Origin: an uncultured Pelagibacteraceae bacterium | GTDB taxonomy: Bacteria > Pseudomonadota > Alphaproteobacteria > Pelagibacterales > Pelagibacteraceae | NCBI GenBank assembly: GCA_902563435.1 | Contig: CACEXE010000001.1 | Location: 1 to 64,000, forward strand | Direction of reading: 5' to 3' | DNA length: 64,000 nt | Made by a program: the position numbers and the translations under genes | In this document: one piece after another, positions 1-64,000 of the stretch | Layout of the letters: each line of letters starts with the position of its first letter | Position numbering within the stretch: position 1 is the first letter of the stretch | Notes under the pieces: generated by a model | Told to the model about the DNA's origin: nothing | The model's input: the letters and a program-made list of their open reading frames with translations, nothing else | Database searches by the model: none

Positions 1-471
1 TTAATGATGGTACCAGGCAATCAAACAGGAGAAATTTTAATAAATGCTCTTTTAAAACCAAATTTAATTAAAAAAGAAGAAGATTTAATTAGAGCAAAAG
101 CTTATGAAGTAACTGAGTTTTTAAATCTTAAACATCTTGCCAATGAACGTGCTGGTAATTTATCTGGAGGGCAAAAAAAGTTGCTAGAACTTGGAAGAAC
201 AATGATGGTTGATGCAAAACTTGTATTATTGGATGAGGTAGGGGCAGGGGTTAATAGAACATTATTAAAAGAATTAGGAACAGCAATCTTAAGACTTAAT
301 AAAGAAAAAAACTATACTTTTTGTATGATTGAACATGATATGGATTTTATAAGCAGAATGTGTGATCCTGTTATTGTTATGTCAGAAGGATCTGTTCTTT
401 TTGAGGGAACTTCAGATGAAGTTAAAAAAAACGAAAAAGTTATAGATAGTTATTTAGGTAGAAAGAAGTAA
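1..471 (+). CDS. livG: Branched-chain amino acid ABC transporter ATPase LivG, 3' part
   Basis: This is the C-terminal 156 codons of an ABC ATPase; the reading frame is open to the window edge, so the Walker A region and true start lie outside. Numbered from the ATG at base 4, the signature LSGGQ is at residues 53-57, Walker B LVLLDE at 73-78, and the H-loop histidine at 111 in IEHDMDF. The phrase EHDMDFI is typical of LivG-type nucleotide-binding subunits. The D-loop reads EVGAGVN where the family usually has EPAAGLN, a mild deviation. The stop abuts the start of livF, and livH and livM follow, so the family assignment rests on both motif and context. It would energise uptake of an amino acid or amide at the inner membrane; the substrate cannot be read from this subunit. 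Confidence 0.88.
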   Translation, partial: LMMVPGNQTGEILINALLKPNLIKKEEDLIRAKAYEVTEFLNLKHLANERAGNLSGGQKKLLELGRTMMVDAKLVLLDEVGAGVNRTLLKELGTAILRLNKEKNYTFCMIEHDMDFISRMCDPVIVMSEGSVLFEGTSDEVKKNEKVIDSYLGRKK

Positions 472-1179
472 ATGGCATTTTTTGAGGGAAATAAAATGAC
501 AGGAGGATACGGCGATGGTCCTGATATTATTAGCTCATGCACTATCAATGTTAATAGAGGAGAGATAGTTGCTATTCTTGGACCAAACGGAGCTGGAAAA
601 TCTACAGCAATGAAGGCAATGCTAGGATTGTTAAATCTAAAATCAGGTAATATTTCAATTGATGGAGAAGATATTTCTAAACTATCTCCTCAAGAAAGAG
701 TAAAAAAGGGAATATCATTTGTGCCACAAACTAGAAATGTTTTTGCAGAACTTACTGTAAAAGAAAATTTAGAAGTTGGTGCTTTTTTAAGAACAGATAA
801 TGTAAATAATGTTATCGAAGAAATATATGATCTATTTCCAATTTTAAGAGAAAAAAAAGATCAAGTTGTAGGACAATTATCAGGAGGGCAAAGACAACAA
901 GTAGCTTTGGGACGTGCTCTAATGATAAAACCATCTGTTCTTATGTTAGATGAGCCTACAGCAGGTGTTTCCCCAATAGTTATGGATGAATTATTTGAAC
1001 ACATTATTAGAGTTAAAAATACAAAAGTAGCAATCATCATGGTCGAGCAAAATGCAAAACAGGCTTTAAGCATTTCTGATCGAGGATATGTGCTTGTTAC
1101 TGGTGAAAATAAGTTTGAGGGGTCTGGTAAGGAATTATTAAATGATCCAGAAGTTAGGAGATCTTTCTTAGGAGCTTAG
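472..1179 (+). CDS. livF: Branched-chain amino acid ABC transporter ATPase LivF
   Basis: This is a complete 235-residue ABC ATPase, the usual LivF length. It has Walker A GPNGAGKS at residues 37-44, the Q-loop in VPQTRNVF, LSGGQ at 136-140, Walker B LMLDEP at 156-161 and the switch histidine replaced by Gln in MVEQNAK. That EQN form is characteristic of LivF rather than LivG. The ATG directly follows the livG stop and livH begins one base after its stop, so all are one transcript. It should pair with LivG to drive the LivHM permease. There is no strong ribosome-binding site, so translational coupling is likely. Confidence 0.93.
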   Translation: MAFFEGNKMTGGYGDGPDIISSCTINVNRGEIVAILGPNGAGKSTAMKAMLGLLNLKSGNISIDGEDISKLSPQERVKKGISFVPQTRNVFAELTVKENLEVGAFLRTDNVNNVIEEIYDLFPILREKKDQVVGQLSGGQRQQVALGRALMIKPSVLMLDEPTAGVSPIVMDELFEHIIRVKNTKVAIIMVEQNAKQALSISDRGYVLVTGENKFEGSGKELLNDPEVRRSFLGA

Positions 1180-1180
1180 T

Positions 1181-2191
1181 ATGGATTTAATTAATGCAGT
1201 AATAGTTTTATTGAATTATACAATTATTCCAGCCTTAACTTATGGCTCTCAGTTAGCTCTTGGAGCAATTTTTGTAACTTTAATATACGGTATTTTAAGA
1301 TTTGCTAACTTTGCAACTGGAGACATGATGTCATTTGGTACAATGTTTGCTGTACTTTTGACTTATTACTTTCAATCAATCGGAATTAGCTTTGGTTTTC
1401 TTCCCACTGCTTTGCTCACTATTCCCTTTGCAATTTTTATGATGATTTTATACATGCTTTTAATTGATCAAACAGTTTTTAAATATTACAGAATTAAAAA
1501 AAGTCCACCAGTACAGCTTGCTATGGTTAGTGTTGGGGTAATGTTTGTGACCCAAGCAGTCATAAGGATTATAATTGGACCAACTGACCGACGGTTTTTA
1601 GATGGTGAAAAATTCATTTTAAAAGCAACTGAATTTAAAGAAATGACAGGTCTTGCGGAAGGTTTGACAATTAAATCCACGCAAATGATAACAATTGTAG
1701 TTACTATTATTGTTGTTGCTATTATGTTTTGGTTTTTAAATAAAACTAAGACTGGAACTAGTATGAGGGCCTACTCAGATAATGAAGATTTAGCACTTCT
1801 TTCTGGAATAGATCCAAAAAAAGTAGTTCTAATTACTTGGATCATTGCTGGAATATTAGCAACAATTGGTGGGATTCTTTATGGTTTAGACAAAAGTTAT
1901 AGACCGTTTGTGTATTTTAATAATATGCTACCGATTTTTGCTGCTGCGATAGTTGGTGGAATTGGAAATCCATATGGAGCGTTCTTTGGAGGTTATGTTA
2001 TAGCATTTGCTGAAATATTTTTGACTTATGCATATAAAAGATTTTTAGTTTATATTTTGCCAGAGTCACTAGAACCAAATTCATTGATGCAATTATTATC
2101 AACCGATTATAAATTTGCTATTTCTTTTTCGATATTAGTAATTGTTTTAATATTTAGGCCGTCAGGCATATTTGAAGGAAAACGTATATGA
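1181..2191 (+). CDS. livH: Branched-chain amino acid ABC transporter permease LivH
   Basis: This is a 336-residue, strongly hydrophobic protein with about eight membrane segments. Near residues 195-235 it carries the cytoplasmic coupling region beginning MRAYSDNEDLALLSGID, followed by the GGILYG segment typical of LivH. The conserved glycine-rich stretch AAAIVGGIGNPYGAFFGG is also present. The family usually has about 300 residues, so the protein is slightly long, with extra length in the loop around 120-165. It overlaps livM by four bases (ATGA), which indicates translational coupling. It forms the inner-membrane channel with LivM; the substrate is unknown. Confidence 0.93.
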   Translation: MDLINAVIVLLNYTIIPALTYGSQLALGAIFVTLIYGILRFANFATGDMMSFGTMFAVLLTYYFQSIGISFGFLPTALLTIPFAIFMMILYMLLIDQTVFKYYRIKKSPPVQLAMVSVGVMFVTQAVIRIIIGPTDRRFLDGEKFILKATEFKEMTGLAEGLTIKSTQMITIVVTIIVVAIMFWFLNKTKTGTSMRAYSDNEDLALLSGIDPKKVVLITWIIAGILATIGGILYGLDKSYRPFVYFNNMLPIFAAAIVGGIGNPYGAFFGGYVIAFAEIFLTYAYKRFLVYILPESLEPNSLMQLLSTDYKFAISFSILVIVLIFRPSGIFEGKRI

Positions 2192-3558
2192 GAAATTATT
2201 TAAATATAATTGTAGCATATTCGATAATGATGCTTCTAATAATTTTAGTTGGAATCTTTCAATCCTGGTCTATTGCGCTAACAATTTTTAATTATTGTAT
2301 GATTTCTGCAGTAATGACCTTGGGAGCAAATATTCAATGGGGTTATGCTGGTTTAATAAATTTTGGAATCATGGGTTATACGGCATTAGGAGGTTTAGCA
2401 GTAGTATTAGTATCTGTATCACCTGTTCCAGAAGCCTGGAGTGTGGGCGGAGTAAATATGATGACTTGCCTAGGAATAATTATAATAATGATTTTTTCTA
2501 CAAGGTATATTTTAAAAAATATTCAAAAATCTAAAAAAAGAAATTATTTAATAGCTGGAATAATTATAGTTGGATTAATCCTAATAAAAATAATTGCTGG
2601 ACCTGCAATTGAACAAATAGAAGCTGTTGATCCTGCAAAGACAGGGTTTCTTGGAGGACTTGGGTTACCAGTTTTATTCTCATGGATAGTTGGAGGTCTT
2701 TTTGCTGCTGGGTTAGCATTTATTGTAGGGAAAGTTGCTTTAGGATTAAGAGCAGATTATTTAGCAATTGCTACATTATTAATAGCTGAAATTGTTGTTT
2801 CCATTATTAAACATGAAGATTGGTTGGCAAGAGGTGTAAAAAACGTTATTGGATTAAAAAGACCAGCTCCTTATGAAATTGACCTACAAACTTCTCCTTG
2901 GTTTATAAATTTAGTAGAAAAATTTCACTCAGCAAAATTAGATCTAGCAAATTCATTGTCGGAAAGACAAGATATTTTAAATCAGTTAGTGATTGATGCT
3001 TCATCTGTTTATGTAAAACTATGTTTTGCAGGCATGTTTTTAGTTGTAGTTATAATTTTATTAATAATTACACAAAAGGCTCTTTACTCGCCTTGGGGTA
3101 GAATGATGAGAGCAATAAGAGATAATGAAGAAGCTGCAAGTGCAATGGGCAAGAATGTAGTTAAACAACATTTATTTATATTTATTCTAGGATCAGCAAT
3201 AGTTGGTATTGCTGGAGCTATGATGGTAACTAATGATGGGCTGTTTACCCCAGGAAGCTACAGACCAATGAGATATACCTTTGTAATTTGGGTCATGGTT
3301 ATTGTTGGTGGTACAGGAAATAACTTTGGAGCAATTCTAGGGGGATTTGTTGTATGGTTTTTATGGGTAGAAGCAGCACCAATTGCTTTGTTCTTTATAA
3401 ATTTATTTACAGCTCATTTACCTGAAACAAATGAAATCAAAGTTCATTTAATAAATAGTGCTCCATATTTTAGATTTTTACTTGTTGGTATTGGGCTTCT
3501 TTTTATAATGAGATTTAGACCTCAAGGAATAATTCCGGAAAAAATTATAAAACAATAA
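2188..3558 (+). CDS. livM: Branched-chain amino acid ABC transporter permease LivM
   Basis: This is a 456-residue permease with about ten hydrophobic segments. It carries the LivM hallmarks: QWGYAGLINFG near the N-terminus, RADYLAIATLLIAEI in the middle, the coupling segment GRMMRAIRDNEEAASAMGKN, and VGGTGNNFGAILGGF near the C-terminus. Family members are commonly 300-425 residues. The excess lies in a segment around residues 100-155 and in a polar loop around 225-275, which may be a periplasmic elaboration. The start overlaps the livH stop. A LysE-family gene follows six bases later and may share the transcript. Confidence 0.92.
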   Translation: MRNYLNIIVAYSIMMLLIILVGIFQSWSIALTIFNYCMISAVMTLGANIQWGYAGLINFGIMGYTALGGLAVVLVSVSPVPEAWSVGGVNMMTCLGIIIIMIFSTRYILKNIQKSKKRNYLIAGIIIVGLILIKIIAGPAIEQIEAVDPAKTGFLGGLGLPVLFSWIVGGLFAAGLAFIVGKVALGLRADYLAIATLLIAEIVVSIIKHEDWLARGVKNVIGLKRPAPYEIDLQTSPWFINLVEKFHSAKLDLANSLSERQDILNQLVIDASSVYVKLCFAGMFLVVVIILLIITQKALYSPWGRMMRAIRDNEEAASAMGKNVVKQHLFIFILGSAIVGIAGAMMVTNDGLFTPGSYRPMRYTFVIWVMVIVGGTGNNFGAILGGFVVWFLWVEAAPIALFFINLFTAHLPETNEIKVHLINSAPYFRFLLVGIGLLFIMRFRPQGIIPEKIIKQ

Positions 3559-3564
3559 TTTATA

Positions 3565-4173
3565 ATGAGTTTTTTTATTTTAGGGTTCTTTACAGGACTG
3601 AGTTTAATATTAGCTATTGGTGCTCAAAATATATTTGTAATTGAGCAAGGTTTAAAAAAACAATTCGTTTTTATTGTGTGTGCAATTTGTGCATTTTCAG
3701 ATTTCCTTCTTATTTTTTTAGGAATATTCCTATTTCACTATTTTGAAAGTTTTTTTTCACCTTTTGCCGAGCTAATTTTAAATATTCTTTTGCTTTTATT
3801 TTTAATACATTTTGTATGGAAAAAAATAAAAAGTATAAATACTAATTTTGAAATAAATCAAAAAAATCAAACAGCAAGTCTAGGCTCAATAATAATTAAA
3901 ACACTAGGTTTTACTTATTTAAACGCCCATGTTTATTCTGACACTGTATTTTTTTTAGGAAACTTTTCGAAAAGTTTTTTAATTAATCAAAAATTATCAT
4001 TTGGATTTGGTGCAACTTTTTCCTCAATAATATTTTTTTTTACATTAGGATTCTTATCTAAGTTTTTATCTAATTACTTGAAAAGCAATAAAGTTTGGAG
4101 AATTATAAATATCTTAATAATTTTATTTATGTCTGCTCTTAGTATTTACGTATTAATCAATATTTTAGGATAA
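3565..4173 (+). CDS. LysE/ArgO-family amino acid exporter
   Basis: This 202-residue membrane protein has about six hydrophobic segments and the family signature GAQNIFVIEQGL near residue 18, characteristic of LysE and ArgO rather than RhtB proteins. The length matches the family. Known members export basic amino acids; the substrate here is not determinable. It is placed six bases after livM, so the operon pairs an importer with an exporter. That would suit relief of intracellular amino acid overload when peptides or amino acids are taken up faster than used, but this is inference. It is very Phe/Ile/Asn-rich, as expected for a membrane protein in an AT-rich genome. Confidence 0.85.
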   Translation: MSFFILGFFTGLSLILAIGAQNIFVIEQGLKKQFVFIVCAICAFSDFLLIFLGIFLFHYFESFFSPFAELILNILLLLFLIHFVWKKIKSINTNFEINQKNQTASLGSIIIKTLGFTYLNAHVYSDTVFFLGNFSKSFLINQKLSFGFGATFSSIIFFFTLGFLSKFLSNYLKSNKVWRIINILIILFMSALSIYVLINILG

Positions 4174-4178
4174 AAAAA

Positions 4179-4206
4179 AACTCCAGCGATTTTCACCGCT
4201 GGAGTT
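4179..4206 (-). terminator. Rho-independent terminator of the LivK-like gene
   Basis: A 10-bp perfect stem AACTCCAGCG / CGCTGGAGTT encloses an 8-base loop. On the minus strand it is followed by a run of nine U residues, giving a canonical intrinsic terminator 13 bases after the stop of the binding-protein gene. On the plus strand there is no U-run, so it serves the convergent LysE gene only weakly. Confidence 0.9.
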
Positions 4207-4219
4207 AAATAATTAAATA

Positions 4220-5410
4220 TTATCTTTGTTTTTTGTCTTTAAACTTACCGCCTTTAATTTCTTTTTCTATAAAGGCACCTGCTGCTTCTCCAACATCAGT
4301 AAATTCAACACTAGATGCTCCTTCGTAGTTAACTGCTTTACCACTAGCAAGTAAATCTAATGCTTTTTTCAATTCTCCTGGATAAATTTTTTCTCCTGGA
4401 GCATTTGCAACAGACATTACATTTGCTTGAACAGTAGCTCTATCAGCTTTTCCACCAGCTTGCATTGCAAGTACAATCAAAGCTGCAGCATCATAAGACT
4501 CTGAAGTATAAGGTCCAGATGAATCGATTCCTGCTCCGCCAGCTACACCTTTAAATATTGTAGCACCTTTACCCATTGATCCTGGCAAAGATCCAAATGA
4601 TTTGTTTAGATCATTTCCGAATCTGTCAGTTAAAGAGTCACCGATCATTCCATCAGATAAAACAAATACGTCAAACGCACCTGAGTCTAATGAACCATCA
4701 ATGATACTTCCACCAGCTTGGTCTAAGTAACCTAACACAGCTAAAGCATCGCCACCTGCTGCTGCCAATGTTGCAACTTCAGCACCGTAGTCTCCTTTAC
4801 CTTCTTCATGAGCTGTAACAACTGTTACGTTTATTCCATGAGCTTTAACAGCTGCAACATATACATCTGCTAAACCCTTACCGTAGTCGTTGTTAGTGTG
4901 TGTAACTGCAATACTTTTAACTTTTCTATCTTTAGTAATATCTGCTAATACTTGACCACCTCTTGCGTCAGATGGAGCAGTTCTAAAGAAATATCCATTA
5001 TCATTAAGATCAGTTAATCCTGGAGAAGTAGCTGATGGTGAAATCATAACTACACCATTTGGAACAGCAACGTTAGTTGCAATAGCTCCAGTTACACCAG
5101 AACAATCAGCACCCATAATTGCTACTACACCGCCAGATATTAAACCTTCTGCAGCAGCTGTTGCAGCAGCTGAGTCAACACAAGTTGAATCTGCTCTCTC
5201 AACAGAAATCTTCTTTCCTCCAAGTAATGAACCTGAATCTGAAGCTTCTTTAAATGCAAGCTCTGCTGATGCAGCCATTGCTGGAGTTAGGGATTCAATA
5301 GGACCTGTAAATCCTAAAATAATTCCCATTTTAATGCCATGTCCATCTGAATATGCTTTAGTTGCAAAGCAAGAAACAAATACAAACATCGCTAATACTA
5401 GTTTTTTCAT
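4220..5410 (-). CDS. Leucine/amide-type ABC transporter substrate-binding protein (LivK-like)
   Basis: This 396-residue precursor has a signal peptide: a charged MKK, a hydrophobic core VLAMFVFVSCFA and a likely cleavage near KAYS-DGHG. The mature part matches type 1 periplasmic binding proteins (Peripla_BP_6). It opens with the strand IKMGIILGFTGPIESLTPAM and contains GVVMISPSATSPGLTD, typical of the ligand-binding cleft between lobes. The protein is Ala/Gly/Asp-rich and acidic, as are periplasmic proteins of marine bacteria. It probably delivers ligand to the LivFGHM system encoded convergently next door. It has its own Shine-Dalgarno sequence and terminator, so it is transcribed alone. The exact ligand (branched-chain amino acid, urea or short amide) is not resolved. 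Confidence 0.88.
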   Translation of the reverse strand: MKKLVLAMFVFVSCFATKAYSDGHGIKMGIILGFTGPIESLTPAMAASAELAFKEASDSGSLLGGKKISVERADSTCVDSAAATAAAEGLISGGVVAIMGADCSGVTGAIATNVAVPNGVVMISPSATSPGLTDLNDNGYFFRTAPSDARGGQVLADITKDRKVKSIAVTHTNNDYGKGLADVYVAAVKAHGINVTVVTAHEEGKGDYGAEVATLAAAGGDALAVLGYLDQAGGSIIDGSLDSGAFDVFVLSDGMIGDSLTDRFGNDLNKSFGSLPGSMGKGATIFKGVAGGAGIDSSGPYTSESYDAAALIVLAMQAGGKADRATVQANVMSVANAPGEKIYPGELKKALDLLASGKAVNYEGASSVEFTDVGEAAGAFIEKEIKGGKFKDKKQR

Positions 5411-5414
5411 ATAT

Positions 5415-5420
5415 TCCCTC
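5415..5420 (-). promoter_or_regulatory. Strong Shine-Dalgarno of LivK-like gene
   Basis: GAGGGA lies four bases before the ATG. Most genes in the window have no comparable site, so this one stands out and supports the start choice. Confidence 0.7.
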
Positions 5421-5421
5421 T

Positions 5422-5435
5422 AATTGTTAACAATT
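5422..5435. promoter_or_regulatory. 14-bp perfect palindrome in the LivK-like leader
   Basis: AATTGTTAACAATT is a perfect inverted repeat just upstream of the Shine-Dalgarno sequence and next to an AT-rich TATATAA element that could be a -10 box. The position suits a repressor operator or an mRNA 5' structure. In AT-rich DNA a chance origin is possible. Confidence 0.35.
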
Positions 5436-5483
5436 TATATAAACAAAATTAAATCCTATTGATTTTAATTTTCAATGAGAAAA

Positions 5484-6341
5484 TTATCTCATTTTTTGAG
5501 CAAAAAACACTGAAGTAATGACAATTATTCCTCCAATTACTGTTACTAGAGATGGAATCTCCCCAAAAATAAAAAAAGTAAGGATTAGACCAAATACAGG
5601 GAATAAAGCGTAGAATGGCAATACCATATCAAGAGGATAAAATTTATAAAGATAGAACATCATTAAATGTCCAAGCAAAGAAATAATTGCTCCAGCGTAT
5701 AAAACTGTGAACCAACTTCCTAAACTTATATTTTTTATTATTTGAAATGTATTTCCCTCAAATATTGCAGACAATATTATTAAAATTATAAATCCTGTGA
5801 AGCTCATTATAGTATTTGTAAATTTAACATCTAATTCTTTTAAATATCTCGAAAATACTTGGGATAGTCCGTAGAAAAAAGCCATACCACAAATAAGAAG
5901 TGATCCTATTATTTCGTCTACTACTTTTGGGTCGAATGCGAGTATGACAATACCAAAAAAAGATATCATAATTAATATCCATTTTTTATAACTTATTTTT
6001 TCATCTAAAAATATTGAGCTTAATATAATTCCAAAAGGAATTGAAAGTTGAGCCCCTATTGTAATTGGCGCAAGTATACTTGATGCATTTATAGATAAAT
6101 ATAAAAACATATTTACCGCAACACCAAAACATAATGAAAACCCAATTAAAGGAATAATATATTTTTTATCTATACTTTGAATTTTAAAAAATGGGATTAA
6201 ACAAATAAAAACAACAGCCATTCTTAATGAACCAAAAAGAATTGGTGGAATAGTGTCGTTTAATCCAAGCTTGCCAGTTGGATATGCACTTCCTAATAAA
6301 AATACAACAAATAAAATAAGTAAAGTATGTTTTGCAGACAA
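5484..6341 (-). CDS. EamA-family (DMT) transporter
   Basis: This 285-residue protein has ten predicted membrane segments in two homologous EamA repeats, about residues 5-135 and 145-280. The N-terminal segment has GSAYPTGKLGL and the second repeat ends in a TVIGGIIVITSVFFAQ segment, both usual for drug/metabolite transporters. It starts three bases after the aldehyde dehydrogenase stop and is the last gene of a six-gene operon, so it probably moves the substrate or a product of that pathway. EamA proteins export or import many metabolites, and sequence alone does not tell which. Confidence 0.85.
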   Translation of the reverse strand: MSAKHTLLILFVVFLLGSAYPTGKLGLNDTIPPILFGSLRMAVVFICLIPFFKIQSIDKKYIIPLIGFSLCFGVAVNMFLYLSINASSILAPITIGAQLSIPFGIILSSIFLDEKISYKKWILIMISFFGIVILAFDPKVVDEIIGSLLICGMAFFYGLSQVFSRYLKELDVKFTNTIMSFTGFIILIILSAIFEGNTFQIIKNISLGSWFTVLYAGAIISLLGHLMMFYLYKFYPLDMVLPFYALFPVFGLILTFFIFGEIPSLVTVIGGIIVITSVFFAQKMR

Positions 6342-6344
6342 AAA

Positions 6345-7826
6345 TTATCTTATAGAGAAAGGATCTAAAGTTGGTTCATCAGATGTGTAATACCAAGTTG
6401 TCTTAACTCTAGTATAATCTTTAATTGAGTCCATTCCCGCTTCCTTTCCATATCCACTATCTTTAATACCACCAAAAGGTGCTGATGGAGAAATCAATCG
6501 ATAAGTATTTACAAATGTAATACCTGCTCTTATTGCATTAGAAACTCTTAGACCTCTGGAGAAGTCACTTGTATAGACCCCAGAGGATAATCCATATTGA
6601 TTATCGTTCATTTTCTCTATTACCTCTTTTTCCGTATCAAATTTCATAACTGATAAAACTGGTCCAAAAAGCTCGTTTTCTGCAGTTGGAAGATTATGAT
6701 TATCACATTCAATTATTGTAGGAGGAAAGTAGTATCCCTCATTTGAAAATGGATGCCTCTCACCACCACACTTTATTTTTCCACCTTGTTCTGTGGTTTT
6801 TTTTATGTTTTTTTCAATAATTTCTAATTGTTTATAATTACTTAATGGTCCCATTTCTGTGTCTGGATCCATGGGAGCACCAATTTTTATTTTTTCAGCT
6901 CTTTTTGTGAGTTTGTCAAGGAACTCATCGTAAATTCCTTTTTGTAGATATAATCTTGAACCAGCAATACAACTCTGTCCGCTAGCTCCAAATATTCCTG
7001 CAGTAATTCCATTAATAGCATTTTCTTGATGAGCATCATCAAATACTGCAACAGGACTTTTTCCTCCAAGTTCTAAGCTTACTTCTGATAAATTTTCTGC
7101 TGAATTTCTAATTATATGTCTTGCAGTTTCGGGTCCTCCTGTAAAAGCAACTTTTTCAACTAAATTATGTGTAGTTAAAGCCTTTCCACATGGGTCTCCA
7201 AATCCTGTAATAACATTAACAACCCCTTTAGGAATACCAGTTTCTTCAATAAGTTTTGCAAATTCAAACATTACTGCTGGAGCAAGTTCTGATGATTTAA
7301 TAACCACCGTGTTTCCCATAGCTAAAGCAGGCGCAAGTTTTGTAGCTGTTAAAAACATTTGAGAATTCCATGGAACAATCGCAGCGATAACACCAATAGG
7401 TATTCTTGAAGTTATGGCTTGAATATTTGGTTTATCTATTGGCAGAACTGTGCCTTCGACCTTGTCTGCCATACCTGCATAATAATCATAATACTCAGCA
7501 ATATAATTTGCTTGTTTATTTGTTTCTCTATAAAGTTTTCCAGTATCTATAGTTTCAATTTTTCCAAGTAATTCTGCGTTATCTCTAAGCTTATTTCCAA
7601 TAGCTCTTAGAAACTTTGCTCTTTCACGCGGTAATATTTTAGGCCAATCTCCTTCAAAGGCTTTTTGAGCTGCTTGAACCGCTTTATCTACGTCAGAAGC
7701 ACTTGCCTCAGGAACAACTGCCCAGGGTTTATTATCTTCCGGATTTAAAGTTTCAAAAGTTTTTTTAGTATCAGAGTCAACCCATTGTCCCCCTATAAAC
7801 ATTTTATATTTTTTTAATTCAGGCAT
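6345..7826 (-). CDS. NAD(P)-dependent aldehyde dehydrogenase
   Basis: This is a full-length 493-residue ALDH superfamily enzyme. The oxyanion Asn is in VPWN (N154), the general base Glu is E252 in LELGGKSP, and the nucleophile Cys is C286 in ASGQSCIAGSR. The C-terminal PFGGIKDSGYGKEAG is also typical. It oxidises an aldehyde to a carboxylate in the cytoplasm. Its start overlaps the upstream alpha/beta hydrolase by eight bases, so the two are translated together and probably act in one pathway that begins with a luciferase-like monooxygenase. The aldehyde is unknown; betaine aldehyde is conceivable because the window is rich in betaine genes, but nothing in the sequence decides this. Confidence 0.92.
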   Translation of the reverse strand: MPELKKYKMFIGGQWVDSDTKKTFETLNPEDNKPWAVVPEASASDVDKAVQAAQKAFEGDWPKILPRERAKFLRAIGNKLRDNAELLGKIETIDTGKLYRETNKQANYIAEYYDYYAGMADKVEGTVLPIDKPNIQAITSRIPIGVIAAIVPWNSQMFLTATKLAPALAMGNTVVIKSSELAPAVMFEFAKLIEETGIPKGVVNVITGFGDPCGKALTTHNLVEKVAFTGGPETARHIIRNSAENLSEVSLELGGKSPVAVFDDAHQENAINGITAGIFGASGQSCIAGSRLYLQKGIYDEFLDKLTKRAEKIKIGAPMDPDTEMGPLSNYKQLEIIEKNIKKTTEQGGKIKCGGERHPFSNEGYYFPPTIIECDNHNLPTAENELFGPVLSVMKFDTEKEVIEKMNDNQYGLSSGVYTSDFSRGLRVSNAIRAGITFVNTYRLISPSAPFGGIKDSGYGKEAGMDSIKDYTRVKTTWYYTSDEPTLDPFSIR

Positions 7827-8592
7827 TTTGTATATGATCTTTAATTGCTTTATTTACATCATATGAGCATTCAATACTACATAGATGTTTGCCTACAGGT
7901 ATTATTTTTAATTCAGAGTTTTTAATTTTTTTACTCAGATTATCAGACATTTCTGGAGTTGAGCCTACATCACCTTCTCCAGTCATCACAAGTGTTTTGA
8001 CATTAATATTTTCAAATTTTTCGTTATCTTTATGATTTACAAACAACGAGTAAACTTTAATAAAGTTGTCCATATTGTTATTGTTAAGTATTGAGAAAAT
8101 TTTATCTGAAATTAGAGGATTTTTCTCAATAAAATCCTTATTAAACCATCTATTGAGTGCGTCTTTTGTCAGTTTTTTATCTTTTTTTGTCTGTTCAAAC
8201 CTTTCATTTACTATCTTCTGTTCATTATCAGATCTATTAAATATTGAGCACAACAATGTTAGGGATTTCAATCTATCACTAAATCTCGTTGCAAAGTTTC
8301 TTGCAATCAAAGAGCCTATTGAAAATCCAATAAGGTGAATTTTACTAAATTTTAATTCATCAATAAGATCAATAATTTGATCTGAAAAATCATCAAAACT
8401 TATTTTTTCTTTATTTAAAGGTGTTCTACCGTGTCCAAGGATATCATAAATTAAAACTGTATTATCAAATTCATTAATTTGTGGATCCCATATATTATGA
8501 TCAAGACCTACACCATGAATAAATACTATTGGAATTCCTTCTTTTTGATTTAGTTTATAAAATGTACCTTTAGAGTCTGTTGCATTGATCAT
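7819..8592 (-). CDS. Alpha/beta-fold hydrolase (operon A copy)
   Basis: This 257-residue hydrolase has the nucleophile elbow GFSIG (S91), a likely acid D208 in GEGDVG and catalytic H236 in GKHLCS, plus the oxyanion-hole segment IHGVGLDHN near residue 25. It resembles 3-oxoadipate enol-lactonase-type esterases. It shares landmarks with the hydrolase at 21520-22290, including RWF, FIEKNP and MTGE-x-D-x-G-x-TP, so the two are paralogues and both sit in clusters with luciferase-like monooxygenases. Predicted role: hydrolysis of an ester, lactone or amide made by the upstream oxygenase. The substrate is not known. Confidence 0.85.
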   Translation of the reverse strand: MINATDSKGTFYKLNQKEGIPIVFIHGVGLDHNIWDPQINEFDNTVLIYDILGHGRTPLNKEKISFDDFSDQIIDLIDELKFSKIHLIGFSIGSLIARNFATRFSDRLKSLTLLCSIFNRSDNEQKIVNERFEQTKKDKKLTKDALNRWFNKDFIEKNPLISDKIFSILNNNNMDNFIKVYSLFVNHKDNEKFENINVKTLVMTGEGDVGSTPEMSDNLSKKIKNSELKIIPVGKHLCSIECSYDVNKAIKDHIQNA

Positions 8593-8594
8593 TA

Positions 8595-9182
8595 TTATTT
8601 TGGATCAATGCCCATCTCCTTCATATCTTGGTATCTATCGCCTGTTCTTGCATGAGCTCTACCTGTCGAAGCGCCACCAATTGCAATAACAATTTCATCA
8701 TCAAATGGAGCATCATGAATTGTAAACTCATGTGTAAGATAATATGGTCTTAAACCAGAGTCGGTTTTGTGCATCATTGGAATAGATATTTTTGATCCAG
8801 CCGGACCTCTTGTATTCGTAAAACTTAAATAAGAAGTTCCTCCAACAGCATCTCTGAACTTATTTCCAAATCTTAATGTATGAATAAATGCTGATGCATG
8901 CTCTATTTCTCCATTCAGTCCAACCACACCTGCTTTCCCATACGCTAATATTTTATCAGGAGAGCCTATTTCTTTTATAAGTTCAGGAACCAATAAATCT
9001 CCAAGTTTAGGAGCTAGATCTAAAATAATGGGTTTTAAGTCTTCCACAAAACCTTTTCCATCCCAAGGATTTTTAAAAACTGCAGCAACAGAAACCATCA
9101 AAACTGGTTCTTTAGCTTCTTTTCCACCTTCAATAAAAGTCTTATCTACAAATTTAGTAAACTTACGTAATTCTAATTTCAT
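8595..9182 (-). CDS. AA_synth (DUF1185) family protein
   Basis: This 195-residue soluble protein matches the amino-acid-synthesis family (formerly DUF1185). Recognisable segments are KEPVLMVSVAAVFKNPW, GKAGVVGLNGEIEHASA, GGTSYLSFTNTRGPAG and IGGASTGRAHARTGDR. The family's biochemical activity has not been established as far as I know. The gene overlaps the stop of the ThDP enzyme by four bases and ends two bases before the hydrolase start, so it is an integral member of the operon. The conserved His and Arg near HASAFIHTLRFG and GRAHARTGDR would be candidate active-site residues; that is a guess from conservation-like patterning. Confidence 0.78.
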   Translation of the reverse strand: MKLELRKFTKFVDKTFIEGGKEAKEPVLMVSVAAVFKNPWDGKGFVEDLKPIILDLAPKLGDLLVPELIKEIGSPDKILAYGKAGVVGLNGEIEHASAFIHTLRFGNKFRDAVGGTSYLSFTNTRGPAGSKISIPMMHKTDSGLRPYYLTHEFTIHDAPFDDEIVIAIGGASTGRAHARTGDRYQDMKEMGIDPK

Positions 9183-10879
9183 TTTTTAATTCTATGTGTA
9201 AAGCTATCTCTTCTAAAACTGTATAACGCTTTTGGATCTACATCAACATCTATAACAACTGGTTTATTTACTTTTAATGCACTTTTTACGGCCTCATTAA
9301 CTTCTGATAATTTTTTAACTTTAATTCCTTTAGCACCATATAGTTTCGCAACTTCATCAAAAGGAGGACTTTGAATATCAGCTCCTAAATATCTTTCACC
9401 ATAGAAATCTTTTTGATAAGCTTTTTCTGCCCCCCAACTTTTATTATTCATTACAATTGTAATTGTGTTAATGCCGTGCTCTACAGCTGTACTTAATTCA
9501 GAAATAGTCATTCCAAATCCACCATCACCCATTAAACTAACAACTGTTTTATTAGGTTTTGCAACCTTTATTCCCAAACCACATGCAAATGAGAAGCCTA
9601 CTAAACCAAAATCAAGGGGCGTGAAAAGCGCAGGAGGATTGTAATATTCTAAAGCATCTGTTGCTTGAAGGCAGAGTGTGCCAGCATCGAGTGTTATTGC
9701 AGTATTTTTCGGTAGTACTTTTCTTAATTCTTTGAATAGACCTTTTGGTTGGATTGGAAAATTTTTTGACTTTATATTATCTCTATTTTTAAGAAATTTT
9801 GATCTCTCTAATAAAAAACTATTTGTCCACTCTTTGTAATTGAAAATTTTCTTTTGTTTTCTTAATTCAGCTAAAATTTGACTTGTCACCAGAGCAGCAT
9901 CCCCATGAATTCCTACATTAACTGGAAAGTATCTTCCTATCATTGTTTTTTCTAACTCAATTTGTACAATTTTAGCGTTTTTATTTATATTGTCATACGA
10001 ATAGAAAGTGGAATTGAAACCAAGTCTTGTACCAATTGCAATAATTAGCTCTGCCTCTTTGACTAATCTTGATGCAACAATATTTCCTCTAGGCCCCATT
10101 TGTCCTGCATTTAACTTATGACTGAATGGAATCGCATCTCCATGTCCTGCTGCAGTTACAATTGGAATATTTAAAAATTCAGCAAGCTTTGTTACAGACT
10201 TAAATTTTGAATTATATTTTATTCCTCCTCCAGCAACAATCACAGTTTTTTTTGAGTTGAGAATAAGTTTTACAGTTCTGTCAATTGAATTCTTTTTACT
10301 TTTTAAGTCACTTTCAGTTTTATAGGATTTTTTATTTTCATTAATCTTAAACTTTGCAGTATCAGAAAGAACATTTCTTGGAAGATTTATACAAACTGGT
10401 CCTCTTCGAGGCGACATTGCAAGATTAAAAGCATCTCTAAAAGCCATTGGTATATGACTTGCCTTTTTTACTGTCCAAGTTTTTTTTGTTATAGGATCAA
10501 AAAGCGATTGTTGATCAAGTCCTTGAAAGGCATCTTCCATCTTGTCTTTAGTAGAATATAAACCTGCAATAGATACCACAGGAGAAAATGCTGCTTTTGC
10601 TTGCGCTATGCCTGTAACGAGATTAGTTGCTCCGGGACCGTTTTGACCAGCAATTATTACACCTGGTTGATTAGAAGCTCGTGCATATCCATCTGCCATA
10701 TGCGTTCCAGTTCTTTCGTCTCTTACACCGATAAATTTAATTTTTTTTTCATGATACAAAGCATCAAACATTTCCATTGTAGCTGAACCAATTAAGCCAA
10801 AGACATGTTTAACTTTTTCTTTTTTTAGAGATTTCACTGCCGCTTGACCACCGGTCAAGGTATTCTTGGACTTAATCAC
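9179..10879 (-). CDS. Thiamine-diphosphate-dependent enzyme, acetolactate synthase-like
   Basis: This 566-residue protein has the three-domain ThDP layout. The cofactor-activating Glu is E55 in VRDERTGTHMADGYAR, the central FAD/nucleotide-like domain spans roughly 195-340, and the ThDP motif runs from GDG at 451-453 to NN at 478-479. The start is GTG, overlapping the luciferase-like gene stop by four bases. It could decarboxylate a 2-oxo acid or join carbon units. Biosynthetic acetolactate synthase is unlikely because no small subunit or ilv gene is nearby. Together with an oxygenase, hydrolase and aldehyde dehydrogenase it looks catabolic; a 2-oxo acid decarboxylase yielding the aldehyde for the ALDH is the simplest inference. 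Confidence 0.85.
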   Translation of the reverse strand: MIKSKNTLTGGQAAVKSLKKEKVKHVFGLIGSATMEMFDALYHEKKIKFIGVRDERTGTHMADGYARASNQPGVIIAGQNGPGATNLVTGIAQAKAAFSPVVSIAGLYSTKDKMEDAFQGLDQQSLFDPITKKTWTVKKASHIPMAFRDAFNLAMSPRRGPVCINLPRNVLSDTAKFKINENKKSYKTESDLKSKKNSIDRTVKLILNSKKTVIVAGGGIKYNSKFKSVTKLAEFLNIPIVTAAGHGDAIPFSHKLNAGQMGPRGNIVASRLVKEAELIIAIGTRLGFNSTFYSYDNINKNAKIVQIELEKTMIGRYFPVNVGIHGDAALVTSQILAELRKQKKIFNYKEWTNSFLLERSKFLKNRDNIKSKNFPIQPKGLFKELRKVLPKNTAITLDAGTLCLQATDALEYYNPPALFTPLDFGLVGFSFACGLGIKVAKPNKTVVSLMGDGGFGMTISELSTAVEHGINTITIVMNNKSWGAEKAYQKDFYGERYLGADIQSPPFDEVAKLYGAKGIKVKKLSEVNEAVKSALKVNKPVVIDVDVDPKALYSFRRDSFTHRIKK

Positions 10880-12045
10880 GATACTTTTTTAACTTCAGTA
10901 TCTAGATCATCTTTAAAGTTAGGCATTACCTTTTCAGTGAATAGTTTAATACTTTTCATGCAATCTTCATGTTTAACACCTGGAAAGTTAGACCAGACTT
11001 GAAGATTTTGAAGATTAAGCTCTGATTGAAGTTCTTTAATCTTATCTGTTACATATTCAGGAGTACCAAATAACATATTTCGCTTATGTAAAAACTCGTA
11101 ATTAAGAAGATCTAATTTACCCTTTGTTTCTGGAAGCTCTTCACCGGGATCCATGTGATTACCAAGACCTCTCCAATGACAAACCCATTTCATATAATTT
11201 ACCATATGTTGTCCTGCTTTTTCTTTAGCCTCTTCCATAGTATCAGCAACAAACATATCTCTAACGAGAGTAACACCTTCACCTAAAGGAACATTTTTCT
11301 TAGTAACTTCAGATCTTTTATTTTTGTAAGCTTCAAATCTTATTTTCAATGCTTTAACTGTAGGTATCCACATAATTACATTTATGTTATTTTCTGCAGC
11401 CCACTCTATAGATCTTATACCATCAACAACTTGATGTATTGGAGGGTGTGGATTTTGATAAGGCTTTGGAAGAACACTAATTTTTTTCATTGTGTTATCT
11501 TCCATATTCATAAATTCTTCACTTGGCGGGCTCATGTCATGCTGCCAAACATAATTTGGTGAAGGGTAAGTATAAAATTCTCCATCATGATTAAAAAATT
11601 TTTCTGACCATGCTTTTTTCAAAATTTCTAATGTTTCAGCAAATAATCTAAAATTTTTTGCCTGATCTTTTAAATCTGCTTCTTTGTTTAAATTAATTGC
11701 CTCTCTCCCATAAACTCCTCTAGCAACACCAACTTCTACTCTTCCTTTTGAAAGTTGATCAAGTGTAGCAATATCTTCTGCTAATCTTATAGGATTATGA
11801 AAAGTTATTACATTTGCTGCTTGTCCTATTCTTATATTTTTTGTTCTTGCTGCAGCATCTGCTCCTAGCATTAGGGGATTGGTGCACGACTCCATTCCTT
11901 CATGGTTAAAATGGTGTTCAGTAAACCAAATTGAATTCCAACTGTTTTGATCACAATATTCGGTGATCTGTTTAGTTTCATCTAATAATTTATGATACGG
12001 TTTGTGTGTCCAATTTGTAGTATTACAAAAATAACCAAACTTCAT
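10876..12045 (-). CDS. LLM-class flavin-dependent oxidoreductase (bacterial luciferase-like), operon A
   Basis: This is a 389-residue (beta/alpha)8 luciferase-like monooxygenase. Landmarks are WFTEHHFNHEG near residue 50, the IRIGQAANVITFHNP strand, and GRVEVGVARGVYGREA, which forms the FMN pocket. An in-frame start 42 bases upstream is possible, but the ATG chosen here sits seven bases from a perfect AAAGGAGG and the family starts with M-K-F-G-x-F, so I take the shorter form. Such enzymes use reduced FMN and O2 to oxygenate or cleave C-N, C-S or C-C bonds. It is the first gene of a six-gene operon and has the strongest ribosome site of any enzyme in the window. No flavin reductase gene is adjacent. 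Confidence 0.87.
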   Translation of the reverse strand: MKFGYFCNTTNWTHKPYHKLLDETKQITEYCDQNSWNSIWFTEHHFNHEGMESCTNPLMLGADAAARTKNIRIGQAANVITFHNPIRLAEDIATLDQLSKGRVEVGVARGVYGREAINLNKEADLKDQAKNFRLFAETLEILKKAWSEKFFNHDGEFYTYPSPNYVWQHDMSPPSEEFMNMEDNTMKKISVLPKPYQNPHPPIHQVVDGIRSIEWAAENNINVIMWIPTVKALKIRFEAYKNKRSEVTKKNVPLGEGVTLVRDMFVADTMEEAKEKAGQHMVNYMKWVCHWRGLGNHMDPGEELPETKGKLDLLNYEFLHKRNMLFGTPEYVTDKIKELQSELNLQNLQVWSNFPGVKHEDCMKSIKLFTEKVMPNFKDDLDTEVKKVS

Positions 12046-12049
12046 TAAG

Positions 12050-12057
12050 CCTCCTTT
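12050..12057 (-). promoter_or_regulatory. Near-perfect Shine-Dalgarno deciding the LLM start
   Basis: AAAGGAGG lies a few bases before the ATG at 12045. It argues against the in-frame start 14 codons upstream and implies high expression of the operon's first enzyme. Confidence 0.8.
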
Positions 12058-12145
12058 AAAAATTAATTTAAAGACGACCGATCCCACTTTCGTATATGAT
12101 TTTACGACGAGTTATGTATCGCTTTATGTGATAATATTATTATTC

Positions 12146-13117
12146 TTACCTTTGATATTCAATGAATTTTTTAAGGGATTTATTAAGAAATTTATCATAT
12201 CTGATACCACTTTTTGCTAATTTCTTATTATTAAGAAATGAAAGATTCATTTTAAAGTCATATGAGGGTTCAAAAAAGAAAGGAACTGAAAGTCTTTTTT
12301 GCTTGTTCCATAATACCCTATGATTAGTTGCTTTAAACTTGCCTTTGCTTAAATATTCTAGCGCTCTACCTGTATTCACTACCAAGGCATTTTTATTGAA
12401 AGGGACATTATACCATTTTTTTGTTTTTCGGTTTTGAACTTGCAAGCCACCTTTTTTGTTTTGATATAAAACTGTGAAAATACCACTATCAACATGCGTC
12501 TCACATCCAAGTGCTACCCCATCTTCTTTAGATATTTCGATTGGTTTAGATTGATTAGGGTAATAATTAAATCTTAAAGTACTGAGTGTTTTAAGTCTTG
12601 AAAAAACTTTTTTAGATAAATTAGTGTCTTTTTTATAAATTTTTATAATACTTTTAAAAAGAGTTTCGCTTAGATTAAATAAATTTTCATAATAATCAGC
12701 TAGTTTTTTGATAGATTGTTTGTTAAATGATTTTTCTATACTCAAATGCTCGATGTATTGAGTTCTAGTTTTTTTGGAAAAACCCTTTGTCACTTTGAAG
12801 TCACCTAAGTCTAATCCTTCTTTTCCATTGACATCATTTGGAAAATATCCTCGATAAATATTTTTGTTTTTTTTATTCCATTTCTTTGGAGCTAATTTAA
12901 GTTTGTTGTTTTTATTTGATTTAAAAAAATTTTCTCCAATTTTGCATACTTTATTTATTTGTTTTAATTTAATTCCATGACCAATTATTTGAAAAAAACC
13001 AACCTCGACACAGGCTTTTTCAATTTCTCTTGTTATTTTTAATGTTGCTTTTGCATTAAAGTTTTTTTTTAAAATAGGATTAATATTTATTGTTGGAATA
13101 TAATTTTTTCTTATCAT
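12146..13117 (-). CDS. Fe(II)/2-oxoglutarate oxygenase, isopenicillin N synthase-like
   Basis: This 323-residue protein of the 2OG-Fe(II) oxygenase family has an N-terminal DIOX_N-like part (VGFFQIIGHGI near residue 40) and a C-terminal jelly-roll core. Iron ligands are the His and Asp of ETHVDSGIFT and the distal His in KATNHRVLW; the 2OG-binding pair R-x-S is seen in KRLSVPFFFEPS. Relatives hydroxylate, cyclise or desaturate small molecules. It is unusually Lys/Asn-rich even for this window. It overlaps the EamA gene start by four bases, so the two form a unit that extends the betA-tauD-cdhB operon. The substrate is unknown. Confidence 0.85.
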   Translation of the reverse strand: MIRKNYIPTININPILKKNFNAKATLKITREIEKACVEVGFFQIIGHGIKLKQINKVCKIGENFFKSNKNNKLKLAPKKWNKKNKNIYRGYFPNDVNGKEGLDLGDFKVTKGFSKKTRTQYIEHLSIEKSFNKQSIKKLADYYENLFNLSETLFKSIIKIYKKDTNLSKKVFSRLKTLSTLRFNYYPNQSKPIEISKEDGVALGCETHVDSGIFTVLYQNKKGGLQVQNRKTKKWYNVPFNKNALVVNTGRALEYLSKGKFKATNHRVLWNKQKRLSVPFFFEPSYDFKMNLSFLNNKKLAKSGIRYDKFLNKSLKKFIEYQR

Positions 13118-14064
13118 CTATTTGCTGGTGTGTCTGTAGCAATCATTTGTCCTCGTACTTTTTCTCTAAAATAAATATACGCACCAGCACCAATAATTAT
13201 TGATGCTCCAAGAAAAGTTCTTGGCACTGGAATTGTTTCAAATAATATGTAACCAGCTACCATTGCAAAAACTATGTATGAATACTCAAATAATGAAACA
13301 ACCGATGGTGATGCAATACTATAAGCAGTAAATACACAAAAAAACGAAATCGATGCAACTATTCCCATAATTAAAACATAAGGCCAAGCCTCCCCTGGAT
13401 TAGTAAACCATTCTCTTACAATAAATTGCAAAGTTGGATCTGTAAAAGTATTAAATTTTCCATCGCCACTAACAAAAAATATTACCAAACTCGCAAATAA
13501 TGCAAAAATATAAAGCCATGTCATTTGAGTATAGATAGTATCTTTATCAGATGTATATTTTGTTATGGTCATTGAGATTGAATAGCAAAGCGCACATGCT
13601 ACAGGTGCTAATTTAAAGAAATTAAAATCATCTAAAGATGGATTTAAAACAATCAATACACCAATAAATCCAACAACTATTGCACTCCATCTTCTAATTC
13701 CAATTTTTTCTTTTAAGAAAAATTTAGCAAACATAGACATAAAGAATGGGCAGGAGAAAAATAGTGCACTTGTCATAGCAAGTGTCATAAAGGTCAGTGA
13801 AATATAAAAAAAACTAAAACCAAAGAAAAAACATACAACTCTTATTAGTGTTAATAATGGGTAATGTGTTTTTAAAGATATTGTTTTTTTAGTTATTAAA
13901 ACAAAGGATAGCAAAAATACTGATTGTATAAGGGTTCTTCCAAAATAAAGCTCGAATAAAGCAATATCCTCAAAAATAAACTTAATTAGAGAATCTTGTA
14001 TTGAAAAAAAAGCCATACCAGTCATTATAAAAAAAATACCTCTGGTATTTTGGTTTGTATCCAT
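13114..14064 (-). CDS. EamA-family (DMT) transporter
   Basis: This is a 316-residue, ten-segment membrane protein with two EamA repeats separated near residue 150 (FKLAPVACALCYSISMTITKYTS). The first repeat has ALFFSCPFFMSMFAKFFLKEKIGIRRW, a classic end-of-repeat charged turn. It is coupled by a four-base overlap to the downstream 2OG oxygenase and lies 35 bases after the choline dehydrogenase-like gene. It most likely exports or imports a metabolite of that unit. It is one of five EamA transporters in the window, each attached to a different catabolic block. Confidence 0.85.
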   Translation of the reverse strand: MDTNQNTRGIFFIMTGMAFFSIQDSLIKFIFEDIALFELYFGRTLIQSVFLLSFVLITKKTISLKTHYPLLTLIRVVCFFFGFSFFYISLTFMTLAMTSALFFSCPFFMSMFAKFFLKEKIGIRRWSAIVVGFIGVLIVLNPSLDDFNFFKLAPVACALCYSISMTITKYTSDKDTIYTQMTWLYIFALFASLVIFFVSGDGKFNTFTDPTLQFIVREWFTNPGEAWPYVLIMGIVASISFFCVFTAYSIASPSVVSLFEYSYIVFAMVAGYILFETIPVPRTFLGASIIIGAGAYIYFREKVRGQMIATDTPANR

Positions 14065-14099
14065 GAGACACCTATATCAAATCAGTAGTGATAATAATA

Positions 14100-15686
14100 T
14101 TAATTATTTAAAATTGCCTCTGAACCTTTTTCAGCAATCATTAGTGTAGGAGCATTTAGGTTTGCACTTGGAATTTCAGGTATCACTGATGCATCAATTA
14201 CTCTTAAATTTCCAATCCCATTTACCTTCAAATCCTGGTCTACTACTGCCATACCATCAACTCCCATTTTGCATGTTCCACAAGGATGATAAGCAGTATC
14301 TGCTTTAGATCTAACATATTCATTTAATTCATCATCTGACTGTGCATCAAAACCTGGCCCAACTTCATCACCAGCATGCTCTGCTAAAGCTGGCTGTGAT
14401 AGAATTTTTCTTGCAACATGAATACATTCTCTTGTTTGTTTAAGATCTTCTTCTTCTTTTAAATAGTTAAATAAAATTTTAGGATAATCGTATGGATCTG
14501 AGGAATTAAGTGTTATTTCACCTCTACTTTTTGGATGATTTGGACTTGCATGTAATTGGTAACCATGTGAGTCAGGATCTTCTAGGCCATGATTTATCAC
14601 AAATGATGGAAAAAAATGAAATTGAATGTTAGCAACTTTTCTTTCTGGCGATGATTTTGCAAAACCACCAGCCTCCAAAAATGATTTTGAGCAAGGTCCA
14701 GATTTAAACATAAACCATTGCATACCTGCTAAAATTTTAGGTATTAGTTTTGTGTATGTGTAAAGTGTATTAGGAGTTTTACATTTTTGCTGTATGTAAG
14801 TTTCAAGATGATCTTGTAAATTTTTTCCAACCCCCTTTGAGTGATGAATAACTTTAATACCATTATCTCTAAGATGGGTTTCGTCACCTATACCAGATAA
14901 CATTAATAATTGTGGAGAATTTATAGATCCTCCACTCAAAATTACTTCTTTATTTGCATAAATATTTTCAACTTTGTTATTTATTTTTACTTGAAGACCA
15001 ACTGCTTTTTTTCCTTCAAATAGTATCTTTTCAACAAATGAGTTTTTTAAAATATTTAAATTTTTTCTATTTTTAACAGGGTTTAAATAATACTTGGCGA
15101 CTCCAGCTCTCTCACCTTGATGCATTGTTGTATCAAACATACCAAAACCCTCTTGTTCCTCACCATTCATATCTATATTTGTTTTGTGACCTGCTTCAGC
15201 TGCAGCATCAATAAATGCTTTAAATAGTGGATTTGAATTTTTAGATAAATTTATCGGAAGTGGACCCAATGATCCTCTGTATTGATTTTCACCTTCAGAC
15301 CAAGTTTCAATCTTCTTAAAATAAGGAAGAACTTTATCATAGGACCAATCATCCAAACCAAAGTTTTCCCATCTTGTATAGTCATCTCTATTTCCTCTTA
15401 CAAAGACCATTCCATTATGAGATGAGCATCCTCCAATCATCTTTCCTCTAGGGCAAAAAACACGTCTATTGTTCAAATATGGCTCAGGTTCTGAATAATA
15501 TTTCCAATTATATTTGGGATCATGCATCGTATATAGAAGAGCTAATGGCATTTTAACCTTCCAAATATCACTAGATCCACCTGCCTCAAAAATAGCTACA
15601 GAATTGTTAGGATTCTCAGACAGCCTATTTGCTACTACACATCCAGCTGAACCAGCACCAACTATGAGATAATCGAAAGCTTGCAT
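14100..15686 (-). CDS. betA: GMC flavoprotein, choline dehydrogenase (BetA)-like
   Basis: This 528-residue FAD enzyme shows the N-terminal dinucleotide motif DYLIVGAGSAGCVVANRL, the flavin contact RGKMIGGCSSHNGMVFVRGN, and the active-site His in TAYHPCGTCKMG. Along its whole length it follows the choline dehydrogenase pattern, including NNRR after the YNWKY segment, LQDHLETYIQ, NIQFHFFP and NLNAPTLMIAEK. It lacks the last 20-30 residues found in E. coli BetA. Choline dehydrogenase oxidises choline to betaine aldehyde. GMC members with other alcohols are common, so substrate is likely but not certain. Its stop-start spacing to the TauD gene is zero bases; the thioesterase of carnitine breakdown lies in the same operon, so several routes to betaine converge here. 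Confidence 0.72.
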   Translation of the reverse strand: MQAFDYLIVGAGSAGCVVANRLSENPNNSVAIFEAGGSSDIWKVKMPLALLYTMHDPKYNWKYYSEPEPYLNNRRVFCPRGKMIGGCSSHNGMVFVRGNRDDYTRWENFGLDDWSYDKVLPYFKKIETWSEGENQYRGSLGPLPINLSKNSNPLFKAFIDAAAEAGHKTNIDMNGEEQEGFGMFDTTMHQGERAGVAKYYLNPVKNRKNLNILKNSFVEKILFEGKKAVGLQVKINNKVENIYANKEVILSGGSINSPQLLMLSGIGDETHLRDNGIKVIHHSKGVGKNLQDHLETYIQQKCKTPNTLYTYTKLIPKILAGMQWFMFKSGPCSKSFLEAGGFAKSSPERKVANIQFHFFPSFVINHGLEDPDSHGYQLHASPNHPKSRGEITLNSSDPYDYPKILFNYLKEEEDLKQTRECIHVARKILSQPALAEHAGDEVGPGFDAQSDDELNEYVRSKADTAYHPCGTCKMGVDGMAVVDQDLKVNGIGNLRVIDASVIPEIPSANLNAPTLMIAEKGSEAILNN

Positions 15687-16514
15687 TTAATTTGGATTAT
15701 CGCCCTCTACTGCAATCCTGTCCATAACTCTTTCATGACCCAATCCTCTGCCAGGAAAAAAATCAGTCAGACCTTGATGAAGGGTGCTTCTATTGTCCCA
15801 AATTGCTACAGCATTTTCAGTCCATTTAAACCTGCATGTAAAATCAAGTCTTTCTTGATGTAAAAATATTTCATTTAAAATATCTGAACTTTCATTTTCA
15901 TCTAAATCTAAAATTCTTTTTGTATACATTGAATTTACATACAAAATTTTTTTTCCTGTTTCAGGATGAGTTCTAACTACTGGATGGGAATTTGAATATT
16001 CATCTAGATTACCATTCCCTTCCATTTCCTTATATGCTTCAACAAATGCTGCCGCACCTAAAGAACTATGAATGGCTTTTTTATCCTTAACCTTATCTTT
16101 AATTTCATCACTTAATGTATCGTAAGCAATTTCCATATTAGAAAACATTGTATCTCCACCAACTGGAGGAACTTTAATTGATCTTAATATAATTACTTTT
16201 GTTGGTTTTGGATTATAACTTACGTCAGTATGCCAAGTTTCACCCCATTGTCTTTTTTCTTCTGGAGCTTTAATTATTCTTAGTATTTCAGGATAATCTT
16301 TTCTTCCTTTAACATAAATATGTCTTTCTAATGGACCAAAATGTTTTGCTAAATTTATCTGTTCTTCCGATGTAATATCTTGATCTCTAAAGAATAAAGC
16401 CTTGTGTTCTAATAATAAATTATTTATCTTTTTCCAATTTTCTAAAGAACTATCTTTTAAATCGATGCCTTTTACTTCTGCTCCTAATGCACCTGATACC
16501 AATTTTATTTCCAT
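15687..16514 (-). CDS. TauD/TfdA-family Fe(II)/2-oxoglutarate dioxygenase
   Basis: This 275-residue enzyme has the TauD fold: N-terminal LGAEVKGIDL, the first iron pair in WHTDVSYNPKP, the substrate strand DTMFSNMEIAYD, the distal His in DNRSTLHQGL and the 2OG-binding Arg in HERVMDRIAV. Members release sulfite from taurine or hydroxylate alkyl acids and amines, and enzymes of this family also act on trimethylamines. Placed between a choline dehydrogenase-like gene and a betainyl-CoA thioesterase-like gene, it may prime a related quaternary amine. Taurine cannot be excluded, but no sulfite-handling or taurine-transport gene is nearby. Confidence 0.86.
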   Translation of the reverse strand: MEIKLVSGALGAEVKGIDLKDSSLENWKKINNLLLEHKALFFRDQDITSEEQINLAKHFGPLERHIYVKGRKDYPEILRIIKAPEEKRQWGETWHTDVSYNPKPTKVIILRSIKVPPVGGDTMFSNMEIAYDTLSDEIKDKVKDKKAIHSSLGAAAFVEAYKEMEGNGNLDEYSNSHPVVRTHPETGKKILYVNSMYTKRILDLDENESSDILNEIFLHQERLDFTCRFKWTENAVAIWDNRSTLHQGLTDFFPGRGLGHERVMDRIAVEGDNPN

Positions 16515-16517
16515 AAT

Positions 16518-16985
16518 CTATTTTTTTAATCTACCAGATAATTCTAAGTTTTCAGACTTAAAACTTGATTTATTTTCATTAATAAATTCACCCATTATTT
16601 TTAGCTTATCTTCCTCAAATTCTGTTACCTTTCTTTTCCCCAAGTCAATATAAAGGGATAAACTTTCCATTGTAGCAGCAAGAGTTTTAGTTTCTTTTTC
16701 ATACATCTCACATTTTAAATGTAATCTTTTTTTATCATGGTCAAAATAAGTGCAATATACCTCTACTTCTTGATTTTCTTTAACCTCATTATTGTAAGTA
16801 GTTCTAGTTTCAACAACCATAGTACTTCTCAGATTTGATTTTGCATTTTCACCACCCATTTGAAATTTATTAAGCATCGTTTCCCACGCTTGATCAAAGA
16901 TTAAGATATAGTAAGCCATATTCATATGATCATTATAATCTGTCCATTCTTTGATAATTTTTCTTGTGGCAAGATGAAACGACAT
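16518..16985 (-). CDS. cdhB: Hot-dog thioesterase, betainyl-CoA thioesterase (CdhB)-like
   Basis: This is a 155-residue hot-dog fold protein of the 4-hydroxybenzoyl-CoA thioesterase type. The active-site region EWTDYNDHMNMAYYI, the strand TRTTYNNEVKENQEVEV and the KKRLHLKCEMY segment match the small thioesterase found with or fused to carnitine dehydrogenases. That enzyme releases glycine betaine and CoA from betainyl-CoA, the last step of carnitine breakdown. The other two enzymes of the route, BKACE and carnitine dehydrogenase, are divergently transcribed only 1.6 kb away, which makes this specific function likely. It starts two bases after the CitE-type lyase. Confidence 0.72.
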   Translation of the reverse strand: MSFHLATRKIIKEWTDYNDHMNMAYYILIFDQAWETMLNKFQMGGENAKSNLRSTMVVETRTTYNNEVKENQEVEVYCTYFDHDKKRLHLKCEMYEKETKTLAATMESLSLYIDLGKRKVTEFEEDKLKIMGEFINENKSSFKSENLELSGRLKK

Positions 16986-16987
16986 TT

Positions 16988-17848
16988 TTAACCCTTATTA
17001 ATTTTTTCAGCTATTAGTATTTTTCTTTTCATTTCTCTAAGAACAGGTTTTTCAATTAGCTTACCATCTATAACTACTAAACCTGTATTTGAGTTATTAA
17101 ACTCTTCTAATATTTTTTTTGCCTTAGTAATTTCATCTTTTGGTGGTGTAAATACCTCATTTAAAATTTGAATTTGTTTGGGATGAATAGAGCCTTTTCC
17201 AGTAAATCCTAGATTTCTTACTTGTTCAGCCTCTTTTCTCATTCCATCCATGTTTTCTAGATCTAAATAAGGCACATCTATAACGTCTACACCGACACTT
17301 GCACCTGCATGAACCAACTTTGATCTTGCGTGAACTAGATTTTCCCATTTATTTTCAACTCTAAGCTCTGCAGCCATATCAACACCACCAAAGTATAAAG
17401 CTACTATTCTCTTGCTAGCATGAGCAATATTATAAATATTTTCTAAAGCTTCATTTGTTTCCATAATAACATGAAGATCGGTATCTAAATTACAGTCTGT
17501 TAGTAGATCGTCTATAAATGTTATTTCATCTGGTGTTTTAACTTTTGGTAACATAATAGCCTTTAGATTTACTTTACTTGAGATAAAAGCCTCTAGATCT
17601 AAAAGACCAAATTTAGTTCTTTGATTATTAAACCTTACAACTAATTCTACATCATTTTTAACTTCGAGCGTTTTAAGAGCTTCTATAGTATTTTTTCGTG
17701 CTTGTTCTTTGTCATTTATTGCTATCCCATCTTCTAATTCAATACAAACCATATCAGCCCCTGATGCAATCGCTTTCGGAAACATTTCAGGGTGAAGTCC
17801 TGGTGTAAATATAAAACTTCTTCTTACTTTTAATTTATCTAAGTCCAT
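16988..17848 (-). CDS. HpcH/HpaI-CitE family acyl-CoA lyase
   Basis: This is a 286-residue TIM-barrel lyase of the citrate lyase beta / malyl-CoA lyase group. Motifs are RSFIFTPG at the N-terminus, the Mg-binding CIELEDGIA, MLPKVKTPDEI, the METNEALENI strand and the closing GSIHPKQIQILNEVF. Known members cleave malyl-, citramalyl- or citryl-CoA, or remove CoA from malyl-CoA. In this operon, between a class II aldolase and a betainyl-CoA thioesterase, it probably processes a hydroxyacyl-CoA or 4-hydroxy-2-oxo acid. The real substrate cannot be inferred. No partner gene such as a CoA transferase is adjacent. Confidence 0.82.
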   Translation of the reverse strand: MDLDKLKVRRSFIFTPGLHPEMFPKAIASGADMVCIELEDGIAINDKEQARKNTIEALKTLEVKNDVELVVRFNNQRTKFGLLDLEAFISSKVNLKAIMLPKVKTPDEITFIDDLLTDCNLDTDLHVIMETNEALENIYNIAHASKRIVALYFGGVDMAAELRVENKWENLVHARSKLVHAGASVGVDVIDVPYLDLENMDGMRKEAEQVRNLGFTGKGSIHPKQIQILNEVFTPPKDEITKAKKILEEFNNSNTGLVVIDGKLIEKPVLREMKRKILIAEKINKG

Positions 17849-17849
17849 C

Positions 17850-18581
17850 TTAATTTTTATAATCTGGCTCTTCTTTATCTAAAATTATCCTAATTTGAGA
17901 TAAAAATAAATTTGCAAAATCTGTGGGGAAATTTTCATGCTCCTCTGCAGTTTTTTCTGCAATTTCATGGCTTACAACATTAAGTTCCTGGTTTGTTGAT
18001 AAAGCTGTAAGATACGTCTCTGCTGCTCTCTCAAAATAATAAAGAGAGTTAAAACCTTCAGCCACAGTTCTTCCTGTGGTTAAAATTCCATGATTTGCAA
18101 GCAACATGTGTTGTTTGTTTCCTAAAGCATTTGCCATTTTTATTGACTCTTCCTCCAGTCCTAGACCTCCAAATTCTTTGAATGCAGATACTCTATTGTA
18201 AAACATCATTGTATTTTGATCGATAGGTTTCATAACAGGATCTTTTAGAGTAGAGAGGGCAGTTGCATATTTTGAATGAACATGAAAAATGCACCTTGCG
18301 TGAGCTGCTTTTTCATGAATTGCACTGTGTATATATAGAGCTGTTGGATCAATTATGTCTGGTTTATTCTTCAGTTCTTCTTTATTTTCTTTAGTCACTA
18401 AGATTAAATCGCTAGCCTTAATATTACTAAAGTGAATGCCTGCTTTATTTACATAAAAATCAGAAGAGCCTGGAACGCATGCACTAAAATGGTTTGCAAC
18501 ACCCTCGTGCATATTTAGTCTTGCTGTCCATCTAAAAGTTGCAGCTAATTCTTTTTGTAATTCAGATATTTCCATTTGCAT
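17850..18581 (-). CDS. Class II aldolase/adducin-family protein
   Basis: This 243-residue protein has the class II aldolase fold. The N-terminal RWTARLNMHEGVANHFSACVP is the substrate region, the metal-binding histidines are in IFHVHSKYATAL, and a third is in LLANHGILTTG. Members include fuculose-phosphate aldolase, dehydratases, and many uncharacterised aldolase-like enzymes of marine alphaproteobacteria. It is the first gene of the minus-strand operon that continues with the lyase, thioesterase, TauD and BetA-like genes. It starts 29 bases from the divergent BKACE gene, so one short region must hold both promoters. The function is unassigned. Confidence 0.82.
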   Translation of the reverse strand: MQMEISELQKELAATFRWTARLNMHEGVANHFSACVPGSSDFYVNKAGIHFSNIKASDLILVTKENKEELKNKPDIIDPTALYIHSAIHEKAAHARCIFHVHSKYATALSTLKDPVMKPIDQNTMMFYNRVSAFKEFGGLGLEEESIKMANALGNKQHMLLANHGILTTGRTVAEGFNSLYYFERAAETYLTALSTNQELNVVSHEIAEKTAEEHENFPTDFANLFLSQIRIILDKEEPDYKN

Positions 18582-18610
18582 GATTTTAAAATATAGTTGA
18601 AAAATAAAAT
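18582..18610. promoter_or_regulatory. Divergent intergenic region between aldolase and BKACE operons
   Basis: Only 29 bases, nearly all A/T, separate two divergently transcribed catabolic operons. Both promoters must overlap this gap or the coding ends. No operator or Shine-Dalgarno sequence is evident. The layout suggests co-regulation. Confidence 0.4.
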
Positions 18611-19498
18611 ATGAACAATAACGTTTTTATCTCATGCGCAGTTACTGGATCTGGAGATACTGCAAGCAAACATCCTGATTTACCAAAAACTCCAGAGCAA
18701 ATAGCTAAATCAGCAATAGAGGCAGCAAAAGCGGGAGCTGCAATAGCTCATATTCATGTAAGAGAAGAAGACGGAACACCAAGCAGAAGACTAGAATTAT
18801 ATAAAGAAGTAGTAGATAGAATTAGATCAAGTGAAACAGATGTTATTTTAAATTTAACAACTGGAATGGGTGGAGATTTAGACATTGGTCAAGGTAAAAA
18901 TCCTCTAGAATTCGGTCCAATGACTGATATGGCAAATGTAATGGAAAGAATAGCTAATGCAGAACAATTCTTGCCAGAAATTTGTACTTTAGATGCCGGT
19001 ACATTAAATTTTGGAGATGGATCAGTTATTACAGTTAATACACCAAATGATTTAAGAAAGGCTGCAAAAAAATTACAAGAGATTAAAGTTAAACCAGAAA
19101 TAGAGGCATTTGATTTAGGAAATATGTGGTTTGGATCACAATTGTATAAAGAAGGTTTGCTTGATGATCCACCAATGTTTCAAATGTGTTTAGGTATTCC
19201 TTGGGGGGCTCCTGCTACTCCTTTAGCAATGCAAGCAATGAAAGATATAATGCCAGAACAAGGAGTGTGGTCAGGTTTTGCTATATCAAAAAATGAAATG
19301 CCTTTTGTAGCACAAACAGTTGTTATGGGTGGAAACCCAAGAGTTGGTTTAGAAGATAATTTATATATATCAAAAGGTAAACTTGCAACTAATGCTCAGT
19401 TAGTTGAAAAAGCGATTAGAATTGTAACTGATCTTGGAGCATCGATAATGACTGCAGAAGAAACAAGGAAAAAATTAAAGCTTGTAAAACACAAGTAA
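18611..19498 (+). CDS. cdhC: Beta-keto acid cleavage enzyme (BKACE), 3-dehydrocarnitine cleavage (CdhC)-like
   Basis: This is a 295-residue TIM-barrel protein of the DUF849/BKACE family. Hallmarks are FISCAVTGSGDT at the N-terminus, the metal site AAIAHIHVREEDG, NLTTGMGGD, and EAFDLGNMWFG. The family condenses a beta-keto acid with acetyl-CoA to give acetoacetate and a new acyl-CoA. Adjacency to a carnitine dehydrogenase (one-base overlap) and a betainyl-CoA thioesterase points to 3-dehydrocarnitine as substrate, giving betainyl-CoA. The context argument is strong and the specificity residues were not checked. A 3-keto-5-aminohexanoate role is unlikely because no lysine-fermentation gene is present. 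Confidence 0.85.
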   Translation: MNNNVFISCAVTGSGDTASKHPDLPKTPEQIAKSAIEAAKAGAAIAHIHVREEDGTPSRRLELYKEVVDRIRSSETDVILNLTTGMGGDLDIGQGKNPLEFGPMTDMANVMERIANAEQFLPEICTLDAGTLNFGDGSVITVNTPNDLRKAAKKLQEIKVKPEIEAFDLGNMWFGSQLYKEGLLDDPPMFQMCLGIPWGAPATPLAMQAMKDIMPEQGVWSGFAISKNEMPFVAQTVVMGGNPRVGLEDNLYISKGKLATNAQLVEKAIRIVTDLGASIMTAEETRKKLKLVKHK

Positions 19499-20442
19499 TG
19501 TCCAAAATTAAAAAAGTGGCAGTAATTGGCACAGGAGTAATTGGCGTAGGTTGGACAATAAGACTCTTGGCACACGACATAAAAGTTTTAGCCTACGATA
19601 AAAATTTAATTCAAAGAAATAACTTAATACAAGAAATAAAAAGAGCTATACCTTATGTAAAAAAACTATTTAATAAAAAAAAAATTAACTTAAATAATTT
19701 AAAATTTTTTTCTTCTTTGGTGAGTGCAGTTAAAGATGCAGATCTAATCCAAGAATGTGCTCCTGAAAACTATAAACTTAAAACTCAATTAATAAGTCAA
19801 ATTTCAAATAATTGTAAATCTGAAGTTTTGATATCGTCAAGCTCATCAGGATTATTACCCTCAAGGATTTTTTCAAAATGTAAAAATAATAAAAGAGGAA
19901 TTATTGCACATCCATTTAATCCTGTTTATTTACTACCTTTAGTTGAAATAGTTCCAGGAAAAAAAACAAGTTCTAAATCATTAAAGGAAGCAAATAAATT
20001 TTATAAATCGATCTCAATGAACCCAATTACCCTTAAAAAGGAGCTGCCAGGATATCTATCTGACAGACTTCAAGAAGCTTTATGGAGAGAAGCGCTTCAT
20101 ATTATAAATGAAGGGTATGCATCAACAGAGGATTTAGATAGAGCTATTGAGGACGGCCCAGGCTTAAGATACTCATTAATGGGTACATTTTTGACTTTTC
20201 ATTTAGCAGGAGGAAAAGCCGGAATGAAACATATGCTTGAACAATTTGGGCCAGCATTAAAACTCCCATGGACTAAGCTTAAAGCACCAAAATTATCAAA
20301 AAAACTCTCAGAAAGATTGATTTCTGGTACAAAAAAGCAAGCTAAAGGAAAGTCAATCAATCAATTGTCAAATATAAGAGATGAGTACTTAGTCAACTTA
20401 CAAAACCTTAGAAAAAAATATGAAAATAAAATTAGAAAATAG
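19498..20442 (+). CDS. cdhA: L-carnitine 3-dehydrogenase (CdhA)-like
   Basis: This 314-residue member of the 3-hydroxyacyl-CoA dehydrogenase superfamily has an N-terminal Rossmann motif GTGVIGVGW at residues 11-19 and a helical C-terminal domain. It follows the carnitine dehydrogenase pattern: QECAPENYKLK, SSSSGLLPSRIF, HPFNPVYLLPLVEIVPG, RLQEALWREALHI, and GLRYSLMGTFLTFHLAGG with GMKHMLEQFGP. It would oxidise L-carnitine with NAD+ to 3-dehydrocarnitine, the substrate of the preceding BKACE. The ATG overlaps the BKACE stop by one base. Some bacteria carry this enzyme fused to the thioesterase; here the two are separate genes on opposite strands. Confidence 0.86.
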   Translation: MSKIKKVAVIGTGVIGVGWTIRLLAHDIKVLAYDKNLIQRNNLIQEIKRAIPYVKKLFNKKKINLNNLKFFSSLVSAVKDADLIQECAPENYKLKTQLISQISNNCKSEVLISSSSSGLLPSRIFSKCKNNKRGIIAHPFNPVYLLPLVEIVPGKKTSSKSLKEANKFYKSISMNPITLKKELPGYLSDRLQEALWREALHIINEGYASTEDLDRAIEDGPGLRYSLMGTFLTFHLAGGKAGMKHMLEQFGPALKLPWTKLKAPKLSKKLSERLISGTKKQAKGKSINQLSNIRDEYLVNLQNLRKKYENKIRK

Positions 20443-20478
20443 ATATCTAAAGAAAACTTAAAATGGTAATTTAGTTGT

Positions 20479-21513
20479 ATGGATTTTAATCATTTTTTAA
20501 CAAGTTATATGCCAGATACAAGTATTGGCTCAAGGCAGCATTTTAAAAATATGCTTGAAGAATGTGTAACTGCTGAAAAACTTGGTTATGCAACTGTATC
20601 AATACCAGAGCATCATTTAATAAATTTACTAATGATGCCATCACCATTGCAGATGGCTGTAAAGATTGCATCAATTACAAAAGATATTAAAATAACAACA
20701 GGGATAGTTGTTTTGCCTCTACACGATATGAGAACATATGCTGGTGAAGTAGCTACTACTGATATATTAACTGATGGCAGATTAATCTTAGGTGTAGGAA
20801 GAGGAGCATTTCCGTGGGAAATGAAAAGACTAGGTACACCAATAGAACAATCAAAAGAAAAATTTGTAGAGTCTTTAGAGGTTCTACAATTGTTGTTAAA
20901 AAATAAAGAAGTTTCGTATAAAGGCAAATACTATGACTTCGAACCATTAACTATAATGCCTCGACCTATAAGCAATCCAATACCAATGATGGTTGCCGCA
21001 ATGAATTTAGAAAGTATAAAAGATGCAGCTTCAAGAGGATTTCATGTTCAATCAACAGTATTATCAGGTACAAAAGATCTTTTGTTAAGTAGAGTTAATG
21101 CATTTAAAGAAGGCTGCATTCAACTAGGTGAAAAAGGTAAGTTACTCAAACTTTCCATGCAACGAATGGCTTACTTAGCAAAAGATGAAAATGAAGCTAG
21201 AGAGAAAACAAAACTTGCTTACGAATATTACAAAAGATTTGACAATATGTTTACAGGACCAGGAAAAGTAAAAGAAGGGAATATAGAAGCTTTGCCAAGA
21301 AAACAAACTTTAGAAGAATTAAAAGAAAATCTTTTAATTTGCCCTTTAAACGAAATGATCGATAAACTTAGCGTCTATGCTGAAGCAGGAGTTGATGAAG
21401 TAATTCTTAGTTCAAGTTTTGGACAATCTCAAGAAGACCTAATAGAGTCAATGTATAGAATTGGTGAAAACGTAATCCCATATTTCAAAAAATCTAATAT
21501 ACAAGTAGCTTAA
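20479..21513 (+). CDS. LLM-class flavin-dependent oxidoreductase (carnitine locus)
   Basis: This 344-residue luciferase-like (beta/alpha)8 protein has SIPEHHLINLLMMPSPL near residue 40, ITTGIVVLPLHDMRTYAGEVA, and the FMN-site GRLILGVGRGAFPWEM. It is distinct from the 389-residue LLM at 10876, lacking the long insert around residues 145-190. It lies 36 bases after cdhA and six before an alpha/beta hydrolase, so it shares their transcript. FMNH2- and O2-dependent oxygenation of a small molecule is the expected chemistry. Whether it acts on carnitine-derived compounds or on a separate substrate is unknown. Confidence 0.85.
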   Translation: MDFNHFLTSYMPDTSIGSRQHFKNMLEECVTAEKLGYATVSIPEHHLINLLMMPSPLQMAVKIASITKDIKITTGIVVLPLHDMRTYAGEVATTDILTDGRLILGVGRGAFPWEMKRLGTPIEQSKEKFVESLEVLQLLLKNKEVSYKGKYYDFEPLTIMPRPISNPIPMMVAAMNLESIKDAASRGFHVQSTVLSGTKDLLLSRVNAFKEGCIQLGEKGKLLKLSMQRMAYLAKDENEAREKTKLAYEYYKRFDNMFTGPGKVKEGNIEALPRKQTLEELKENLLICPLNEMIDKLSVYAEAGVDEVILSSSFGQSQEDLIESMYRIGENVIPYFKKSNIQVA

Positions 21514-21519
21514 ATATCT

Positions 21520-22290
21520 ATGAGCATCATAGATTGTAATTTCTCAGTCACAGGATCAGGACCTGCAATATTTTTAACTCATGGAGTTGGAGGCGCAGAA
21601 GATGCATGGAGATTTATTACTCCAAAACTTAAAAGCATGTTCACAGTTGTGACATATGACTTAAGAGGTCATGGAAAATCACCTGTAGATAATAAAGATT
21701 TTAATTTAGATGATCTTGTATTAGATCTTGAAAGAGTAAGAGAAAAGACAAACATCCAAAAAGCCCATTTTATGGGACATTCTTTAGGGGGTATGATTGC
21801 TCCTGCTTATGCTAAAAAGTTTCCAGAAAGGGTTTTGTCAGTTGGCTTATTATCAACAGTTGCAGGAAGATCTGATAAAGATAAACAAAAAGTGTGGAGT
21901 GTCATTTCAGATCTAAAAGATAAGGGCGTTGAACAAACATTAAAAAATCTCACTAACAGATGGTTTACAGACAATTTTATTGAAAAAAATCCAGACCTGG
22001 TATCTCGGAGATTAAAACAAGTAATAGATACAGATAAAGATGTATTTATAAATGTTTTTAAAATTTATGCGGAAACCGAGATGATCTCTTGGTTAAAAGA
22101 TATAAAGAAACCCTGCTTATTTATGACAGGTGAAAACGATAGTGGATGCACTCCATCTCATAATAAAAAAATGTCAAACGAGGTAAAAGATTCTAAACTA
22201 GTTATTATACCAGATGTAAAACACTCTTTTTTGATAGAGGCTCCTGAGCAAATTGCAAATAACTTAATTGAATTTATTGAAAATATTTAA
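21520..22290 (+). CDS. Alpha/beta-fold hydrolase (carnitine locus copy)
   Basis: This 256-residue hydrolase has the elbow GHSLG (S88), likely acid D207 in GENDSG, catalytic H235 in VKHSF and the oxyanion segment THGVGGAEDAW near residue 20. It is a paralogue of the hydrolase at 7819-8592, sharing the cap-domain RWF and FIEKNP landmarks and the MTGE-x-D strand. It is the last gene of the plus-strand cdhC-cdhA-LLM transcript and ends four bases before the convergent SDR gene. Predicted action: hydrolysis of an ester or lactone produced by the adjacent LLM monooxygenase. The substrate is unknown. Confidence 0.85.
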   Translation: MSIIDCNFSVTGSGPAIFLTHGVGGAEDAWRFITPKLKSMFTVVTYDLRGHGKSPVDNKDFNLDDLVLDLERVREKTNIQKAHFMGHSLGGMIAPAYAKKFPERVLSVGLLSTVAGRSDKDKQKVWSVISDLKDKGVEQTLKNLTNRWFTDNFIEKNPDLVSRRLKQVIDTDKDVFINVFKIYAETEMISWLKDIKKPCLFMTGENDSGCTPSHNKKMSNEVKDSKLVIIPDVKHSFLIEAPEQIANNLIEFIENI

Positions 22291-22294
22291 AGCT

Positions 22295-23080
22295 CTAATG
22301 CATTCTTAAAGTGTTTCCATCAACACCAACCACTTGTCCTGAAATTCTAGAAGACTCATCTGAAATTAAATAGCAACACATTTTACCAATATCTTTTTCG
22401 TAAACCCAAGTATTAAGAGAAGTCATAGAAACAAATTCACTCTCCACAGCTTTTTTTGAAATTTTTAAAAATTTAGCTTTGTCTCTAATGACTCTTCCCA
22501 TTCTATCTCCTTTTACAGTTCCTGGACAAATTGCGTTTACTCTAATTTTAAACTTGCCTAATTCCATTGCTAAAGTTTTAGTCATCCCAACTACTGCCCA
22601 TTTACTGGCTGAGTAGGGAGATCTTAATGGAAACCCAAATATACCTGCTGTAGAAGACAGATTGACTACTGATCCACCTTTATTCTTTTTTAACATTGGG
22701 ATTGCTAATTTTGAAAAAATAAAATGACTAATTACATTTATCTTTAAAGTTTGTTCCCAATCTTTTGTTTTAAGTTTATCCATAGTCCCTGTCGGGCCTG
22801 CAACTCCAACATTATTAATTAGTGCATCAATTTTTTGTGTTTTTTTTTTAATTTCTTTAAAAAAATTTATTACATCGTTTTCGTTTGAGGCATCGCAATG
22901 AAAAGAAAACAACCTTTTATTATTTAAAGGATTTTTTTTTAATTTATTTATAGATTTTTTATCGACATCACAAACGAATACCTTCGCACCTTTTTCAAGA
23001 CACTCCTTTGCTGTTGCCCACCCAATTCCTGATGCTCCAGCTGAGATAATAATTTTTTTATTTTTGAAATTGTATGACAT
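22295..23080 (-). CDS. Short-chain dehydrogenase/reductase
   Basis: This is a 261-residue classical SDR with the cofactor motif SAGASGIGWATA near residue 13, NNVGVAG near 90, catalytic Ser in NLSSTAG, and YSASK near residue 157. Pattern CDVDKKS after the second strand has an acidic residue that favours NAD(H). The C-terminus SGQVVGVDGNTLRMH is family-typical. It abuts the upstream 2OG oxygenase by one base and so probably oxidises the alcohol that enzyme makes. The specific substrate is not recognisable. Confidence 0.87.
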   Translation of the reverse strand: MSYNFKNKKIIISAGASGIGWATAKECLEKGAKVFVCDVDKKSINKLKKNPLNNKRLFSFHCDASNENDVINFFKEIKKKTQKIDALINNVGVAGPTGTMDKLKTKDWEQTLKINVISHFIFSKLAIPMLKKNKGGSVVNLSSTAGIFGFPLRSPYSASKWAVVGMTKTLAMELGKFKIRVNAICPGTVKGDRMGRVIRDKAKFLKISKKAVESEFVSMTSLNTWVYEKDIGKMCCYLISDESSRISGQVVGVDGNTLRMH

Positions 23081-23931
23081 TAATCTGTTAATCCATCGGA
23101 TCTAACTTTATTTCTTTCTAAATGTATGGGCAATACTTTTCCGTAAATTGCTTTTGAATGTTCAGGTGTATTCACTCTCCAAGGATCCAATACATATGCT
23201 GGTATACACATATAACGTGAGGTTTTTCCTGTTATTTTGGTTACTCTATGCATAGTAAATCGTCCTTTAAATATTTGTAAATCACCAGGTTTAAGTTTGA
23301 GTTGCTTCACTTTTGAACGATCTCCATCTAGCACTTTTTTTACTTCATCAAATCTTTCATTACCTGGTTCTCTTATGTTTGGACAATACTCAAATATTCC
23401 ACCTTGATCAGGTTTTTGTATCATAAGACTTAAAGTAAATTCACAACTATCAAAATGCCAAGGCAATATTCCATCAGGCTCCATTACATTATATGCATGA
23501 CAGGCTAAAGGATCAGCCCATCTATATATAGGTGCAATCCCTAAGCAAGCAGATACAAATTTTAATAATTCGTCGGTCTCATATAAAAATTTCATCTCAG
23601 AATTTTTTGCAAAACAATCTGAATTTAAATATCCATTAAATCTATCCATAAATATTCTTTTTGGGTGATCTTTAGGAAGAGTAGGGTCGTCTTTTGCATA
23701 AAGATATGCGTTGATACTTTCTTTAGACATATAAACATCATTAAGCTGTTGTTCTAATTCTTTTTTCATTACATTTAAAGAATTCGGTAAAATAAAATTA
23801 GGAATTACTGAACAGCTATCATTGTCTAATTCAGTTTTACATTTTTCAATTATTTTCTTGATCTTTGGTGATTGCAAATCATGAATTGGGTATTTGTCTA
23901 AATCAACGATGTTACTTAAACTTTTTTTCAT
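23080..23931 (-). CDS. Fe(II)/2-oxoglutarate dioxygenase, phytanoyl-CoA hydroxylase/ArpA-like
   Basis: This is a 283-residue non-haem iron oxygenase. The metal-binding triad is the His and Asp of LPWHFDSCEFTLSLM and the later His in GRFTMHRVTKI. The Arg of KTSRYMCIPAY is the probable 2OG anchor, and DLQIFKGRF is a typical pre-ligand strand. It starts 15 bases after the ProV ATPase stop and its own stop touches the SDR start. The pair looks like a hydroxylase-dehydrogenase module attached to a betaine transporter ATPase. It could hydroxylate a betaine or amino acid; no finer call is supported. Confidence 0.76.
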   Translation of the reverse strand: MKKSLSNIVDLDKYPIHDLQSPKIKKIIEKCKTELDNDSCSVIPNFILPNSLNVMKKELEQQLNDVYMSKESINAYLYAKDDPTLPKDHPKRIFMDRFNGYLNSDCFAKNSEMKFLYETDELLKFVSACLGIAPIYRWADPLACHAYNVMEPDGILPWHFDSCEFTLSLMIQKPDQGGIFEYCPNIREPGNERFDEVKKVLDGDRSKVKQLKLKPGDLQIFKGRFTMHRVTKITGKTSRYMCIPAYVLDPWRVNTPEHSKAIYGKVLPIHLERNKVRSDGLTD

Positions 23932-23946
23932 AACTATTTAATCTAA

Positions 23947-24972
23947 TTATGAGTTTGAAAGCGATTCTTGCAATTCTTTATTTGATATATAGCCTTTAGC
24001 ATTTCCTTGTTTATCAACTACTTCACAATTAGAGTTACTACAAACAACTTGAGGTAGAAATTCCTCTATAAATTGTTCTTCCTCTACTTTTATCAAGTTT
24101 GATTTGTCAATATCATCTGATTGATTTACTGGCTTCATTATAATCTTTGCTTTAATAACCTTCGTTCTATTTACGTCTTTAACAAATGCCTCAACGTATT
24201 CATCAGCAGGTTTCATTATAATTTCTACAGGTGTTCCCACCTGAACAAGTTTTCCTGCATTCAAAATTCCAATATGATCTCCTAACCTTAATGACTCATC
24301 AAGATCATGAGTAATAAATACTATCGTCTTTTTTAATTCTGATTGTAGGTCTATAAGTTGTTTCTGCATATCACTTCTAATTAAAGGATCTAATGCAGAA
24401 AAAGCTTCGTCCATTAACATAATGTCTGTGTCAGTAGCTAAGGCTCTTGCAAGACCTACTCGCTGTTGCATACCTCCAGAAAGTTGTGCCGGATATTGAT
24501 TTTCAAATCCAGTCAAACCGACAGACTCGATTTTTTCCATCGCAACAGAATTTCTCTTTTCAATTTCCATACCTTGCATTTCAAGACCATACCCAACATT
24601 TTGTAAAACTGTTTTGTGTGGGAATAACCCAAATCGTTGAAATACCATGCTCATTTTCTGTCTTCTAAACTCGATTAATTGTTCTTTGTTTAGAGTGGTA
24701 ACATCTTTGCCTTCTACTAAAATTTCTCCAGAGGTTGGGTCTATTAATCTATTTAAATGTCTAATTAGTGTTGATTTTCCTGATCCAGACAAACCCATAC
24801 AAACAAACGTTTCCCCTTCTTCAATTTTTAAGGATACATTATCTAATCCGACTGTATGTCCAGTTTTTTCTAGAACATCTTCTTTTGTAGCTCCTTCTTG
24901 AACCATTTTAAGAACGCTATCAGGTTTTGGACCAAAAATTTTGTATACATTATTGATTTCGATTTTAGACAT
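23947..24972 (-). CDS. proV: Glycine betaine/proline ABC transporter ATPase (ProV-like, copy 1)
   Basis: This is a 341-residue ATPase of the ProV/OpuAA family. The N-terminal extension (KIFGPKPDSVLKMV... KTGHTVGLDNVSL) is diagnostic of betaine importers. Walker A GLSGSGKST, LSGGMQQRVGLARAL, Walker B LMDEAFSALD and the switch His in ITHDLDESL are intact. The C-terminal 70 residues form a short CBS-like segment, less than the tandem CBS of E. coli ProV. No permease adjoins it; the nearest is the tandem ProW at 28012-30129, so it may supply one of two ATP sites. It is upstream of a 2OG oxygenase and an SDR on the same strand. Confidence 0.88.
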   Translation of the reverse strand: MSKIEINNVYKIFGPKPDSVLKMVQEGATKEDVLEKTGHTVGLDNVSLKIEEGETFVCMGLSGSGKSTLIRHLNRLIDPTSGEILVEGKDVTTLNKEQLIEFRRQKMSMVFQRFGLFPHKTVLQNVGYGLEMQGMEIEKRNSVAMEKIESVGLTGFENQYPAQLSGGMQQRVGLARALATDTDIMLMDEAFSALDPLIRSDMQKQLIDLQSELKKTIVFITHDLDESLRLGDHIGILNAGKLVQVGTPVEIIMKPADEYVEAFVKDVNRTKVIKAKIIMKPVNQSDDIDKSNLIKVEEEQFIEEFLPQVVCSNSNCEVVDKQGNAKGYISNKELQESLSNS

Positions 24973-25086
24973 TTATTTAAAGTTTAGTTCTTTTAGTGCA
25001 TCAAAGCAAATCAACAATAGAGTAACAATATTGAATTCAACTATTAATTGAATTGAAATTTTTTTGATTTTAGATAATTATTTCTT
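24973..25086. promoter_or_regulatory. Divergent promoter region, ProV copy 1 / gamma-butyrobetaine dioxygenase
   Basis: This is a 114-base, very AT-rich region between divergently transcribed genes. It contains the partly symmetrical TTGAATTCAA and AATTGAATTG elements, but no convincing operator, riboswitch or Shine-Dalgarno sequence. It must carry promoters in both directions. Confidence 0.4.
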
Positions 25087-26220
25087 ATGAATTCGATTTC
25101 TAAAATCGCAAAAAACAGCACTTATTTACAAATTACCTGGAACGATGGTGAAGAAAGTAAATTTAATTATATGTGGTTAAGAGATAATTGTCCTACAGCA
25201 CATGATAAAGACTCCAGACATAGAATGTTTAACATCTTAGAGGTATCAAAAGAAATAAATCCCAAAAAATATTCTTTAAATGATGATGGCAAATTAGAAA
25301 TAGAGTGGAGTGAGGGTAACCACACAAGTTATTATGATCCTAAGTGGTTGAGAGAAAATTGTTATACCATAAAAAATAAACAAGAATATGTCTCACCTTA
25401 TCATCTTTGGGATAATAACTTAGAAAAGGATTTTGAATCTATATGTATTGAACACGATGAAGTGATAGACTCTGATGAAGGATTAATAAAATGGTTAGAG
25501 CTATTGCATCACAAAGGTATAGCAATAGTTAAAAATTCACCAACAGAAAAAAAATCAGGTTTTGAAATTCTTCATAGAATAAGTCATGTAAGAGAAACCT
25601 TTTTTAAAACCCCCTTTGAAGTAATCAATATTCCAAAACCAAATAATTCCGCTTACACAGCTCATGCTTTAAGAAACCACATGGATTTACCTTGGTTTGA
25701 ACTACCACCTGGTTATCAGTTTTTACATTGTTTAGTAAATGATGCAAAGGGTGGAGACTCTTCTGCGATTGATGGCTTTGCTGTTGCTGATTATTTGAGG
25801 AAAAATGAGAAAGAGATTTTTGAAACATTAATCTCGGTGCCACTAAAGTTTAGAGATAAGGATTATACTCAAGAGTCTCACCGAAGCTTCCATGCCCCAG
25901 CAATTAGTTTAACAAAAGATAAAGATTTTCATGATATTAGATTTAGTGTTGCAACTATGGATGCATTAGACTGTCATCCAGACCAAATGGACAAAGTTTA
26001 TAAAGCTCACCACAGATTTGGTAATCTTTTACATGATGATAAATTTCAAATTAAATTTCGACTAGGACCAGGAGACATATTTTCTTTTAATAATAGGCGT
26101 ATTTTACACGGCAGAACAGCTTTCGATCCAAATTCAGGTCATCGTCATCTTCAAGGATACTATTTAGATAGAGATGAAATACTTGGAAGATTGGAATATC
26201 TTAAAAAATATAAATTATAA
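25087..26220 (+). CDS. Gamma-butyrobetaine dioxygenase-like Fe(II)/2OG enzyme
   Basis: This 377-residue protein has an N-terminal DUF971-type domain (MWLRDNC at residues 29-35, repeated as KWLRENC at 86-92) and a C-terminal TauD-type core. Iron ligands are H198 and D200 in NHMDLPWF and the distal H341 in NNRRILHGR; the Arg near 353 before LQGYYLDRDE is the likely 2OG anchor. The length and motifs fit gamma-butyrobetaine hydroxylase, which makes L-carnitine from gamma-butyrobetaine. The cysteines that hold zinc in the animal enzyme are mostly absent: only the first Cys of that cluster is present. Carnitine breakdown genes lie 5 kb away and betaine import genes flank it. Trimethyllysine dioxygenase is a less likely alternative. 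Confidence 0.75.
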   Translation: MNSISKIAKNSTYLQITWNDGEESKFNYMWLRDNCPTAHDKDSRHRMFNILEVSKEINPKKYSLNDDGKLEIEWSEGNHTSYYDPKWLRENCYTIKNKQEYVSPYHLWDNNLEKDFESICIEHDEVIDSDEGLIKWLELLHHKGIAIVKNSPTEKKSGFEILHRISHVRETFFKTPFEVINIPKPNNSAYTAHALRNHMDLPWFELPPGYQFLHCLVNDAKGGDSSAIDGFAVADYLRKNEKEIFETLISVPLKFRDKDYTQESHRSFHAPAISLTKDKDFHDIRFSVATMDALDCHPDQMDKVYKAHHRFGNLLHDDKFQIKFRLGPGDIFSFNNRRILHGRTAFDPNSGHRHLQGYYLDRDEILGRLEYLKKYKL

Positions 26221-26853
26221 GTTTTCAAATATAAGATTGTTATTTTTATTATATTTCAAAAACTCCTTTTTACTTTTAATTGTGTAATAATATTTCTCTT
26301 TATTAATCATTTGTATTTTTCCATTATTTAAAAACTTTTTATCTAATACTAGATATTTTACTCTTTTATTGAGACTACTTTTCAAAATAGATTTTATGCT
26401 AGATTTGTTGGAAAATGATAAACCCACTGATAGCTTTGAATTAAGTTTAAGAAGATTATAGATATTTTCATGCTTAAAAGAGATAAAAATACATTTTTTG
26501 AAACCTCTAGTTTCTTTAATCAAATTAGATAAAAGTTTTTTACTAAATAATGGCTTTATTTCAATAAAGACGGGAAATTTTTTTTTTGAGATTTTTAGAA
26601 CCTCTTTCAATTGTGGTATTTGAAATTGTGTATTTTTAATCTCTTTTAGATCTTCATAATTAATATTTTTGATACTTTTGTTTATTTTAAAAATTCTCTT
26701 TAATGTAAAATCATGAAAACATACAAACTTTTTATCCTTGGTTGAATGGATATCTGTCTCAATCCCAAATTTTTCCTTAAATGATTCTTTAAAGGATTCT
26801 ATGCAGTTTTCTTTGTAACTCTTATTTACAATTCCTCTGTGTATTATATGCAT
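26215..26853 (-). CDS. Glycerophosphodiester phosphodiesterase
   Basis: This 212-residue GDPD-family TIM barrel is close to the short bacterial form. The catalytic HRG is at residues 5-7, ENC follows near 17, the metal pair is in GIETDIHSTKD, and the general-acid His is in CFHDFTL. Because HRG must lie near the N-terminus, this ATG is almost certainly correct, although it follows a terminator U-run by two bases and has no Shine-Dalgarno sequence. It hydrolyses glycerophosphodiesters such as glycerophosphocholine to an alcohol plus glycerol 3-phosphate. Next to betaine genes, choline release is an attractive role. It has no signal peptide, so it acts in the cytoplasm. Its 3' end overlaps the convergent dioxygenase gene by six bases. 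Confidence 0.85.
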   Translation of the reverse strand: MHIIHRGIVNKSYKENCIESFKESFKEKFGIETDIHSTKDKKFVCFHDFTLKRIFKINKSIKNINYEDLKEIKNTQFQIPQLKEVLKISKKKFPVFIEIKPLFSKKLLSNLIKETRGFKKCIFISFKHENIYNLLKLNSKLSVGLSFSNKSSIKSILKSSLNKRVKYLVLDKKFLNNGKIQMINKEKYYYTIKSKKEFLKYNKNNNLIFENL

Positions 26854-26862
26854 GTAAAAAAA

Positions 26863-26888
26863 AAGGGCTCTGTATCCACAAAGCCCTT
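26863..26888 (-). terminator. Intrinsic terminator after ProX, abutting the GDPD start
   Basis: A 7-bp stem AAGGGCT / AGCCCTT is extended by an inner TGT/ACA pairing and followed on the minus strand by nine U residues. The U-run ends two bases before the GDPD ATG. It lies 23 bases after the ProX stop. Confidence 0.88.
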
Positions 26889-26911
26889 AATTATTTTTTG
26901 AAGTTTAATTA

Positions 26912-27922
26912 TTAGTTAGGTAACCAACTTTTCCATTTATCTGGATTATTGTCTAACCACTCATTCACAACTTCTTTAACGTCTCTTTTTTTGATGTCAA
27001 CTTCAACAAGCATCTTAGCTTGGTCTAAGTTTTCTAACTTCATTCTTTCAAAAAAAGCTTTTGCTTTAGCATGTTCTGGTTTAGCAAAAGTGTCAGGATT
27101 TCCATAATTCATAGTGTAATCTTTATCCCAACCAGTTGCTGGCCATCCATCTGTACCACAAGTTTTCCAGTTGTTTGCTTCAGTAAAAGTGTCTCCTGCA
27201 CAAGTTTTATAGTCAGGAAGTTGAACTCCAACCATGTCAAACTCACCAAAGAACCAGTGTGGTGACCATAAGTATAACAAGAACGGCTCTTTTCTCATGT
27301 AAGCAGCTTTTGCTTCTGCAATTGCAGCCGCTTCAGTACCTAGCTCATCTGCTTGGAAATCAATTCCTAAAAGATCAAGTCTTTTTTGGTCATGACAGTT
27401 CCATCCAGCTACAGGACATCCAATTAATCTTCCTTTACCGCCTGTTTCAATAGTTGCAAATTTAGCTTTATGTTTGTTTAAGTCTCTCCAAGTTTTAATG
27501 CCCAATTCATCTGCAGCATATTTAGGTATCCAGTAATCTGACATACCGATGATTCCAGTAGTTCCTAAAAGATCAACTGTTCCATCTCCTTTATAAGACT
27601 TTACTACTTTGCCGTCATAAATTAAATCTTCATTAAACATTACATCGTCTGCCTCTGCATAACTTGGCCAACTCTCGCAAGCGAAATCAAGTTCTCCAGC
27701 TGCAATTGCTTCCCATAATCCAGTACCAGAAGGGAAAACTGTTTGTTTAACTTTATAGCCCATTTCTCTTTCAAGAATTGCTACTGCAACTTCACAAGTA
27801 ATTATTCCACCTGTCCAGTCAGCAATAGCAGCATGTAATCTTTTTGCATTTGCCTGAGTAAGACTTGCAAATAAAATTACGAAAGATAAAAATAGAGCTG
27901 ATATTGTTTTTGATAATCTCAT
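26912..27922 (-). CDS. proX: Glycine betaine/carnitine-type ABC transporter substrate-binding protein (ProX/OpuAC)
   Basis: This 336-residue precursor has a 26-residue signal peptide ending in QANA. The mature OpuAC-type protein contains several aromatic segments suited to cation-pi binding of a trimethylammonium group: ADWTGGIITCEVA, ESWPSYAEAD and LWSPHWFFGEFDM. Five cysteines in the mature region could form disulphides, which is compatible with the periplasm. The tandem ProW permease follows upstream in the same direction with 89 bases between. It has its own strong Shine-Dalgarno sequence and terminator. The ligand may be glycine betaine, proline betaine, carnitine or DMSP; the surrounding genes favour carnitine and betaine. 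Confidence 0.9.
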   Translation of the reverse strand: MRLSKTISALFLSFVILFASLTQANAKRLHAAIADWTGGIITCEVAVAILEREMGYKVKQTVFPSGTGLWEAIAAGELDFACESWPSYAEADDVMFNEDLIYDGKVVKSYKGDGTVDLLGTTGIIGMSDYWIPKYAADELGIKTWRDLNKHKAKFATIETGGKGRLIGCPVAGWNCHDQKRLDLLGIDFQADELGTEAAAIAEAKAAYMRKEPFLLYLWSPHWFFGEFDMVGVQLPDYKTCAGDTFTEANNWKTCGTDGWPATGWDKDYTMNYGNPDTFAKPEHAKAKAFFERMKLENLDQAKMLVEVDIKKRDVKEVVNEWLDNNPDKWKSWLPN

Positions 27923-27927
27923 TTATT

Positions 27928-27934
27928 TCCTCTC
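27928..27934 (-). promoter_or_regulatory. Strong Shine-Dalgarno of ProX
   Basis: GAGAGGA lies five bases from the ATG; a near-identical GAGAGGA precedes the Dpp-type binding protein at 57060. Confidence 0.7.
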
Positions 27935-28011
27935 ATTTAATTAATTAAAGTCTTATCTTAAAACAAAAAATACTAGTTTGTAAACTGTGAATAATGATGC
28001 TTTTACTTGAC

Positions 28012-30129
28012 TTATAAGCCTAAAGCTTCTCTCTGCTTTTTGGTCCAAGCAAGTGAAATTCTGTCAATAATTATTGCTAATAGCACAATACCTATACCTG
28101 CGGCTAAACCTCTTCCCGTGTCAGACCTTGCTAACCCATTAAATACTTCCAAACCTAACCCTTTTCCGCCTATCAATGGTGTAACGATTTGCATTGCGAA
28201 AGCCATAATCACTGTTTGATTAAATCCAATAACTAAACTTGGAATTGCTAATGGAAATTTTATTTTGTTTAAAGTTTGTAGAAGAGTTCCTCCAAATGAA
28301 CGTGATACCTCTGAATAAGTACCAGATACCTGAGTTAAACCTAAAGATGTTAATCGAATGATGGGTGGTATGGAGTATATTACTGTTGCTAGTACAGCAG
28401 ATACTATTCCTCCTCCAAAAAACATCAAAACAGGAATTAAATAACAGAAGTAAGGTAAAGTCTGCATGGCATCTAAAACCACGTTTTGAACATTTCTAAA
28501 TCTCTCATTATAAGAAGCAATAATTCCAAGAGGAACTCCAATTATAAAACATAAAGCTACGGAGACCAAAACAGATGATAATGTAATCATTGATTGAGGC
28601 CATATCCCACAAGCACCAATAAAAAGTAATAATATTGCTGTAATAATTGCAAATCTGATACCAACAGTAAAATATCCAATTGCTGCAAATACACCTAGTG
28701 TATACCACCACGGCACATGAGTTAGGAATATATCAAGTGGTCTTAAAAGTTTAAGATATACAAATCCTCTAAGAGCTTTTGTAAATGCAATAAAACCAGG
28801 ATTAACAGTTAAAGACTCTACACTATTAGAAATTGGTTGTCTTATTGATAATCTCCACTCTTCAGGAAATGATCCTATACTTATCATATAAGAATCAACG
28901 AATGATATAGTCAGAACAAGTAAAAAAGATGGAATGATATAATATCTTCTAGAAATTATTTCACCAATATCTCTTGCTGTTTGTCTATTTGCTAACGAAA
29001 TACAAAATTCAAATACATATGCAATAAATTTTGTCAAATTTGTACAAACAAAATTAATTAAACCACCTAAAAATTCTAAAGGCTTTTCTATAATTCTTGC
29101 TATAGTAAATTTTTCCCAAGATTGAGGAAGCAAATAAAATTTTTGAACGTTCGATGGAAGTATTTGTTTCGTTTTACTAAATGACATACTAAATCTATCA
29201 AACATTATTGCCATGAAGAGAATACACAGTCCTCCTTCCATTGCCCATCCAACATCAAGTCTTCTAATTGCTTGCCATACTTGACCACCGATCCCTTCAG
29301 CTCCAATAAAACATGCTAAAACTACAAGCGCTAAAGCCATCATTATCACCTGATTAATTCCCATCATTATACTTGGAAGTGAAAGTGGAATTTTAATTTT
29401 AAATAGGAGTTGTAATTTACTTGATCCAAATGAGGTTGCAGATTCTATTGTTTCTGCTGAAACTTGTCTTATACCGGTATTTGTTAATCTTATGATCGGA
29501 GGCATAGAGTAAATCATTGTGGCCAATATTGCTGGAGCTCCTCCAATTCCAAAAAAGAAAAGAGCTGGAAAAAGATAAACAAACGCAGGCATTACTTGCA
29601 TTGTATCTAAAATAGGCTTCATAAAATTTTCAAATCTGTCACTTTGTGAGCAAAGCACACCCAAGGTAACTCCAACTACTACACACAGTAAAACAGATAA
29701 ACCCATCAACGCCACTGTTTGCAGAGACGGTTCCCACATTCCTGTTGCACCCCAAAAATAAATAACGAATAAAGAGTACAACCCTAATCTTAACCCACCT
29801 GCAATTAAGCAGGGTAAAAATATTAATGCAGCAATTAATAGCCAAGGAGAGTCGATCAAAAAATCTTCAACGAAGTAATATACATTTTTTATATAACTGG
29901 CTATTATTTTGGTAATCCATCTATAATTTTTCTTTAAATAATCTTCACCCTCATTAACCCATGCTGTAAATGTAAATTGGTCAGTGACGACCTTTGGCAT
30001 TTTTGAAGGACCATCACTTTGAAAAGATAACCACAATGCAACTAAAAATGTTATTAAGATTACAGAATATGTAATAATATTTTTTGATGAATTTGGCTTT
30101 CCTTGGATACTTGCTACTTCAGATGACAT
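28012..30129 (-). CDS. proW: Tandem-fused glycine betaine ABC transporter permease (ProW-ProW)
   Basis: This 705-residue membrane protein carries two complete ProW-type permease domains in one chain, about residues 125-320 and 485-700. Each has its own coupling-helix motif: ETIESATSFGSSKLQ before IKIPLSLPS at 227-253, and TYSEVSRSFGGTLLQ before IKFPLAIPS at 604-631. Each also has a QVMPAFVYL or QTLPYFCYL segment and a YSMPPIIRLTN or YSIPPIIRLTS segment. Extra membrane segments precede each half (20-36 and 395-420). E. coli ProW is about 354 residues and works as a homodimer, so this fusion is a ready-made dimer. It lies upstream of ProX on the same strand and divergent from the second ProV. 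Confidence 0.93.
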   Translation of the reverse strand: MSSEVASIQGKPNSSKNIITYSVILITFLVALWLSFQSDGPSKMPKVVTDQFTFTAWVNEGEDYLKKNYRWITKIIASYIKNVYYFVEDFLIDSPWLLIAALIFLPCLIAGGLRLGLYSLFVIYFWGATGMWEPSLQTVALMGLSVLLCVVVGVTLGVLCSQSDRFENFMKPILDTMQVMPAFVYLFPALFFFGIGGAPAILATMIYSMPPIIRLTNTGIRQVSAETIESATSFGSSKLQLLFKIKIPLSLPSIMMGINQVIMMALALVVLACFIGAEGIGGQVWQAIRRLDVGWAMEGGLCILFMAIMFDRFSMSFSKTKQILPSNVQKFYLLPQSWEKFTIARIIEKPLEFLGGLINFVCTNLTKFIAYVFEFCISLANRQTARDIGEIISRRYYIIPSFLLVLTISFVDSYMISIGSFPEEWRLSIRQPISNSVESLTVNPGFIAFTKALRGFVYLKLLRPLDIFLTHVPWWYTLGVFAAIGYFTVGIRFAIITAILLLFIGACGIWPQSMITLSSVLVSVALCFIIGVPLGIIASYNERFRNVQNVVLDAMQTLPYFCYLIPVLMFFGGGIVSAVLATVIYSIPPIIRLTSLGLTQVSGTYSEVSRSFGGTLLQTLNKIKFPLAIPSLVIGFNQTVIMAFAMQIVTPLIGGKGLGLEVFNGLARSDTGRGLAAGIGIVLLAIIIDRISLAWTKKQREALGL

Positions 30130-30208
30130 ATTATTTAAAATTTAAAATAAATAATTTTACTTTTAAAGAAAAATATTGTCTATTTTTGTGTTATTAAAAT
30201 AACAAAAT
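30130..30208. promoter_or_regulatory. Divergent promoter region, ProW / ProV copy 2
   Basis: This is a 79-base AT-rich gap between divergent transporter genes. No Shine-Dalgarno sequence is visible for either, and there is no clear operator. It must hold promoters for both. Confidence 0.4.
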
Positions 30209-31255
30209 ATGAATAATCAACCAAAAATAACGTGTTCAAATGTTTGGAAATTATTTGGTTCTGACGAACAAAGAATAATTAAAGATTTAGATAAAAGCTT
30301 ATCAATAAAAGAAGTTCAGGAAAAGACTGGACATGTAGTTGCAGTAAAAGATGTAAGCTTTTCAATTGAGAAAGGCGAAACCTTTGTAGTAATGGGTCTA
30401 TCTGGGAGTGGAAAATCTACTTTAGTTAGATGTATTTCTAGATTAATTGAACCAACATCTGGAACAGTTAAAATGGATGATGTTGATGTAACGAAAATGA
30501 GTGGAAGAGATTTATTAGATTTAAGAAGAAATAAGATGAGTATGGTTTTCCAACATTTTGGTTTGTTCCCGCATAGAACTGTTATTGAAAATATTGGTTA
30601 TGGTTTAGAGATTAGAGGAAATAAAAAAAACGATAGAACAGAAAAATCAATGGAAGTTTTAAAAATGGTAGGTTTGGAAGGCTGGCACAATAATTACCCA
30701 AGAGAACTTTCTGGTGGTATGCAACAAAGAGTCGGTCTGGCTCGTGCACTTGCAGTTGATCCAGAAATCTTAATTTTTGATGAACCTTTTTCTGCACTTG
30801 ACCCACTAATTAGAAGAGAAATGCAGGATGAATTGTTAAAAATTCAAGAAAAACTTCAAAAGACAATGGTATTTATTACTCATGATTTTTTAGAAGCCAT
30901 AAAGATGGGGGATCATATTGCTATTATGAAAGATGGAGAGGTTTCACAAGTTGGTACCCCTGAGGAAATTGTTGCAAATCCCAAAGACCAATATGTAAAA
31001 GATTTTTGCGAAGATGTTCCAAAATACAAAGTATTAAGCGCAAGCAAAGTAATGCGGGAGGAATGTTGCGATGACACAAAAAAATTATTTGAAAACGGAT
31101 CTAATAATATTCCACACGACTCAAAAATTGAGACATTGATTGATAAATTAGTAGATACAGATCAAAAATTTCCAGTTGTAGATACAAAAACTGGAAAATT
31201 GATTGGTGAAATAGACAGGGCGATAGTTATGAAATCTATGAAGTCTGCTAGTTAA
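30209..31255 (+). CDS. proV: Glycine betaine/proline ABC transporter ATPase (ProV-like, copy 2)
   Basis: This 348-residue ProV-type ATPase is paralogous to the one at 23947. It has the betaine-importer N-terminus (KLFGSDEQRIIKDL... KTGHVVAVKDVSF), Walker A GLSGSGKST, LSGGMQQRVGLARAL, Walker B LIFDEPFSALD and ITHDFLEAIK. The C-terminal part is a single CBS-like module ending KTGKLIGEIDRAIVMKS. In E. coli-like ProV proteins CBS modules sense osmolarity. It is divergent from the tandem permease and is therefore the more likely principal partner. Its 3' end overlaps the convergent EamA gene by eight bases. Confidence 0.92.
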   Translation: MNNQPKITCSNVWKLFGSDEQRIIKDLDKSLSIKEVQEKTGHVVAVKDVSFSIEKGETFVVMGLSGSGKSTLVRCISRLIEPTSGTVKMDDVDVTKMSGRDLLDLRRNKMSMVFQHFGLFPHRTVIENIGYGLEIRGNKKNDRTEKSMEVLKMVGLEGWHNNYPRELSGGMQQRVGLARALAVDPEILIFDEPFSALDPLIRREMQDELLKIQEKLQKTMVFITHDFLEAIKMGDHIAIMKDGEVSQVGTPEEIVANPKDQYVKDFCEDVPKYKVLSASKVMREECCDDTKKLFENGSNNIPHDSKIETLIDKLVDTDQKFPVVDTKTGKLIGEIDRAIVMKSMKSAS

Positions 31256-32180
31256 TCTCTCTTGTAACTTTTGTACTTTTTGTTTTTATTTTATCTCTCC
31301 AAATTATAATCATTCCAGCAAACACTATTACAAATACACCTGGGAATAATTGTTCCCAAGGAGCCTCATTAAAAAATAACCAACCTAAAATAAATGATGA
31401 AGGAATGCCAAAATATTCAAACGAAGCCATCTTACTTGCAGAGATTAATCTATAAGAATAGATAAAAAGTATTGCTGCAGTACCTCCAAGAATACCAGTT
31501 AATGTCATAAGAAAAAAATCTTGGGTACTTTTTATTTCTGCATGTCCACTAGTCAATAAAAATAGCACAACACCACCAATTACATTAAATATTAAAGTGT
31601 ATAACTGAATTTTTGCTGTTGAGTGACCATCAGGTATAAATTTTAAAATTATCACACTCAATGCCCAAGCAATTGCCGTTAAAATTGGAAATATTGAGTA
31701 AAAGCTAAAAATGTCACTTCCAGGCTGAACAATTAAAACAACTCCAAAAAAACCTATAAAAATTGCGGACCATCTATAAATACCAACTTTATCCTTTAAA
31801 AAAATTATTGATAAAATTACAATGAAAAATGGCGAAGAAAATGTAAGAACCATAGCGGTTGCAAATTCTAAATTAATAACTGAAATAAATATAAATATAT
31901 TCATTGATAAGAAAGCCAAACCTCTAAAAAAGCTTAAGGCAATGAATTTGTTGTTTAGGTTCTTAAAAACTGAAATATACTCTTGAGTAAATAAAATAAG
32001 TATAAATAAAGGGATTACCCCTGCAATATTTCTGAATACTGCTAACTGAATTACAGTATATTCATTGCCCAAAAACTTTATTACAACCATATACATATCC
32101 ACACATAGGATTGCTAAGAGCATGGTAAATATTGCTAAATATGTTTTTTTTAAATCTGTTTTTTCTGAATAAATATTCAT
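31248..32180 (-). CDS. EamA-family (DMT) transporter
   Basis: This is a 310-residue protein with ten hydrophobic segments and two EamA repeats. The first repeat ends LSIIFLKDKVGIYRWSAIFIGFFGVVLI, the second ends in FNEAPWEQLFPGVFVIVFAGMIIIW. It resembles the EamA protein at 13114 in the KVGIYRWSA / KIGIRRWSA turn, suggesting the same subfamily. It is monocistronic, convergent with ProV (8-base overlap) and divergent from an Fe-type alcohol dehydrogenase by 36 bases. The substrate is unknown. Confidence 0.84.
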   Translation of the reverse strand: MNIYSEKTDLKKTYLAIFTMLLAILCVDMYMVVIKFLGNEYTVIQLAVFRNIAGVIPLFILILFTQEYISVFKNLNNKFIALSFFRGLAFLSMNIFIFISVINLEFATAMVLTFSSPFFIVILSIIFLKDKVGIYRWSAIFIGFFGVVLIVQPGSDIFSFYSIFPILTAIAWALSVIILKFIPDGHSTAKIQLYTLIFNVIGGVVLFLLTSGHAEIKSTQDFFLMTLTGILGGTAAILFIYSYRLISASKMASFEYFGIPSSFILGWLFFNEAPWEQLFPGVFVIVFAGMIIIWRDKIKTKSTKVTREIN

Positions 32181-32216
32181 TTATAATTTTTTAAAATTGT
32201 ATACTTTATAAAAAAA

Positions 32217-33407
32217 ATGCAAAGTTTTAAACTTAATGAAACTGATATTCTATCCAATCAAGATTGGACGTTTCCTACTAACATTGCTTATGGCCCTGGT
32301 AGATTAAAAGAAATAGGAAGTATTTGTAATAATTTAAATATTAAAAATCCGTTAATAGTTACAGATAAAGGAAGTCCAAAATTACCATTTATTACAAATT
32401 TACAAAGCTATCTTAATAGCTCAAACATAGAATCAGATTTATTTTTTGATATATCTCCTAATCCTCGAGAAGATGAAGTTTCAAATGGTGTTAGTAAATT
32501 TAAAGATGGTAACCATGACGCCATAATTGCAATTGGCGGAGGTAGTGCTATGGATGGAGGAAAATTAATTTGCCTCACAGCGAACAATGATGTTCCATTA
32601 AGAGATTTTGAGTTTGAATTAACTCCGCCTAAAATTAGCAAGGATAACCCATTCCCAAAAATTATAACTATTCCAACAACTGCTGGAACTGGAGCTGAAA
32701 CAGAAATTTCAGCTATGGTTACTTATTTAAAAGAAGGCATGAAATTTTGTATGTGGCATCCAGATGTTAGACCTTCCTTAGCATTGTTAGATCCAGAACT
32801 TACAATTGGATTACCAGCAAATTTAACTGCATGGACTGGTGCAGATGCTTTAATCCATGGTATAGAGGGTTATTGTGTTCCTGGTTTCAATCCAATGTGT
32901 GATGGTGCTGCTTTAGAAGGTTTATCTTTGATATCAAAATCTTTAGTCACAGCTGTAGAAGATCCAAGCAATATAGTTGCAAGAGGTGGAATGCATGTTG
33001 GATCTTGTTTAGCAGGAATTTCTTTTTTAAAAGGTTTAGGATTAGTACATGCTATTGCTCATATGGTTGGAGCCGAATACAATACTCATCACGGACTAAC
33101 GAATGCAATAATATTGCCTGTAGTTTTAAAATATAATCTACCAGGTATGGAAGAAAAAGTTAAAAGAATGTCAGAGGCTATGCAATTTAAAGATCATTCT
33201 GTAGATGCATTTATATCAAACATTGAAAACATTCTTGATAGAATTAAAATTCCAAAAAGTTTGAGCGAAATTGGAGTCCCCGAGGATTGTGTTGATAGAA
33301 TTGCTGAAAAATCAATGAAAGATCAAGCCTATGGACAAAATCCTAGAAAAGCAACTTTAGAAGAAATAAAGGAAATTACTCTAGCATCCATTAAAAAAGC
33401 TAGGTAA
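32217..33407 (+). CDS. Iron-containing alcohol dehydrogenase
   Basis: This 396-residue group III alcohol dehydrogenase has the NAD(P)-binding IAIGGGSAMDGGKL near residue 105, PTTAGTGAETEIS near 150, and metal ligands in TGADALIHGIEGY and HAIAHMVGAEYNTHHGLTNA. The length is normal. It interconverts an alcohol and an aldehyde or ketone in the cytoplasm. It begins a plus-strand run with an amidase, an EamA transporter and a homocysteine methyltransferase, all closely spaced (12 bases, then overlap, then zero). An amino alcohol or methylated alcohol substrate would fit that neighbourhood, but this is speculative. Confidence 0.88.
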   Translation: MQSFKLNETDILSNQDWTFPTNIAYGPGRLKEIGSICNNLNIKNPLIVTDKGSPKLPFITNLQSYLNSSNIESDLFFDISPNPREDEVSNGVSKFKDGNHDAIIAIGGGSAMDGGKLICLTANNDVPLRDFEFELTPPKISKDNPFPKIITIPTTAGTGAETEISAMVTYLKEGMKFCMWHPDVRPSLALLDPELTIGLPANLTAWTGADALIHGIEGYCVPGFNPMCDGAALEGLSLISKSLVTAVEDPSNIVARGGMHVGSCLAGISFLKGLGLVHAIAHMVGAEYNTHHGLTNAIILPVVLKYNLPGMEEKVKRMSEAMQFKDHSVDAFISNIENILDRIKIPKSLSEIGVPEDCVDRIAEKSMKDQAYGQNPRKATLEEIKEITLASIKKAR

Positions 33408-33419
33408 TAGTAAATTCTC

Positions 33420-34838
33420 ATGCTTGAAAATAAATCAGTTAAAGAAATTATTTCTTTAATTAAGAAAAAGGATGTTTCAGTAAAAGAAATAGTTGGCTTA
33501 TATTTTGAAAGAATAAAAAAATTTAATCCATCTTTGAATGCTATTGTTTCAATTAAGGATGAAGACGAAATAATTAAAGAAGCTGAGATTAAGGACAAAA
33601 ATTTTGACGAGAATAAGCCGTTATTTGGCTTACCTCTTGCCTCTAAAGATTTGCTAGATGTAGTTGGTTTTCCAACCACTTATGGTTTTCCTGGATATAA
33701 AGATTATTTTCCAAAAAAAAATTCTATAATTGTTGATCGTCAAATAGATGCCGGTGGAATAGTAATTGGAAAAACAAACACTGCTGAATTAGGAGTGGGC
33801 GCTCATACAGCGAATAGATTGTTTGGAATAACACCAAACATTTATGGAAATAGTCAATCATCTGGTGGATCAAGTGGTGGAGCTGGTGTTGCAGTTGCAG
33901 CAAATTTACTGCCATTTGCTGATGGTACAGATATGATGGGTTCTTGTAGAACACCTGCTGCTTACGCAAATGTCTATGGTTTTAGACCAACACCAGGATT
34001 ACTTCCCGATTATAGAACAAATGAAAAAAAGAAAAATCTTCCAGTTATTTCAACACCAGGATGTCTTGCAAGAACACCTGATGATATGTCTATTCTTTTA
34101 GATGTCATAGTTGGAGAACATAAAGAAGATTCAATTTCTTTCAGTTTAGATAATTCTTTTAGTGAGGTTAAATTTAGTGACCATGAATTTTCAAAAATAA
34201 AAATTGGATGGTTATCTGACATGAATGGTAACTATCAATATGATCCAGAGATAATTGAGATAAGTAACAAACAACTAAACAATCTTGAAAAACATAAAGT
34301 TATAATTGAAAACTTAAAACCAAAAATAGATGCTCATAAACTATGGAATTGCTGGGGCACATTAAGAGCAAAAAGTATTTATGAGGATGTTATTACAATG
34401 AATATCAAAGATGTTAACGAAATGACTCCACAGGCGTTATGGGAATACAATAAAGGTATCGAGCTTACAGAGGAAGATGTAAAATCTGCTCTTAACTTAA
34501 GAATTGAATTATCAAATGATGTAAATAGTTTGTTTGGTGATTTTGATTTTTTAGCTTTACCATCTCAACAATCATTTCCTTTTGATAAAAATTTAAGACA
34601 CCCAGAAAAAATTAATGAAAAATTAATGGACACTTATCACAGATGGATTGAAATACATATATTTGCTAGTCTTTTTTACTTACCATCAATTTCTTTACCT
34701 ATTGGTTTTAATAAAGATGGATTTCCAATAGGTATTCAAATTATAGCAAAAAAAAAAGAAGATTTAAAAGTGATATCTTTTGCAAAAAGATATGAAGAAA
34801 TTTTTAATTTTTCTAAAATTAAACCAAAATTAAACTAA
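33420..34838 (+). CDS. Amidase signature-family hydrolase
   Basis: This 472-residue amidase has the Ser-cisSer-Lys triad: the Lys in PLASKDLLDVVG, the glycine/serine-rich QSSGGSSGGAGVAVAAN, and the nucleophile region GTDMMGSCRTPAA. In many relatives the last reads GTDTGGSIRIPA, so the nucleophile Ser is retained. It hydrolyses an amide to acid plus ammonia or amine. No GatB/GatC neighbours are present, so it is not the glutamyl-tRNA amidotransferase subunit. Its stop overlaps the EamA start by one base, and it follows the alcohol dehydrogenase by 12 bases. Confidence 0.86.
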   Translation: MLENKSVKEIISLIKKKDVSVKEIVGLYFERIKKFNPSLNAIVSIKDEDEIIKEAEIKDKNFDENKPLFGLPLASKDLLDVVGFPTTYGFPGYKDYFPKKNSIIVDRQIDAGGIVIGKTNTAELGVGAHTANRLFGITPNIYGNSQSSGGSSGGAGVAVAANLLPFADGTDMMGSCRTPAAYANVYGFRPTPGLLPDYRTNEKKKNLPVISTPGCLARTPDDMSILLDVIVGEHKEDSISFSLDNSFSEVKFSDHEFSKIKIGWLSDMNGNYQYDPEIIEISNKQLNNLEKHKVIIENLKPKIDAHKLWNCWGTLRAKSIYEDVITMNIKDVNEMTPQALWEYNKGIELTEEDVKSALNLRIELSNDVNSLFGDFDFLALPSQQSFPFDKNLRHPEKINEKLMDTYHRWIEIHIFASLFYLPSISLPIGFNKDGFPIGIQIIAKKKEDLKVISFAKRYEEIFNFSKIKPKLN

Positions 34839-35731
34839 TGGTCAGACACAAACATCATTTTAAAATATCTTTTGCGTTAGCAATAGCTGCTGGATCATGG
34901 GGAGTTTATTGGCTACCTCAAAGAATTTTAGAAGATGGGGGACTTACTGGAGGTTGGGGAACAATTTCTCAAATGATGATCGGAATTTTATTACTTACTC
35001 CCATCTCCTTGTGGAGAAAGTATAAAGGTCGTACATCTGGTTTAGAAATTCCTTTTGTTGGTTTTTTAACGGGCAGTGGTTTTATATGTTACGCATTAAG
35101 TTTCTTGCTTACAGATGTTGTACGAGCATTAATCATGTTTTACATGATACCTGTCTGGACGACTATTTTTGAAATATATTTTTTAAAAAAAAGACCAGGT
35201 TTAGAAAGAGTTTTAACTTTAAGCTTAGCACTAGGGGGTTTGTGGGTAGTTTTTAGTCAATCTAACATTATACCGTTACCACAAAATGCAGGAGATTGGT
35301 TGGCATTGGTAGGTGGTGTACTATTTGGGGGTGGGTTAGTACGTTTAGAAATTTCCAAAACAGATGGTGTCTTTCCAGTAATCTTTTCTTTCTTTTTTTA
35401 TGGGACAATATTTAATATTTTTGCTGGCTTTATTTTAAAAGATTACTTAGGACCTATGCCACCGTTCGAAGCTTTTACATCAATGTTTACTTTTTTAGTT
35501 CTTATTTCAGTATTTTATTTTATTCCTACCGGAGTAGTTATAATGTGGTCCCCATCTGTTTTAGGTGCAGGCCTTTGTGCAATATTATATTTAAGCGAAA
35601 TAGTAGTTGGTGTTATATCAGCTGGTATTTTAACAGATGAGGTATTTGGTTGGAGAGAAGTTGTTGGAAGTACAATGATTGTTGTAGGAGGAGTATTAGC
35701 TGTTGTTCTAGCACCAAAAGAAGAAAAATAG
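34838..35731 (+). CDS. EamA-family (DMT) transporter
   Basis: This 297-residue transporter has ten membrane segments in two repeats, opening AIAAGSWGVYWLPQRILEDGGLTGGWG and closing TDEVFGWREVVGSTMIVVGGVLAVVLA. It is richer in Gly and Val than the other EamA proteins in the window, so probably a different subfamily. It overlaps the amidase stop and is followed immediately by a homocysteine methyltransferase, so it is within a four-gene operon. Direction and substrate are unknown. Confidence 0.85.
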   Translation: MVRHKHHFKISFALAIAAGSWGVYWLPQRILEDGGLTGGWGTISQMMIGILLLTPISLWRKYKGRTSGLEIPFVGFLTGSGFICYALSFLLTDVVRALIMFYMIPVWTTIFEIYFLKKRPGLERVLTLSLALGGLWVVFSQSNIIPLPQNAGDWLALVGGVLFGGGLVRLEISKTDGVFPVIFSFFFYGTIFNIFAGFILKDYLGPMPPFEAFTSMFTFLVLISVFYFIPTGVVIMWSPSVLGAGLCAILYLSEIVVGVISAGILTDEVFGWREVVGSTMIVVGGVLAVVLAPKEEK

Positions 35732-36721
35732 ATGCTGTTTAAAGAAAAGTTTAAATCAAATTCAAAAATATTCTTAGATGGTGGAAATGGTTCTGAGATT
35801 GCAAACTTAGGAGGTGAGATGACCCCAGCTTTTTCTGCATTAGCAACAATCACAGCACCAGAAATTGTAAGACAAGTTCATGAAAATTTTATGGATGCAG
35901 GCTGTGATCTTATTACAGCAAATACTTTTAGCACTACAAGACACAATATGAATAGTATTAATAGAGGTAATGAAACAAAGGAGTTTATTGTTAGATCTGT
36001 TGATATAGCCAAAAAGGCAATTAAGAATAAAGAGAAAGAGAATATAGTGGGTATAGCTGGTAGTTTGTCAAATTTTTTCTCATTAAAAGAAAATGAATTT
36101 GTTCCAGATCCAAAATACATACCTTCATTTAGAGAGGAAGAGATAAATTATAAAGAGGCTGCTAAAATCTTAAAAGAAGAAGGAGTTGATGTATTAATTC
36201 TAGAAATGTTATTAGATATAGATCACTCAAAAATTTTACTTAACTCTGTTTTAGAAACTGGTTTACCTGTTTGGGTTGGATTAAGCTGCTGTATTAGTAA
36301 ATTTGATAATAGCGTAATTGGAAGAAATTTTAGAGCTGAAAAAGAAAAATCACTTATTTATGATGAAAGCATATACAAAGAGCAACCAAAATTCATTCCT
36401 GATGATAAGATTGTTCTTTTAGATGATATTATGAAGTCTCTGACCAATATGGGCGGAGATGTTTATGGTATTATGCATACTTGGCTTGTTGATGCCTTTG
36501 ATGGATTGAAGGTAATTAAAGATAATTGGAAAGGTCCAATTATGTTTTATCCAGAAATACATAAGTTTGATACAAAAACACACAAGGCAATAGTGACCTA
36601 TGCAGAGGATGAATTTGCTTATGAATGTGGAAATCTAATTGATGAACAAATTAAAATTATCGGAGGGTGCTGTGGTGTTACAGATAATCATCTTAAAAAA
36701 TTAATTTCTAGATATTCTTAA
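35732..36721 (+). CDS. Homocysteine S-methyltransferase-family protein (copy 1)
   Basis: This is a 329-residue zinc methyltransferase with DGGNGSEIANLGGE near the N-terminus, a Cys in GLSCCIS near residue 189 and the zinc-binding pair in GGCCGVTDNHL near 310. Family members move a methyl group to homocysteine, making methionine, from glycine betaine, S-methylmethionine or DMSP-like donors. Compared with the copy at 38349 it has an insert around residues 195-225 (FRAEKEKSLIYDESIYKEQ). It follows the EamA gene with no gap and converges on a serine hydrolase after two bases. With betaine import nearby, betaine demethylation is plausible but not proven. Confidence 0.82.
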   Translation: MLFKEKFKSNSKIFLDGGNGSEIANLGGEMTPAFSALATITAPEIVRQVHENFMDAGCDLITANTFSTTRHNMNSINRGNETKEFIVRSVDIAKKAIKNKEKENIVGIAGSLSNFFSLKENEFVPDPKYIPSFREEEINYKEAAKILKEEGVDVLILEMLLDIDHSKILLNSVLETGLPVWVGLSCCISKFDNSVIGRNFRAEKEKSLIYDESIYKEQPKFIPDDKIVLLDDIMKSLTNMGGDVYGIMHTWLVDAFDGLKVIKDNWKGPIMFYPEIHKFDTKTHKAIVTYAEDEFAYECGNLIDEQIKIIGGCCGVTDNHLKKLISRYS

Positions 36722-36723
36722 TT

Positions 36724-37881
36724 TTAATTATTAACTAAATTTATCAACATATTAATCATATCAACTTTATAACTCTCTTTTGTTGCAGATTTTGTTTCCA
36801 ATACCGAAAAAAATGCTGCGACTTTGCCAGTTTTAAAATTTGTTGCCAAAAATTGACCTCCATATCCAGAGTGTCCAATCATGTTACCAGATACCATTGT
36901 TGAATTTGAGTAATACAAATATTTGTTTTTTGATAATTCCATGTATTTAGGTCCTAAATTTTTAATTGTTTTGTGTAAAAAGGAAGGTGATCCAACTTTT
37001 CTATTTCCAACCCCTATACCTTTCCTTGCAAAAAGCAAACCCATTCTTAAAAAATCTCTGGCAATTAAACAACCACCGCCAGACATCCATGGCATCCCAT
37101 ATCTATCAGAGGCAATATATAAACCTTCTTCAAAGCCAGCTGCTTCAACTGCCGACAATACCCAATCTCTTAAAGTTCTTCCACTTACCTTTTCTACAAT
37201 TAATCCCACTACATCAGTATTCGCTGATTTATAAAATGCATATTCAGAACTATTTATTATACTTTTGTTTTTAATTTTTTTAATTGAATTTAAATATTCT
37301 TCTTGGCTTAAATGATTTTTTAAATTTTTTGGTAGTCTCCAACCTCCAACTGGCTCATGTAAAAAAGATGAAGAATATGCTTTAGTATAATCTTCGGTAT
37401 AGGAATTTATAATATTCATATTTAAAACATCTTGTACTTTTGCATTAGCATAACCGCTTCCAATTTTAGGCAAATAATGTGAAACTTTTTTATTCAAATC
37501 TATCGATTTTTTTTTTACCAGTTCTCCAACAAATAAGTTAATAAACATTTTAGTTATTGACATAATTGTCTGCGGCTGATTTCTTTTGAAGTCTTTAGCG
37601 TATTTTTCAAATAATATATTTTGACCTTTGCCAACAATTAATGAGCAAAAAGATTTATTTTTGATCATTTTTTTAACCAATGGTATTTTACTAATTTTAT
37701 TATTAGGTTTTAACTTTAGTCTTAATACTAGATCGGATCTTAAATAAAGACTGTATCTATTTATTTTATGTAGATTTCTGTAACCTAATCTTCTAGTTTT
37801 TGGAAGATTCCATAAAGCCTTATTATCTCTAATTGTCTCTAATTCAGGATTTTTAACAGAAGCTAATTTTTTTATTTTCAA
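36724..37881 (-). CDS. Beta-lactamase-family serine hydrolase
   Basis: This 385-residue class C beta-lactamase-like protein (DD-peptidase/esterase EstB fold) has the catalytic S-x-x-K in IMSITKMF near residue 109, a Tyr-containing box near AFYKSANTDVVG, and the HSG-like triad position in IGHSGYGGQF. There is no clear signal peptide, so a cytoplasmic esterase or amidase is more likely than a cell-wall enzyme. The start overlaps the msrA stop by four bases. The substrate cannot be identified. Confidence 0.82.
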   Translation of the reverse strand: MKIKKLASVKNPELETIRDNKALWNLPKTRRLGYRNLHKINRYSLYLRSDLVLRLKLKPNNKISKIPLVKKMIKNKSFCSLIVGKGQNILFEKYAKDFKRNQPQTIMSITKMFINLFVGELVKKKSIDLNKKVSHYLPKIGSGYANAKVQDVLNMNIINSYTEDYTKAYSSSFLHEPVGGWRLPKNLKNHLSQEEYLNSIKKIKNKSIINSSEYAFYKSANTDVVGLIVEKVSGRTLRDWVLSAVEAAGFEEGLYIASDRYGMPWMSGGGCLIARDFLRMGLLFARKGIGVGNRKVGSPSFLHKTIKNLGPKYMELSKNKYLYYSNSTMVSGNMIGHSGYGGQFLATNFKTGKVAAFFSVLETKSATKESYKVDMINMLINLVNN

Positions 37882-38330
37882 TATTTCAATGATTTTTTTT
37901 GTTCATATTTCTGGTGATATCCTTCTGCTTTACAATAATTTTTTTCCTTGGATATTTTTGTTGATACCTTACCGTCCAATTTCTTATTAACCTCGTTTAA
38001 TACTTTTTCAGCAATCTTTTTTTCCTCATCAGTATTATAAAAAATTTCCGATCTATATTGAATTCCTACATAAGTACCCTGTCGATTTACTTGTGTTGAG
38101 TCGTGTAGTTCAAAAAATAGATTTACCATGTCCTCATATGATTTTTCTTTTTCATCATATTCAACTTTTACAACTTCAATATGGCCAGTGTCACCACCGC
38201 ACACAGCTTTATATGTTACATTGGGATCATCCCCTCCACAGTAACCACATTCGGTAGAGATTATACCTTTAATACCTTCGTACTTAGTTTCATCCCAAAA
38301 ACAACCAATACCACCAATAAATGTTTTCAT
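37878..38330 (-). CDS. msrA: Peptide-methionine (S)-S-oxide reductase MsrA
   Basis: This 150-residue MsrA has its catalytic Cys in GIGCFW (C10), followed by DETKYEGIKGI where the family usually has G-x-E-x-x-F, and the YCGG and GHIEVVKVEYD segments. The usual GCFWG-x-E is changed to GCFWDET, a small deviation. It reduces methionine sulfoxide in oxidised proteins or the free amino acid. It lies between two genes tied to methionine formation, the homocysteine methyltransferase upstream and the serine hydrolase downstream, so a methionine-salvage theme is possible. Confidence 0.87.
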   Translation of the reverse strand: MKTFIGGIGCFWDETKYEGIKGIISTECGYCGGDDPNVTYKAVCGGDTGHIEVVKVEYDEKEKSYEDMVNLFFELHDSTQVNRQGTYVGIQYRSEIFYNTDEEKKIAEKVLNEVNKKLDGKVSTKISKEKNYCKAEGYHQKYEQKKSLKY

Positions 38331-38348
38331 TATTTTTTAATTTATACT

Positions 38349-39263
38349 TTAGTTTTTTAAAATTGAAATGGCTTTAATCTCATCAACTCCTATTCCACAA
38401 CAGCCACCTATAATTTGAGCTCCATTTTTAATCCATGACTTAACTTCATTTAAATACCCAGCTGGCGTCATGTCATCTACAAATCTCCAGTGTGGTTTTT
38501 CATAATAACCTTTATTTGGATATGCCCCTAATATTCCATCATAATTCTTCTTTGCAGTTTCAATTGCTTTTCCTGTAATGTTTATATCTGAATGAGCAAC
38601 CAATATTGGTCCACTGTGTAATTTTTTAAAATTATTTATGGATGTCTCAAAGTTTTCATAGACATGTGTATCAGAGTCAATAGTATCGTTATATCCAAGC
38701 ATTATATTTTTTTGATCATCCATTACGCATGATACAGATAACCAAACAGGTATATTTACTTTTGTGGAACAATTTAACATTGCTTCAACTATGTCAGCTT
38801 GTGAAGACATAGCTTCTAAAATAATTAAGTCTACTCCAGCTTCAGATAAAATTTTTAGTTGTTCATGAAAACCAGGTATCATTGCTTTGATACCAAGTTT
38901 ATAAAAGTTTCCAAAAGTTGATACACTTCCAGCTAATGCAGTATTCTTGTTAGTATTTTCAATTGCTTCTCTTGCAACCTTAACACTTTTTTGATTAAAT
39001 TTTTCTATAGAGTCTTCATAACCATATTGTCTCATTGATATTGGAGTAGTGCTATAAGTATTAGTTGTAATTACATCAGCTCCAGCATTTATATAATCCT
39101 CATGCACTTTTCTTACTAATTCAGGATGATCAACAGAACACTTCCCACACCACATATGCTTATCCATCTCAGCACCATTTTTTTCTAGTTCTGCGCCCAT
39201 ACCTCCATCTAAAATAATGATTTTATTGTTTTCTAATTTTGTCTTGATTGGGTCGTATGACAT
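38349..39263 (-). CDS. Homocysteine S-methyltransferase-family protein (copy 2)
   Basis: This is a 304-residue zinc methyltransferase with LDGGMGAELEKNGAEMD at the N-terminus, WCGKCSVDHPELV, VSCVMDD near residue 183 and GGCCGIG near 290. The three zinc cysteines are therefore present. It is close to the S-methylmethionine/betaine homocysteine methyltransferase size. It differs from copy 1 by lacking the insert, so the two probably use different methyl donors. It is five bases downstream of a VOC protein and 18 bases before msrA. No SAM-type riboswitch is visible upstream, unlike the bhmT leader reported in some SAR11 genomes. Confidence 0.84.
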   Translation of the reverse strand: MSYDPIKTKLENNKIIILDGGMGAELEKNGAEMDKHMWCGKCSVDHPELVRKVHEDYINAGADVITTNTYSTTPISMRQYGYEDSIEKFNQKSVKVAREAIENTNKNTALAGSVSTFGNFYKLGIKAMIPGFHEQLKILSEAGVDLIILEAMSSQADIVEAMLNCSTKVNIPVWLSVSCVMDDQKNIMLGYNDTIDSDTHVYENFETSINNFKKLHSGPILVAHSDINITGKAIETAKKNYDGILGAYPNKGYYEKPHWRFVDDMTPAGYLNEVKSWIKNGAQIIGGCCGIGVDEIKAISILKN

Positions 39264-39268
39264 AAATT

Positions 39269-39655
39269 TTATTCTTTACTATTTGTAAATGCACAAATTT
39301 TATTTCCATCTAAATCACGAAGATAAGAATAATAAACTCCTGAGCCTTCTGGTCTTTCACCACCAGATCCCTCACTAGTTCCTCCAGCTTTTAAACCTAC
39401 CTCATGAAATTTATCTACGTGAGATCTTGATGAAGTTAAAAATGTGATTTGTGTTCCATTTCCAAAGGTAGCATCTTTTTTATTGAAAGGTTTAGTGACG
39501 TAAAACTCAATATCTTTGGTACCTTTTGCCCCATATGCTGCATAATCATCTTCTATTGTCTCGTTTCTATCTAAACCAATTACTTCTAAAACTTTGTCGT
39601 AAAATGTAATAGCCTCATTTAAATTATTAGTACCTACCATCACATAACCAATCAT
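39269..39655 (-). CDS. VOC (glyoxalase/dioxygenase)-family protein
   Basis: This 128-residue protein has two beta-alpha-beta-beta-beta modules. N-terminal IGYVMVGTNNLNEAITFYDKVLEVIGL and C-terminal YYSYLRDLDGNKICAF are typical of the vicinal oxygen chelate fold. The first metal ligand is normally His and is replaced here by Tyr or another residue, so metal dependence is uncertain. A moderate GAGG site precedes the ATG. It lies in front of a homocysteine methyltransferase. The activity is unknown. Confidence 0.8.
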   Translation of the reverse strand: MIGYVMVGTNNLNEAITFYDKVLEVIGLDRNETIEDDYAAYGAKGTKDIEFYVTKPFNKKDATFGNGTQITFLTSSRSHVDKFHEVGLKAGGTSEGSGGERPEGSGVYYSYLRDLDGNKICAFTNSKE

Positions 39656-39699
39656 ATAAACCTCTATTAACTAATTTTGATTATAAGTTATTTAAAATA

Positions 39700-41130
39700 T
39701 TAATTCCAACCGGTAATTGCTTTTACTTCTAAAAATTCAGTGAAACCCCAGACACCACCTTCACGACCATTACCAGATTGTTTGTAACCACCAAACGGCA
39801 TTCCAGTATCTGTGGCTTGACCATTGATATAAACCGTTCCAGCTCTAACTTTTCTAGCAACTCTTTTGGCTTTTTCTTTATCTTCAGTTTGTAGATAATT
39901 ACCTAGTCCATAAGATGTATCATTTGTAATTGCTATTGCTTCTTCTTCAGTTTCAAATGGTATAATTGAAAGCACAGGTCCAAAAATTTCAGTTCTTGCA
40001 ATTTTCATGTCATTATTTACATCTGAAAAAATTGTTGGTTTAACAAAATAACCTTTGTTAAGTCCATTTGGCAAATCTGGTCCACCTGCAGCTAATGTTG
40101 CGCCTTCTTTTATTCCCTCATTGATAAGATTTACAACTTTATCATATTGTACTTTTGAAACTAAAGGTCCAATATGATCTCCTTTTTTAGAAGCCAGATC
40201 AACTCTAATTTTATTTGCTTCATCAACAGCTTCTTTAACAGCTCTTTCATAGATTGGTTTTTCAACCAACATTCTTGTTGGAGCATCACATGATTGTCCT
40301 GAGTTGCTCATTATATTTCTTACACCATCTCTAACAGCATTTGGATAAGAATCCGCAAAAACTATATTTCCACCTTTGCCGCCTAGTTCAAGAGTTACTT
40401 TTTTTATAGTATCAGCTGCATTTTTTTGAATTAATTTTCCAGCTCTTGTTGATCCTGTGAATGAAACCATATCAATATCAGGATGACCAGAAATATGATT
40501 TCCAACAACTTCTCCATTTCCATTAACTAAATTAAAAACTCCTGCAGGAAAGCCAGCTTCATCAATCATTTCTGCAAACAATACTGCTGACACTGGAGCA
40601 ATTTCGGATGGTTTTAAAATCATTGTACAACCAGCAGCTAAAGCAGGAATAACCTTTAATACGATTTGATTCATAGGAAAATTCCAAGGCGTAATTAATC
40701 CACAAACTCCAATTGGTTCATATCTTATATGGTTATTAGATTTAGGATCAAATTGATGTTCAAAATTAAAATCTTTTAAAATTTCAATGTTATTTCTACA
40801 AATATCCGCACCCATTTTAGTGTGTGTTTCGGAAGCGAAATCTAGTGGGGCGCCCATTTCTTTAGATTGTGCCTCAACCATCTCATCCCATCTTCTATTA
40901 TAAATTTCATCAAACTTCTCAAGTAAAGCTAATCTTTCTTCCTTTGTAGTTTCTCTCCAAGTCTCAAATGCGATCTTGGCAGCATTTATTGCTTTATCAG
41001 CATCTTCTGCAGAGCCCAAAGATATTATTGCAAAAGCTTCCTCAGTTGAGGGGTTAATTACTTCAAAGTCATTTGGCTTAGCAGGCGAAACCCACTTTCC
41101 ATTTATATAAAAATCTTTCTTTTCAATCAT
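39700..41130 (-). CDS. NAD(P)-dependent aldehyde dehydrogenase
   Basis: This 476-residue ALDH has the oxyanion Asn in TPWNFPMNQ, general base Glu in LELGGKGG, nucleophile Cys in SNSGQSCDAP and the C-terminal PFGGYKQSGNGREGG. It is about 17 residues shorter than the ALDH at 6345 and distinct from it. Its position downstream of a 3-hydroxyisobutyrate dehydrogenase-like gene on the same strand suggests the two oxidise an alcohol and then the aldehyde. Betaine aldehyde is a candidate because a choline dehydrogenase-like gene is in the window, but no distinguishing residues were verified. Confidence 0.9.
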   Translation of the reverse strand: MIEKKDFYINGKWVSPAKPNDFEVINPSTEEAFAIISLGSAEDADKAINAAKIAFETWRETTKEERLALLEKFDEIYNRRWDEMVEAQSKEMGAPLDFASETHTKMGADICRNNIEILKDFNFEHQFDPKSNNHIRYEPIGVCGLITPWNFPMNQIVLKVIPALAAGCTMILKPSEIAPVSAVLFAEMIDEAGFPAGVFNLVNGNGEVVGNHISGHPDIDMVSFTGSTRAGKLIQKNAADTIKKVTLELGGKGGNIVFADSYPNAVRDGVRNIMSNSGQSCDAPTRMLVEKPIYERAVKEAVDEANKIRVDLASKKGDHIGPLVSKVQYDKVVNLINEGIKEGATLAAGGPDLPNGLNKGYFVKPTIFSDVNNDMKIARTEIFGPVLSIIPFETEEEAIAITNDTSYGLGNYLQTEDKEKAKRVARKVRAGTVYINGQATDTGMPFGGYKQSGNGREGGVWGFTEFLEVKAITGWN

Positions 41131-41151
41131 AAATTTATTGTAGCATAAAAT

Positions 41152-42093
41152 TTAAATTTCATAACCTTTTTCTTCAGGCTCGTTGTCAATTAACTCCTCA
41201 GGAAAACCTTCAGCTCTAAAATTAATTTTATTTAAGTCTTCCATTCTTTTTACTATCATCGAGGACCAAGCTCTTGATCCATATTTTTTTTGACCATCCT
41301 TAAATATTTCAACAATTTTTGGAGAAATTTCTAAAGGTAAACTTAATTTTTTTGCTAGCTCATGAAACAGACCTGTATCCTTTAAAACAAGATCCATAGT
41401 AAAGTTTATATTATAAGAACCATTTAATATAACTTGGCTTTCTGTTTCATGAACAAATGAATTACCCGAGGAAACAGCGATTCCTTTGTAGGTTTTTACA
41501 AGATCTAGGTTTGATTTTTTGGCTACTGTCCATGCCTCTCCAAGGGCAACCAAATGGGTAGATGCTAAATAATTTGTAATTACTTTAAGAACAGAAGCAG
41601 TACCTAATTCTCCTGTATGTAATATTTTACGCCCCATTACAGTTAAAGCAGGTAAAATCTTTTCAAATGCATCTCTTTCTCCACCAACAAATATTGCTAT
41701 ATTTCCTGACGCTGCTCTATGGCATCCACCACTTACTGGACCATCTAGGGGTATTGCCTTTTTTTCGATTACTTTTTTACCAATTCTTTTTACCTCTGCC
41801 TCATCAGTAGTACTCATTTCCAACCATATTTTATTTTCAGAAATACCTTCTAGAATTCCGTTATCACCCTCCATCACTTCTGCACAAATTTCAGGAGACG
41901 GAAGACAAGTTATTATTAAATCAACTTTCTCTGCTAGCTCTTTAGCAGAGATTGCAATTTTAGCCCCCATGCTTTCAAATTGTTTTGTTAAATTTTTATC
42001 TAAATCTCTAACTGTTAAATTAAATTTATTCCTTAACAAACTCCCAGCTAGTTTACCTCCAACATTTCCTAAACCAATAAATCCTATATTCAT
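41152..42093 (-). CDS. 3-hydroxyisobutyrate dehydrogenase-family oxidoreductase
   Basis: This is a 313-residue beta-hydroxyacid dehydrogenase. The NAD(P) motif GFIGLGNVGGKLAG is at the N-terminus, LDGPVSGGCHRAASG gives the substrate-binding region near residue 115, and the catalytic Lys lies in KVITNYLAS near 170. Members oxidise 3-hydroxyisobutyrate, tartronate semialdehyde, or 2-hydroxymethyl acids. It overlaps the EamA stop by one base and precedes an ALDH, so three genes form a transporter-dehydrogenase-dehydrogenase set. The substrate is unresolved. Confidence 0.85.
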   Translation of the reverse strand: MNIGFIGLGNVGGKLAGSLLRNKFNLTVRDLDKNLTKQFESMGAKIAISAKELAEKVDLIITCLPSPEICAEVMEGDNGILEGISENKIWLEMSTTDEAEVKRIGKKVIEKKAIPLDGPVSGGCHRAASGNIAIFVGGERDAFEKILPALTVMGRKILHTGELGTASVLKVITNYLASTHLVALGEAWTVAKKSNLDLVKTYKGIAVSSGNSFVHETESQVILNGSYNINFTMDLVLKDTGLFHELAKKLSLPLEISPKIVEIFKDGQKKYGSRAWSSMIVKRMEDLNKINFRAEGFPEELIDNEPEEKGYEI

Positions 42094-42956
42094 TAATTTA
42101 CCTCCTCTTTTTTTTTATATAATATCATTATGACACCAAATATTATTACTAATCCGCCAATAAATAATTCAGTTGTTGGTTTCTCGCCTAACAAAAAAAT
42201 TGCTGCAAGCAATCCGGTGGGTGGTATACCCATAGTTACTATAGGCAACACTTTATATAATGGATTATTTTTTAAAACATAATAAAAGCAGCCATAAGTT
42301 ATAGGTTGCATAATAAATCCTATGTAAAATGCTATTAACCAATGGTTAAATTTAGCAGTTGATAAATATGATATGGTATCACCTTCAATTACTGCAGAAA
42401 TTAAAATTAAAGTGGGTCCCGAAAATAATGCAAGCCATGCAACTAAAGCTAAAGGATTAATTTCTTTACTCAAAGGTTTAACAATTACTTGGCCAAGCGC
42501 CCATATTGCGGAACCTAAAATAGTAAGAGCGATACCAAATATTTTTCCATCTAAATTAGGTGAGCCAGTTAAAATGTAAACTCCTACGAACGCAATTCCA
42601 ATACCAATCAAAGCTCTTAAAGTTGGTTTCTCTTTCAACATGAAAAAAGCAAATATTACTCCAAATGGAACTTCAGTTTGTACTAATAATACTGCCGCTG
42701 ATGCATCTATATAATTTAAACCAGTGTAGGTAATACTGTATTGCAAGGTGTTTGCTATAAACGAAGCAATAAAAATTTTTTTTAAGAAACCTTTGGGAAT
42801 AGGAAACCACCAAATTAAAATAGAAGCAGCAAAAATAAATCTTAATCCCATTAGAAGTATTGGAGGAAAAGATTCAAAAGCAGGTTTCGCAATTACAAAA
42901 CCAAAACCTAAAAATATAGGAACAAGTGATGCAACCAGAGTATCTTTAAAATTCAT
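42093..42956 (-). CDS. EamA-family (DMT) transporter
   Basis: This 287-residue, ten-segment EamA transporter has two repeats, with VLLVQTEVPFGVIFAFFMLKEKPTLRA ending the first and EKPTTELFIGGLVIIFGVIMILYKKKEE ending the second. The start is 60 bases from the divergent EutA-like gene, so the two share a control region. It leads the transcript that includes the 3-hydroxyisobutyrate dehydrogenase and ALDH. Direction and substrate are not known. Confidence 0.85.
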   Translation of the reverse strand: MNFKDTLVASLVPIFLGFGFVIAKPAFESFPPILLMGLRFIFAASILIWWFPIPKGFLKKIFIASFIANTLQYSITYTGLNYIDASAAVLLVQTEVPFGVIFAFFMLKEKPTLRALIGIGIAFVGVYILTGSPNLDGKIFGIALTILGSAIWALGQVIVKPLSKEINPLALVAWLALFSGPTLILISAVIEGDTISYLSTAKFNHWLIAFYIGFIMQPITYGCFYYVLKNNPLYKVLPIVTMGIPPTGLLAAIFLLGEKPTTELFIGGLVIIFGVIMILYKKKEEVN

Positions 42957-43016
42957 TCAATTGATTTAATATTAATGATTATTCAAGAACTTATGATATA
43001 TTCACCTTTTTAAAAT
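42957..43016. promoter_or_regulatory. Divergent promoter region, EamA / EutA-like
   Basis: This is a 60-base AT-rich gap. A TATGATATATT stretch near the plus-strand gene could supply a -10 element; no good -35 or operator is visible. Confidence 0.35.
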
Positions 43017-43757
43017 ATGAATTCAACAAAAATAGAACCAAAATACATAAGTAAATCAAATCCACGAGTTGGCCTTATTGCTCTTGCAAGTGACTTTATG
43101 ATTGAAAGAGATTTTATTAATGTAATTAAGGATAAGGAAATTGATTTTTTTGTTAATAGAATAGAGTGTTTTAATCCTTTAACCAAAGAAAATCTGATTA
43201 AAATGTCAGATAAAGTAACCGATGTTGCAAAAGATATTCTTCCAGATCAAGATATAGACTGCGTTGTCTATGGATGCACTTCAGGAACTATTGCAGCAGG
43301 CTATAACTCTATTAAGCAAAAGGTAAAAGCAGCAAAACCAATGGCACAGGTTACGACGCCAAGCACAGCTGCAATAAAAGCATTAAATAAGTTAAATATT
43401 AAAAAGTTATCACTATTTACCCCCTACAGCAAAAAACTTAATGACGAGGTTTTGGAATATTTTAAGTCAGAAGGATTTGAGATAACATCTAATTCATACT
43501 TTGATATAGAGGCAGATTATGACATAGGCAAAGTAGATCAAAATTATTTGTATGATGTCTTGTCTAAAATAGATTTAAATGGATCAGACGCATTATTTGT
43601 ATCTTGTACAGCTCTTCCTGTATTGCCAATAATCGATAAACTTGAAAAAAAACTTAACACGACCGTTTTGTCAAGCAATCAGGCATTAATTTGGGATACT
43701 CTTGTCCAAATAAATAAAAATAACCTTGTAGAAGGTTTTGGTAAATTATTTAGATAA
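43017..43757 (+). CDS. eutA: Asp/Glu racemase-superfamily protein, EutA/maleate isomerase-like
   Basis: This 246-residue protein has two active-site cysteines in the superfamily pattern: VVYGCTSGTIAAGY near residue 85 and FVSCTALPVLPII near 198. Maleate isomerase, arylmalonate decarboxylase and EutA share this layout and differ from true amino acid racemases. EutA is encoded in ectoine-utilisation operons, although its reaction is not well defined. The next gene resembles ectoine hydrolase, and that pairing is the main reason for the EutA reading; a maleate isomerase in nicotinate breakdown is the alternative but has no partner genes here. It starts the plus-strand operon. Confidence 0.66.
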   Translation: MNSTKIEPKYISKSNPRVGLIALASDFMIERDFINVIKDKEIDFFVNRIECFNPLTKENLIKMSDKVTDVAKDILPDQDIDCVVYGCTSGTIAAGYNSIKQKVKAAKPMAQVTTPSTAAIKALNKLNIKKLSLFTPYSKKLNDEVLEYFKSEGFEITSNSYFDIEADYDIGKVDQNYLYDVLSKIDLNGSDALFVSCTALPVLPIIDKLEKKLNTTVLSSNQALIWDTLVQINKNNLVEGFGKLFR

Positions 43758-43763
43758 AAATTT

Positions 43764-44933
43764 ATGTTATTTACTAAGGAAGAATATAAAAACCGGTTAA
43801 AAAAAGTTCAATCAATGATGCAGGATAAAGGTATCGAACTTTTAATATCTCATGACACTAACAATATGAATTATTTAACTGGTTATGATGCATGGTCTTT
43901 TTATTATGCACAGTGTGCAATTGTTCATATTAATGCTGATGAACCTTTATGTTTTGTAAGAGCTCAAGATTCAGGAGGTGCTTATATAAAAACTTATCTC
44001 AAAGATGAAAATATAATTGTGTATGATGAAAATTATATTCATACATGGCCAAAACATCCTTACGATTATTTAGTGCAAATTATTAAAGATAGAAATTGGG
44101 ATAAGCTTTCAATTGGAGTTGAGATGGATGCTCACTACTTCACTGCTTTTTGTTATGAAAAGATAAAAAAAGGTTTACCGAATTCAAATATAAAAGATTC
44201 AGAAAGATTGGTAAATTGGGCAAGATTTGCAAAATCTGATGCAGAAATTAATTACATGAAAACTGCTGCATTAATTTCAGAAAAAGGAATGAAAACTGCA
44301 ATGGAAGCAATAAAACCGGGTGTCAGACAATGCGATGCAGTAGGCGACATACAAAAAACTTTATTTAATGGGACACCAGAGTTTGGAGGAGAGTATTCTA
44401 GTATAACAACACTTTTACCAACAGGAAAAGGAACTTCTGCTTCACATTTGACTGCAACCCAAGATAAGTTTGTTGAAGGTGAGGCGACAATCGTTGAGTT
44501 ATCTGGAGTTTATAAAAGATATCATGCGCCAATGGCTAGAACAGTCTTACTTGGAAAACCTGATCAATTAAAAATAGACACAATGAACAAAACTATCGAA
44601 GCTTTGCAAGCTGGAATAGATGCTACTAAACCCGGTAATACTGCAAATGATGTAGCCCAAGCTTTTTGGAGTATTCTAGATAAATACGGCATTGAAAAGA
44701 AATCGAGAACTGGTTATTCAATTGGCATTGGTTATCCACCAGATTGGGGTGAACATACTCTTAATATATATAAAGGAGAAATGACTGAACTTGTACCGAA
44801 TGCCTGCTTTCATATGATAGCTGTAATGCAATTTGGTGATTGGGGGGTTGAAGCATCTGAAGCCATAAGAGTTACAGAAAAAGGGTGTGAATTATTCTGC
44901 AATTTTCCAAAAGAGTTACACATTAAGAGCTAA
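43764..44933 (+). CDS. doeA: M24 (creatinase/Xaa-Pro)-family protein, ectoine hydrolase DoeA-like
   Basis: This is a 389-residue pita-bread protein with a creatinase N-terminal domain (1-155) and an M24 catalytic domain (160-380). The segment NMNYLTGYDAWSFY at 34-47 matches the ectoine hydrolase group. The M24 metal ligands are mostly lost: the usual Asp-x11-Asp is replaced by ELSGVYKRYHAP at 245-256. From memory, ectoine hydrolase EutD/DoeA works without metal through a glutamate, and E245 is well placed for that role. It would open ectoine to N-acetyldiaminobutyrate. The deacetylase DoeB and aminotransferase DoeD are not in the window. Creatinase or a dipeptidase remain alternatives. Confidence 0.7.
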   Translation: MLFTKEEYKNRLKKVQSMMQDKGIELLISHDTNNMNYLTGYDAWSFYYAQCAIVHINADEPLCFVRAQDSGGAYIKTYLKDENIIVYDENYIHTWPKHPYDYLVQIIKDRNWDKLSIGVEMDAHYFTAFCYEKIKKGLPNSNIKDSERLVNWARFAKSDAEINYMKTAALISEKGMKTAMEAIKPGVRQCDAVGDIQKTLFNGTPEFGGEYSSITTLLPTGKGTSASHLTATQDKFVEGEATIVELSGVYKRYHAPMARTVLLGKPDQLKIDTMNKTIEALQAGIDATKPGNTANDVAQAFWSILDKYGIEKKSRTGYSIGIGYPPDWGEHTLNIYKGEMTELVPNACFHMIAVMQFGDWGVEASEAIRVTEKGCELFCNFPKELHIKS

Positions 44934-44978
44934 TTAACTGTTGCAAACAACTTAACTAAATGTTTTAAAAACTAATCT

Positions 44979-46064
44979 ATGTCAAAAAAAGAAGATTTCG
45001 TAAAATTTGATAAAGTCGACAAAAGTTACGATGGAAAAGTATTAGTAGTTAAAAATTTAAATTTAGATATCGAAGAAGGTGAGTTCGTAACAATGCTAGG
45101 ACCCTCTGGTTCAGGAAAAACTACGTGCTTAATGATGCTTGCAGGTTTTGAAACTCCAACTAATGGAGAAATTTATTTAGATAAAAATCCAATTTCAAAT
45201 ATTCCTCCACACAAAAGAGGTATTGGAATGGTTTTTCAAAATTATGCTCTGTTTCCTCATATGACAGTTTTTGAAAATTTAGCATTTCCATTAAAGGTAA
45301 GAAAAATGTCCCAAGTGGAAATAGAAAAAAAAGTAGATAAAGCTTTATCAATGGTTTCACTCGGTGGATTTGCAAACAGAATGCCAGGTCAGTTATCTGG
45401 AGGTCAACAACAAAGAGTAGCAGTTGCAAGAGCATTAGTTTTCGATCCATCTGTTGTATTAATGGATGAGCCTTTAGGTGCCTTAGATAAAAATTTAAGA
45501 GAAAGTATGCAATATGAAATTAAACACATTCATGAAAGTATTGGTGTAACAGTAGTTTATGTAACTCATGATCAAGGTGAAGCATTAACAATGTCAAACA
45601 GAATAGCAGTATTTAATGATGGTAAAGTTCAGCAACTCTCAAGTCCAGATAAGTTATATGAAGAGCCTGTGAACTCCTTTGTTGCAGAATTTATTGGAGA
45701 AAATAATACCTTTGGTGGAGAGGTTTCTGAAATTTCAAATGGAACATGTAGAGTGAAATTAGAAAAGGGTGAAATAATTGCTAATCCGATTTCAGTAAAA
45801 TCTGTTGGTGAAAAAACTACTGTATCAATTAGACCTGAGAGAGCATTAATTAATCCTAAAGATAAAATGGATAACAATCAAAAGGGTAAAATTGAGGAAG
45901 TGATTTATCATGGTGATCACACTAGAGTGAGACTTAATTTACTAGGTAATTCTGAATTTATTTTAAAAGTTCCAAACAGTTCTCAAAACTTAGATATAAA
46001 ACTCGGCAATGAAATTAATATCGGCTGGAACAGTCATGATGCTCGAGCTTTAGACCCAAAATAA
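44979..46064 (+). CDS. potA: Polyamine-type ABC transporter ATPase (PotA-like)
   Basis: This 361-residue importer ATPase has Walker A GPSGSGKT at 41-48, VFQNYALFPHMTVFENLAFPLKVRKM for the Q-loop region, LSGGQQQRVAVARALVFDP, Walker B VVLMDEPLGALD, the switch His in THDQGEA, and a C-terminal TOBE domain with VSIRPERALI. The type is shared by spermidine/putrescine and related cationic-solute importers. It is 45 bases after DoeA in the same direction and precedes the binding protein and two permeases. The link with ectoine-like genes raises the possibility that the transporter carries that substrate. Confidence 0.9.
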   Translation: MSKKEDFVKFDKVDKSYDGKVLVVKNLNLDIEEGEFVTMLGPSGSGKTTCLMMLAGFETPTNGEIYLDKNPISNIPPHKRGIGMVFQNYALFPHMTVFENLAFPLKVRKMSQVEIEKKVDKALSMVSLGGFANRMPGQLSGGQQQRVAVARALVFDPSVVLMDEPLGALDKNLRESMQYEIKHIHESIGVTVVYVTHDQGEALTMSNRIAVFNDGKVQQLSSPDKLYEEPVNSFVAEFIGENNTFGGEVSEISNGTCRVKLEKGEIIANPISVKSVGEKTTVSIRPERALINPKDKMDNNQKGKIEEVIYHGDHTRVRLNLLGNSEFILKVPNSSQNLDIKLGNEINIGWNSHDARALDPK

Positions 46065-46097
46065 GCTAAATTACTACATTTTCGCCAAAATCACCTG

Positions 46098-46126
46098 TTG
46101 ACTCTTATATTCTATGTTGCTGTACT
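46098..46126 (+). promoter_or_regulatory. Candidate sigma-70-type promoter for the PotD-like gene
   Basis: TTGACT (46098-46103) is a five-of-six match to the -35 box and is followed after 17 bases by TGTACT (46121-46126), a four-of-six match to the -10 box. A perfect 10-base palindrome CGTTTAAACG (46145-46154) lies between it and the Shine-Dalgarno sequence. An internal promoter would let the binding protein be made in excess over the ATPase. Confidence 0.5.
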
Positions 46127-46153
46127 TCTTTTTTTATAAAAAAACGTTTAAAC

Positions 46154-46158
46154 GGAGG
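46154..46158 (+). promoter_or_regulatory. Strong Shine-Dalgarno of PotD-like gene
   Basis: GGAGG lies four bases before the ATG; it is one of the best ribosome sites in the window. Confidence 0.75.
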
Positions 46159-46162
46159 ATAA

Positions 46163-47281
46163 ATGAGAAAATTAAGTAAATTATTACTTGCTTTAACATT
46201 TGCAGTTTCTGTATCTACATCCGCTTTTGCAGTAGTTGTTGCATCATGGGGTGGAGCATACACAGAAAGTCAAAAATTAGGATATGGTGATCCAACATCT
46301 AAAGCATTAGGTGTACCGATTGAGTGGGTTGACTATTCAGGTGGACTTTCAGAAATTAAAGCGCAAATAGAGGCAGGAGCAATCACATGGGATATTATAG
46401 ACGTATTTGCTTATGATACTATTAATGGTTGTGACGAAGGAATTTTTGTTGAATTTGATTTTGACAAAGATTTCCCACCAGCACCAGATGGTACACCAGC
46501 AAGTGAAGACTTCTTTACTGATATGCCAAGTAAATGTGCGGTAGGAAATATCTTATATTCTTGGAACTATGCTTACAACAGTGATTTGTTAAAAAGCACA
46601 CCAAGCACTTTAAAAGATTTCTTTAACACAAAAAGATTTCCTGGAAAAAGAGCTATTTACAAAAGTGCATTAACTAACTTAGAAATTGCATTAGCAGCAG
46701 ATGGTGTAAAAATGGGTAAAGGTGGAGAATTTATCTACAAAAAATTAGAAGAACCAGGATATGTTGACAGAGCAATGAACAAAATCAAAGCGCTATGTGA
46801 GGATCCAAATGGTGGATGTGTATTTTGGTCAGCAGGAGCTCAACCACCAGAATTATTAATGAGTGGTGAAGTTGTAATGGCTACTGGTTGGAATGGAAGA
46901 TTTTTCAATGCAGCAGTTGGAGAAGGTGCTCCAATAGTTCAAGTTTGGGACGGACAAGGTCTTGACTATGAATATTTTGCATTAGTAAAAGGTGGACCAA
47001 ACCAAGAAGACGCTATGAAGGCTTTAGCAATGATGACAAGTACTGAGATGTTAGCAGGAAGCGCAAAATATATTGCTTATGCTCCATGGAGAAAATCATC
47101 AATTGCAGTTATGGAAGCAGGTGAGCCTTGGTATAAAGATGGAAAAACTAATATGGTTCCACATATGCCAACTGCACCAGCTAACCTTAAAAGATACTTC
47201 TTAGTAGACGCTGAGTACTGGGCTGATAATGGTACAGAGCTTGGTGAAAAATGGGAAGCTATGAAAGCTAGTATTAAATAA
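46163..47281 (+). CDS. potD: PotD/PotF-type ABC transporter substrate-binding protein
   Basis: This 372-residue precursor has a signal peptide: basic MRKLSK, a hydrophobic run LLLALTFAVSVSTSA and a likely cut near FA-VVVASWGG. The mature part opens with VASWGGAYTES, typical of spermidine/putrescine-type proteins, and contains NILYSWNYAYNSDLLK and MATGWNGRF. It is rich in Trp and Tyr, suited to a cationic ligand. Four cysteines (two pairs) could form disulphides. Because the adjoining genes look like ectoine enzymes, ectoine or a betaine is a possible ligand, although classical members carry polyamines. It has its own promoter candidate, ribosome site and downstream hairpin. Confidence 0.87.
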   Translation: MRKLSKLLLALTFAVSVSTSAFAVVVASWGGAYTESQKLGYGDPTSKALGVPIEWVDYSGGLSEIKAQIEAGAITWDIIDVFAYDTINGCDEGIFVEFDFDKDFPPAPDGTPASEDFFTDMPSKCAVGNILYSWNYAYNSDLLKSTPSTLKDFFNTKRFPGKRAIYKSALTNLEIALAADGVKMGKGGEFIYKKLEEPGYVDRAMNKIKALCEDPNGGCVFWSAGAQPPELLMSGEVVMATGWNGRFFNAAVGEGAPIVQVWDGQGLDYEYFALVKGGPNQEDAMKALAMMTSTEMLAGSAKYIAYAPWRKSSIAVMEAGEPWYKDGKTNMVPHMPTAPANLKRYFLVDAEYWADNGTELGEKWEAMKASIK

Positions 47282-47316
47282 TTAAAGTTTTAAACACTTT
47301 AATTTTATATTATAGT

Positions 47317-47348
47317 AAGGGCGGTCATATTGACCGCCCTTTTTTTTT
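47317..47348 (+). terminator. Intrinsic terminator/attenuator between PotD-like and PotB-like genes
   Basis: A perfect 11-bp stem AAGGGCGGTCA / TGACCGCCCTT with a three-base TAT loop is followed by nine U residues that run directly into the PotB ATG at 47349. It is the most GC-rich hairpin in the window. It should terminate most transcripts after the binding protein gene. Confidence 0.92.
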
Positions 47349-48602
47349 ATGAGCTCAGAAACAGGAAAAATTTTAACAACAGATGGAATTCCCCTAGAGG
47401 AAAGTCTAAAACAGTCAGAAAAGAAAAATAAAATTAAAGCTTTTTTACTAGTTGCACCATTATTATTATTTTTAATTATCACATACATGATTCCAATTGG
47501 AGACATGTTCTCTAGAAGCATAGATGATAAGATGGTTACAAATATGCTTCCCAAAACCTATAAAGCAATGGAAAACTGGGATGGTAAAGAACTTCCACCA
47601 GAAGAAGTTTTTGAAGCATTTTATTTAGATTATAAAATTTTAGTTAAGAATAAAACTGCAGGAAAATTACAGACACAATTAAATTATGAAAAAAATGGTT
47701 TTAAAAGTGTTTTGAAAAAATTAGCAAGAAAACAAAAGAAATTTGAAGAGGGTAATTACAAAGAACAAATAATGAAAGTTCACAAAAGATGGAGAAATGT
47801 TGAATATTGGAGAGCAATTAAAAGAAGAGCTCCATCTTATACATATTCAAAATATCTTAAGGGTATAGATATGTACTCAAATGAAGATGGAAAAATTGTT
47901 CAAGTATCTGAGGATAGACGAATTCACAGAATTTTATGGATTAGAACAGTGGAGGTTGCTTTCTTTGTAACTTTGTTTTGTTTTTTAATGGCTTATCCAA
48001 TTGCACATTTATTGGCAACTCTACCCATGAAATATAGTAATTTGCTAATGATTTGTGTCTTATTGCCTTTTTGGACTTCTTTACTTGTAAGAACTGCTAG
48101 TTGGATGATTCTTTTACAACAACAGGGTATTGTTAATGACTTTTTTGTTTGGATAGGTCTCGTTGCAGACGATAACAGACCAGAAATGATGTACAATAAA
48201 ACTGGTACCTATGTAGCAATGACACAAATATTATTACCATTCATGGTGTTACCTTTGTACAGTGTTATGAAAACAATATCACCTAGTCTGATGAGAGCTG
48301 GCAAATCTTTAGGAGCTACACCGGCTGTAGCATTCTTTAAAGTTTATTTTCCACTTACAATTCCAGGTATTGGGGCAGGTTGCTTATTAGTATTTATCCT
48401 TGCAATTGGGTATTACATAACCCCAGCACTTGTTGGTGGTGCATCAGGAACACTTATTAGTAACCAAATAGCATATCACATGAAGAGTACTTTAGATTGG
48501 AGTTTTGCATCTGCGATGGGTTTAATGCTTTTGACAGGAGTACTTGTAATCTATTGGATTTATAACAAACTTGTAGGAGTTGATAATATTAAACTAGGAT
48601 AA
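47349..48602 (+). CDS. potB: PotB-type ABC transporter permease with long periplasmic insert
   Basis: This is a 417-residue permease. After one membrane segment (about 32-50) comes a hydrophilic, Lys- and Arg-rich stretch of about 140 residues (55-195), then five further segments. The coupling motif is SLMRAGKSLGATPAVAFFKVYFPLTIPG. E. coli PotB has about 275 residues, so the excess is this insert, which is predicted to be periplasmic. No other upstream Met fits and the start codon is directly after a U-run without a Shine-Dalgarno sequence, so translation may be weak or coupled to read-through. PotC follows after two bases. Confidence 0.9.
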   Translation: MSSETGKILTTDGIPLEESLKQSEKKNKIKAFLLVAPLLLFLIITYMIPIGDMFSRSIDDKMVTNMLPKTYKAMENWDGKELPPEEVFEAFYLDYKILVKNKTAGKLQTQLNYEKNGFKSVLKKLARKQKKFEEGNYKEQIMKVHKRWRNVEYWRAIKRRAPSYTYSKYLKGIDMYSNEDGKIVQVSEDRRIHRILWIRTVEVAFFVTLFCFLMAYPIAHLLATLPMKYSNLLMICVLLPFWTSLLVRTASWMILLQQQGIVNDFFVWIGLVADDNRPEMMYNKTGTYVAMTQILLPFMVLPLYSVMKTISPSLMRAGKSLGATPAVAFFKVYFPLTIPGIGAGCLLVFILAIGYYITPALVGGASGTLISNQIAYHMKSTLDWSFASAMGLMLLTGVLVIYWIYNKLVGVDNIKLG

Positions 48603-48604
48603 TT

Positions 48605-49459
48605 ATGGCTTTACCGAAATATACAGAACCACATTATAGAATTTGGCATTATTTTTATCTTTTTGTTTGTGGATGTGTTTTCTTCTTTTTAATTGCACCT
48701 TTATTTGTAATTTTTCCATTATCATTTAATGCGGAGGAATTTTTAGTCTTTACAGATGGAATGAAGAGACTGGATCCAGATGCTTTTTCATTAAGGTGGT
48801 ATAATGATATGATTTATGGAACGAAAAATCCATGGGGATTAGCAGCAAGAAATAGTTTTATAATTGCTATATTTGCAACTTTAGGATCAATTATTTTGGG
48901 TACTCTTGCTGCATTGGGTTTAAGCAGCAGACATATGCCATATAAAGGTTTGATAATGGCAATTTTAATTTCTCCAATGATAGTTCCACTGATTATTTCA
49001 GGTGTTGCAATATTCTTTTTTATGGCAAAAGTAGGTTTAGCAGCAACACACTTGGGTATTATATTAGCACACATTATTCTTGGAACTCCTTTTGTTGTAA
49101 TAACAGTTACTGCAACATTATCAGGTTTTGATCATAGCATAACACGTGCAGCATCTAGTCTTGGAAGCAGTCCTTATAATACATTTATGAAAATTACCTT
49201 ACCATTAATACTACCGGGGGTAATTTCAGGAGGTTTATTCGCTTTTGTAACATCATTTGATGAGGTTGTTGTGGTATTATTCTTGGCTGGCTTAGATAAT
49301 ACAACAATTCCAATTCAAATGTGGACAGGTCTTAGAGAGCAGCTTAGTCCAACAATTTTAGCTGTAGCAACTTGCCTAATAGTTTTATCAGTATTAATTT
49401 TACTGACTGCAGAGCTCTTAAGAAGAAGATCTGAAAGATTAAGAGGAATAAATAGATAG
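48605..49459 (+). CDS. potC: PotC-type ABC transporter permease
   Basis: This 284-residue permease has six membrane segments and the coupling region ITRAASSLGSSPYNTFMKITLPLILPGVISGG. The FVTSFDEVVVVLFLAG segment is typical of PotC. The size is normal. It pairs with the PotB-like subunit, which lies two bases upstream, to form the translocation pore. It ends six bases before the convergent thiolase gene, and no terminator separates them. Confidence 0.92.
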   Translation: MALPKYTEPHYRIWHYFYLFVCGCVFFFLIAPLFVIFPLSFNAEEFLVFTDGMKRLDPDAFSLRWYNDMIYGTKNPWGLAARNSFIIAIFATLGSIILGTLAALGLSSRHMPYKGLIMAILISPMIVPLIISGVAIFFFMAKVGLAATHLGIILAHIILGTPFVVITVTATLSGFDHSITRAASSLGSSPYNTFMKITLPLILPGVISGGLFAFVTSFDEVVVVLFLAGLDNTTIPIQMWTGLREQLSPTILAVATCLIVLSVLILLTAELLRRRSERLRGINR

Positions 49460-49465
49460 TTTAGT

Positions 49466-50587
49466 TTATAGAGACTCAATTACTGTAGCAATTCCCATAC
49501 CCAAACCAATACACTGAGTTGAAAGTGCATATTTTTTATTTTCTCTCTTAAGTAATTCAGCAGCTTTGCCTGTAATTCTTGCGCCTGTAGCTCCAAGAGG
49601 ATGTCCAAGGGCAAGTGCTCCACCATCTAAATTAACTTTATCTTTGTCTATACCTAAATCTTTAATACATGCTAAGGATTGCGATGCGAAAGCCTCATTC
49701 AATTCAACAATATCAATTTTATCTGCTGTCAATTTAGCTCTTTCCAAAGCTTTTTTTGATGCTCCAATTGGACCTAATCCCATATAGTCAGGGTCACAAC
49801 CTTGCACTGCCGTAGAAATAATTCTTCCCAAAATATTTAAATTATTTTCTTTTGCATAAGTTTCTTCACAAACCAATGTTGCAGCTGCACCATCGGTTAA
49901 AGGTGATGAAGTGGCTGCTGTAACAGTTCCATTTTCGTCGAACGCGAGTTTTAATCCATCCAACTTTTCCATTGTGCTGCCTGGTCTAATATTTCCATCG
50001 GTATTACAATCCCCGATTGATACAATTTCATTTTTAAAATTACCTTTTGTTTGTGCTTCATGTGCTTTTTGATGACTTGAAATTGCAAATTCCTGTTGTT
50101 CACTTCTTGAGATATTATATTTTTTAGCAACATTTTCAGCAGTAGTTCCCATTGAAAAATATACGTGAGGATTGTCATTTTTATTTTCTGGATAAGGTAT
50201 TGGATCAAACCCTGTATTAACTCTTGTCATACTTTCAACTCCACCACATATAAATACCTTTCCTGCACCTAATGAAATTTTACCTGCAGCAATATGAATA
50301 GCTTCCATTGAAGAACCACACCATCTGTCAACTGTCATTCCTGAAGTTTTGACATCCATATTAGTTAAAAATGTTGTCAACTTTCCAATATTAAATGATT
50401 GCTCTCCAGTTTGAAATGCACAACCAACAACAATATCTTCAATGTCTTCTTTTTTAACATTGGATTTAGCAACTAAATTTTTAATTACCTCTGCTAATAA
50501 ATTTACTGGCTTTGTATCTACTAGGGCACCTTTTCTCGCCATTGTAAAAGGTGATCTAGAGAAGCCGGCAATTACAGGTTTAAACAT
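49466..50587 (-). CDS. Acetyl-CoA acyltransferase (thiolase)
   Basis: This 373-residue thiolase has the nucleophile C90 in DRWCGSSMEA, the Asn/Glu region VELNEAFASQS, the His in GGALALGHPLGATGAR and the second Cys in STQCIGLGMG. It degrades or makes 3-oxoacyl-CoA. It is the last gene of the minus-strand unit containing DmdA-like and GcvT-like enzymes. DMSP breakdown through DmdA gives methylmercaptopropionate, whose further breakdown uses acyl-CoA chemistry, so a link is conceivable. It could also cleave acetoacetyl-CoA formed downstream of carnitine cleavage. Neither link is proven. Confidence 0.9.
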   Translation of the reverse strand: MFKPVIAGFSRSPFTMARKGALVDTKPVNLLAEVIKNLVAKSNVKKEDIEDIVVGCAFQTGEQSFNIGKLTTFLTNMDVKTSGMTVDRWCGSSMEAIHIAAGKISLGAGKVFICGGVESMTRVNTGFDPIPYPENKNDNPHVYFSMGTTAENVAKKYNISRSEQQEFAISSHQKAHEAQTKGNFKNEIVSIGDCNTDGNIRPGSTMEKLDGLKLAFDENGTVTAATSSPLTDGAAATLVCEETYAKENNLNILGRIISTAVQGCDPDYMGLGPIGASKKALERAKLTADKIDIVELNEAFASQSLACIKDLGIDKDKVNLDGGALALGHPLGATGARITGKAAELLKRENKKYALSTQCIGLGMGIATVIESL

Positions 50588-50603
50588 AATAATAAATATA
50601 AGG

Positions 50604-51770
50604 TTAATCTGGGAATGGTAAAGAAGTTATAATGCCTTTTCTATTTTTTCCATTGAAAGTATTCACAAAGACCTCATTTCCAATTTCCCAATAATCTTTT
50701 AAAATCATAGAAAGACCTATATTCTTTTTAAATCTTGGAGAATATATTCCAGATGCAATTTGCCCAATTTTTGCATTGTTTTTTGCGTATACTGGTAAAG
50801 GCACCCCAGTAGGTTTACATGGATCTCCATCAAACAAAATTCCTCTCATTCTTTGTAAAATTCCGTCAGATTGGATCTTTCTTAAAGCCTCTTTACCTAT
50901 AAAATCATGATCATCCTCTTGTTTACAGTATTTTTCAAGATTACACTCGAGGGGATTATTTTCTCTTGTAAAATCATTTCCGTAAGACATTAAACCAGCC
51001 TCAATTCTATCAATTAAATTTGGGCATCCAGGAGAAATGTTAAATTTTTGTCCATTTTCCCATACAGTGTCCCAAAGTTTTTCTCCAAGTTCTATTTCAT
51101 TAAAATGGGTTTCAAATCCCTTAAAATATATTTCAAAACCATCTTGTTTACTGTAACCAGATCTAGCAATAATTTGTTTAGTTCCTAAAAAATCAAAAAC
51201 TTTAAAATTAAAAAATTTTAACTTCTTTATATCCTCCCCAAATATTGAAATTAGAAGATCTTCAGATTTTGGACCTTGAATAGCTAGTGGATAAACATCT
51301 GGTTCGATAATTTCTACATTTAAATTTGATCCTAATGCAATTCCTTTAGCCCAAAGTAAAATGTCAGAATCTGCAATAGAAATCCAAAACATATCATCAT
51401 CTAGTTTTAATAAAACTGGATCATTAATCATTCCAGCAGTTTCATCAATTATTGGAATATAAAAGCATTTACCGGTCTCCATTTTTTTTATGGATCGAGG
51501 TGTCAATTTTTGTACGAGTTTTTCAGCATCAGGCCCTGTAATTTGTACCTGTCTTTGACAAGACACATCCCACACTTGAACCTGCTCTCTTAAATGCCAG
51601 TAGTCTTCTTCAATAGTATTTTTAAAACCTTTTGGCAGTAGCATGTGATTGACAACAGTAAAATCAGATACTCCACATTCCTCTACTTTATTTGTAAATG
51701 GAGTTCGTCTTATACGTCTAGACATATTTAATTTTATATTTTTTTGTGGAATTAAATTTTCTTTACTCAT
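50604..51770 (-). CDS. dmdA: GcvT-superfamily methyltransferase, DMSP demethylase (DmdA)-like
   Basis: This 388-residue protein has the three-domain aminomethyltransferase fold. Its pattern follows DmdA closely: SRRIRRTPFTNKVEECGV, NHMLLP, EEDYWHLREQVQVWDVSCQRQV, CFYIPIIDETAGMINDP, WISIADSDILLWAKGIA, DVYPLAIQGPKSEDLL, IARSGYSKQDGFEIY, GCPNLIDRIEAGLMSYGND. DmdA moves a methyl group from DMSP to tetrahydrofolate. Common GcvT proteins lack most of these landmarks. A second GcvT-type gene lies in the same operon, so one may act on another methylated solute. The betaine transporter genes in this window often also carry DMSP in marine bacteria. Confidence 0.72.
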   Translation of the reverse strand: MSKENLIPQKNIKLNMSRRIRRTPFTNKVEECGVSDFTVVNHMLLPKGFKNTIEEDYWHLREQVQVWDVSCQRQVQITGPDAEKLVQKLTPRSIKKMETGKCFYIPIIDETAGMINDPVLLKLDDDMFWISIADSDILLWAKGIALGSNLNVEIIEPDVYPLAIQGPKSEDLLISIFGEDIKKLKFFNFKVFDFLGTKQIIARSGYSKQDGFEIYFKGFETHFNEIELGEKLWDTVWENGQKFNISPGCPNLIDRIEAGLMSYGNDFTRENNPLECNLEKYCKQEDDHDFIGKEALRKIQSDGILQRMRGILFDGDPCKPTGVPLPVYAKNNAKIGQIASGIYSPRFKKNIGLSMILKDYWEIGNEVFVNTFNGKNRKGIITSLPFPD

Positions 51771-51771
51771 T

Positions 51772-52107
51772 TTATTTAGTCCACCATATTGTGTAGCTAT
51801 TTTTAGAAATTATAATCGGTATATGATATTTTTTGTTTTGGTCTTCCATTTTAAATTTAATATTAATTTCTGAAATTATTTTTTTTTCTGAAAAATAATT
51901 GCCAGTTTTGCAAACCATTTCATATTCACACTTACAGTCGTTTTTACTTAACTCAAATTCTTGAAGTATTCGACCACCTTCATCAGATTTAGTTTCACAG
52001 AAAACTTTTTTTTCTCCACTCTCACTAATTTGATAAATAATTACATCAATATTTGCAGCGTGTGAGCCATTTGTTGCGTCTAATAAGTGAGAAGAGAAAG
52101 TTGCCAC
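51772..52107 (-). CDS. Transthyretin-like protein, HIUase-type but lacking the C-terminal YRGS
   Basis: This 111-residue protein begins from a GTG codon with FSSHLLDATNG, close to the LSTHVLD signature of hydroxyisourate hydrolase, and retains the Arg of EGGRIL and the His of KYHIPIII. The hallmark C-terminal tetrapeptide YRGS is replaced by an ending of IWWTK, so true hydroxyisourate hydrolase activity is doubtful. No uricase or purine genes are near. It is wedged between the ThDP enzyme and the DmdA-like gene with two-base spacings, so it serves this pathway. It could hydrolyse a cyclic amide or act as a carrier-like fold. Confidence 0.72.
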   Translation of the reverse strand: MATFSSHLLDATNGSHAANIDVIIYQISESGEKKVFCETKSDEGGRILQEFELSKNDCKCEYEMVCKTGNYFSEKKIISEINIKFKMEDQNKKYHIPIIISKNSYTIWWTK

Positions 52108-52109
52108 AA

Positions 52110-53852
52110 TTATTCTATTGATGATTTTTCTCTTTTACTTGCAACTGCAGAGACTATTGGGCTTAATACAGGTTTTGCTTTAACATTTACGCATGCTGGC
52201 TTTCCACTTTCCATTGCTCTTTTAAGTGCTGGACCTAGCTCTTCTCTTTTATTAACTAATTCTCCATGTCCTCCAAAACCCTCAAATATCTTGTGAAATG
52301 GTATATCGCGGAAGTCAGTTCCCACACTTTTTCCACTTTTAAATAATCTCTCTTGTTGCTGACCAATTGAAGCAAGACCTCCGTTATTATCAATTACAAC
52401 AGTAATAGGTTTTTTCTCGTAAAATACACTTTCAATAGACATACCTCCTGATAAAAACGCACCATCACCACTAATCAAAACTACATTAGAATCTGGATTA
52501 TGATTTTTAGCAGAAAGAGCGAATGAAACTCCAACACCTAACATACTAAAAGTTCCAGGATGTAATATTCCTTTTAATTTTTTCCCTTTGGCACCTGCAA
52601 TGTTGATTGCAATTTCTGACCAAAAATGAGTATTTCCTCCATCGATTACAAGCCAATCATTTTCATTCATTGCATCTTGAACGTCCAATGAAAGTTGTAG
52701 AGGGTGAATTTTTCCTCCATTTTTTTTTGATGCTTCAGCTTCAATTTCTAAATCTTTCAAAGATTTATCAACCCATTCTTTCTTTTTTTTTTTATTTTCT
52801 TCAAACCAATTTACACCTAAAGACCATTTATTATTTTTTTTTAAGTTAGATAATGTATCTAAAAAAACACCAGGATCACTTAGTAAACTTAAATCTGCAG
52901 CTCTATTAAGTTCTAATTCTTCATGTGAACCATTTACACAAACTAATTTTGTTGATTCTGGTATAAAAGGTGGATTTCCAAAATTTAATTGATTGTCCAA
53001 TCGCGCTCCAATAACAAGAACCAGATCTGAATTGTGTAATGCAAATTCTGAGGGAGGATATTGATGTATATCAGCCAATCCCATGTAAGCGTTAGCCTCT
53101 TCTCCTAATAATTTTTGATGATACGGAACATTAAAAATTGGTATATTTAAATTGTTACCAGCAGCTTCAAGATTTTTTTCTGAATGTGACCACCAAACAC
53201 CGTGTCCACCAATGATAACTGGTTTTTTTGAATTACAAGCAAGTTCTAAGACTTCTGAAAGTGAATTTGGATCTGGCCACGCTTTGGCTATAGGTTTTGC
53301 TTTTTGAGAATATGGTCTTTCTTCTAAACCAACTTCCTCTTCAAAAGATGAAAACATTATATCAACAGGAAGACTAAGATGCACAGCACCAGGGTACCCG
53401 TTAGTTGCAATATGATATGCTTTGTCTACAAATTCTCTTATTCTAGTTCCATCAGTAATACTTGCGCTATATTTTGTTAAAGGGGCTGCAATTGAAACAT
53501 CGTCAATTTCTTTAAAGCCACCTGAACCTTGTCTTTTAAGACTGCTAGATCCTGTAATGTAAATAATAGGACTTCTCTCACCCCAAGCCTCCATCATTGA
53601 TGGGACAGCATTAGTAAATCCTTCAGGTCCAACTAAACATACTGATGGTTTACGAGTAATTCTTGTATTGCCATCTGCTAAATGCCCAGCAATCTGCTCA
53701 TGAGGAGTGTTTATAACTTCAATTTGGCACTCAGCAAAACCTTCAATTGCTGGATTACAAAAACCTCCGGAAAGAGTAAAAACTTTACTAATTCCCTTAT
53801 CTTTTAAAGCCCTAGCAAGCAATGCTCCACCTCTGATTTTATTTTCACTCAT
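52110..53852 (-). CDS. Thiamine-diphosphate-dependent enzyme, acetolactate synthase/benzoylformate decarboxylase-like
   Basis: This 580-residue enzyme has the ThDP-activating Glu E52 in NTPHEQIAGHLADG, the central domain GGHGVWWSHSEKNL, and the C-terminal cofactor motif GDGAFLSGG followed by DNNGGL. It is distinct from the enzyme at 9179. It directly follows the FMN hydroxyacid oxidase (no gap), which would supply a 2-oxo acid, so decarboxylation of that acid is the natural reading. An oxalyl-CoA or 2-hydroxyacyl-CoA lyase role was considered, but the motifs for CoA binding were not recognised. Confidence 0.85.
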   Translation of the reverse strand: MSENKIRGGALLARALKDKGISKVFTLSGGFCNPAIEGFAECQIEVINTPHEQIAGHLADGNTRITRKPSVCLVGPEGFTNAVPSMMEAWGERSPIIYITGSSSLKRQGSGGFKEIDDVSIAAPLTKYSASITDGTRIREFVDKAYHIATNGYPGAVHLSLPVDIMFSSFEEEVGLEERPYSQKAKPIAKAWPDPNSLSEVLELACNSKKPVIIGGHGVWWSHSEKNLEAAGNNLNIPIFNVPYHQKLLGEEANAYMGLADIHQYPPSEFALHNSDLVLVIGARLDNQLNFGNPPFIPESTKLVCVNGSHEELELNRAADLSLLSDPGVFLDTLSNLKKNNKWSLGVNWFEENKKKKKEWVDKSLKDLEIEAEASKKNGGKIHPLQLSLDVQDAMNENDWLVIDGGNTHFWSEIAINIAGAKGKKLKGILHPGTFSMLGVGVSFALSAKNHNPDSNVVLISGDGAFLSGGMSIESVFYEKKPITVVIDNNGGLASIGQQQERLFKSGKSVGTDFRDIPFHKIFEGFGGHGELVNKREELGPALKRAMESGKPACVNVKAKPVLSPIVSAVASKREKSSIE

Positions 53853-55016
53853 TTAATAATTAACCTTATTAATAGTATTCTCTATTACTATCTTAGAAGT
53901 AACTTCATTAATATCATTTAATCCTACTAATCCTAAAGTAGTGCTAACTTCTTCTTTAATTATTTCCACAATTCTCCTTAATCCTTTTCTTCCATCAGCG
54001 CCCATTGCATACATTACGGGCCTACCAATCATTACATAATCCGCCCCAAATGCAAGCGCTCTAACGATATCGCTTCCACTTCTTATTCCACTATCAAAGA
54101 TTAAAGGAAAATCACTTCCGACTGATTTTCTGATTAGTGGAAGCATATTTATTGCTGCTGTAGCGCTATCCAATTGTCTGCCTCCATGATTTGAAACTTG
54201 AATTGCATCAGCGCCTGCCTCTTTGATTTGTACTGCATCATCAGGAGACATTACTCCTTTAATTATAAGTTTACCCTTCCATTTATCTCTCACTCTCTTA
54301 AGAGTGTCCCAATCAGTAGACCCTCTACTTTCTTTTCTTTTAAAAATACCGTCTCCACTTTTAGATGTTACATAGTTCATTGGTTTAGGAATGCCGTTTA
54401 GTAAAGTTGATAAAGACCAAGTAGGGTGAGTTGCAAAATCAAAAAATTGTTTTGGACCAATCTTAAAAGGGTAGGAGAAACCATTTTTATCATCTCTAGT
54501 TCGTCTGGATAGTACTGGAACATCTACAGTTAATATTGCAACTTCATATCCAGTATTCTTTGCTCTATCTAAAAGTTCCATAACAAAATTTTCATCCTGA
54601 AATATATATAGCTGCATCCATGAGTGACCTTCTGAAAGTTCATACATTTTTTCTAAAGTTGTAGTAGAAGCCATAGAAACACATGTAGGTATATTATTTC
54701 TTGCACTTTCTGCTGCTAACATTGAGTCTGCTCCAGGCCATGATAAATTAGTCATTCCCATTGGAGCAAAACCAAAGGGAAAATTGAATTCATACCCTAA
54801 TACTTGTTTTTTAAGAGATCTCTTTTCAACATTTCTTAAAACTTTAGGTTCAAGTCTAATTTGATCTAAAGCTCTGCTATTTATTTCTGCTAATTTTTCA
54901 TCTCCAGATGCTCCATCAATAAAATCAAAAACTAACTTAGGTAGACGTTTTCGTGATAGTTCCCTTGCATCTTTAATGCTAAAAATTTTTTGACTTGGTA
55001 AAATATTATCACTCAT
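53853..55016 (-). CDS. FMN-dependent alpha-hydroxy acid oxidase/dehydrogenase
   Basis: This is a 387-residue TIM-barrel flavoprotein of the lactate/glycolate oxidase and LldD family. Features are FDFIDGASGDEK near residue 30, APMGMTNLSWPG, TVDVPVLSRRTRD, the catalytic His and Arg in VSNHGGRQLDSA and RSGSDIVRALAFGADYVMIGRP. Members oxidise lactate, glycolate, mandelate or other 2-hydroxy acids. Its start overlaps the S51 peptidase by eight bases and it is contiguous with the ThDP enzyme. Together they would convert a 2-hydroxy acid to a 2-oxo acid and then an aldehyde. Confidence 0.88.
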   Translation of the reverse strand: MSDNILPSQKIFSIKDARELSRKRLPKLVFDFIDGASGDEKLAEINSRALDQIRLEPKVLRNVEKRSLKKQVLGYEFNFPFGFAPMGMTNLSWPGADSMLAAESARNNIPTCVSMASTTTLEKMYELSEGHSWMQLYIFQDENFVMELLDRAKNTGYEVAILTVDVPVLSRRTRDDKNGFSYPFKIGPKQFFDFATHPTWSLSTLLNGIPKPMNYVTSKSGDGIFKRKESRGSTDWDTLKRVRDKWKGKLIIKGVMSPDDAVQIKEAGADAIQVSNHGGRQLDSATAAINMLPLIRKSVGSDFPLIFDSGIRSGSDIVRALAFGADYVMIGRPVMYAMGADGRKGLRRIVEIIKEEVSTTLGLVGLNDINEVTSKIVIENTINKVNY

Positions 55017-55701
55017 TATTAATTTTAATATATTCTTTTAAATTAAGTTGTTTATTTTGATCAACAAAATAAGCATTATGACTTTCTCTAGAAGAATAAA
55101 CCTCTGTTGGTTTTCCGTCAATAAAAAGTACCGCAACTCCATCATCAACAGCTACACCACTTGGTAAAGTTTTATTTTTTATATTTTGTCTATATTTATC
55201 TGCTCTTTTTACATCTGAATAATGTGGGGTAAAACTTCCAGATATAAGCCCAATGCCACTTAGTGGTTTGAAGCTAGGTCCATCTGAGTCTGTCAGAAAA
55301 CAATCAAACCAACATGCAGCTCCAGCACTTACACCAGACAGAATTATCCCTGAGTTATAAACTTCTTTAAAAATTTCAAATAAATTATTTTTTTTCCATA
55401 AGTCGAGCATGAATTTAGTATTTCCTCCGCCAACATAAATAGCATCTAAATTTGAAATCCAGTTTTCAAAACCCTTAACTTTGGAGACAAGATTGAAATG
55501 AGAAACTTTAAAGTTAGTATTTTTAAATCTTTTATAGAATAGCTCAGTTTTTTTGGAATCATCATGACTAGCAGTTGGTAAAAACCCTATAGAGCATTCT
55601 TTTTTATTTATTTGATCTAAAAAAAATTGATCTAAATCCCAATCTTCATTATGAGTGAAACCACCACCTCCAACCGCTATTATTTGTTTTTTACTTTTCA
55701 C
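55009..55701 (-). CDS. Peptidase S51 family (dipeptidase E/cyanophycinase-like)
   Basis: This 230-residue protein starts at GTG and has the nucleophile motif GVSAGA with S125, preceded by YVGGGNTKFML, both hallmarks of peptidase E. The IAVGGGGF opening is also usual. Dipeptidase E cleaves Asp-X dipeptides. The catalytic His would be near HYSDVKRAD, around residue 179. In an operon with GcvT-type and FMN enzymes, it may instead hydrolyse an isopeptide or amide conjugate. It overlaps the FMN enzyme start and lies 13 bases after the GcvT-like gene. Confidence 0.83.
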   Translation of the reverse strand: MKSKKQIIAVGGGGFTHNEDWDLDQFFLDQINKKECSIGFLPTASHDDSKKTELFYKRFKNTNFKVSHFNLVSKVKGFENWISNLDAIYVGGGNTKFMLDLWKKNNLFEIFKEVYNSGIILSGVSAGAACWFDCFLTDSDGPSFKPLSGIGLISGSFTPHYSDVKRADKYRQNIKNKTLPSGVAVDDGVAVLFIDGKPTEVYSSRESHNAYFVDQNKQLNLKEYIKINNE

Positions 55702-55714
55702 TAAGTAAATTTTT

Positions 55715-56944
55715 TTAATTTGTGGTTTTAATACCAGGCCAAGGATTAGGCACTTTTGGAATATTTCTATTTAGACCTCTAACAATTTCTCCTTTTGCAT
55801 CATACATCGGCAACTTACAGATTTCTCCTTTATGAACTTTTCCATCAGTGCATTTAACTTCAACAACATCTCCTGGTCCATTTTTATCATTATCGAGGTG
55901 CACAATACCAACTCCACAAATTTGATATGGTGACCAAGTACTAGAAGTTATTTTACCAATAATTTTTTCATTAATTTTAATGCTTTCACCTTTAATAGCA
56001 GTTCCCTCTGCAACTCTAATTCCCCACGTCTTGCATTTTTTATCTGATGTCATGAGAGCTTCTTTTCCAATAAAATCTTCTTTATCAAAATTTATAAAAC
56101 GTCCAAGACCAACTGAAAATGGATTTGTTTTTTTTGTAAAATCTTGTCCTGCAGATAGTAGACCTGCCTCAATTCTTCTACATCTAAAACCTGGAGTAGC
56201 TACTAAAATCATACCTAATTTTTTTCCCTCCTCAAGAATATAATCTCCAATTTTTTCAGTTTCATTTTCAGGTCGAAAATAAATTTCCCAACCAAGCTCA
56301 TTTGTAAAACCACTTCGACTTACAATTACTTTTTGATCTAAGATTTGTAATTCTTTCCAATCAAAATATTTCCAGTCATTTTCAGAAAATCCATCTGCTA
56401 TATTTTCTAAAAGATTCATTGATTTAGGGCCTTGAATTTGACTTACCCATACGTCAGGATCTTTTATTTCAACATCCATATTTTTAGAGTGAGCTTTATA
56501 CCAAGAAAAAAGATCTCCATCTGCTTGAGCAAACCAATATTTATCTTCGTCAATTTTTAATAAAACTCCATCTGTAATCATTCCCCCATCATGATAACAA
56601 GCAAACTGGTAGGAACATCTTCCTTTTGATATTTTTGATACATCTCTTGGAAATATTTTTTGTAATAATTTTAATGAGTCTGGACCAGATATTTCAAATG
56701 GATGTTCACCAGTATGTCTAAATATTATTTCTTGCCTTCCTTTCCAATACATTTCCTCGGAACTAACATTTGACAATTTTTCAAGTGTTAATCTTCCAGC
56801 ATAATTAGAATATTCAGGGTCATACGGTAGCTCTTGATAAGTTAGTGGATGAACTTTAATTGACCTTGCAAGCTCCAAAGAGTTAGAATTTTCAAGGTTA
56901 ACAGGCTTTACCGTAAACCTATATTTATTGATTAAATCTTTCAT
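55715..56944 (-). CDS. GcvT-superfamily aminomethyltransferase/demethylase (unassigned substrate)
   Basis: This 409-residue GcvT-fold protein has EISGPDSLKLLQKIFPRDVSKI, the folate-domain GMITDGVLLKIDEDKYWFAQADGD, IQGPKS, SRSGFTNELGWEIYF, FRCRRIEAGLLSAGQDF and a C-terminal barrel. It differs from the DmdA-like gene: it has an N-terminal extension (1-60) and RHTGEHPFEI instead of the DmdA WDVSCQRQV region. It is therefore a separate demethylase or C1-transfer enzyme, probably tetrahydrofolate-dependent, acting on an N-, S- or O-methyl compound. It heads the minus-strand seven-gene operon. Dimethylglycine or sarcosine oxidases fuse such a domain to an FAD domain, which is absent here. Confidence 0.8.
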   Translation of the reverse strand: MKDLINKYRFTVKPVNLENSNSLELARSIKVHPLTYQELPYDPEYSNYAGRLTLEKLSNVSSEEMYWKGRQEIIFRHTGEHPFEISGPDSLKLLQKIFPRDVSKISKGRCSYQFACYHDGGMITDGVLLKIDEDKYWFAQADGDLFSWYKAHSKNMDVEIKDPDVWVSQIQGPKSMNLLENIADGFSENDWKYFDWKELQILDQKVIVSRSGFTNELGWEIYFRPENETEKIGDYILEEGKKLGMILVATPGFRCRRIEAGLLSAGQDFTKKTNPFSVGLGRFINFDKEDFIGKEALMTSDKKCKTWGIRVAEGTAIKGESIKINEKIIGKITSSTWSPYQICGVGIVHLDNDKNGPGDVVEVKCTDGKVHKGEICKLPMYDAKGEIVRGLNRNIPKVPNPWPGIKTTN

Positions 56945-57059
56945 TACTTTTTTTTAAATAATCAAAATACATCAATAAAACAAATAAAAAAGAACCATTT
57001 TCACTGTTGCTATATAAGTTGCTAATTGTTACCTTTTATTTTTTTAAAGAGAGGAAATT
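56945..57059. promoter_or_regulatory. Divergent promoter region, GcvT operon / Dpp-type transporter
   Basis: This is a 115-base AT-rich region with no recognisable riboswitch. The right end carries a strong Shine-Dalgarno GAGAGG (57049-57054) five bases before the binding-protein ATG. A weak TTGCTA...TACCTT pair about 17 bases apart may be its promoter. The minus-strand GcvT gene has no visible ribosome site. Confidence 0.45.
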
Positions 57060-58547
57060 ATGAAAAACATTTTTAAATTGATATCAGTTTCATTGGTATC
57101 ACTATTAGTAACTTTTTCTTTTGCTAATGCATCAAGTGGAGTATTTAAATTATCTCATGATGTTGGTTTTGGAAAAGATACAAATTTAGACGCAATTACT
57201 AAAGGACGACTGTTTCAGGTAGTTATAATGACACAGAACCGTCTTGTAAGAAAAGATCTTAAAGGGGTTACATCTCCTGAGTTAGCAACAGATTGGTCAG
57301 GAAATGCAGATGCAACAGAATGGACTTTTAACTTAAGAAAAGGTGTTAAATTCCATGATGGATCTGATTTTGACGCAGAAGATGTAAAATATTCTTTGAT
57401 GAGAGTTAAAGATCCTGAAATTGGTTCACCTGCTAAGAAAAGTATGAGCGCCGTAACAGATATTGAGGTCGTAGACTCACACACAGTAAAAATGAAGTTG
57501 AATACATCTTTTGCAGATTTTCCACTTTTATTAACTGATTACAGACTAAGAATGATACCTAATGGATCAGGCGATACTATTGGAAAAACTGGTATTGGAA
57601 CCGGACCTTTTATAGTAGAAAAGTTCGATGCTGAGGGAACAACAATTCTTAAAGCAAACCCAGATTATTGGGAAGGAGCTCCTAAACTTTCTGAAGTACA
57701 TGTTATAGCTATCCCAGATGGTCAAGCTAGAATTCAAGCTCTTCTTACAGGTCAAATAGACATGAATAGATATGTTCCATTCAATCAGAAAAAAATATTT
57801 GACGGCAATTCAAAGTTTAACGTTTCAGTTATACCAACAGGAAATTGGAGAGGTATGGTGATGAGAACTGATGTTGCACCATTTGATGATCCTAGAGTGA
57901 GAAAGGCTGTTAGAATAGCTGTAGATAGACAAGAGTTGGTTGATTTAGTTATGGCTGGAGCAGCAACAGTATCATGTGATACCCCTGTTGCACCTTCTGA
58001 TCAATACAGAATGGAGAAGAATTGTCCACCTCAACCAGCAACTGCAAAAAAACTTCTTAAAGAAGCTGGATATCCTGATGGTATTGACATGACAATTCAT
58101 GTTTCTACAAAAGAACCAACATGGCCAACTATTGCTGAGGTTTTACAGCAACAATTTGCTAAAGCTAACATAAGAGCAGATATCCAAATGACACCGTCAA
58201 AAAGTTACTGGAATGAAACTTGGATGAAAAAGGCAGTAGCAATGACACGTTGGAATGAAAGACCTGCAGACAGTATTTTGCATGAAGCTTATCATAGTGA
58301 AGCAAAATGGAACGAGTCTTTCTATAAAAGTGCTTCTTTTGATAAGAATTTAGCTGAAGCTAGAGGAGAGTTAAATTTTAATAAAAGAAAAAAAGCATAT
58401 ATTAATGCTCAGAAAACATTATGGGAAGAATCTGGAACTATGATCCCTTACCATGTTTCTCGACTTGTTGTCACATCTTCTAAAGTTAAAAATCTTGATG
58501 AAGTTGAGTATTTTTCAATTAGATGGCACACAGTAAGCGTTGATTAA
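57060..58547 (+). CDS. Dipeptide/oligopeptide-type ABC transporter substrate-binding protein
   Basis: This 495-residue precursor has a signal peptide ending near FANA-SSGVF. The mature protein is a family 5 solute-binding protein: LKGVTSPELATDW, ATEWTFNLRKGVKFHDGSDFDAEDVKYSL, GTGPFIVEKFD, AGYPDGIDMTIHV. Family members bind peptides, nickel, opines, glutathione or other solutes; carnitine-type ligands are not typical. The three transport partners follow on the same strand. A strong Shine-Dalgarno sequence precedes it and a 13-bp hairpin follows its stop by seven bases, as for the other binding proteins in the window. Confidence 0.88.
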   Translation: MKNIFKLISVSLVSLLVTFSFANASSGVFKLSHDVGFGKDTNLDAITKGRLFQVVIMTQNRLVRKDLKGVTSPELATDWSGNADATEWTFNLRKGVKFHDGSDFDAEDVKYSLMRVKDPEIGSPAKKSMSAVTDIEVVDSHTVKMKLNTSFADFPLLLTDYRLRMIPNGSGDTIGKTGIGTGPFIVEKFDAEGTTILKANPDYWEGAPKLSEVHVIAIPDGQARIQALLTGQIDMNRYVPFNQKKIFDGNSKFNVSVIPTGNWRGMVMRTDVAPFDDPRVRKAVRIAVDRQELVDLVMAGAATVSCDTPVAPSDQYRMEKNCPPQPATAKKLLKEAGYPDGIDMTIHVSTKEPTWPTIAEVLQQQFAKANIRADIQMTPSKSYWNETWMKKAVAMTRWNERPADSILHEAYHSEAKWNESFYKSASFDKNLAEARGELNFNKRKKAYINAQKTLWEESGTMIPYHVSRLVVTSSKVKNLDEVEYFSIRWHTVSVD

Positions 58548-58554
58548 TAATTTT

Positions 58555-58586
58555 GTTTTACAGGCCTTTAAGTAGGCCTGTAAAAC
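58555..58586 (+). terminator. Intercistronic hairpin after the peptide-type binding protein
   Basis: A perfect 13-bp stem GTTTTACAGGCCT / AGGCCTGTAAAAC with a six-base loop is followed by CTCTTTCATTTC, a weak U-rich stretch. It could end a fraction of transcripts or protect the 3' end of the binding-protein message. Confidence 0.8.
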
Positions 58587-58629
58587 CTCTTTCATTTCTA
58601 TATAAATAATTTAAAATTTAGGTGTTCTT

Positions 58630-59586
58630 ATGCTTTTTTTAATTATTAAAAGAATTCTATTAGGTTTTATAACGTTATTTATTGTATCTTTAATCACTTT
58701 TGTTGGAACAGAAATTTTACCAGGCGATGCTTGTACAACATATCTTGAAAGACAAGCGTTTGGTGAACAATTAGAAGCCTGCTATAGAAGACTAGGTTTA
58801 AACGTTCCTGCCTATGAGAGATATGTATCCTGGGCAGTAAATGCTATTCAAGGAGACTTTGGTTATTCATTGAGTGGAGAGATGCCGATCAAAGAGGTTT
58901 TAGGACCACGTATTAAAAATTCATTAGTTCTAGCATCAGCTGCTATTTTTATCGGTATACCAATTGCATTAATACTAGGAATTGTAACAGCTCTTTGGAG
59001 AGATAAATTACCTGATGTTGCAATTTCTACAGTTACTATATTTGCTATGACTATTCCAGAATTTATCAGCGCTACACTATTAATTTTAATTATTGCAATA
59101 TGGCTAGAATGGTTGCCTGGTATAGTAATAGTTCCAACTGATGTTTCATTCTTTGAACTATTACCAAATATTATTTTACCGGTAATTGCTATTGCAATGA
59201 TTATGACTGCTCATATGGCACGTATGGTAAGATCAAGTGTCATTCAAGTTATGGCAAGTGAATATGTTCAAATGGCAATTTTAAAAGGTGTTCCATATTG
59301 GAAAATGGTTTTTAAACACGTTTTACCAAATGCGTTATTGCCTGCTATTAATGTTGTAGCATTAACAATTGCATGGTTATTAGGTGGTGTTGTTGTAACT
59401 GAGGTTGTGTTTAATTATCCTGGTCTTGGAAGATTAGTTATTGAGTCGATTTCAAATAGAGATTTGCCTACAGTTCAAGCGTTAGCAATAATTCTTGCAT
59501 CTATTTATGTTAGTATAAATTTATTGGCAGATCTAATGACTTTGATGCTTAATCCAAGATTAAAGACTTTACAGATAAGAAAGTAA
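58630..59586 (+). CDS. Peptide-type ABC transporter permease (DppB-like)
   Basis: This 318-residue permease has six membrane segments. The N-terminal segment LIIKRILLGFITLFIVSLITF, the loop with GLNVPAYERYVSW, and the coupling motif MASEYVQMAILKGVPYWKMVFKHVLPNALLPAIN are typical of DppB/OppB. It follows the hairpin and precedes DppC by one base. It forms the channel with the DppC-like subunit. Confidence 0.92.
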   Translation: MLFLIIKRILLGFITLFIVSLITFVGTEILPGDACTTYLERQAFGEQLEACYRRLGLNVPAYERYVSWAVNAIQGDFGYSLSGEMPIKEVLGPRIKNSLVLASAAIFIGIPIALILGIVTALWRDKLPDVAISTVTIFAMTIPEFISATLLILIIAIWLEWLPGIVIVPTDVSFFELLPNIILPVIAIAMIMTAHMARMVRSSVIQVMASEYVQMAILKGVPYWKMVFKHVLPNALLPAINVVALTIAWLLGGVVVTEVVFNYPGLGRLVIESISNRDLPTVQALAIILASIYVSINLLADLMTLMLNPRLKTLQIRK

Positions 59587-59587
59587 A

Positions 59588-60481
59588 ATGACAGTAAATA
59601 GTATATATAAAGAAGAGAAAAAAAGTGCTTTTCAGAAGGTTTTTGAAGTTATAATAACTATGGCGTCAAGACCGTCTGGTTTCATCGGACTAAGTATTTT
59701 AGTTTTTCATATTATTCTTGCTTTTATTAGTCCCTATATTGCGCCTTATGATTTTAAAGCAATAAATCCAACCTTAATGCTTCAGGCTCCATCTGCTGAA
59801 TATTGGTTTGGAACAGATGATCTTGGTAGGGACGTTTTTACTCGAACAATTTTAGGTGGAAGAACAGCTTTAACAATTACATTCTTCGGATCTTTGATAG
59901 CACTTCTTTGGGGAGGTCTATTAGGAATTTTTTGTGGACTAGTTGGTGGAAAAATTGACGATATTGTAATGAGAATTGTTGATGCATTTTTGTCTATACC
60001 ATGGATATTAGCAATGCTATTAATTGTATCTTTGCTAGGCACATCTACTGAAGTATTGATACCTGCTTTAGGTTTTTTTTATGGCAAAGGAATTGTAAGA
60101 GTAGCTAGAGCAGCAACTCATGATGTTATTGCAAAAGACTTTATAGTATCTGCAAGAGCAAGAGGACACAGTAATTTTTCAATTATTTGGAATGAAATAA
60201 TACCAAATGTTCGAGATGCAATTTTGGTAGAAGGTGCGATGAGATGGTCTTGGATGTTACTTGGTTTCAGTTCTTTATCTTTTTTAGGTTTTGGAGTTAG
60301 TCCTCCTACCCCAGACTGGGGATTGATGATATCAAATGCTAGAGGTTTAATGTCTTTTGCTTATTGGGCTGTAATAGCACCGATTGTTGGATTAAGTAGT
60401 CTAATAATTGGTATTAATTTAACAGCAGACGCTTTTGCCAAAGCACTAGGTATAGATAGATCAACTAAAGCTCCTGTTTAA
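59588..60481 (+). CDS. Peptide-type ABC transporter permease (DppC-like)
   Basis: This 297-residue permease has an N-terminal tail, then SPYIAPYDFKAINPTLMLQAPSAEYWFGTDDLGRDVFTRTILGGRTAL, a signature of DppC/OppC. The coupling motif VSARARGHSNFSIIWNEIIPNVRDAI is present, and the C-terminus has SPPTPDWGLMISNARGLM. Length and topology are normal. It is flanked by DppB (one-base gap) and the fused ATPase (two-base gap). Confidence 0.93.
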   Translation: MTVNSIYKEEKKSAFQKVFEVIITMASRPSGFIGLSILVFHIILAFISPYIAPYDFKAINPTLMLQAPSAEYWFGTDDLGRDVFTRTILGGRTALTITFFGSLIALLWGGLLGIFCGLVGGKIDDIVMRIVDAFLSIPWILAMLLIVSLLGTSTEVLIPALGFFYGKGIVRVARAATHDVIAKDFIVSARARGHSNFSIIWNEIIPNVRDAILVEGAMRWSWMLLGFSSLSFLGFGVSPPTPDWGLMISNARGLMSFAYWAVIAPIVGLSSLIIGINLTADAFAKALGIDRSTKAPV

Positions 60482-60483
60482 TT

Positions 60484-62508
60484 ATGAGTGATATAATCCA
60501 AAAAGTAAAAAATCTATCTATTGGATTTAAAAGTAAAAAAGGTGAAGAAATTTTAATTTTAAAAAATATAAGCACAAAAATTAAAAAAGGTGAAACAGTA
60601 GGAATTGTGGGGGAATCTGGATCGGGAAAAAGCACATTGGCATTAGCAATGATGGGGTATGTAAAACATGGCCTCTATACGATTGGAGGAAAGTGTGAGT
60701 TTAATTCTTCAAATCTACTAAATATGAAAAGTAAAGATTTAGAAAAAATCAGAGGCAGAAAGATAGCAATGATACCGCAAAATGCAGGTCAGGCATTAAC
60801 ACCAAACTTAAAAATAGGTTATCAAATTGATGAAGCTTTACAATTACACTCTGATTTAAATGAGAAAGAAAGAGAAAAAAAAATTTCCGAATTATTAAAT
60901 AAAGTTAGACTTCCTTCACCAGAAACAATTGCACTTAGATATCCACATGAACTTTCAGGAGGACAACAGCAGAGAGTTGCCGTAGCGATGGCGTTAGCTG
61001 GAACTCCTGATTTGCTTCTTTTAGACGAACCAACTACAGGATTAGATGTTACAACACAAGCTCATGTATTAGAGCTTCTCAATTTTATTGCAAAAGATAC
61101 AGGAACTTCGATGGTTTATGTAAGTCATGACTTAGGAGCAATAGCCCAAGTGAGCGATAGAATTATTGTTATGTATTCAGGAGAAATTGTTTTAGAGGGT
61201 CCTTCAAGAGATATTCTCAAAAGACCAATTCATCCCTACACACATGGATTACTAAAATCTATACCAAAATTATCTTTAGCTGGCCTACCTGAGTCAATGC
61301 CTGGTAGTCAACCTCAACCGGGAATAATTCAAAGTGGTTGTAGTTTTTTCGATAGATGCAATTTTTCTGAGGATAAATGTAAAAATAATTCACCACAATT
61401 AGAGTTTTTAAAAGAATTAAATACTAGCGTTAGATGTTTTAACTATGAAAAACTTTTGAAAGAAAGTCAGGTTAATCAAAATGTAAATAAAATTAAAAAC
61501 AATTCAAAAGACAAAGAGATATTAAACTTATCAGAGGTCTCTATAAGCTATGCCAAACAAAAATTATTGGATCAAATTTTTAATAGAATTTCTGATGACA
61601 ATCCAACGGTGAAAGATATTAATATTAATATAAAAAAAGGAGAGACTATTGCTCTTGTAGGAGAGTCAGGTAGTGGAAAATCAACAATTCTGAAATCTAT
61701 CGCTGGGCTGCTCAGAACTAAAGATGGTTTAATACGGTTCGATCAAAATAGAAATTTATCATCTGATTTGAAAGAAAGAAATCCCAATGATTTAAGAATC
61801 ATTCAATTAATATTCCAAAATCCAGATGAGTCTTTGAATCCAAACCACACAGTAGAAGAAATTATTGCTCAACCTTTGAAATTATATTTTGGATTAAAAG
61901 GTGAAGAATTAAATAAAAATATTATAGATCTTTTGCAAAAAGTAAGACTAGGAGACTTTTACATGTCTAGATATCCAAGACAACTGTCTGGTGGAGAAAA
62001 ACAAAGAGTAGCAGTAGCAAGAGCTTTTGCTGCAAAACCAGATATAATTTTATGTGATGAAGTAACATCTGCATTGGATGTTTCAGTACAAGCTGCTGTA
62101 CTAAATCTATTGCAACAACTTAAAGAAGATTTTGGAACAACATACATATTTGTGTCCCATGATTTAGCTGTTGTAAGAGCAATAAGTGACAGAGTAGCAG
62201 TCCTCTATCAAGGAAGGCTCTGTGAGGTAGGACCTTCAAATGATGTTTATAAATTTCCATCCCATCCTTATACTGAGGTTTTATTGGGTGCAGTTTTAGA
62301 ACCAGATCCTGATATAAAACCTAAACTAGTTGCAGAAGATATCGTGGAAGAAAAGCCACCCGAAAAAGGTTGTAGTTTTCAAGGCAGGTGTTCAAGAATT
62401 GTAGGAGATATTTGTAAAAAAGAAATACCACCTTGGCAATTAACTGATGGTGGTAACGCTATTAGATGTCATATACCTATTAAAGAATTACAAAAAGAAC
62501 AATTTTAA
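60484..62508 (+). CDS. Fused DppD-DppF ABC ATPase
   Basis: This 674-residue protein holds two complete ATPase domains. Domain 1 (about 5-265) has GESGSGKS near residue 41, LSGGQQQRVAVAMAL and LLLDEPTTGLD; domain 2 (about 345-620) has GESGSGKS from residue 393, LSGGEKQRVAVARAF and ILCDEVTSALD. Each is followed by an oligopeptide-type C-terminal cysteine segment, CSFFDRCNFSEDKC and CSFQGRCSRIVGDIC. The second Walker B has EVT where EPT is usual. Such fusions are common in alphaproteobacteria. It powers the DppBC-like permease pair. Confidence 0.93.
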   Translation: MSDIIQKVKNLSIGFKSKKGEEILILKNISTKIKKGETVGIVGESGSGKSTLALAMMGYVKHGLYTIGGKCEFNSSNLLNMKSKDLEKIRGRKIAMIPQNAGQALTPNLKIGYQIDEALQLHSDLNEKEREKKISELLNKVRLPSPETIALRYPHELSGGQQQRVAVAMALAGTPDLLLLDEPTTGLDVTTQAHVLELLNFIAKDTGTSMVYVSHDLGAIAQVSDRIIVMYSGEIVLEGPSRDILKRPIHPYTHGLLKSIPKLSLAGLPESMPGSQPQPGIIQSGCSFFDRCNFSEDKCKNNSPQLEFLKELNTSVRCFNYEKLLKESQVNQNVNKIKNNSKDKEILNLSEVSISYAKQKLLDQIFNRISDDNPTVKDININIKKGETIALVGESGSGKSTILKSIAGLLRTKDGLIRFDQNRNLSSDLKERNPNDLRIIQLIFQNPDESLNPNHTVEEIIAQPLKLYFGLKGEELNKNIIDLLQKVRLGDFYMSRYPRQLSGGEKQRVAVARAFAAKPDIILCDEVTSALDVSVQAAVLNLLQQLKEDFGTTYIFVSHDLAVVRAISDRVAVLYQGRLCEVGPSNDVYKFPSHPYTEVLLGAVLEPDPDIKPKLVAEDIVEEKPPEKGCSFQGRCSRIVGDICKKEIPPWQLTDGGNAIRCHIPIKELQKEQF

Positions 62509-62561
62509 CAGATTAATTTATTATTTTAAAATTTATTTAATTGTGCTTAAATACCTTAGGT

Positions 62562-63125
62562 ATGAAAAATAATTCTACATTAGTGAAAAATTTACTTTCA
62601 GACTATAAAATAAATATCTACTTCCAAAATATTTCTTTAATGTTAATTGGAACATTAGTTTTAGCTTTTTCATCAAAAGTACAGGTTCCATTCTGGCCAG
62701 TTCCTATGACTATGCAAACATTTGTAGTCTTTATAATAGGAATGACATTTGGATCTAAATTAGCTTTTTTCACACTTTTACTTTATTTATTTGAAGGGGC
62801 TATCGGACTTCCAGTTTTTGCAAAAGGTGGAGGATTACTTTATTTAACTGGTCCAACAGCTGGTTATCTTTATGGAATGACAATTGCAGCTGGATTTATA
62901 GGTTATTTAGCAGAAAGAAATTTTAACGAATCGTATTTAAAAAGTTCAATTTCTCTTATGATTGCAACATCAATTATTTTTATAATAGGTGTGGGTTATT
63001 TAGGCTCAGTTATAGGTTATGATAAGGCTTTAGCAGGTGGTCTATATCCTTTTTTACTGAGTGAATTGTTTAAAATTGCTATAGCAGTGGCAATAATTCC
63101 ATCAATTACAAAAATAATTAAATAA
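62562..63125 (+). CDS. bioY: Biotin transporter BioY
   Basis: This 187-residue S-component of an ECF transporter has the family signature FSSKVQVPFWPVPMTMQTFVVFIIG and LPVFAKGGGLLYLTGPTAGYLYG, and six membrane segments. The ATG at 62562 is chosen over a TTG seven codons earlier because it follows a TTAGG-like site and the upstream residues do not match the family. BioY can work alone or with EcfA and EcfT, which are not seen here. It imports biotin, which auxotrophic marine bacteria need. The 53-base gap after the ATPase gene shows no feature. Confidence 0.9.
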   Translation: MKNNSTLVKNLLSDYKINIYFQNISLMLIGTLVLAFSSKVQVPFWPVPMTMQTFVVFIIGMTFGSKLAFFTLLLYLFEGAIGLPVFAKGGGLLYLTGPTAGYLYGMTIAAGFIGYLAERNFNESYLKSSISLMIATSIIFIIGVGYLGSVIGYDKALAGGLYPFLLSELFKIAIAVAIIPSITKIIK

Positions 63126-63196
63126 TAATATTAAAATATTTAATGGCTTTAAGTTGCTCTTGAATAAGATTTTCATTATAAGCTTTTATTTTCATT

Positions 63197-64000
63197 ATGA
63201 AAATTAACAAAGTAGTAGTTATAGGTTCAGGAACAATGGGCAGTGGAATTGCTGCTCAATTATGCAATGCAAATATTCCAGTAACTTTGTTAGACTTAAC
63301 AACTGAAATTTCTGAAAAAGCTAGGGATAGAATTTTAAAATCTAGACCTCCTTTATTAATAGATAAGTCAAAAATAAATAATATTAATGTTGGAAATATA
63401 AATGATAATTTCAATGAAGTTGGTGAAGCAGATTGGATAGTGGAAGCAGTCGTTGAGAGAATTGATATTAAACATAATATTTATGAAAAAATTTTTAAGG
63501 AAAGAAAAAAAGGATCAATAGTATCTTCAAATACATCTTCTATTCCAATTAAAGTTCTTTCAGAAAAACTTTCAGATGAAGAAAAAAAAGATTTTTGTAT
63601 AACCCATTTCTTTAATCCAGTCAGATATATGGATTTGTTAGAAATTGTAAAAAATGAAAATAATGATTTAGATCAAATAAACTCACTTAAAAGTTTTTGT
63701 GAAAAAGATTTAGGAAAAGGAGCATTAATCTGTAATGATACTCCAGGATTTTTAGGAAATAGAATTGGTGTCTATGCTATGCAAGTGGCTATGACTGAAG
63801 CTTTTAAAATGAAATTAACAATTGAAGAAGCTGATGCTGTTTTTGGAAGGCCAATGGGAATACCAAAAACAGGGGTTTTTGGACTTTATGATTTAATTGG
63901 AATTGATTTGATGGCTGATGTTTTGAAAAGTTTTATAAAAGAACTTCCAGAAACTGATGACTTTCAAGTTGTAGCGAAAGAAATACCATTAGTTAAAAAA
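63197..64000 (+). CDS. 3-hydroxyacyl-CoA dehydrogenase, 5' part (runs off the window)
   Basis: An open frame of 268 codons from this ATG to the window edge encodes the NAD-binding domain VVVIGSGTMGSGIAAQLCNA, the VEAVVERIDIKHNIYEKI segment, SSNTSSIPI, the active-site region ITHFFNPVRYMDLLEIV, and NDTPGFLGNRIG. This is the FadB/Hbd-type 3-hydroxyacyl-CoA dehydrogenase. The rest of the protein, possibly including an enoyl-CoA hydratase domain as in FadJ, lies outside. It is related to carnitine dehydrogenase at 19498 but lacks that enzyme's HPFNPVYLLP and FLTFHLAGG patterns. Confidence 0.87.
   Translation, partial: MKINKVVVIGSGTMGSGIAAQLCNANIPVTLLDLTTEISEKARDRILKSRPPLLIDKSKINNINVGNINDNFNEVGEADWIVEAVVERIDIKHNIYEKIFKERKKGSIVSSNTSSIPIKVLSEKLSDEEKKDFCITHFFNPVRYMDLLEIVKNENNDLDQINSLKSFCEKDLGKGALICNDTPGFLGNRIGVYAMQVAMTEAFKMKLTIEEADAVFGRPMGIPKTGVFGLYDLIGIDLMADVLKSFIKELPETDDFQVVAKEIPLVKK

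Follow-up and report, generated by a model that had tools for sequence, protein, structure and literature searches.

What do the six adjoining genes on the minus strand of this SAR11 sequence, led by a luciferase-like (LLM-class) monooxygenase, do, and do they form one unit? The window analyzed, a stretch of 64 kb, had been thought to hold a six-gene catabolic operon acting on a nitrogen- or sulfur-containing organic compound. All six predicted gene families were confirmed by the ORFs and by Pfam (Table 1), and the junctions of -4, -4, +2, -8 and +3 bp are as the original prediction gave them. The LLM start was set at the ATG at 12045 (homologues open with MKFGY); the mechanical ORF begins earlier, at a GTG (12087). 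The tight spacing fails as an argument for an operon: across the window, 30 of 48 junctions between same-strand genes measure 10 bp or less (median 2.5 bp), and spacing by itself is no mark of one. The six genes are part of a run of 14 on the same strand (4220-18581). A scan for promoters and terminators was uninformative: it gave 38 promoter-like sites where shuffled sequence averaged 43.4, and six terminator-like sites where it averaged 3.6 (sd 1.9).

Table 1. Genes of the cluster and its surroundings in the window
Feature	Position	Strand	Pfam evidence
LLM-class (luciferase-like) flavin monooxygenase, 389 aa	10876-12045	-	PF00296, 151 bits
ThDP enzyme, 566 aa, GTG start	9179-10879	-	TPP_enzyme_N/M/C, 115/105/127 bits
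AA_synth/DUF1185 protein, 195 aa, TgnF-like	8595-9182	-	PF06684, 217 bits
alpha/beta hydrolase, 257 aa	7819-8592	-	PF00561, 81 bits
aldehyde dehydrogenase (ALDH), 493 aa, TgnC-like	6345-7826	-	PF00171, 535 bits
EamA-family transporter, TTG start	5484-6341	-	PF00892, 88 bits
2OG-Fe(II) oxygenase, upstream of LLM	12146-13117	-	PF03171 + PF14226
Periplasmic binding protein, Liv-type ABC transporter	4220-5410	-	Peripla_BP_6
Remaining Liv-type ABC transporter subunits	4-3558	+	

Relatives of AA_synth are encoded on 501 genome-contig stretches. We compared 100 SAR11 loci (L031-L130), the best 80 of the 501 matches and 20 hand-picked ones, a set that leans to near relatives and in which redundancy was kept. 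Of these, 72 were usable, with at least 4 kb upstream and at least 3 kb downstream of AA_synth, and a gene was counted when it shared the strand of AA_synth and lay no more than 6.5 kb upstream or 3.5 kb downstream of it. In this gene-neighbourhood check, which the original prediction had suggested, the LLM, hydrolase and ALDH genes were kept together with AA_synth in all 72 loci, while the ThDP enzyme was found in 63, the 2OG oxygenase gene in 60 and EamA in 50. The gene set is present in two SAR11 families, and the linked genes recur, differently arranged, in other alphaproteobacteria. At two operon-free loci (L232 and L233) the whole block is absent and the flanks are retained. L235, in which no flank gene is present, was not counted. 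Unrelated genes brought together by chance where the genome is densely packed would fit the spacing usual in the window, but the conservation in both families and outside them, together with the absence of the block between persisting flanks, leaves that explanation a negligible probability. The set is thus real as a unit because it is co-conserved, not because it is tightly spaced, and the expectation of a co-inherited catabolic gene set is borne out. Core-gene dN/dS was 0-0.18 in six of seven pairs; in the seventh, a distant one (L119), the hydrolase gave 0.37 and EamA 0.29. These ratios are rough, dS exceeding 1 in many comparisons.

The proposal that all six genes form one unit is not supported. 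EamA adjoins the solute-binding protein at two (L230 and L231) of the six operon-free SAR11 loci that hold this protein; it is probably a flanking gene outside the core, and was dropped as the pathway's own transporter. AA_synth is found in 62 of 197 genomes of the order, in one copy per genome. The ThDP enzyme is optional, being absent from 23 of these 62, and all 39 of its copies in the order lie within 3 kb of AA_synth. The 2OG-Fe(II) oxygenase is a possible accessory enzyme of the operon. The Liv-type binding protein is present in 143 of the 197 genomes, 88 of which lack AA_synth. Its distance from AA_synth is at most 10 kb in 42 of the 49 carriers of family f1 and in only one of the 13 of family f2. 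The Liv-type ABC transporter was therefore rejected as a clue to the substrate, and its binding protein is a neighbour and no specific partner of the operon.

The core resembles the tgn operon of Acinetobacter baylyi (TgnA-F), which according to Perchat et al. in 2018 reportedly degrades trigonelline; AA_synth, a TgnC-like ALDH, an alpha/beta hydrolase and an LLM monooxygenase are clustered in both. The SAR11 AA_synth, whose PF06684 score of 217 bits compares with a Pfam gathering score of 27, is 55-58% identical to copies in plasmid operons of the composition AA_synth-hydrolase-flavin reductase-LLM-ALDH. The SAR11 ALDH is 49-52% identical to the ALDHs of these tgn-type operons and 50.5% identical to an ALDH annotated tgnC. 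In the ALDH tree (four outgroup ALDHs, long branches flagged, rows below 300 aa dropped) it groups with 30 other cluster ALDHs in a single clade supported at SH-aLRT 97, and it is of the TgnC type. The hydrolase is of the same superfamily and in the same position as the tgn-type hydrolases, to which it is a match (21-32% identity) too distant for orthology to be called; of 46 rows, at least 95% keep its motif G89-x-S91-x-G93 and H236. The PK01 plasmid operon, which carries tgnA, tgnB and tgnC for trigonelline catabolism by NCBI annotation, not by experiment, adjoins sarcosine-oxidase-type genes, folD and purU. PMC7913881 describes TgnF of A. baylyi as homologous to DUF1185 and as stimulating the oxidation of succinate semialdehyde by way of TgnE. 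Through the plasmid-operon AA_synth and this homology, the SAR11 protein can be assigned to the TgnF kind.

The suggestion that the locus is the best candidate for an undescribed pathway is not supported. A characterized homologous operon, whose existence the original prediction took as speaking against it, is largely provided by the tgn kind, but the SAR11 LLM is not orthologous to the LLM found there. The pathway is not wholly undescribed, and what seems new is a different ring-opening LLM and an extra ThDP enzyme. Among the papers listed in literature searches, none was seen to describe a SAR11 LLM-AA_synth operon; prior publication is possible.

Apart from the LLM subfamily and the ThDP enzyme, the SAR11 operon differs from tgn in its gene order and in having neither reductase nor SSADH. 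The SAR11 LLM is 22-29% identical to TgnB-like LLMs and is separated from 18 of them in the LLM tree with an SH-aLRT of 100. The LLM and AA_synth trees each included the window and 10 of 20 order loci, three genome-contig loci being left out; LLM rows below 250 aa were dropped. By these comparisons the SAR11 LLM is placed in a different subfamily from the tgn-type LLMs, and homology consequently leaves its substrate unsettled. A TgnB-type LLM elsewhere in SAR11 was sought as well and none was found, the matches of a TgnB query in 62 of the 197 order genomes being 25-35% identical. AA_synth is not among the annotated genes of the Peribacillus and Sulfitobacter LLM neighbourhoods. A predicted LLM structure with a mean pLDDT of 56 was set aside. 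The tgn-type operons mostly carry a flavin reductase; a Pfam search found no TgnA-type reductase within the SAR11 operon, and PF01613 was found in none of six operon-bearing genomes while 13 of 14 controls were positive. All six genomes have FMN_red-like genes.

Related clusters contain further genes of N-methyl and formyl chemistry. The L156 cluster has a Rieske oxygenase that is closest to the chains of carnitine monooxygenase, the L250 cluster has a DAO/GCV_T protein of the kind seen in dimethylglycine-type demethylases, and a formate-tetrahydrofolate ligase lies near L247. In the window, choline/carnitine-type genes adjoin the operon. Of 24 AA_synth places found, that in G566 was left out. 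Among the 22 class places read, AA_synth kin occur with a hydrolase and without LLM or ALDH in five, and alone in three.

We favour, with moderate confidence, a variant of the tgn/hom kind that would open the ring of an N-methylpyridinium carboxylate. The LLM, proposed as the ring-opening oxygenase, would use reduced FMN from an unlinked reductase to oxygenate the ring and split it between C5 and C6, giving an N-formyl, N-methyl amine that also carries a free aldehyde group. The TgnC-like ALDH would oxidize this aldehyde, and the alpha/beta hydrolase, proposed as a deformylase, would remove the N-formyl group as formate. The TgnF-like AA_synth is proposed as a helper in the release or tautomerization of an unstable enamine or aldehyde product, and the ThDP enzyme, in some strains only, may act downstream on a 2-oxo acid or aldehyde. 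The likeliest substrate would be homarine (N-methylpicolinate), followed by trigonelline; homarine would yield N-methylglutamate, or 2-oxoglutarate and methylamine. The relatedness of AA_synth and ALDH to their counterparts in tgn-type operons, the shared ALDH clade, the N-methyl and formyl genes of the three clusters and the choline/carnitine-type genes beside the operon argue for this reading. It is also consistent with the predicted oxygenation, hydrolysis and aldehyde oxidation, and with a nitrogen-containing organic as the substrate, both of which the analysis supports. The LLM counts against it, as it would set the substrate yet is of another subfamily, and so do the lack of a PF01613 reductase in the six operon-bearing genomes, the weakly similar hydrolase, the absence of an SSADH or mgd-type gene from the SAR11 operon and the AA_synth kin without LLM or ALDH or alone. 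To our knowledge the tgn pathway has no place for a ThDP enzyme.

The hom operon for homarine catabolism (Ferrer-Gonzalez et al., Nat Microbiol 2026) is said to have five genes and a regulator, the gene number of the AA_synth-hydrolase-reductase-LLM-ALDH operons with GntR. Its ecological setting is shared with the SAR11 operon, which lacks GntR and the reductase and has the ThDP enzyme in addition. The abstract of that paper reportedly lists SAR11 among the carriers; as AA_synth is single-copy in carrier genomes, the present locus would be the SAR11 AA_synth locus meant. Also in favour of the reading, homarine is a diatom osmolyte drawn down fast by Ruegeria pomeroyi (PMC12817926), and Mgd is reported to be involved in its catabolism (PMC13390433).

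The ThDP enzyme is acetolactate synthase/Xsc-like, under the cut-offs of both: its best NCBIfam model is the Xsc subfamily NF005713 (402 bits, cut-off 620), the acetolactate synthase models score nearly the same (399 bits, below cut-off), and the Xsc equivalog TIGR03457 gives 386 bits (cut-off 676). It has the superfamily and domain order of Xsc. Organosulfur catabolism, in which an alkanesulfonate/dimethylsulfone-type LLM would free sulfite while an Xsc-type ThDP enzyme and the ALDH took the carbon, would suit this best model and the D-cysteate sulfo-lyase-like gene after the L250 cluster (516 bits, cut-off 450). However, the distance to both Xsc cut-offs, LLM scores of 55.5 of 383 bits for SfnG and 31 of 518 bits for the alkanesulfonate monooxygenase model, and the pointing of AA_synth, ALDH and hydrolase toward tgn-type operons make it very unlikely. 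Neither these scores nor the window neighbours support the sulfur-containing substrate first suggested. A pyrimidine pathway of the Rut type, in which the LLM would correspond to RutA, AA_synth would take the place of RutC and the hydrolase would be RutD, is very improbable indeed. It would likewise combine an LLM, an alpha/beta hydrolase and a small helper, here of chorismate-mutase-like fold, but the hydrolase reaches 67 bits with the RutD model against a cut-off of 238.5, RutA is not among the 25 LLM model matches listed out of 26, and no RutB- or RutE-like gene was found within the operon.

It is possible, on a tentative view, that the ring opened by the SAR11-type LLM is neither N-methylpicolinate nor N-methylnicotinate but a different nitrogen heterocycle, with the downstream module kept. 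AA_synth, hydrolase and ALDH would then process an N-formyl or N-acyl aldehyde and the ThDP enzyme would take a 2-oxo acid. The non-orthologous LLM, the added ThDP enzyme and the lack of a linked reductase are in agreement with this, as is a related genome (G420, L157). There, a polyamine-type ABC transporter and the genes for AA_synth, hydrolase and ALDH lie between two LLM paralogues of the SAR11 type, which would fit LLMs of different specificities feeding a common module. Against it, the associated N-methyl and one-carbon genes suit N-methylated substrates, and no gene indicates another named ring. In the same tentative sense, the distinct LLM subfamily and a ThDP carboligase/decarboxylase may open and channel a nitrogen heterocycle so far unrecognised among marine substrates, the TgnF-TgnC-hydrolase module being re-used and LLMs being exchanged ahead of it so as to alter its substrate.

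Relatives of the ThDP enzyme were found in nine genomes of the class besides the window, of which six were read (G496, G503 and four more) and three, at 42-43% identity, left out. Those of 58-63% identity lie in ALDH-hydrolase clusters of four alphaproteobacteria outside the order. For the relative in R. pomeroyi (40%), LLM and AA_synth are absent among the 16 surrounding annotated features. These 16 include an MttB-family protein, an aminotransferase and two FAD oxidoreductases.

SAR11 bacteria are among the most abundant marine heterotrophs, and N-methylated pyridine compounds are made by plants and algae. If homarine or a related N-methylated heterocycle is degraded, the operon would mark a currency in which carbon and nitrogen pass between phytoplankton and SAR11. 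AA_synth/DUF1185, a family without settled function, would be set in the context of a ring-opening module that is re-used; two solved structures of this family were found by sequence.

The six genes of the operon, with the families and overlaps that the original prediction gave them, were confirmed by ORF reading and Pfam families. They belong to a run of 14 genes, all on one strand. Over the whole window, 30 of 48 same-strand junctions measure 10 bp or less, and close packing is normal here rather than specific to the operon. The genome (G000), from Pelagibacteraceae (SAR11), comprises 41 contigs and 1.18 Mb and is 78% complete. The window AA_synth (195 residues) is 100% identical to that of 8 loci among the best 80 of 501 genome-contig loci, all from Pelagibacteraceae.

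AA_synth is present in 62 of the 197 order genomes, as a single copy in each (49 in SAR11 family f1 and 13 in f2), and in none of 14 control genomes. We also read 100 SAR11 loci: 20 were hand-chosen from these 62 genomes, and 80 were the best of 501 loci on genome contigs; the 197-genome set is the less biased sample. Co-occurrence was counted over the 72 loci with sufficient flank: LLM, hydrolase and ALDH lie near AA_synth in 72/72 loci, and the counts for ThDP, the 2OG oxygenase and EamA are 63, 60 and 50, respectively. The ThDP gene (E <= 1e-140) was found in 39/197 order genomes, always within 3 kb of AA_synth, while 23 AA_synth carriers were without it. Because of this co-occurrence and these ThDP counts, the operon core is LLM-(ThDP)-AA_synth-hydrolase-ALDH, with ThDP optional. 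Values of dN/dS were 0-0.18 in six of seven pairs; in the seventh, a distant pair with locus L119, the hydrolase had 0.37 and EamA 0.29. dS was frequently above 1. In one genome (G119:C9:17685-18764), the ThDP copy beside AA_synth is partial and interrupted by three TAA stops; it is either a decaying gene or an assembly error. In locus L033, an additional gene (8985-9612) separates ThDP from AA_synth, and L042 has a gap of the same size. Its LDAGCGTG motif makes this gene a putative SAM-dependent methyltransferase; an N- or O-methylation step would be odd within a demethylating context.

Two operon-free loci from SAR11 genomes (L232 and L233) retain both flanks: one holds the solute-binding protein, the other EamA2 and the choline-dehydrogenase-like and carnitine-type genes. 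No gene of the EamA-to-2OG-oxygenase block was detected between these flanks, and the solute-binding protein lies 115 bp from EamA2 in L232 and about 3.5 kb in L233. The operon behaves like an accessory cassette. An EamA relative (51-54%) adjoins the solute-binding protein in L230 and L231, where the enzymes are absent; therefore, EamA is probably a flanking gene. The solute-binding protein was rejected as a specific partner because it occurs in 143/197 order genomes. Judged by gene content, window 14100-26220 appears to be an osmolyte-type neighbourhood. The second LLM-hydrolase pair adjoins the BKACE-like and carnitine-dehydrogenase-like genes, and such pairs are recurrent around this position.

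Second LLM-hydrolase pair and osmolyte-type genes near the operon in the window
Feature	Window position	Strand	Score (bits)
Second LLM (344 aa) and, immediately after it, second alpha/beta hydrolase (256 aa)	20479-22290	+	
Choline-dehydrogenase-like GMC enzyme	within 14100-26220		721 (cut-off 605)
TauD-like, 4HBT thioesterase, CitE-like and BKACE-like genes	within 14100-26220		
Carnitine-dehydrogenase-like gene	within 14100-26220		346 of 414
Gamma-butyrobetaine-dioxygenase-like gene	within 14100-26220		323 of 415
ProV-like ABC protein (putative, named from its sequence)	within 14100-26220		

Plasmid relatives of AA_synth lie in an operon of GntR regulator, AA_synth, hydrolase, flavin reductase (~310 residues), LLM (~345 residues) and ALDH, carried by Chimaeribacter, Rhizobium etli (p42c), Leisingera and Acinetobacter sp. 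PK01. In PK01 the NCBI annotation calls the reductase tgnA, the oxygenase tgnB and the dehydrogenase tgnC. Sarcosine-oxidase-type subunits, folD and purU directly adjoin this operon (L170, 1-6407); a link of the set to N-methylglutamate or methylamine use is possible. In Agrobacterium rubi, SSADH and AA_synth are paired near reductase-ALDH-LLM-hydrolase genes. By identity to the four plasmid operons, the window AA_synth (55-58%) and ALDH (49-52%) are closest, whereas the hydrolase reaches 21-32% and the LLM 22-29%; against Agrobacterium the values are 53%, 41%, 30% and 27%, respectively. In a quick tree with long branches flagged, the SAR11 ALDH groups with 30 other cluster ALDHs (SH-aLRT 97), leaving four outgroup ALDHs and the Agrobacterium ALDH outside. 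The SAR11 AA_synth is a clade of its own among operon copies (support 100/99). The LLM of tgn-type operons is TgnB-like, whereas that of SAR11 belongs to a different subfamily, separate from all 18 TgnB-like LLMs in the tree (SH-aLRT 100).

TgnAB reportedly performs a reductive oxygenation that splits C5-C6, after which an aldehyde and an N-formyl, N-methyl amine remain. TgnC is said to oxidize the aldehyde and TgnD to hydrolyze. By TgnAB-like chemistry, homarine would give N-formyl-N-methyl-dehydroglutamate semialdehyde, which may be converted to the dicarboxylate and then to formate and an N-methyl enamine, the latter yielding N-methylglutamate, or 2-oxoglutarate and methylamine. Mgd is N-methylglutamate dehydrogenase. 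The proposed homarine route would fit the role in homarine catabolism reported for Mgd in PMC13390433. PF01613 reductases were found in 0/6 operon-bearing genomes tested, and PF03358 FMN_red-like genes in 6/6. We infer the SAR11 substrate, which may be homarine or trigonelline, from downstream-enzyme kinship, neighbours in related clusters and ecology. In PMC7913881, A. baylyi TgnF, which is reported to stimulate TgnE-dependent succinate semialdehyde oxidation, is treated as a homologue of a DUF1185 protein, and its authors could demonstrate no such stimulation for their own DUF1185 protein.

Among 385 class genomes, AA_synth (E <= 1e-40) was found in 23, the window's own counted; of 23 places beyond the window, 22 were read. 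A TgnB-type LLM operon occurs at nine of the 22 (L199, L205, L207-L213), with no reductase detected at L209, L210 and L212. An Agrobacterium-like LLM accompanies AA_synth at one place (L201), a SAR11-type LLM at two (L156 and L157) and a ThDP-bearing cluster at two (L214, no LLM detected, and L215, with a TgnB-like LLM). Five places have AA_synth and hydrolase with no LLM or ALDH detected (L196, L197, L198, L202 and L206), and three have AA_synth alone (L200, a 4.5-kb contig, L203 and L204). Apart from the window, nine class genomes have ThDP (E <= 1e-140), and six of the nine copies are at 58-63%. Four of these six lie in ALDH and hydrolase clusters (L214, L215, L247 and L250), with no AA_synth beside those of L247 and L250; the other two, from a single genus, lie outside such clusters (L248, adjoining a TRAP transporter, and L249, on a short contig). 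Therefore, ThDP is a recurrent member that accompanies either LLM subfamily.

Several of these loci carry further genes. L156 also includes a flavin reductase, together with a Rieske oxygenase; among solved structures, the latter is nearest to carnitine monooxygenase chains. In L250, one protein combines DAO, FAO_M and GCV_T domains in the manner of dimethylglycine-type demethylases. This demethylase-like fusion and the D-cysteate sulfo-lyase-like gene after it (516 bits against a cut-off of 450) lie at 11134-14595, behind ALDH-LLM-hydrolase-ThDP. A formate-tetrahydrofolate ligase gene lies about 2.4 kb upstream of the L247 cluster. In L157 (2211-13510), two SAR11-type LLM paralogues less than 8 kb apart enclose an ABC transporter and an ALDH, with AA_synth and hydrolase beside them and an isochorismatase-family gene nearby. 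On the Ruegeria pomeroyi megaplasmid (L221, 4351-13671), a ThDP relative (40%) follows trimethylamine-methyltransferase-family, class III aminotransferase and two FAD oxidoreductase genes, in what looks like a betaine-type demethylation cluster.
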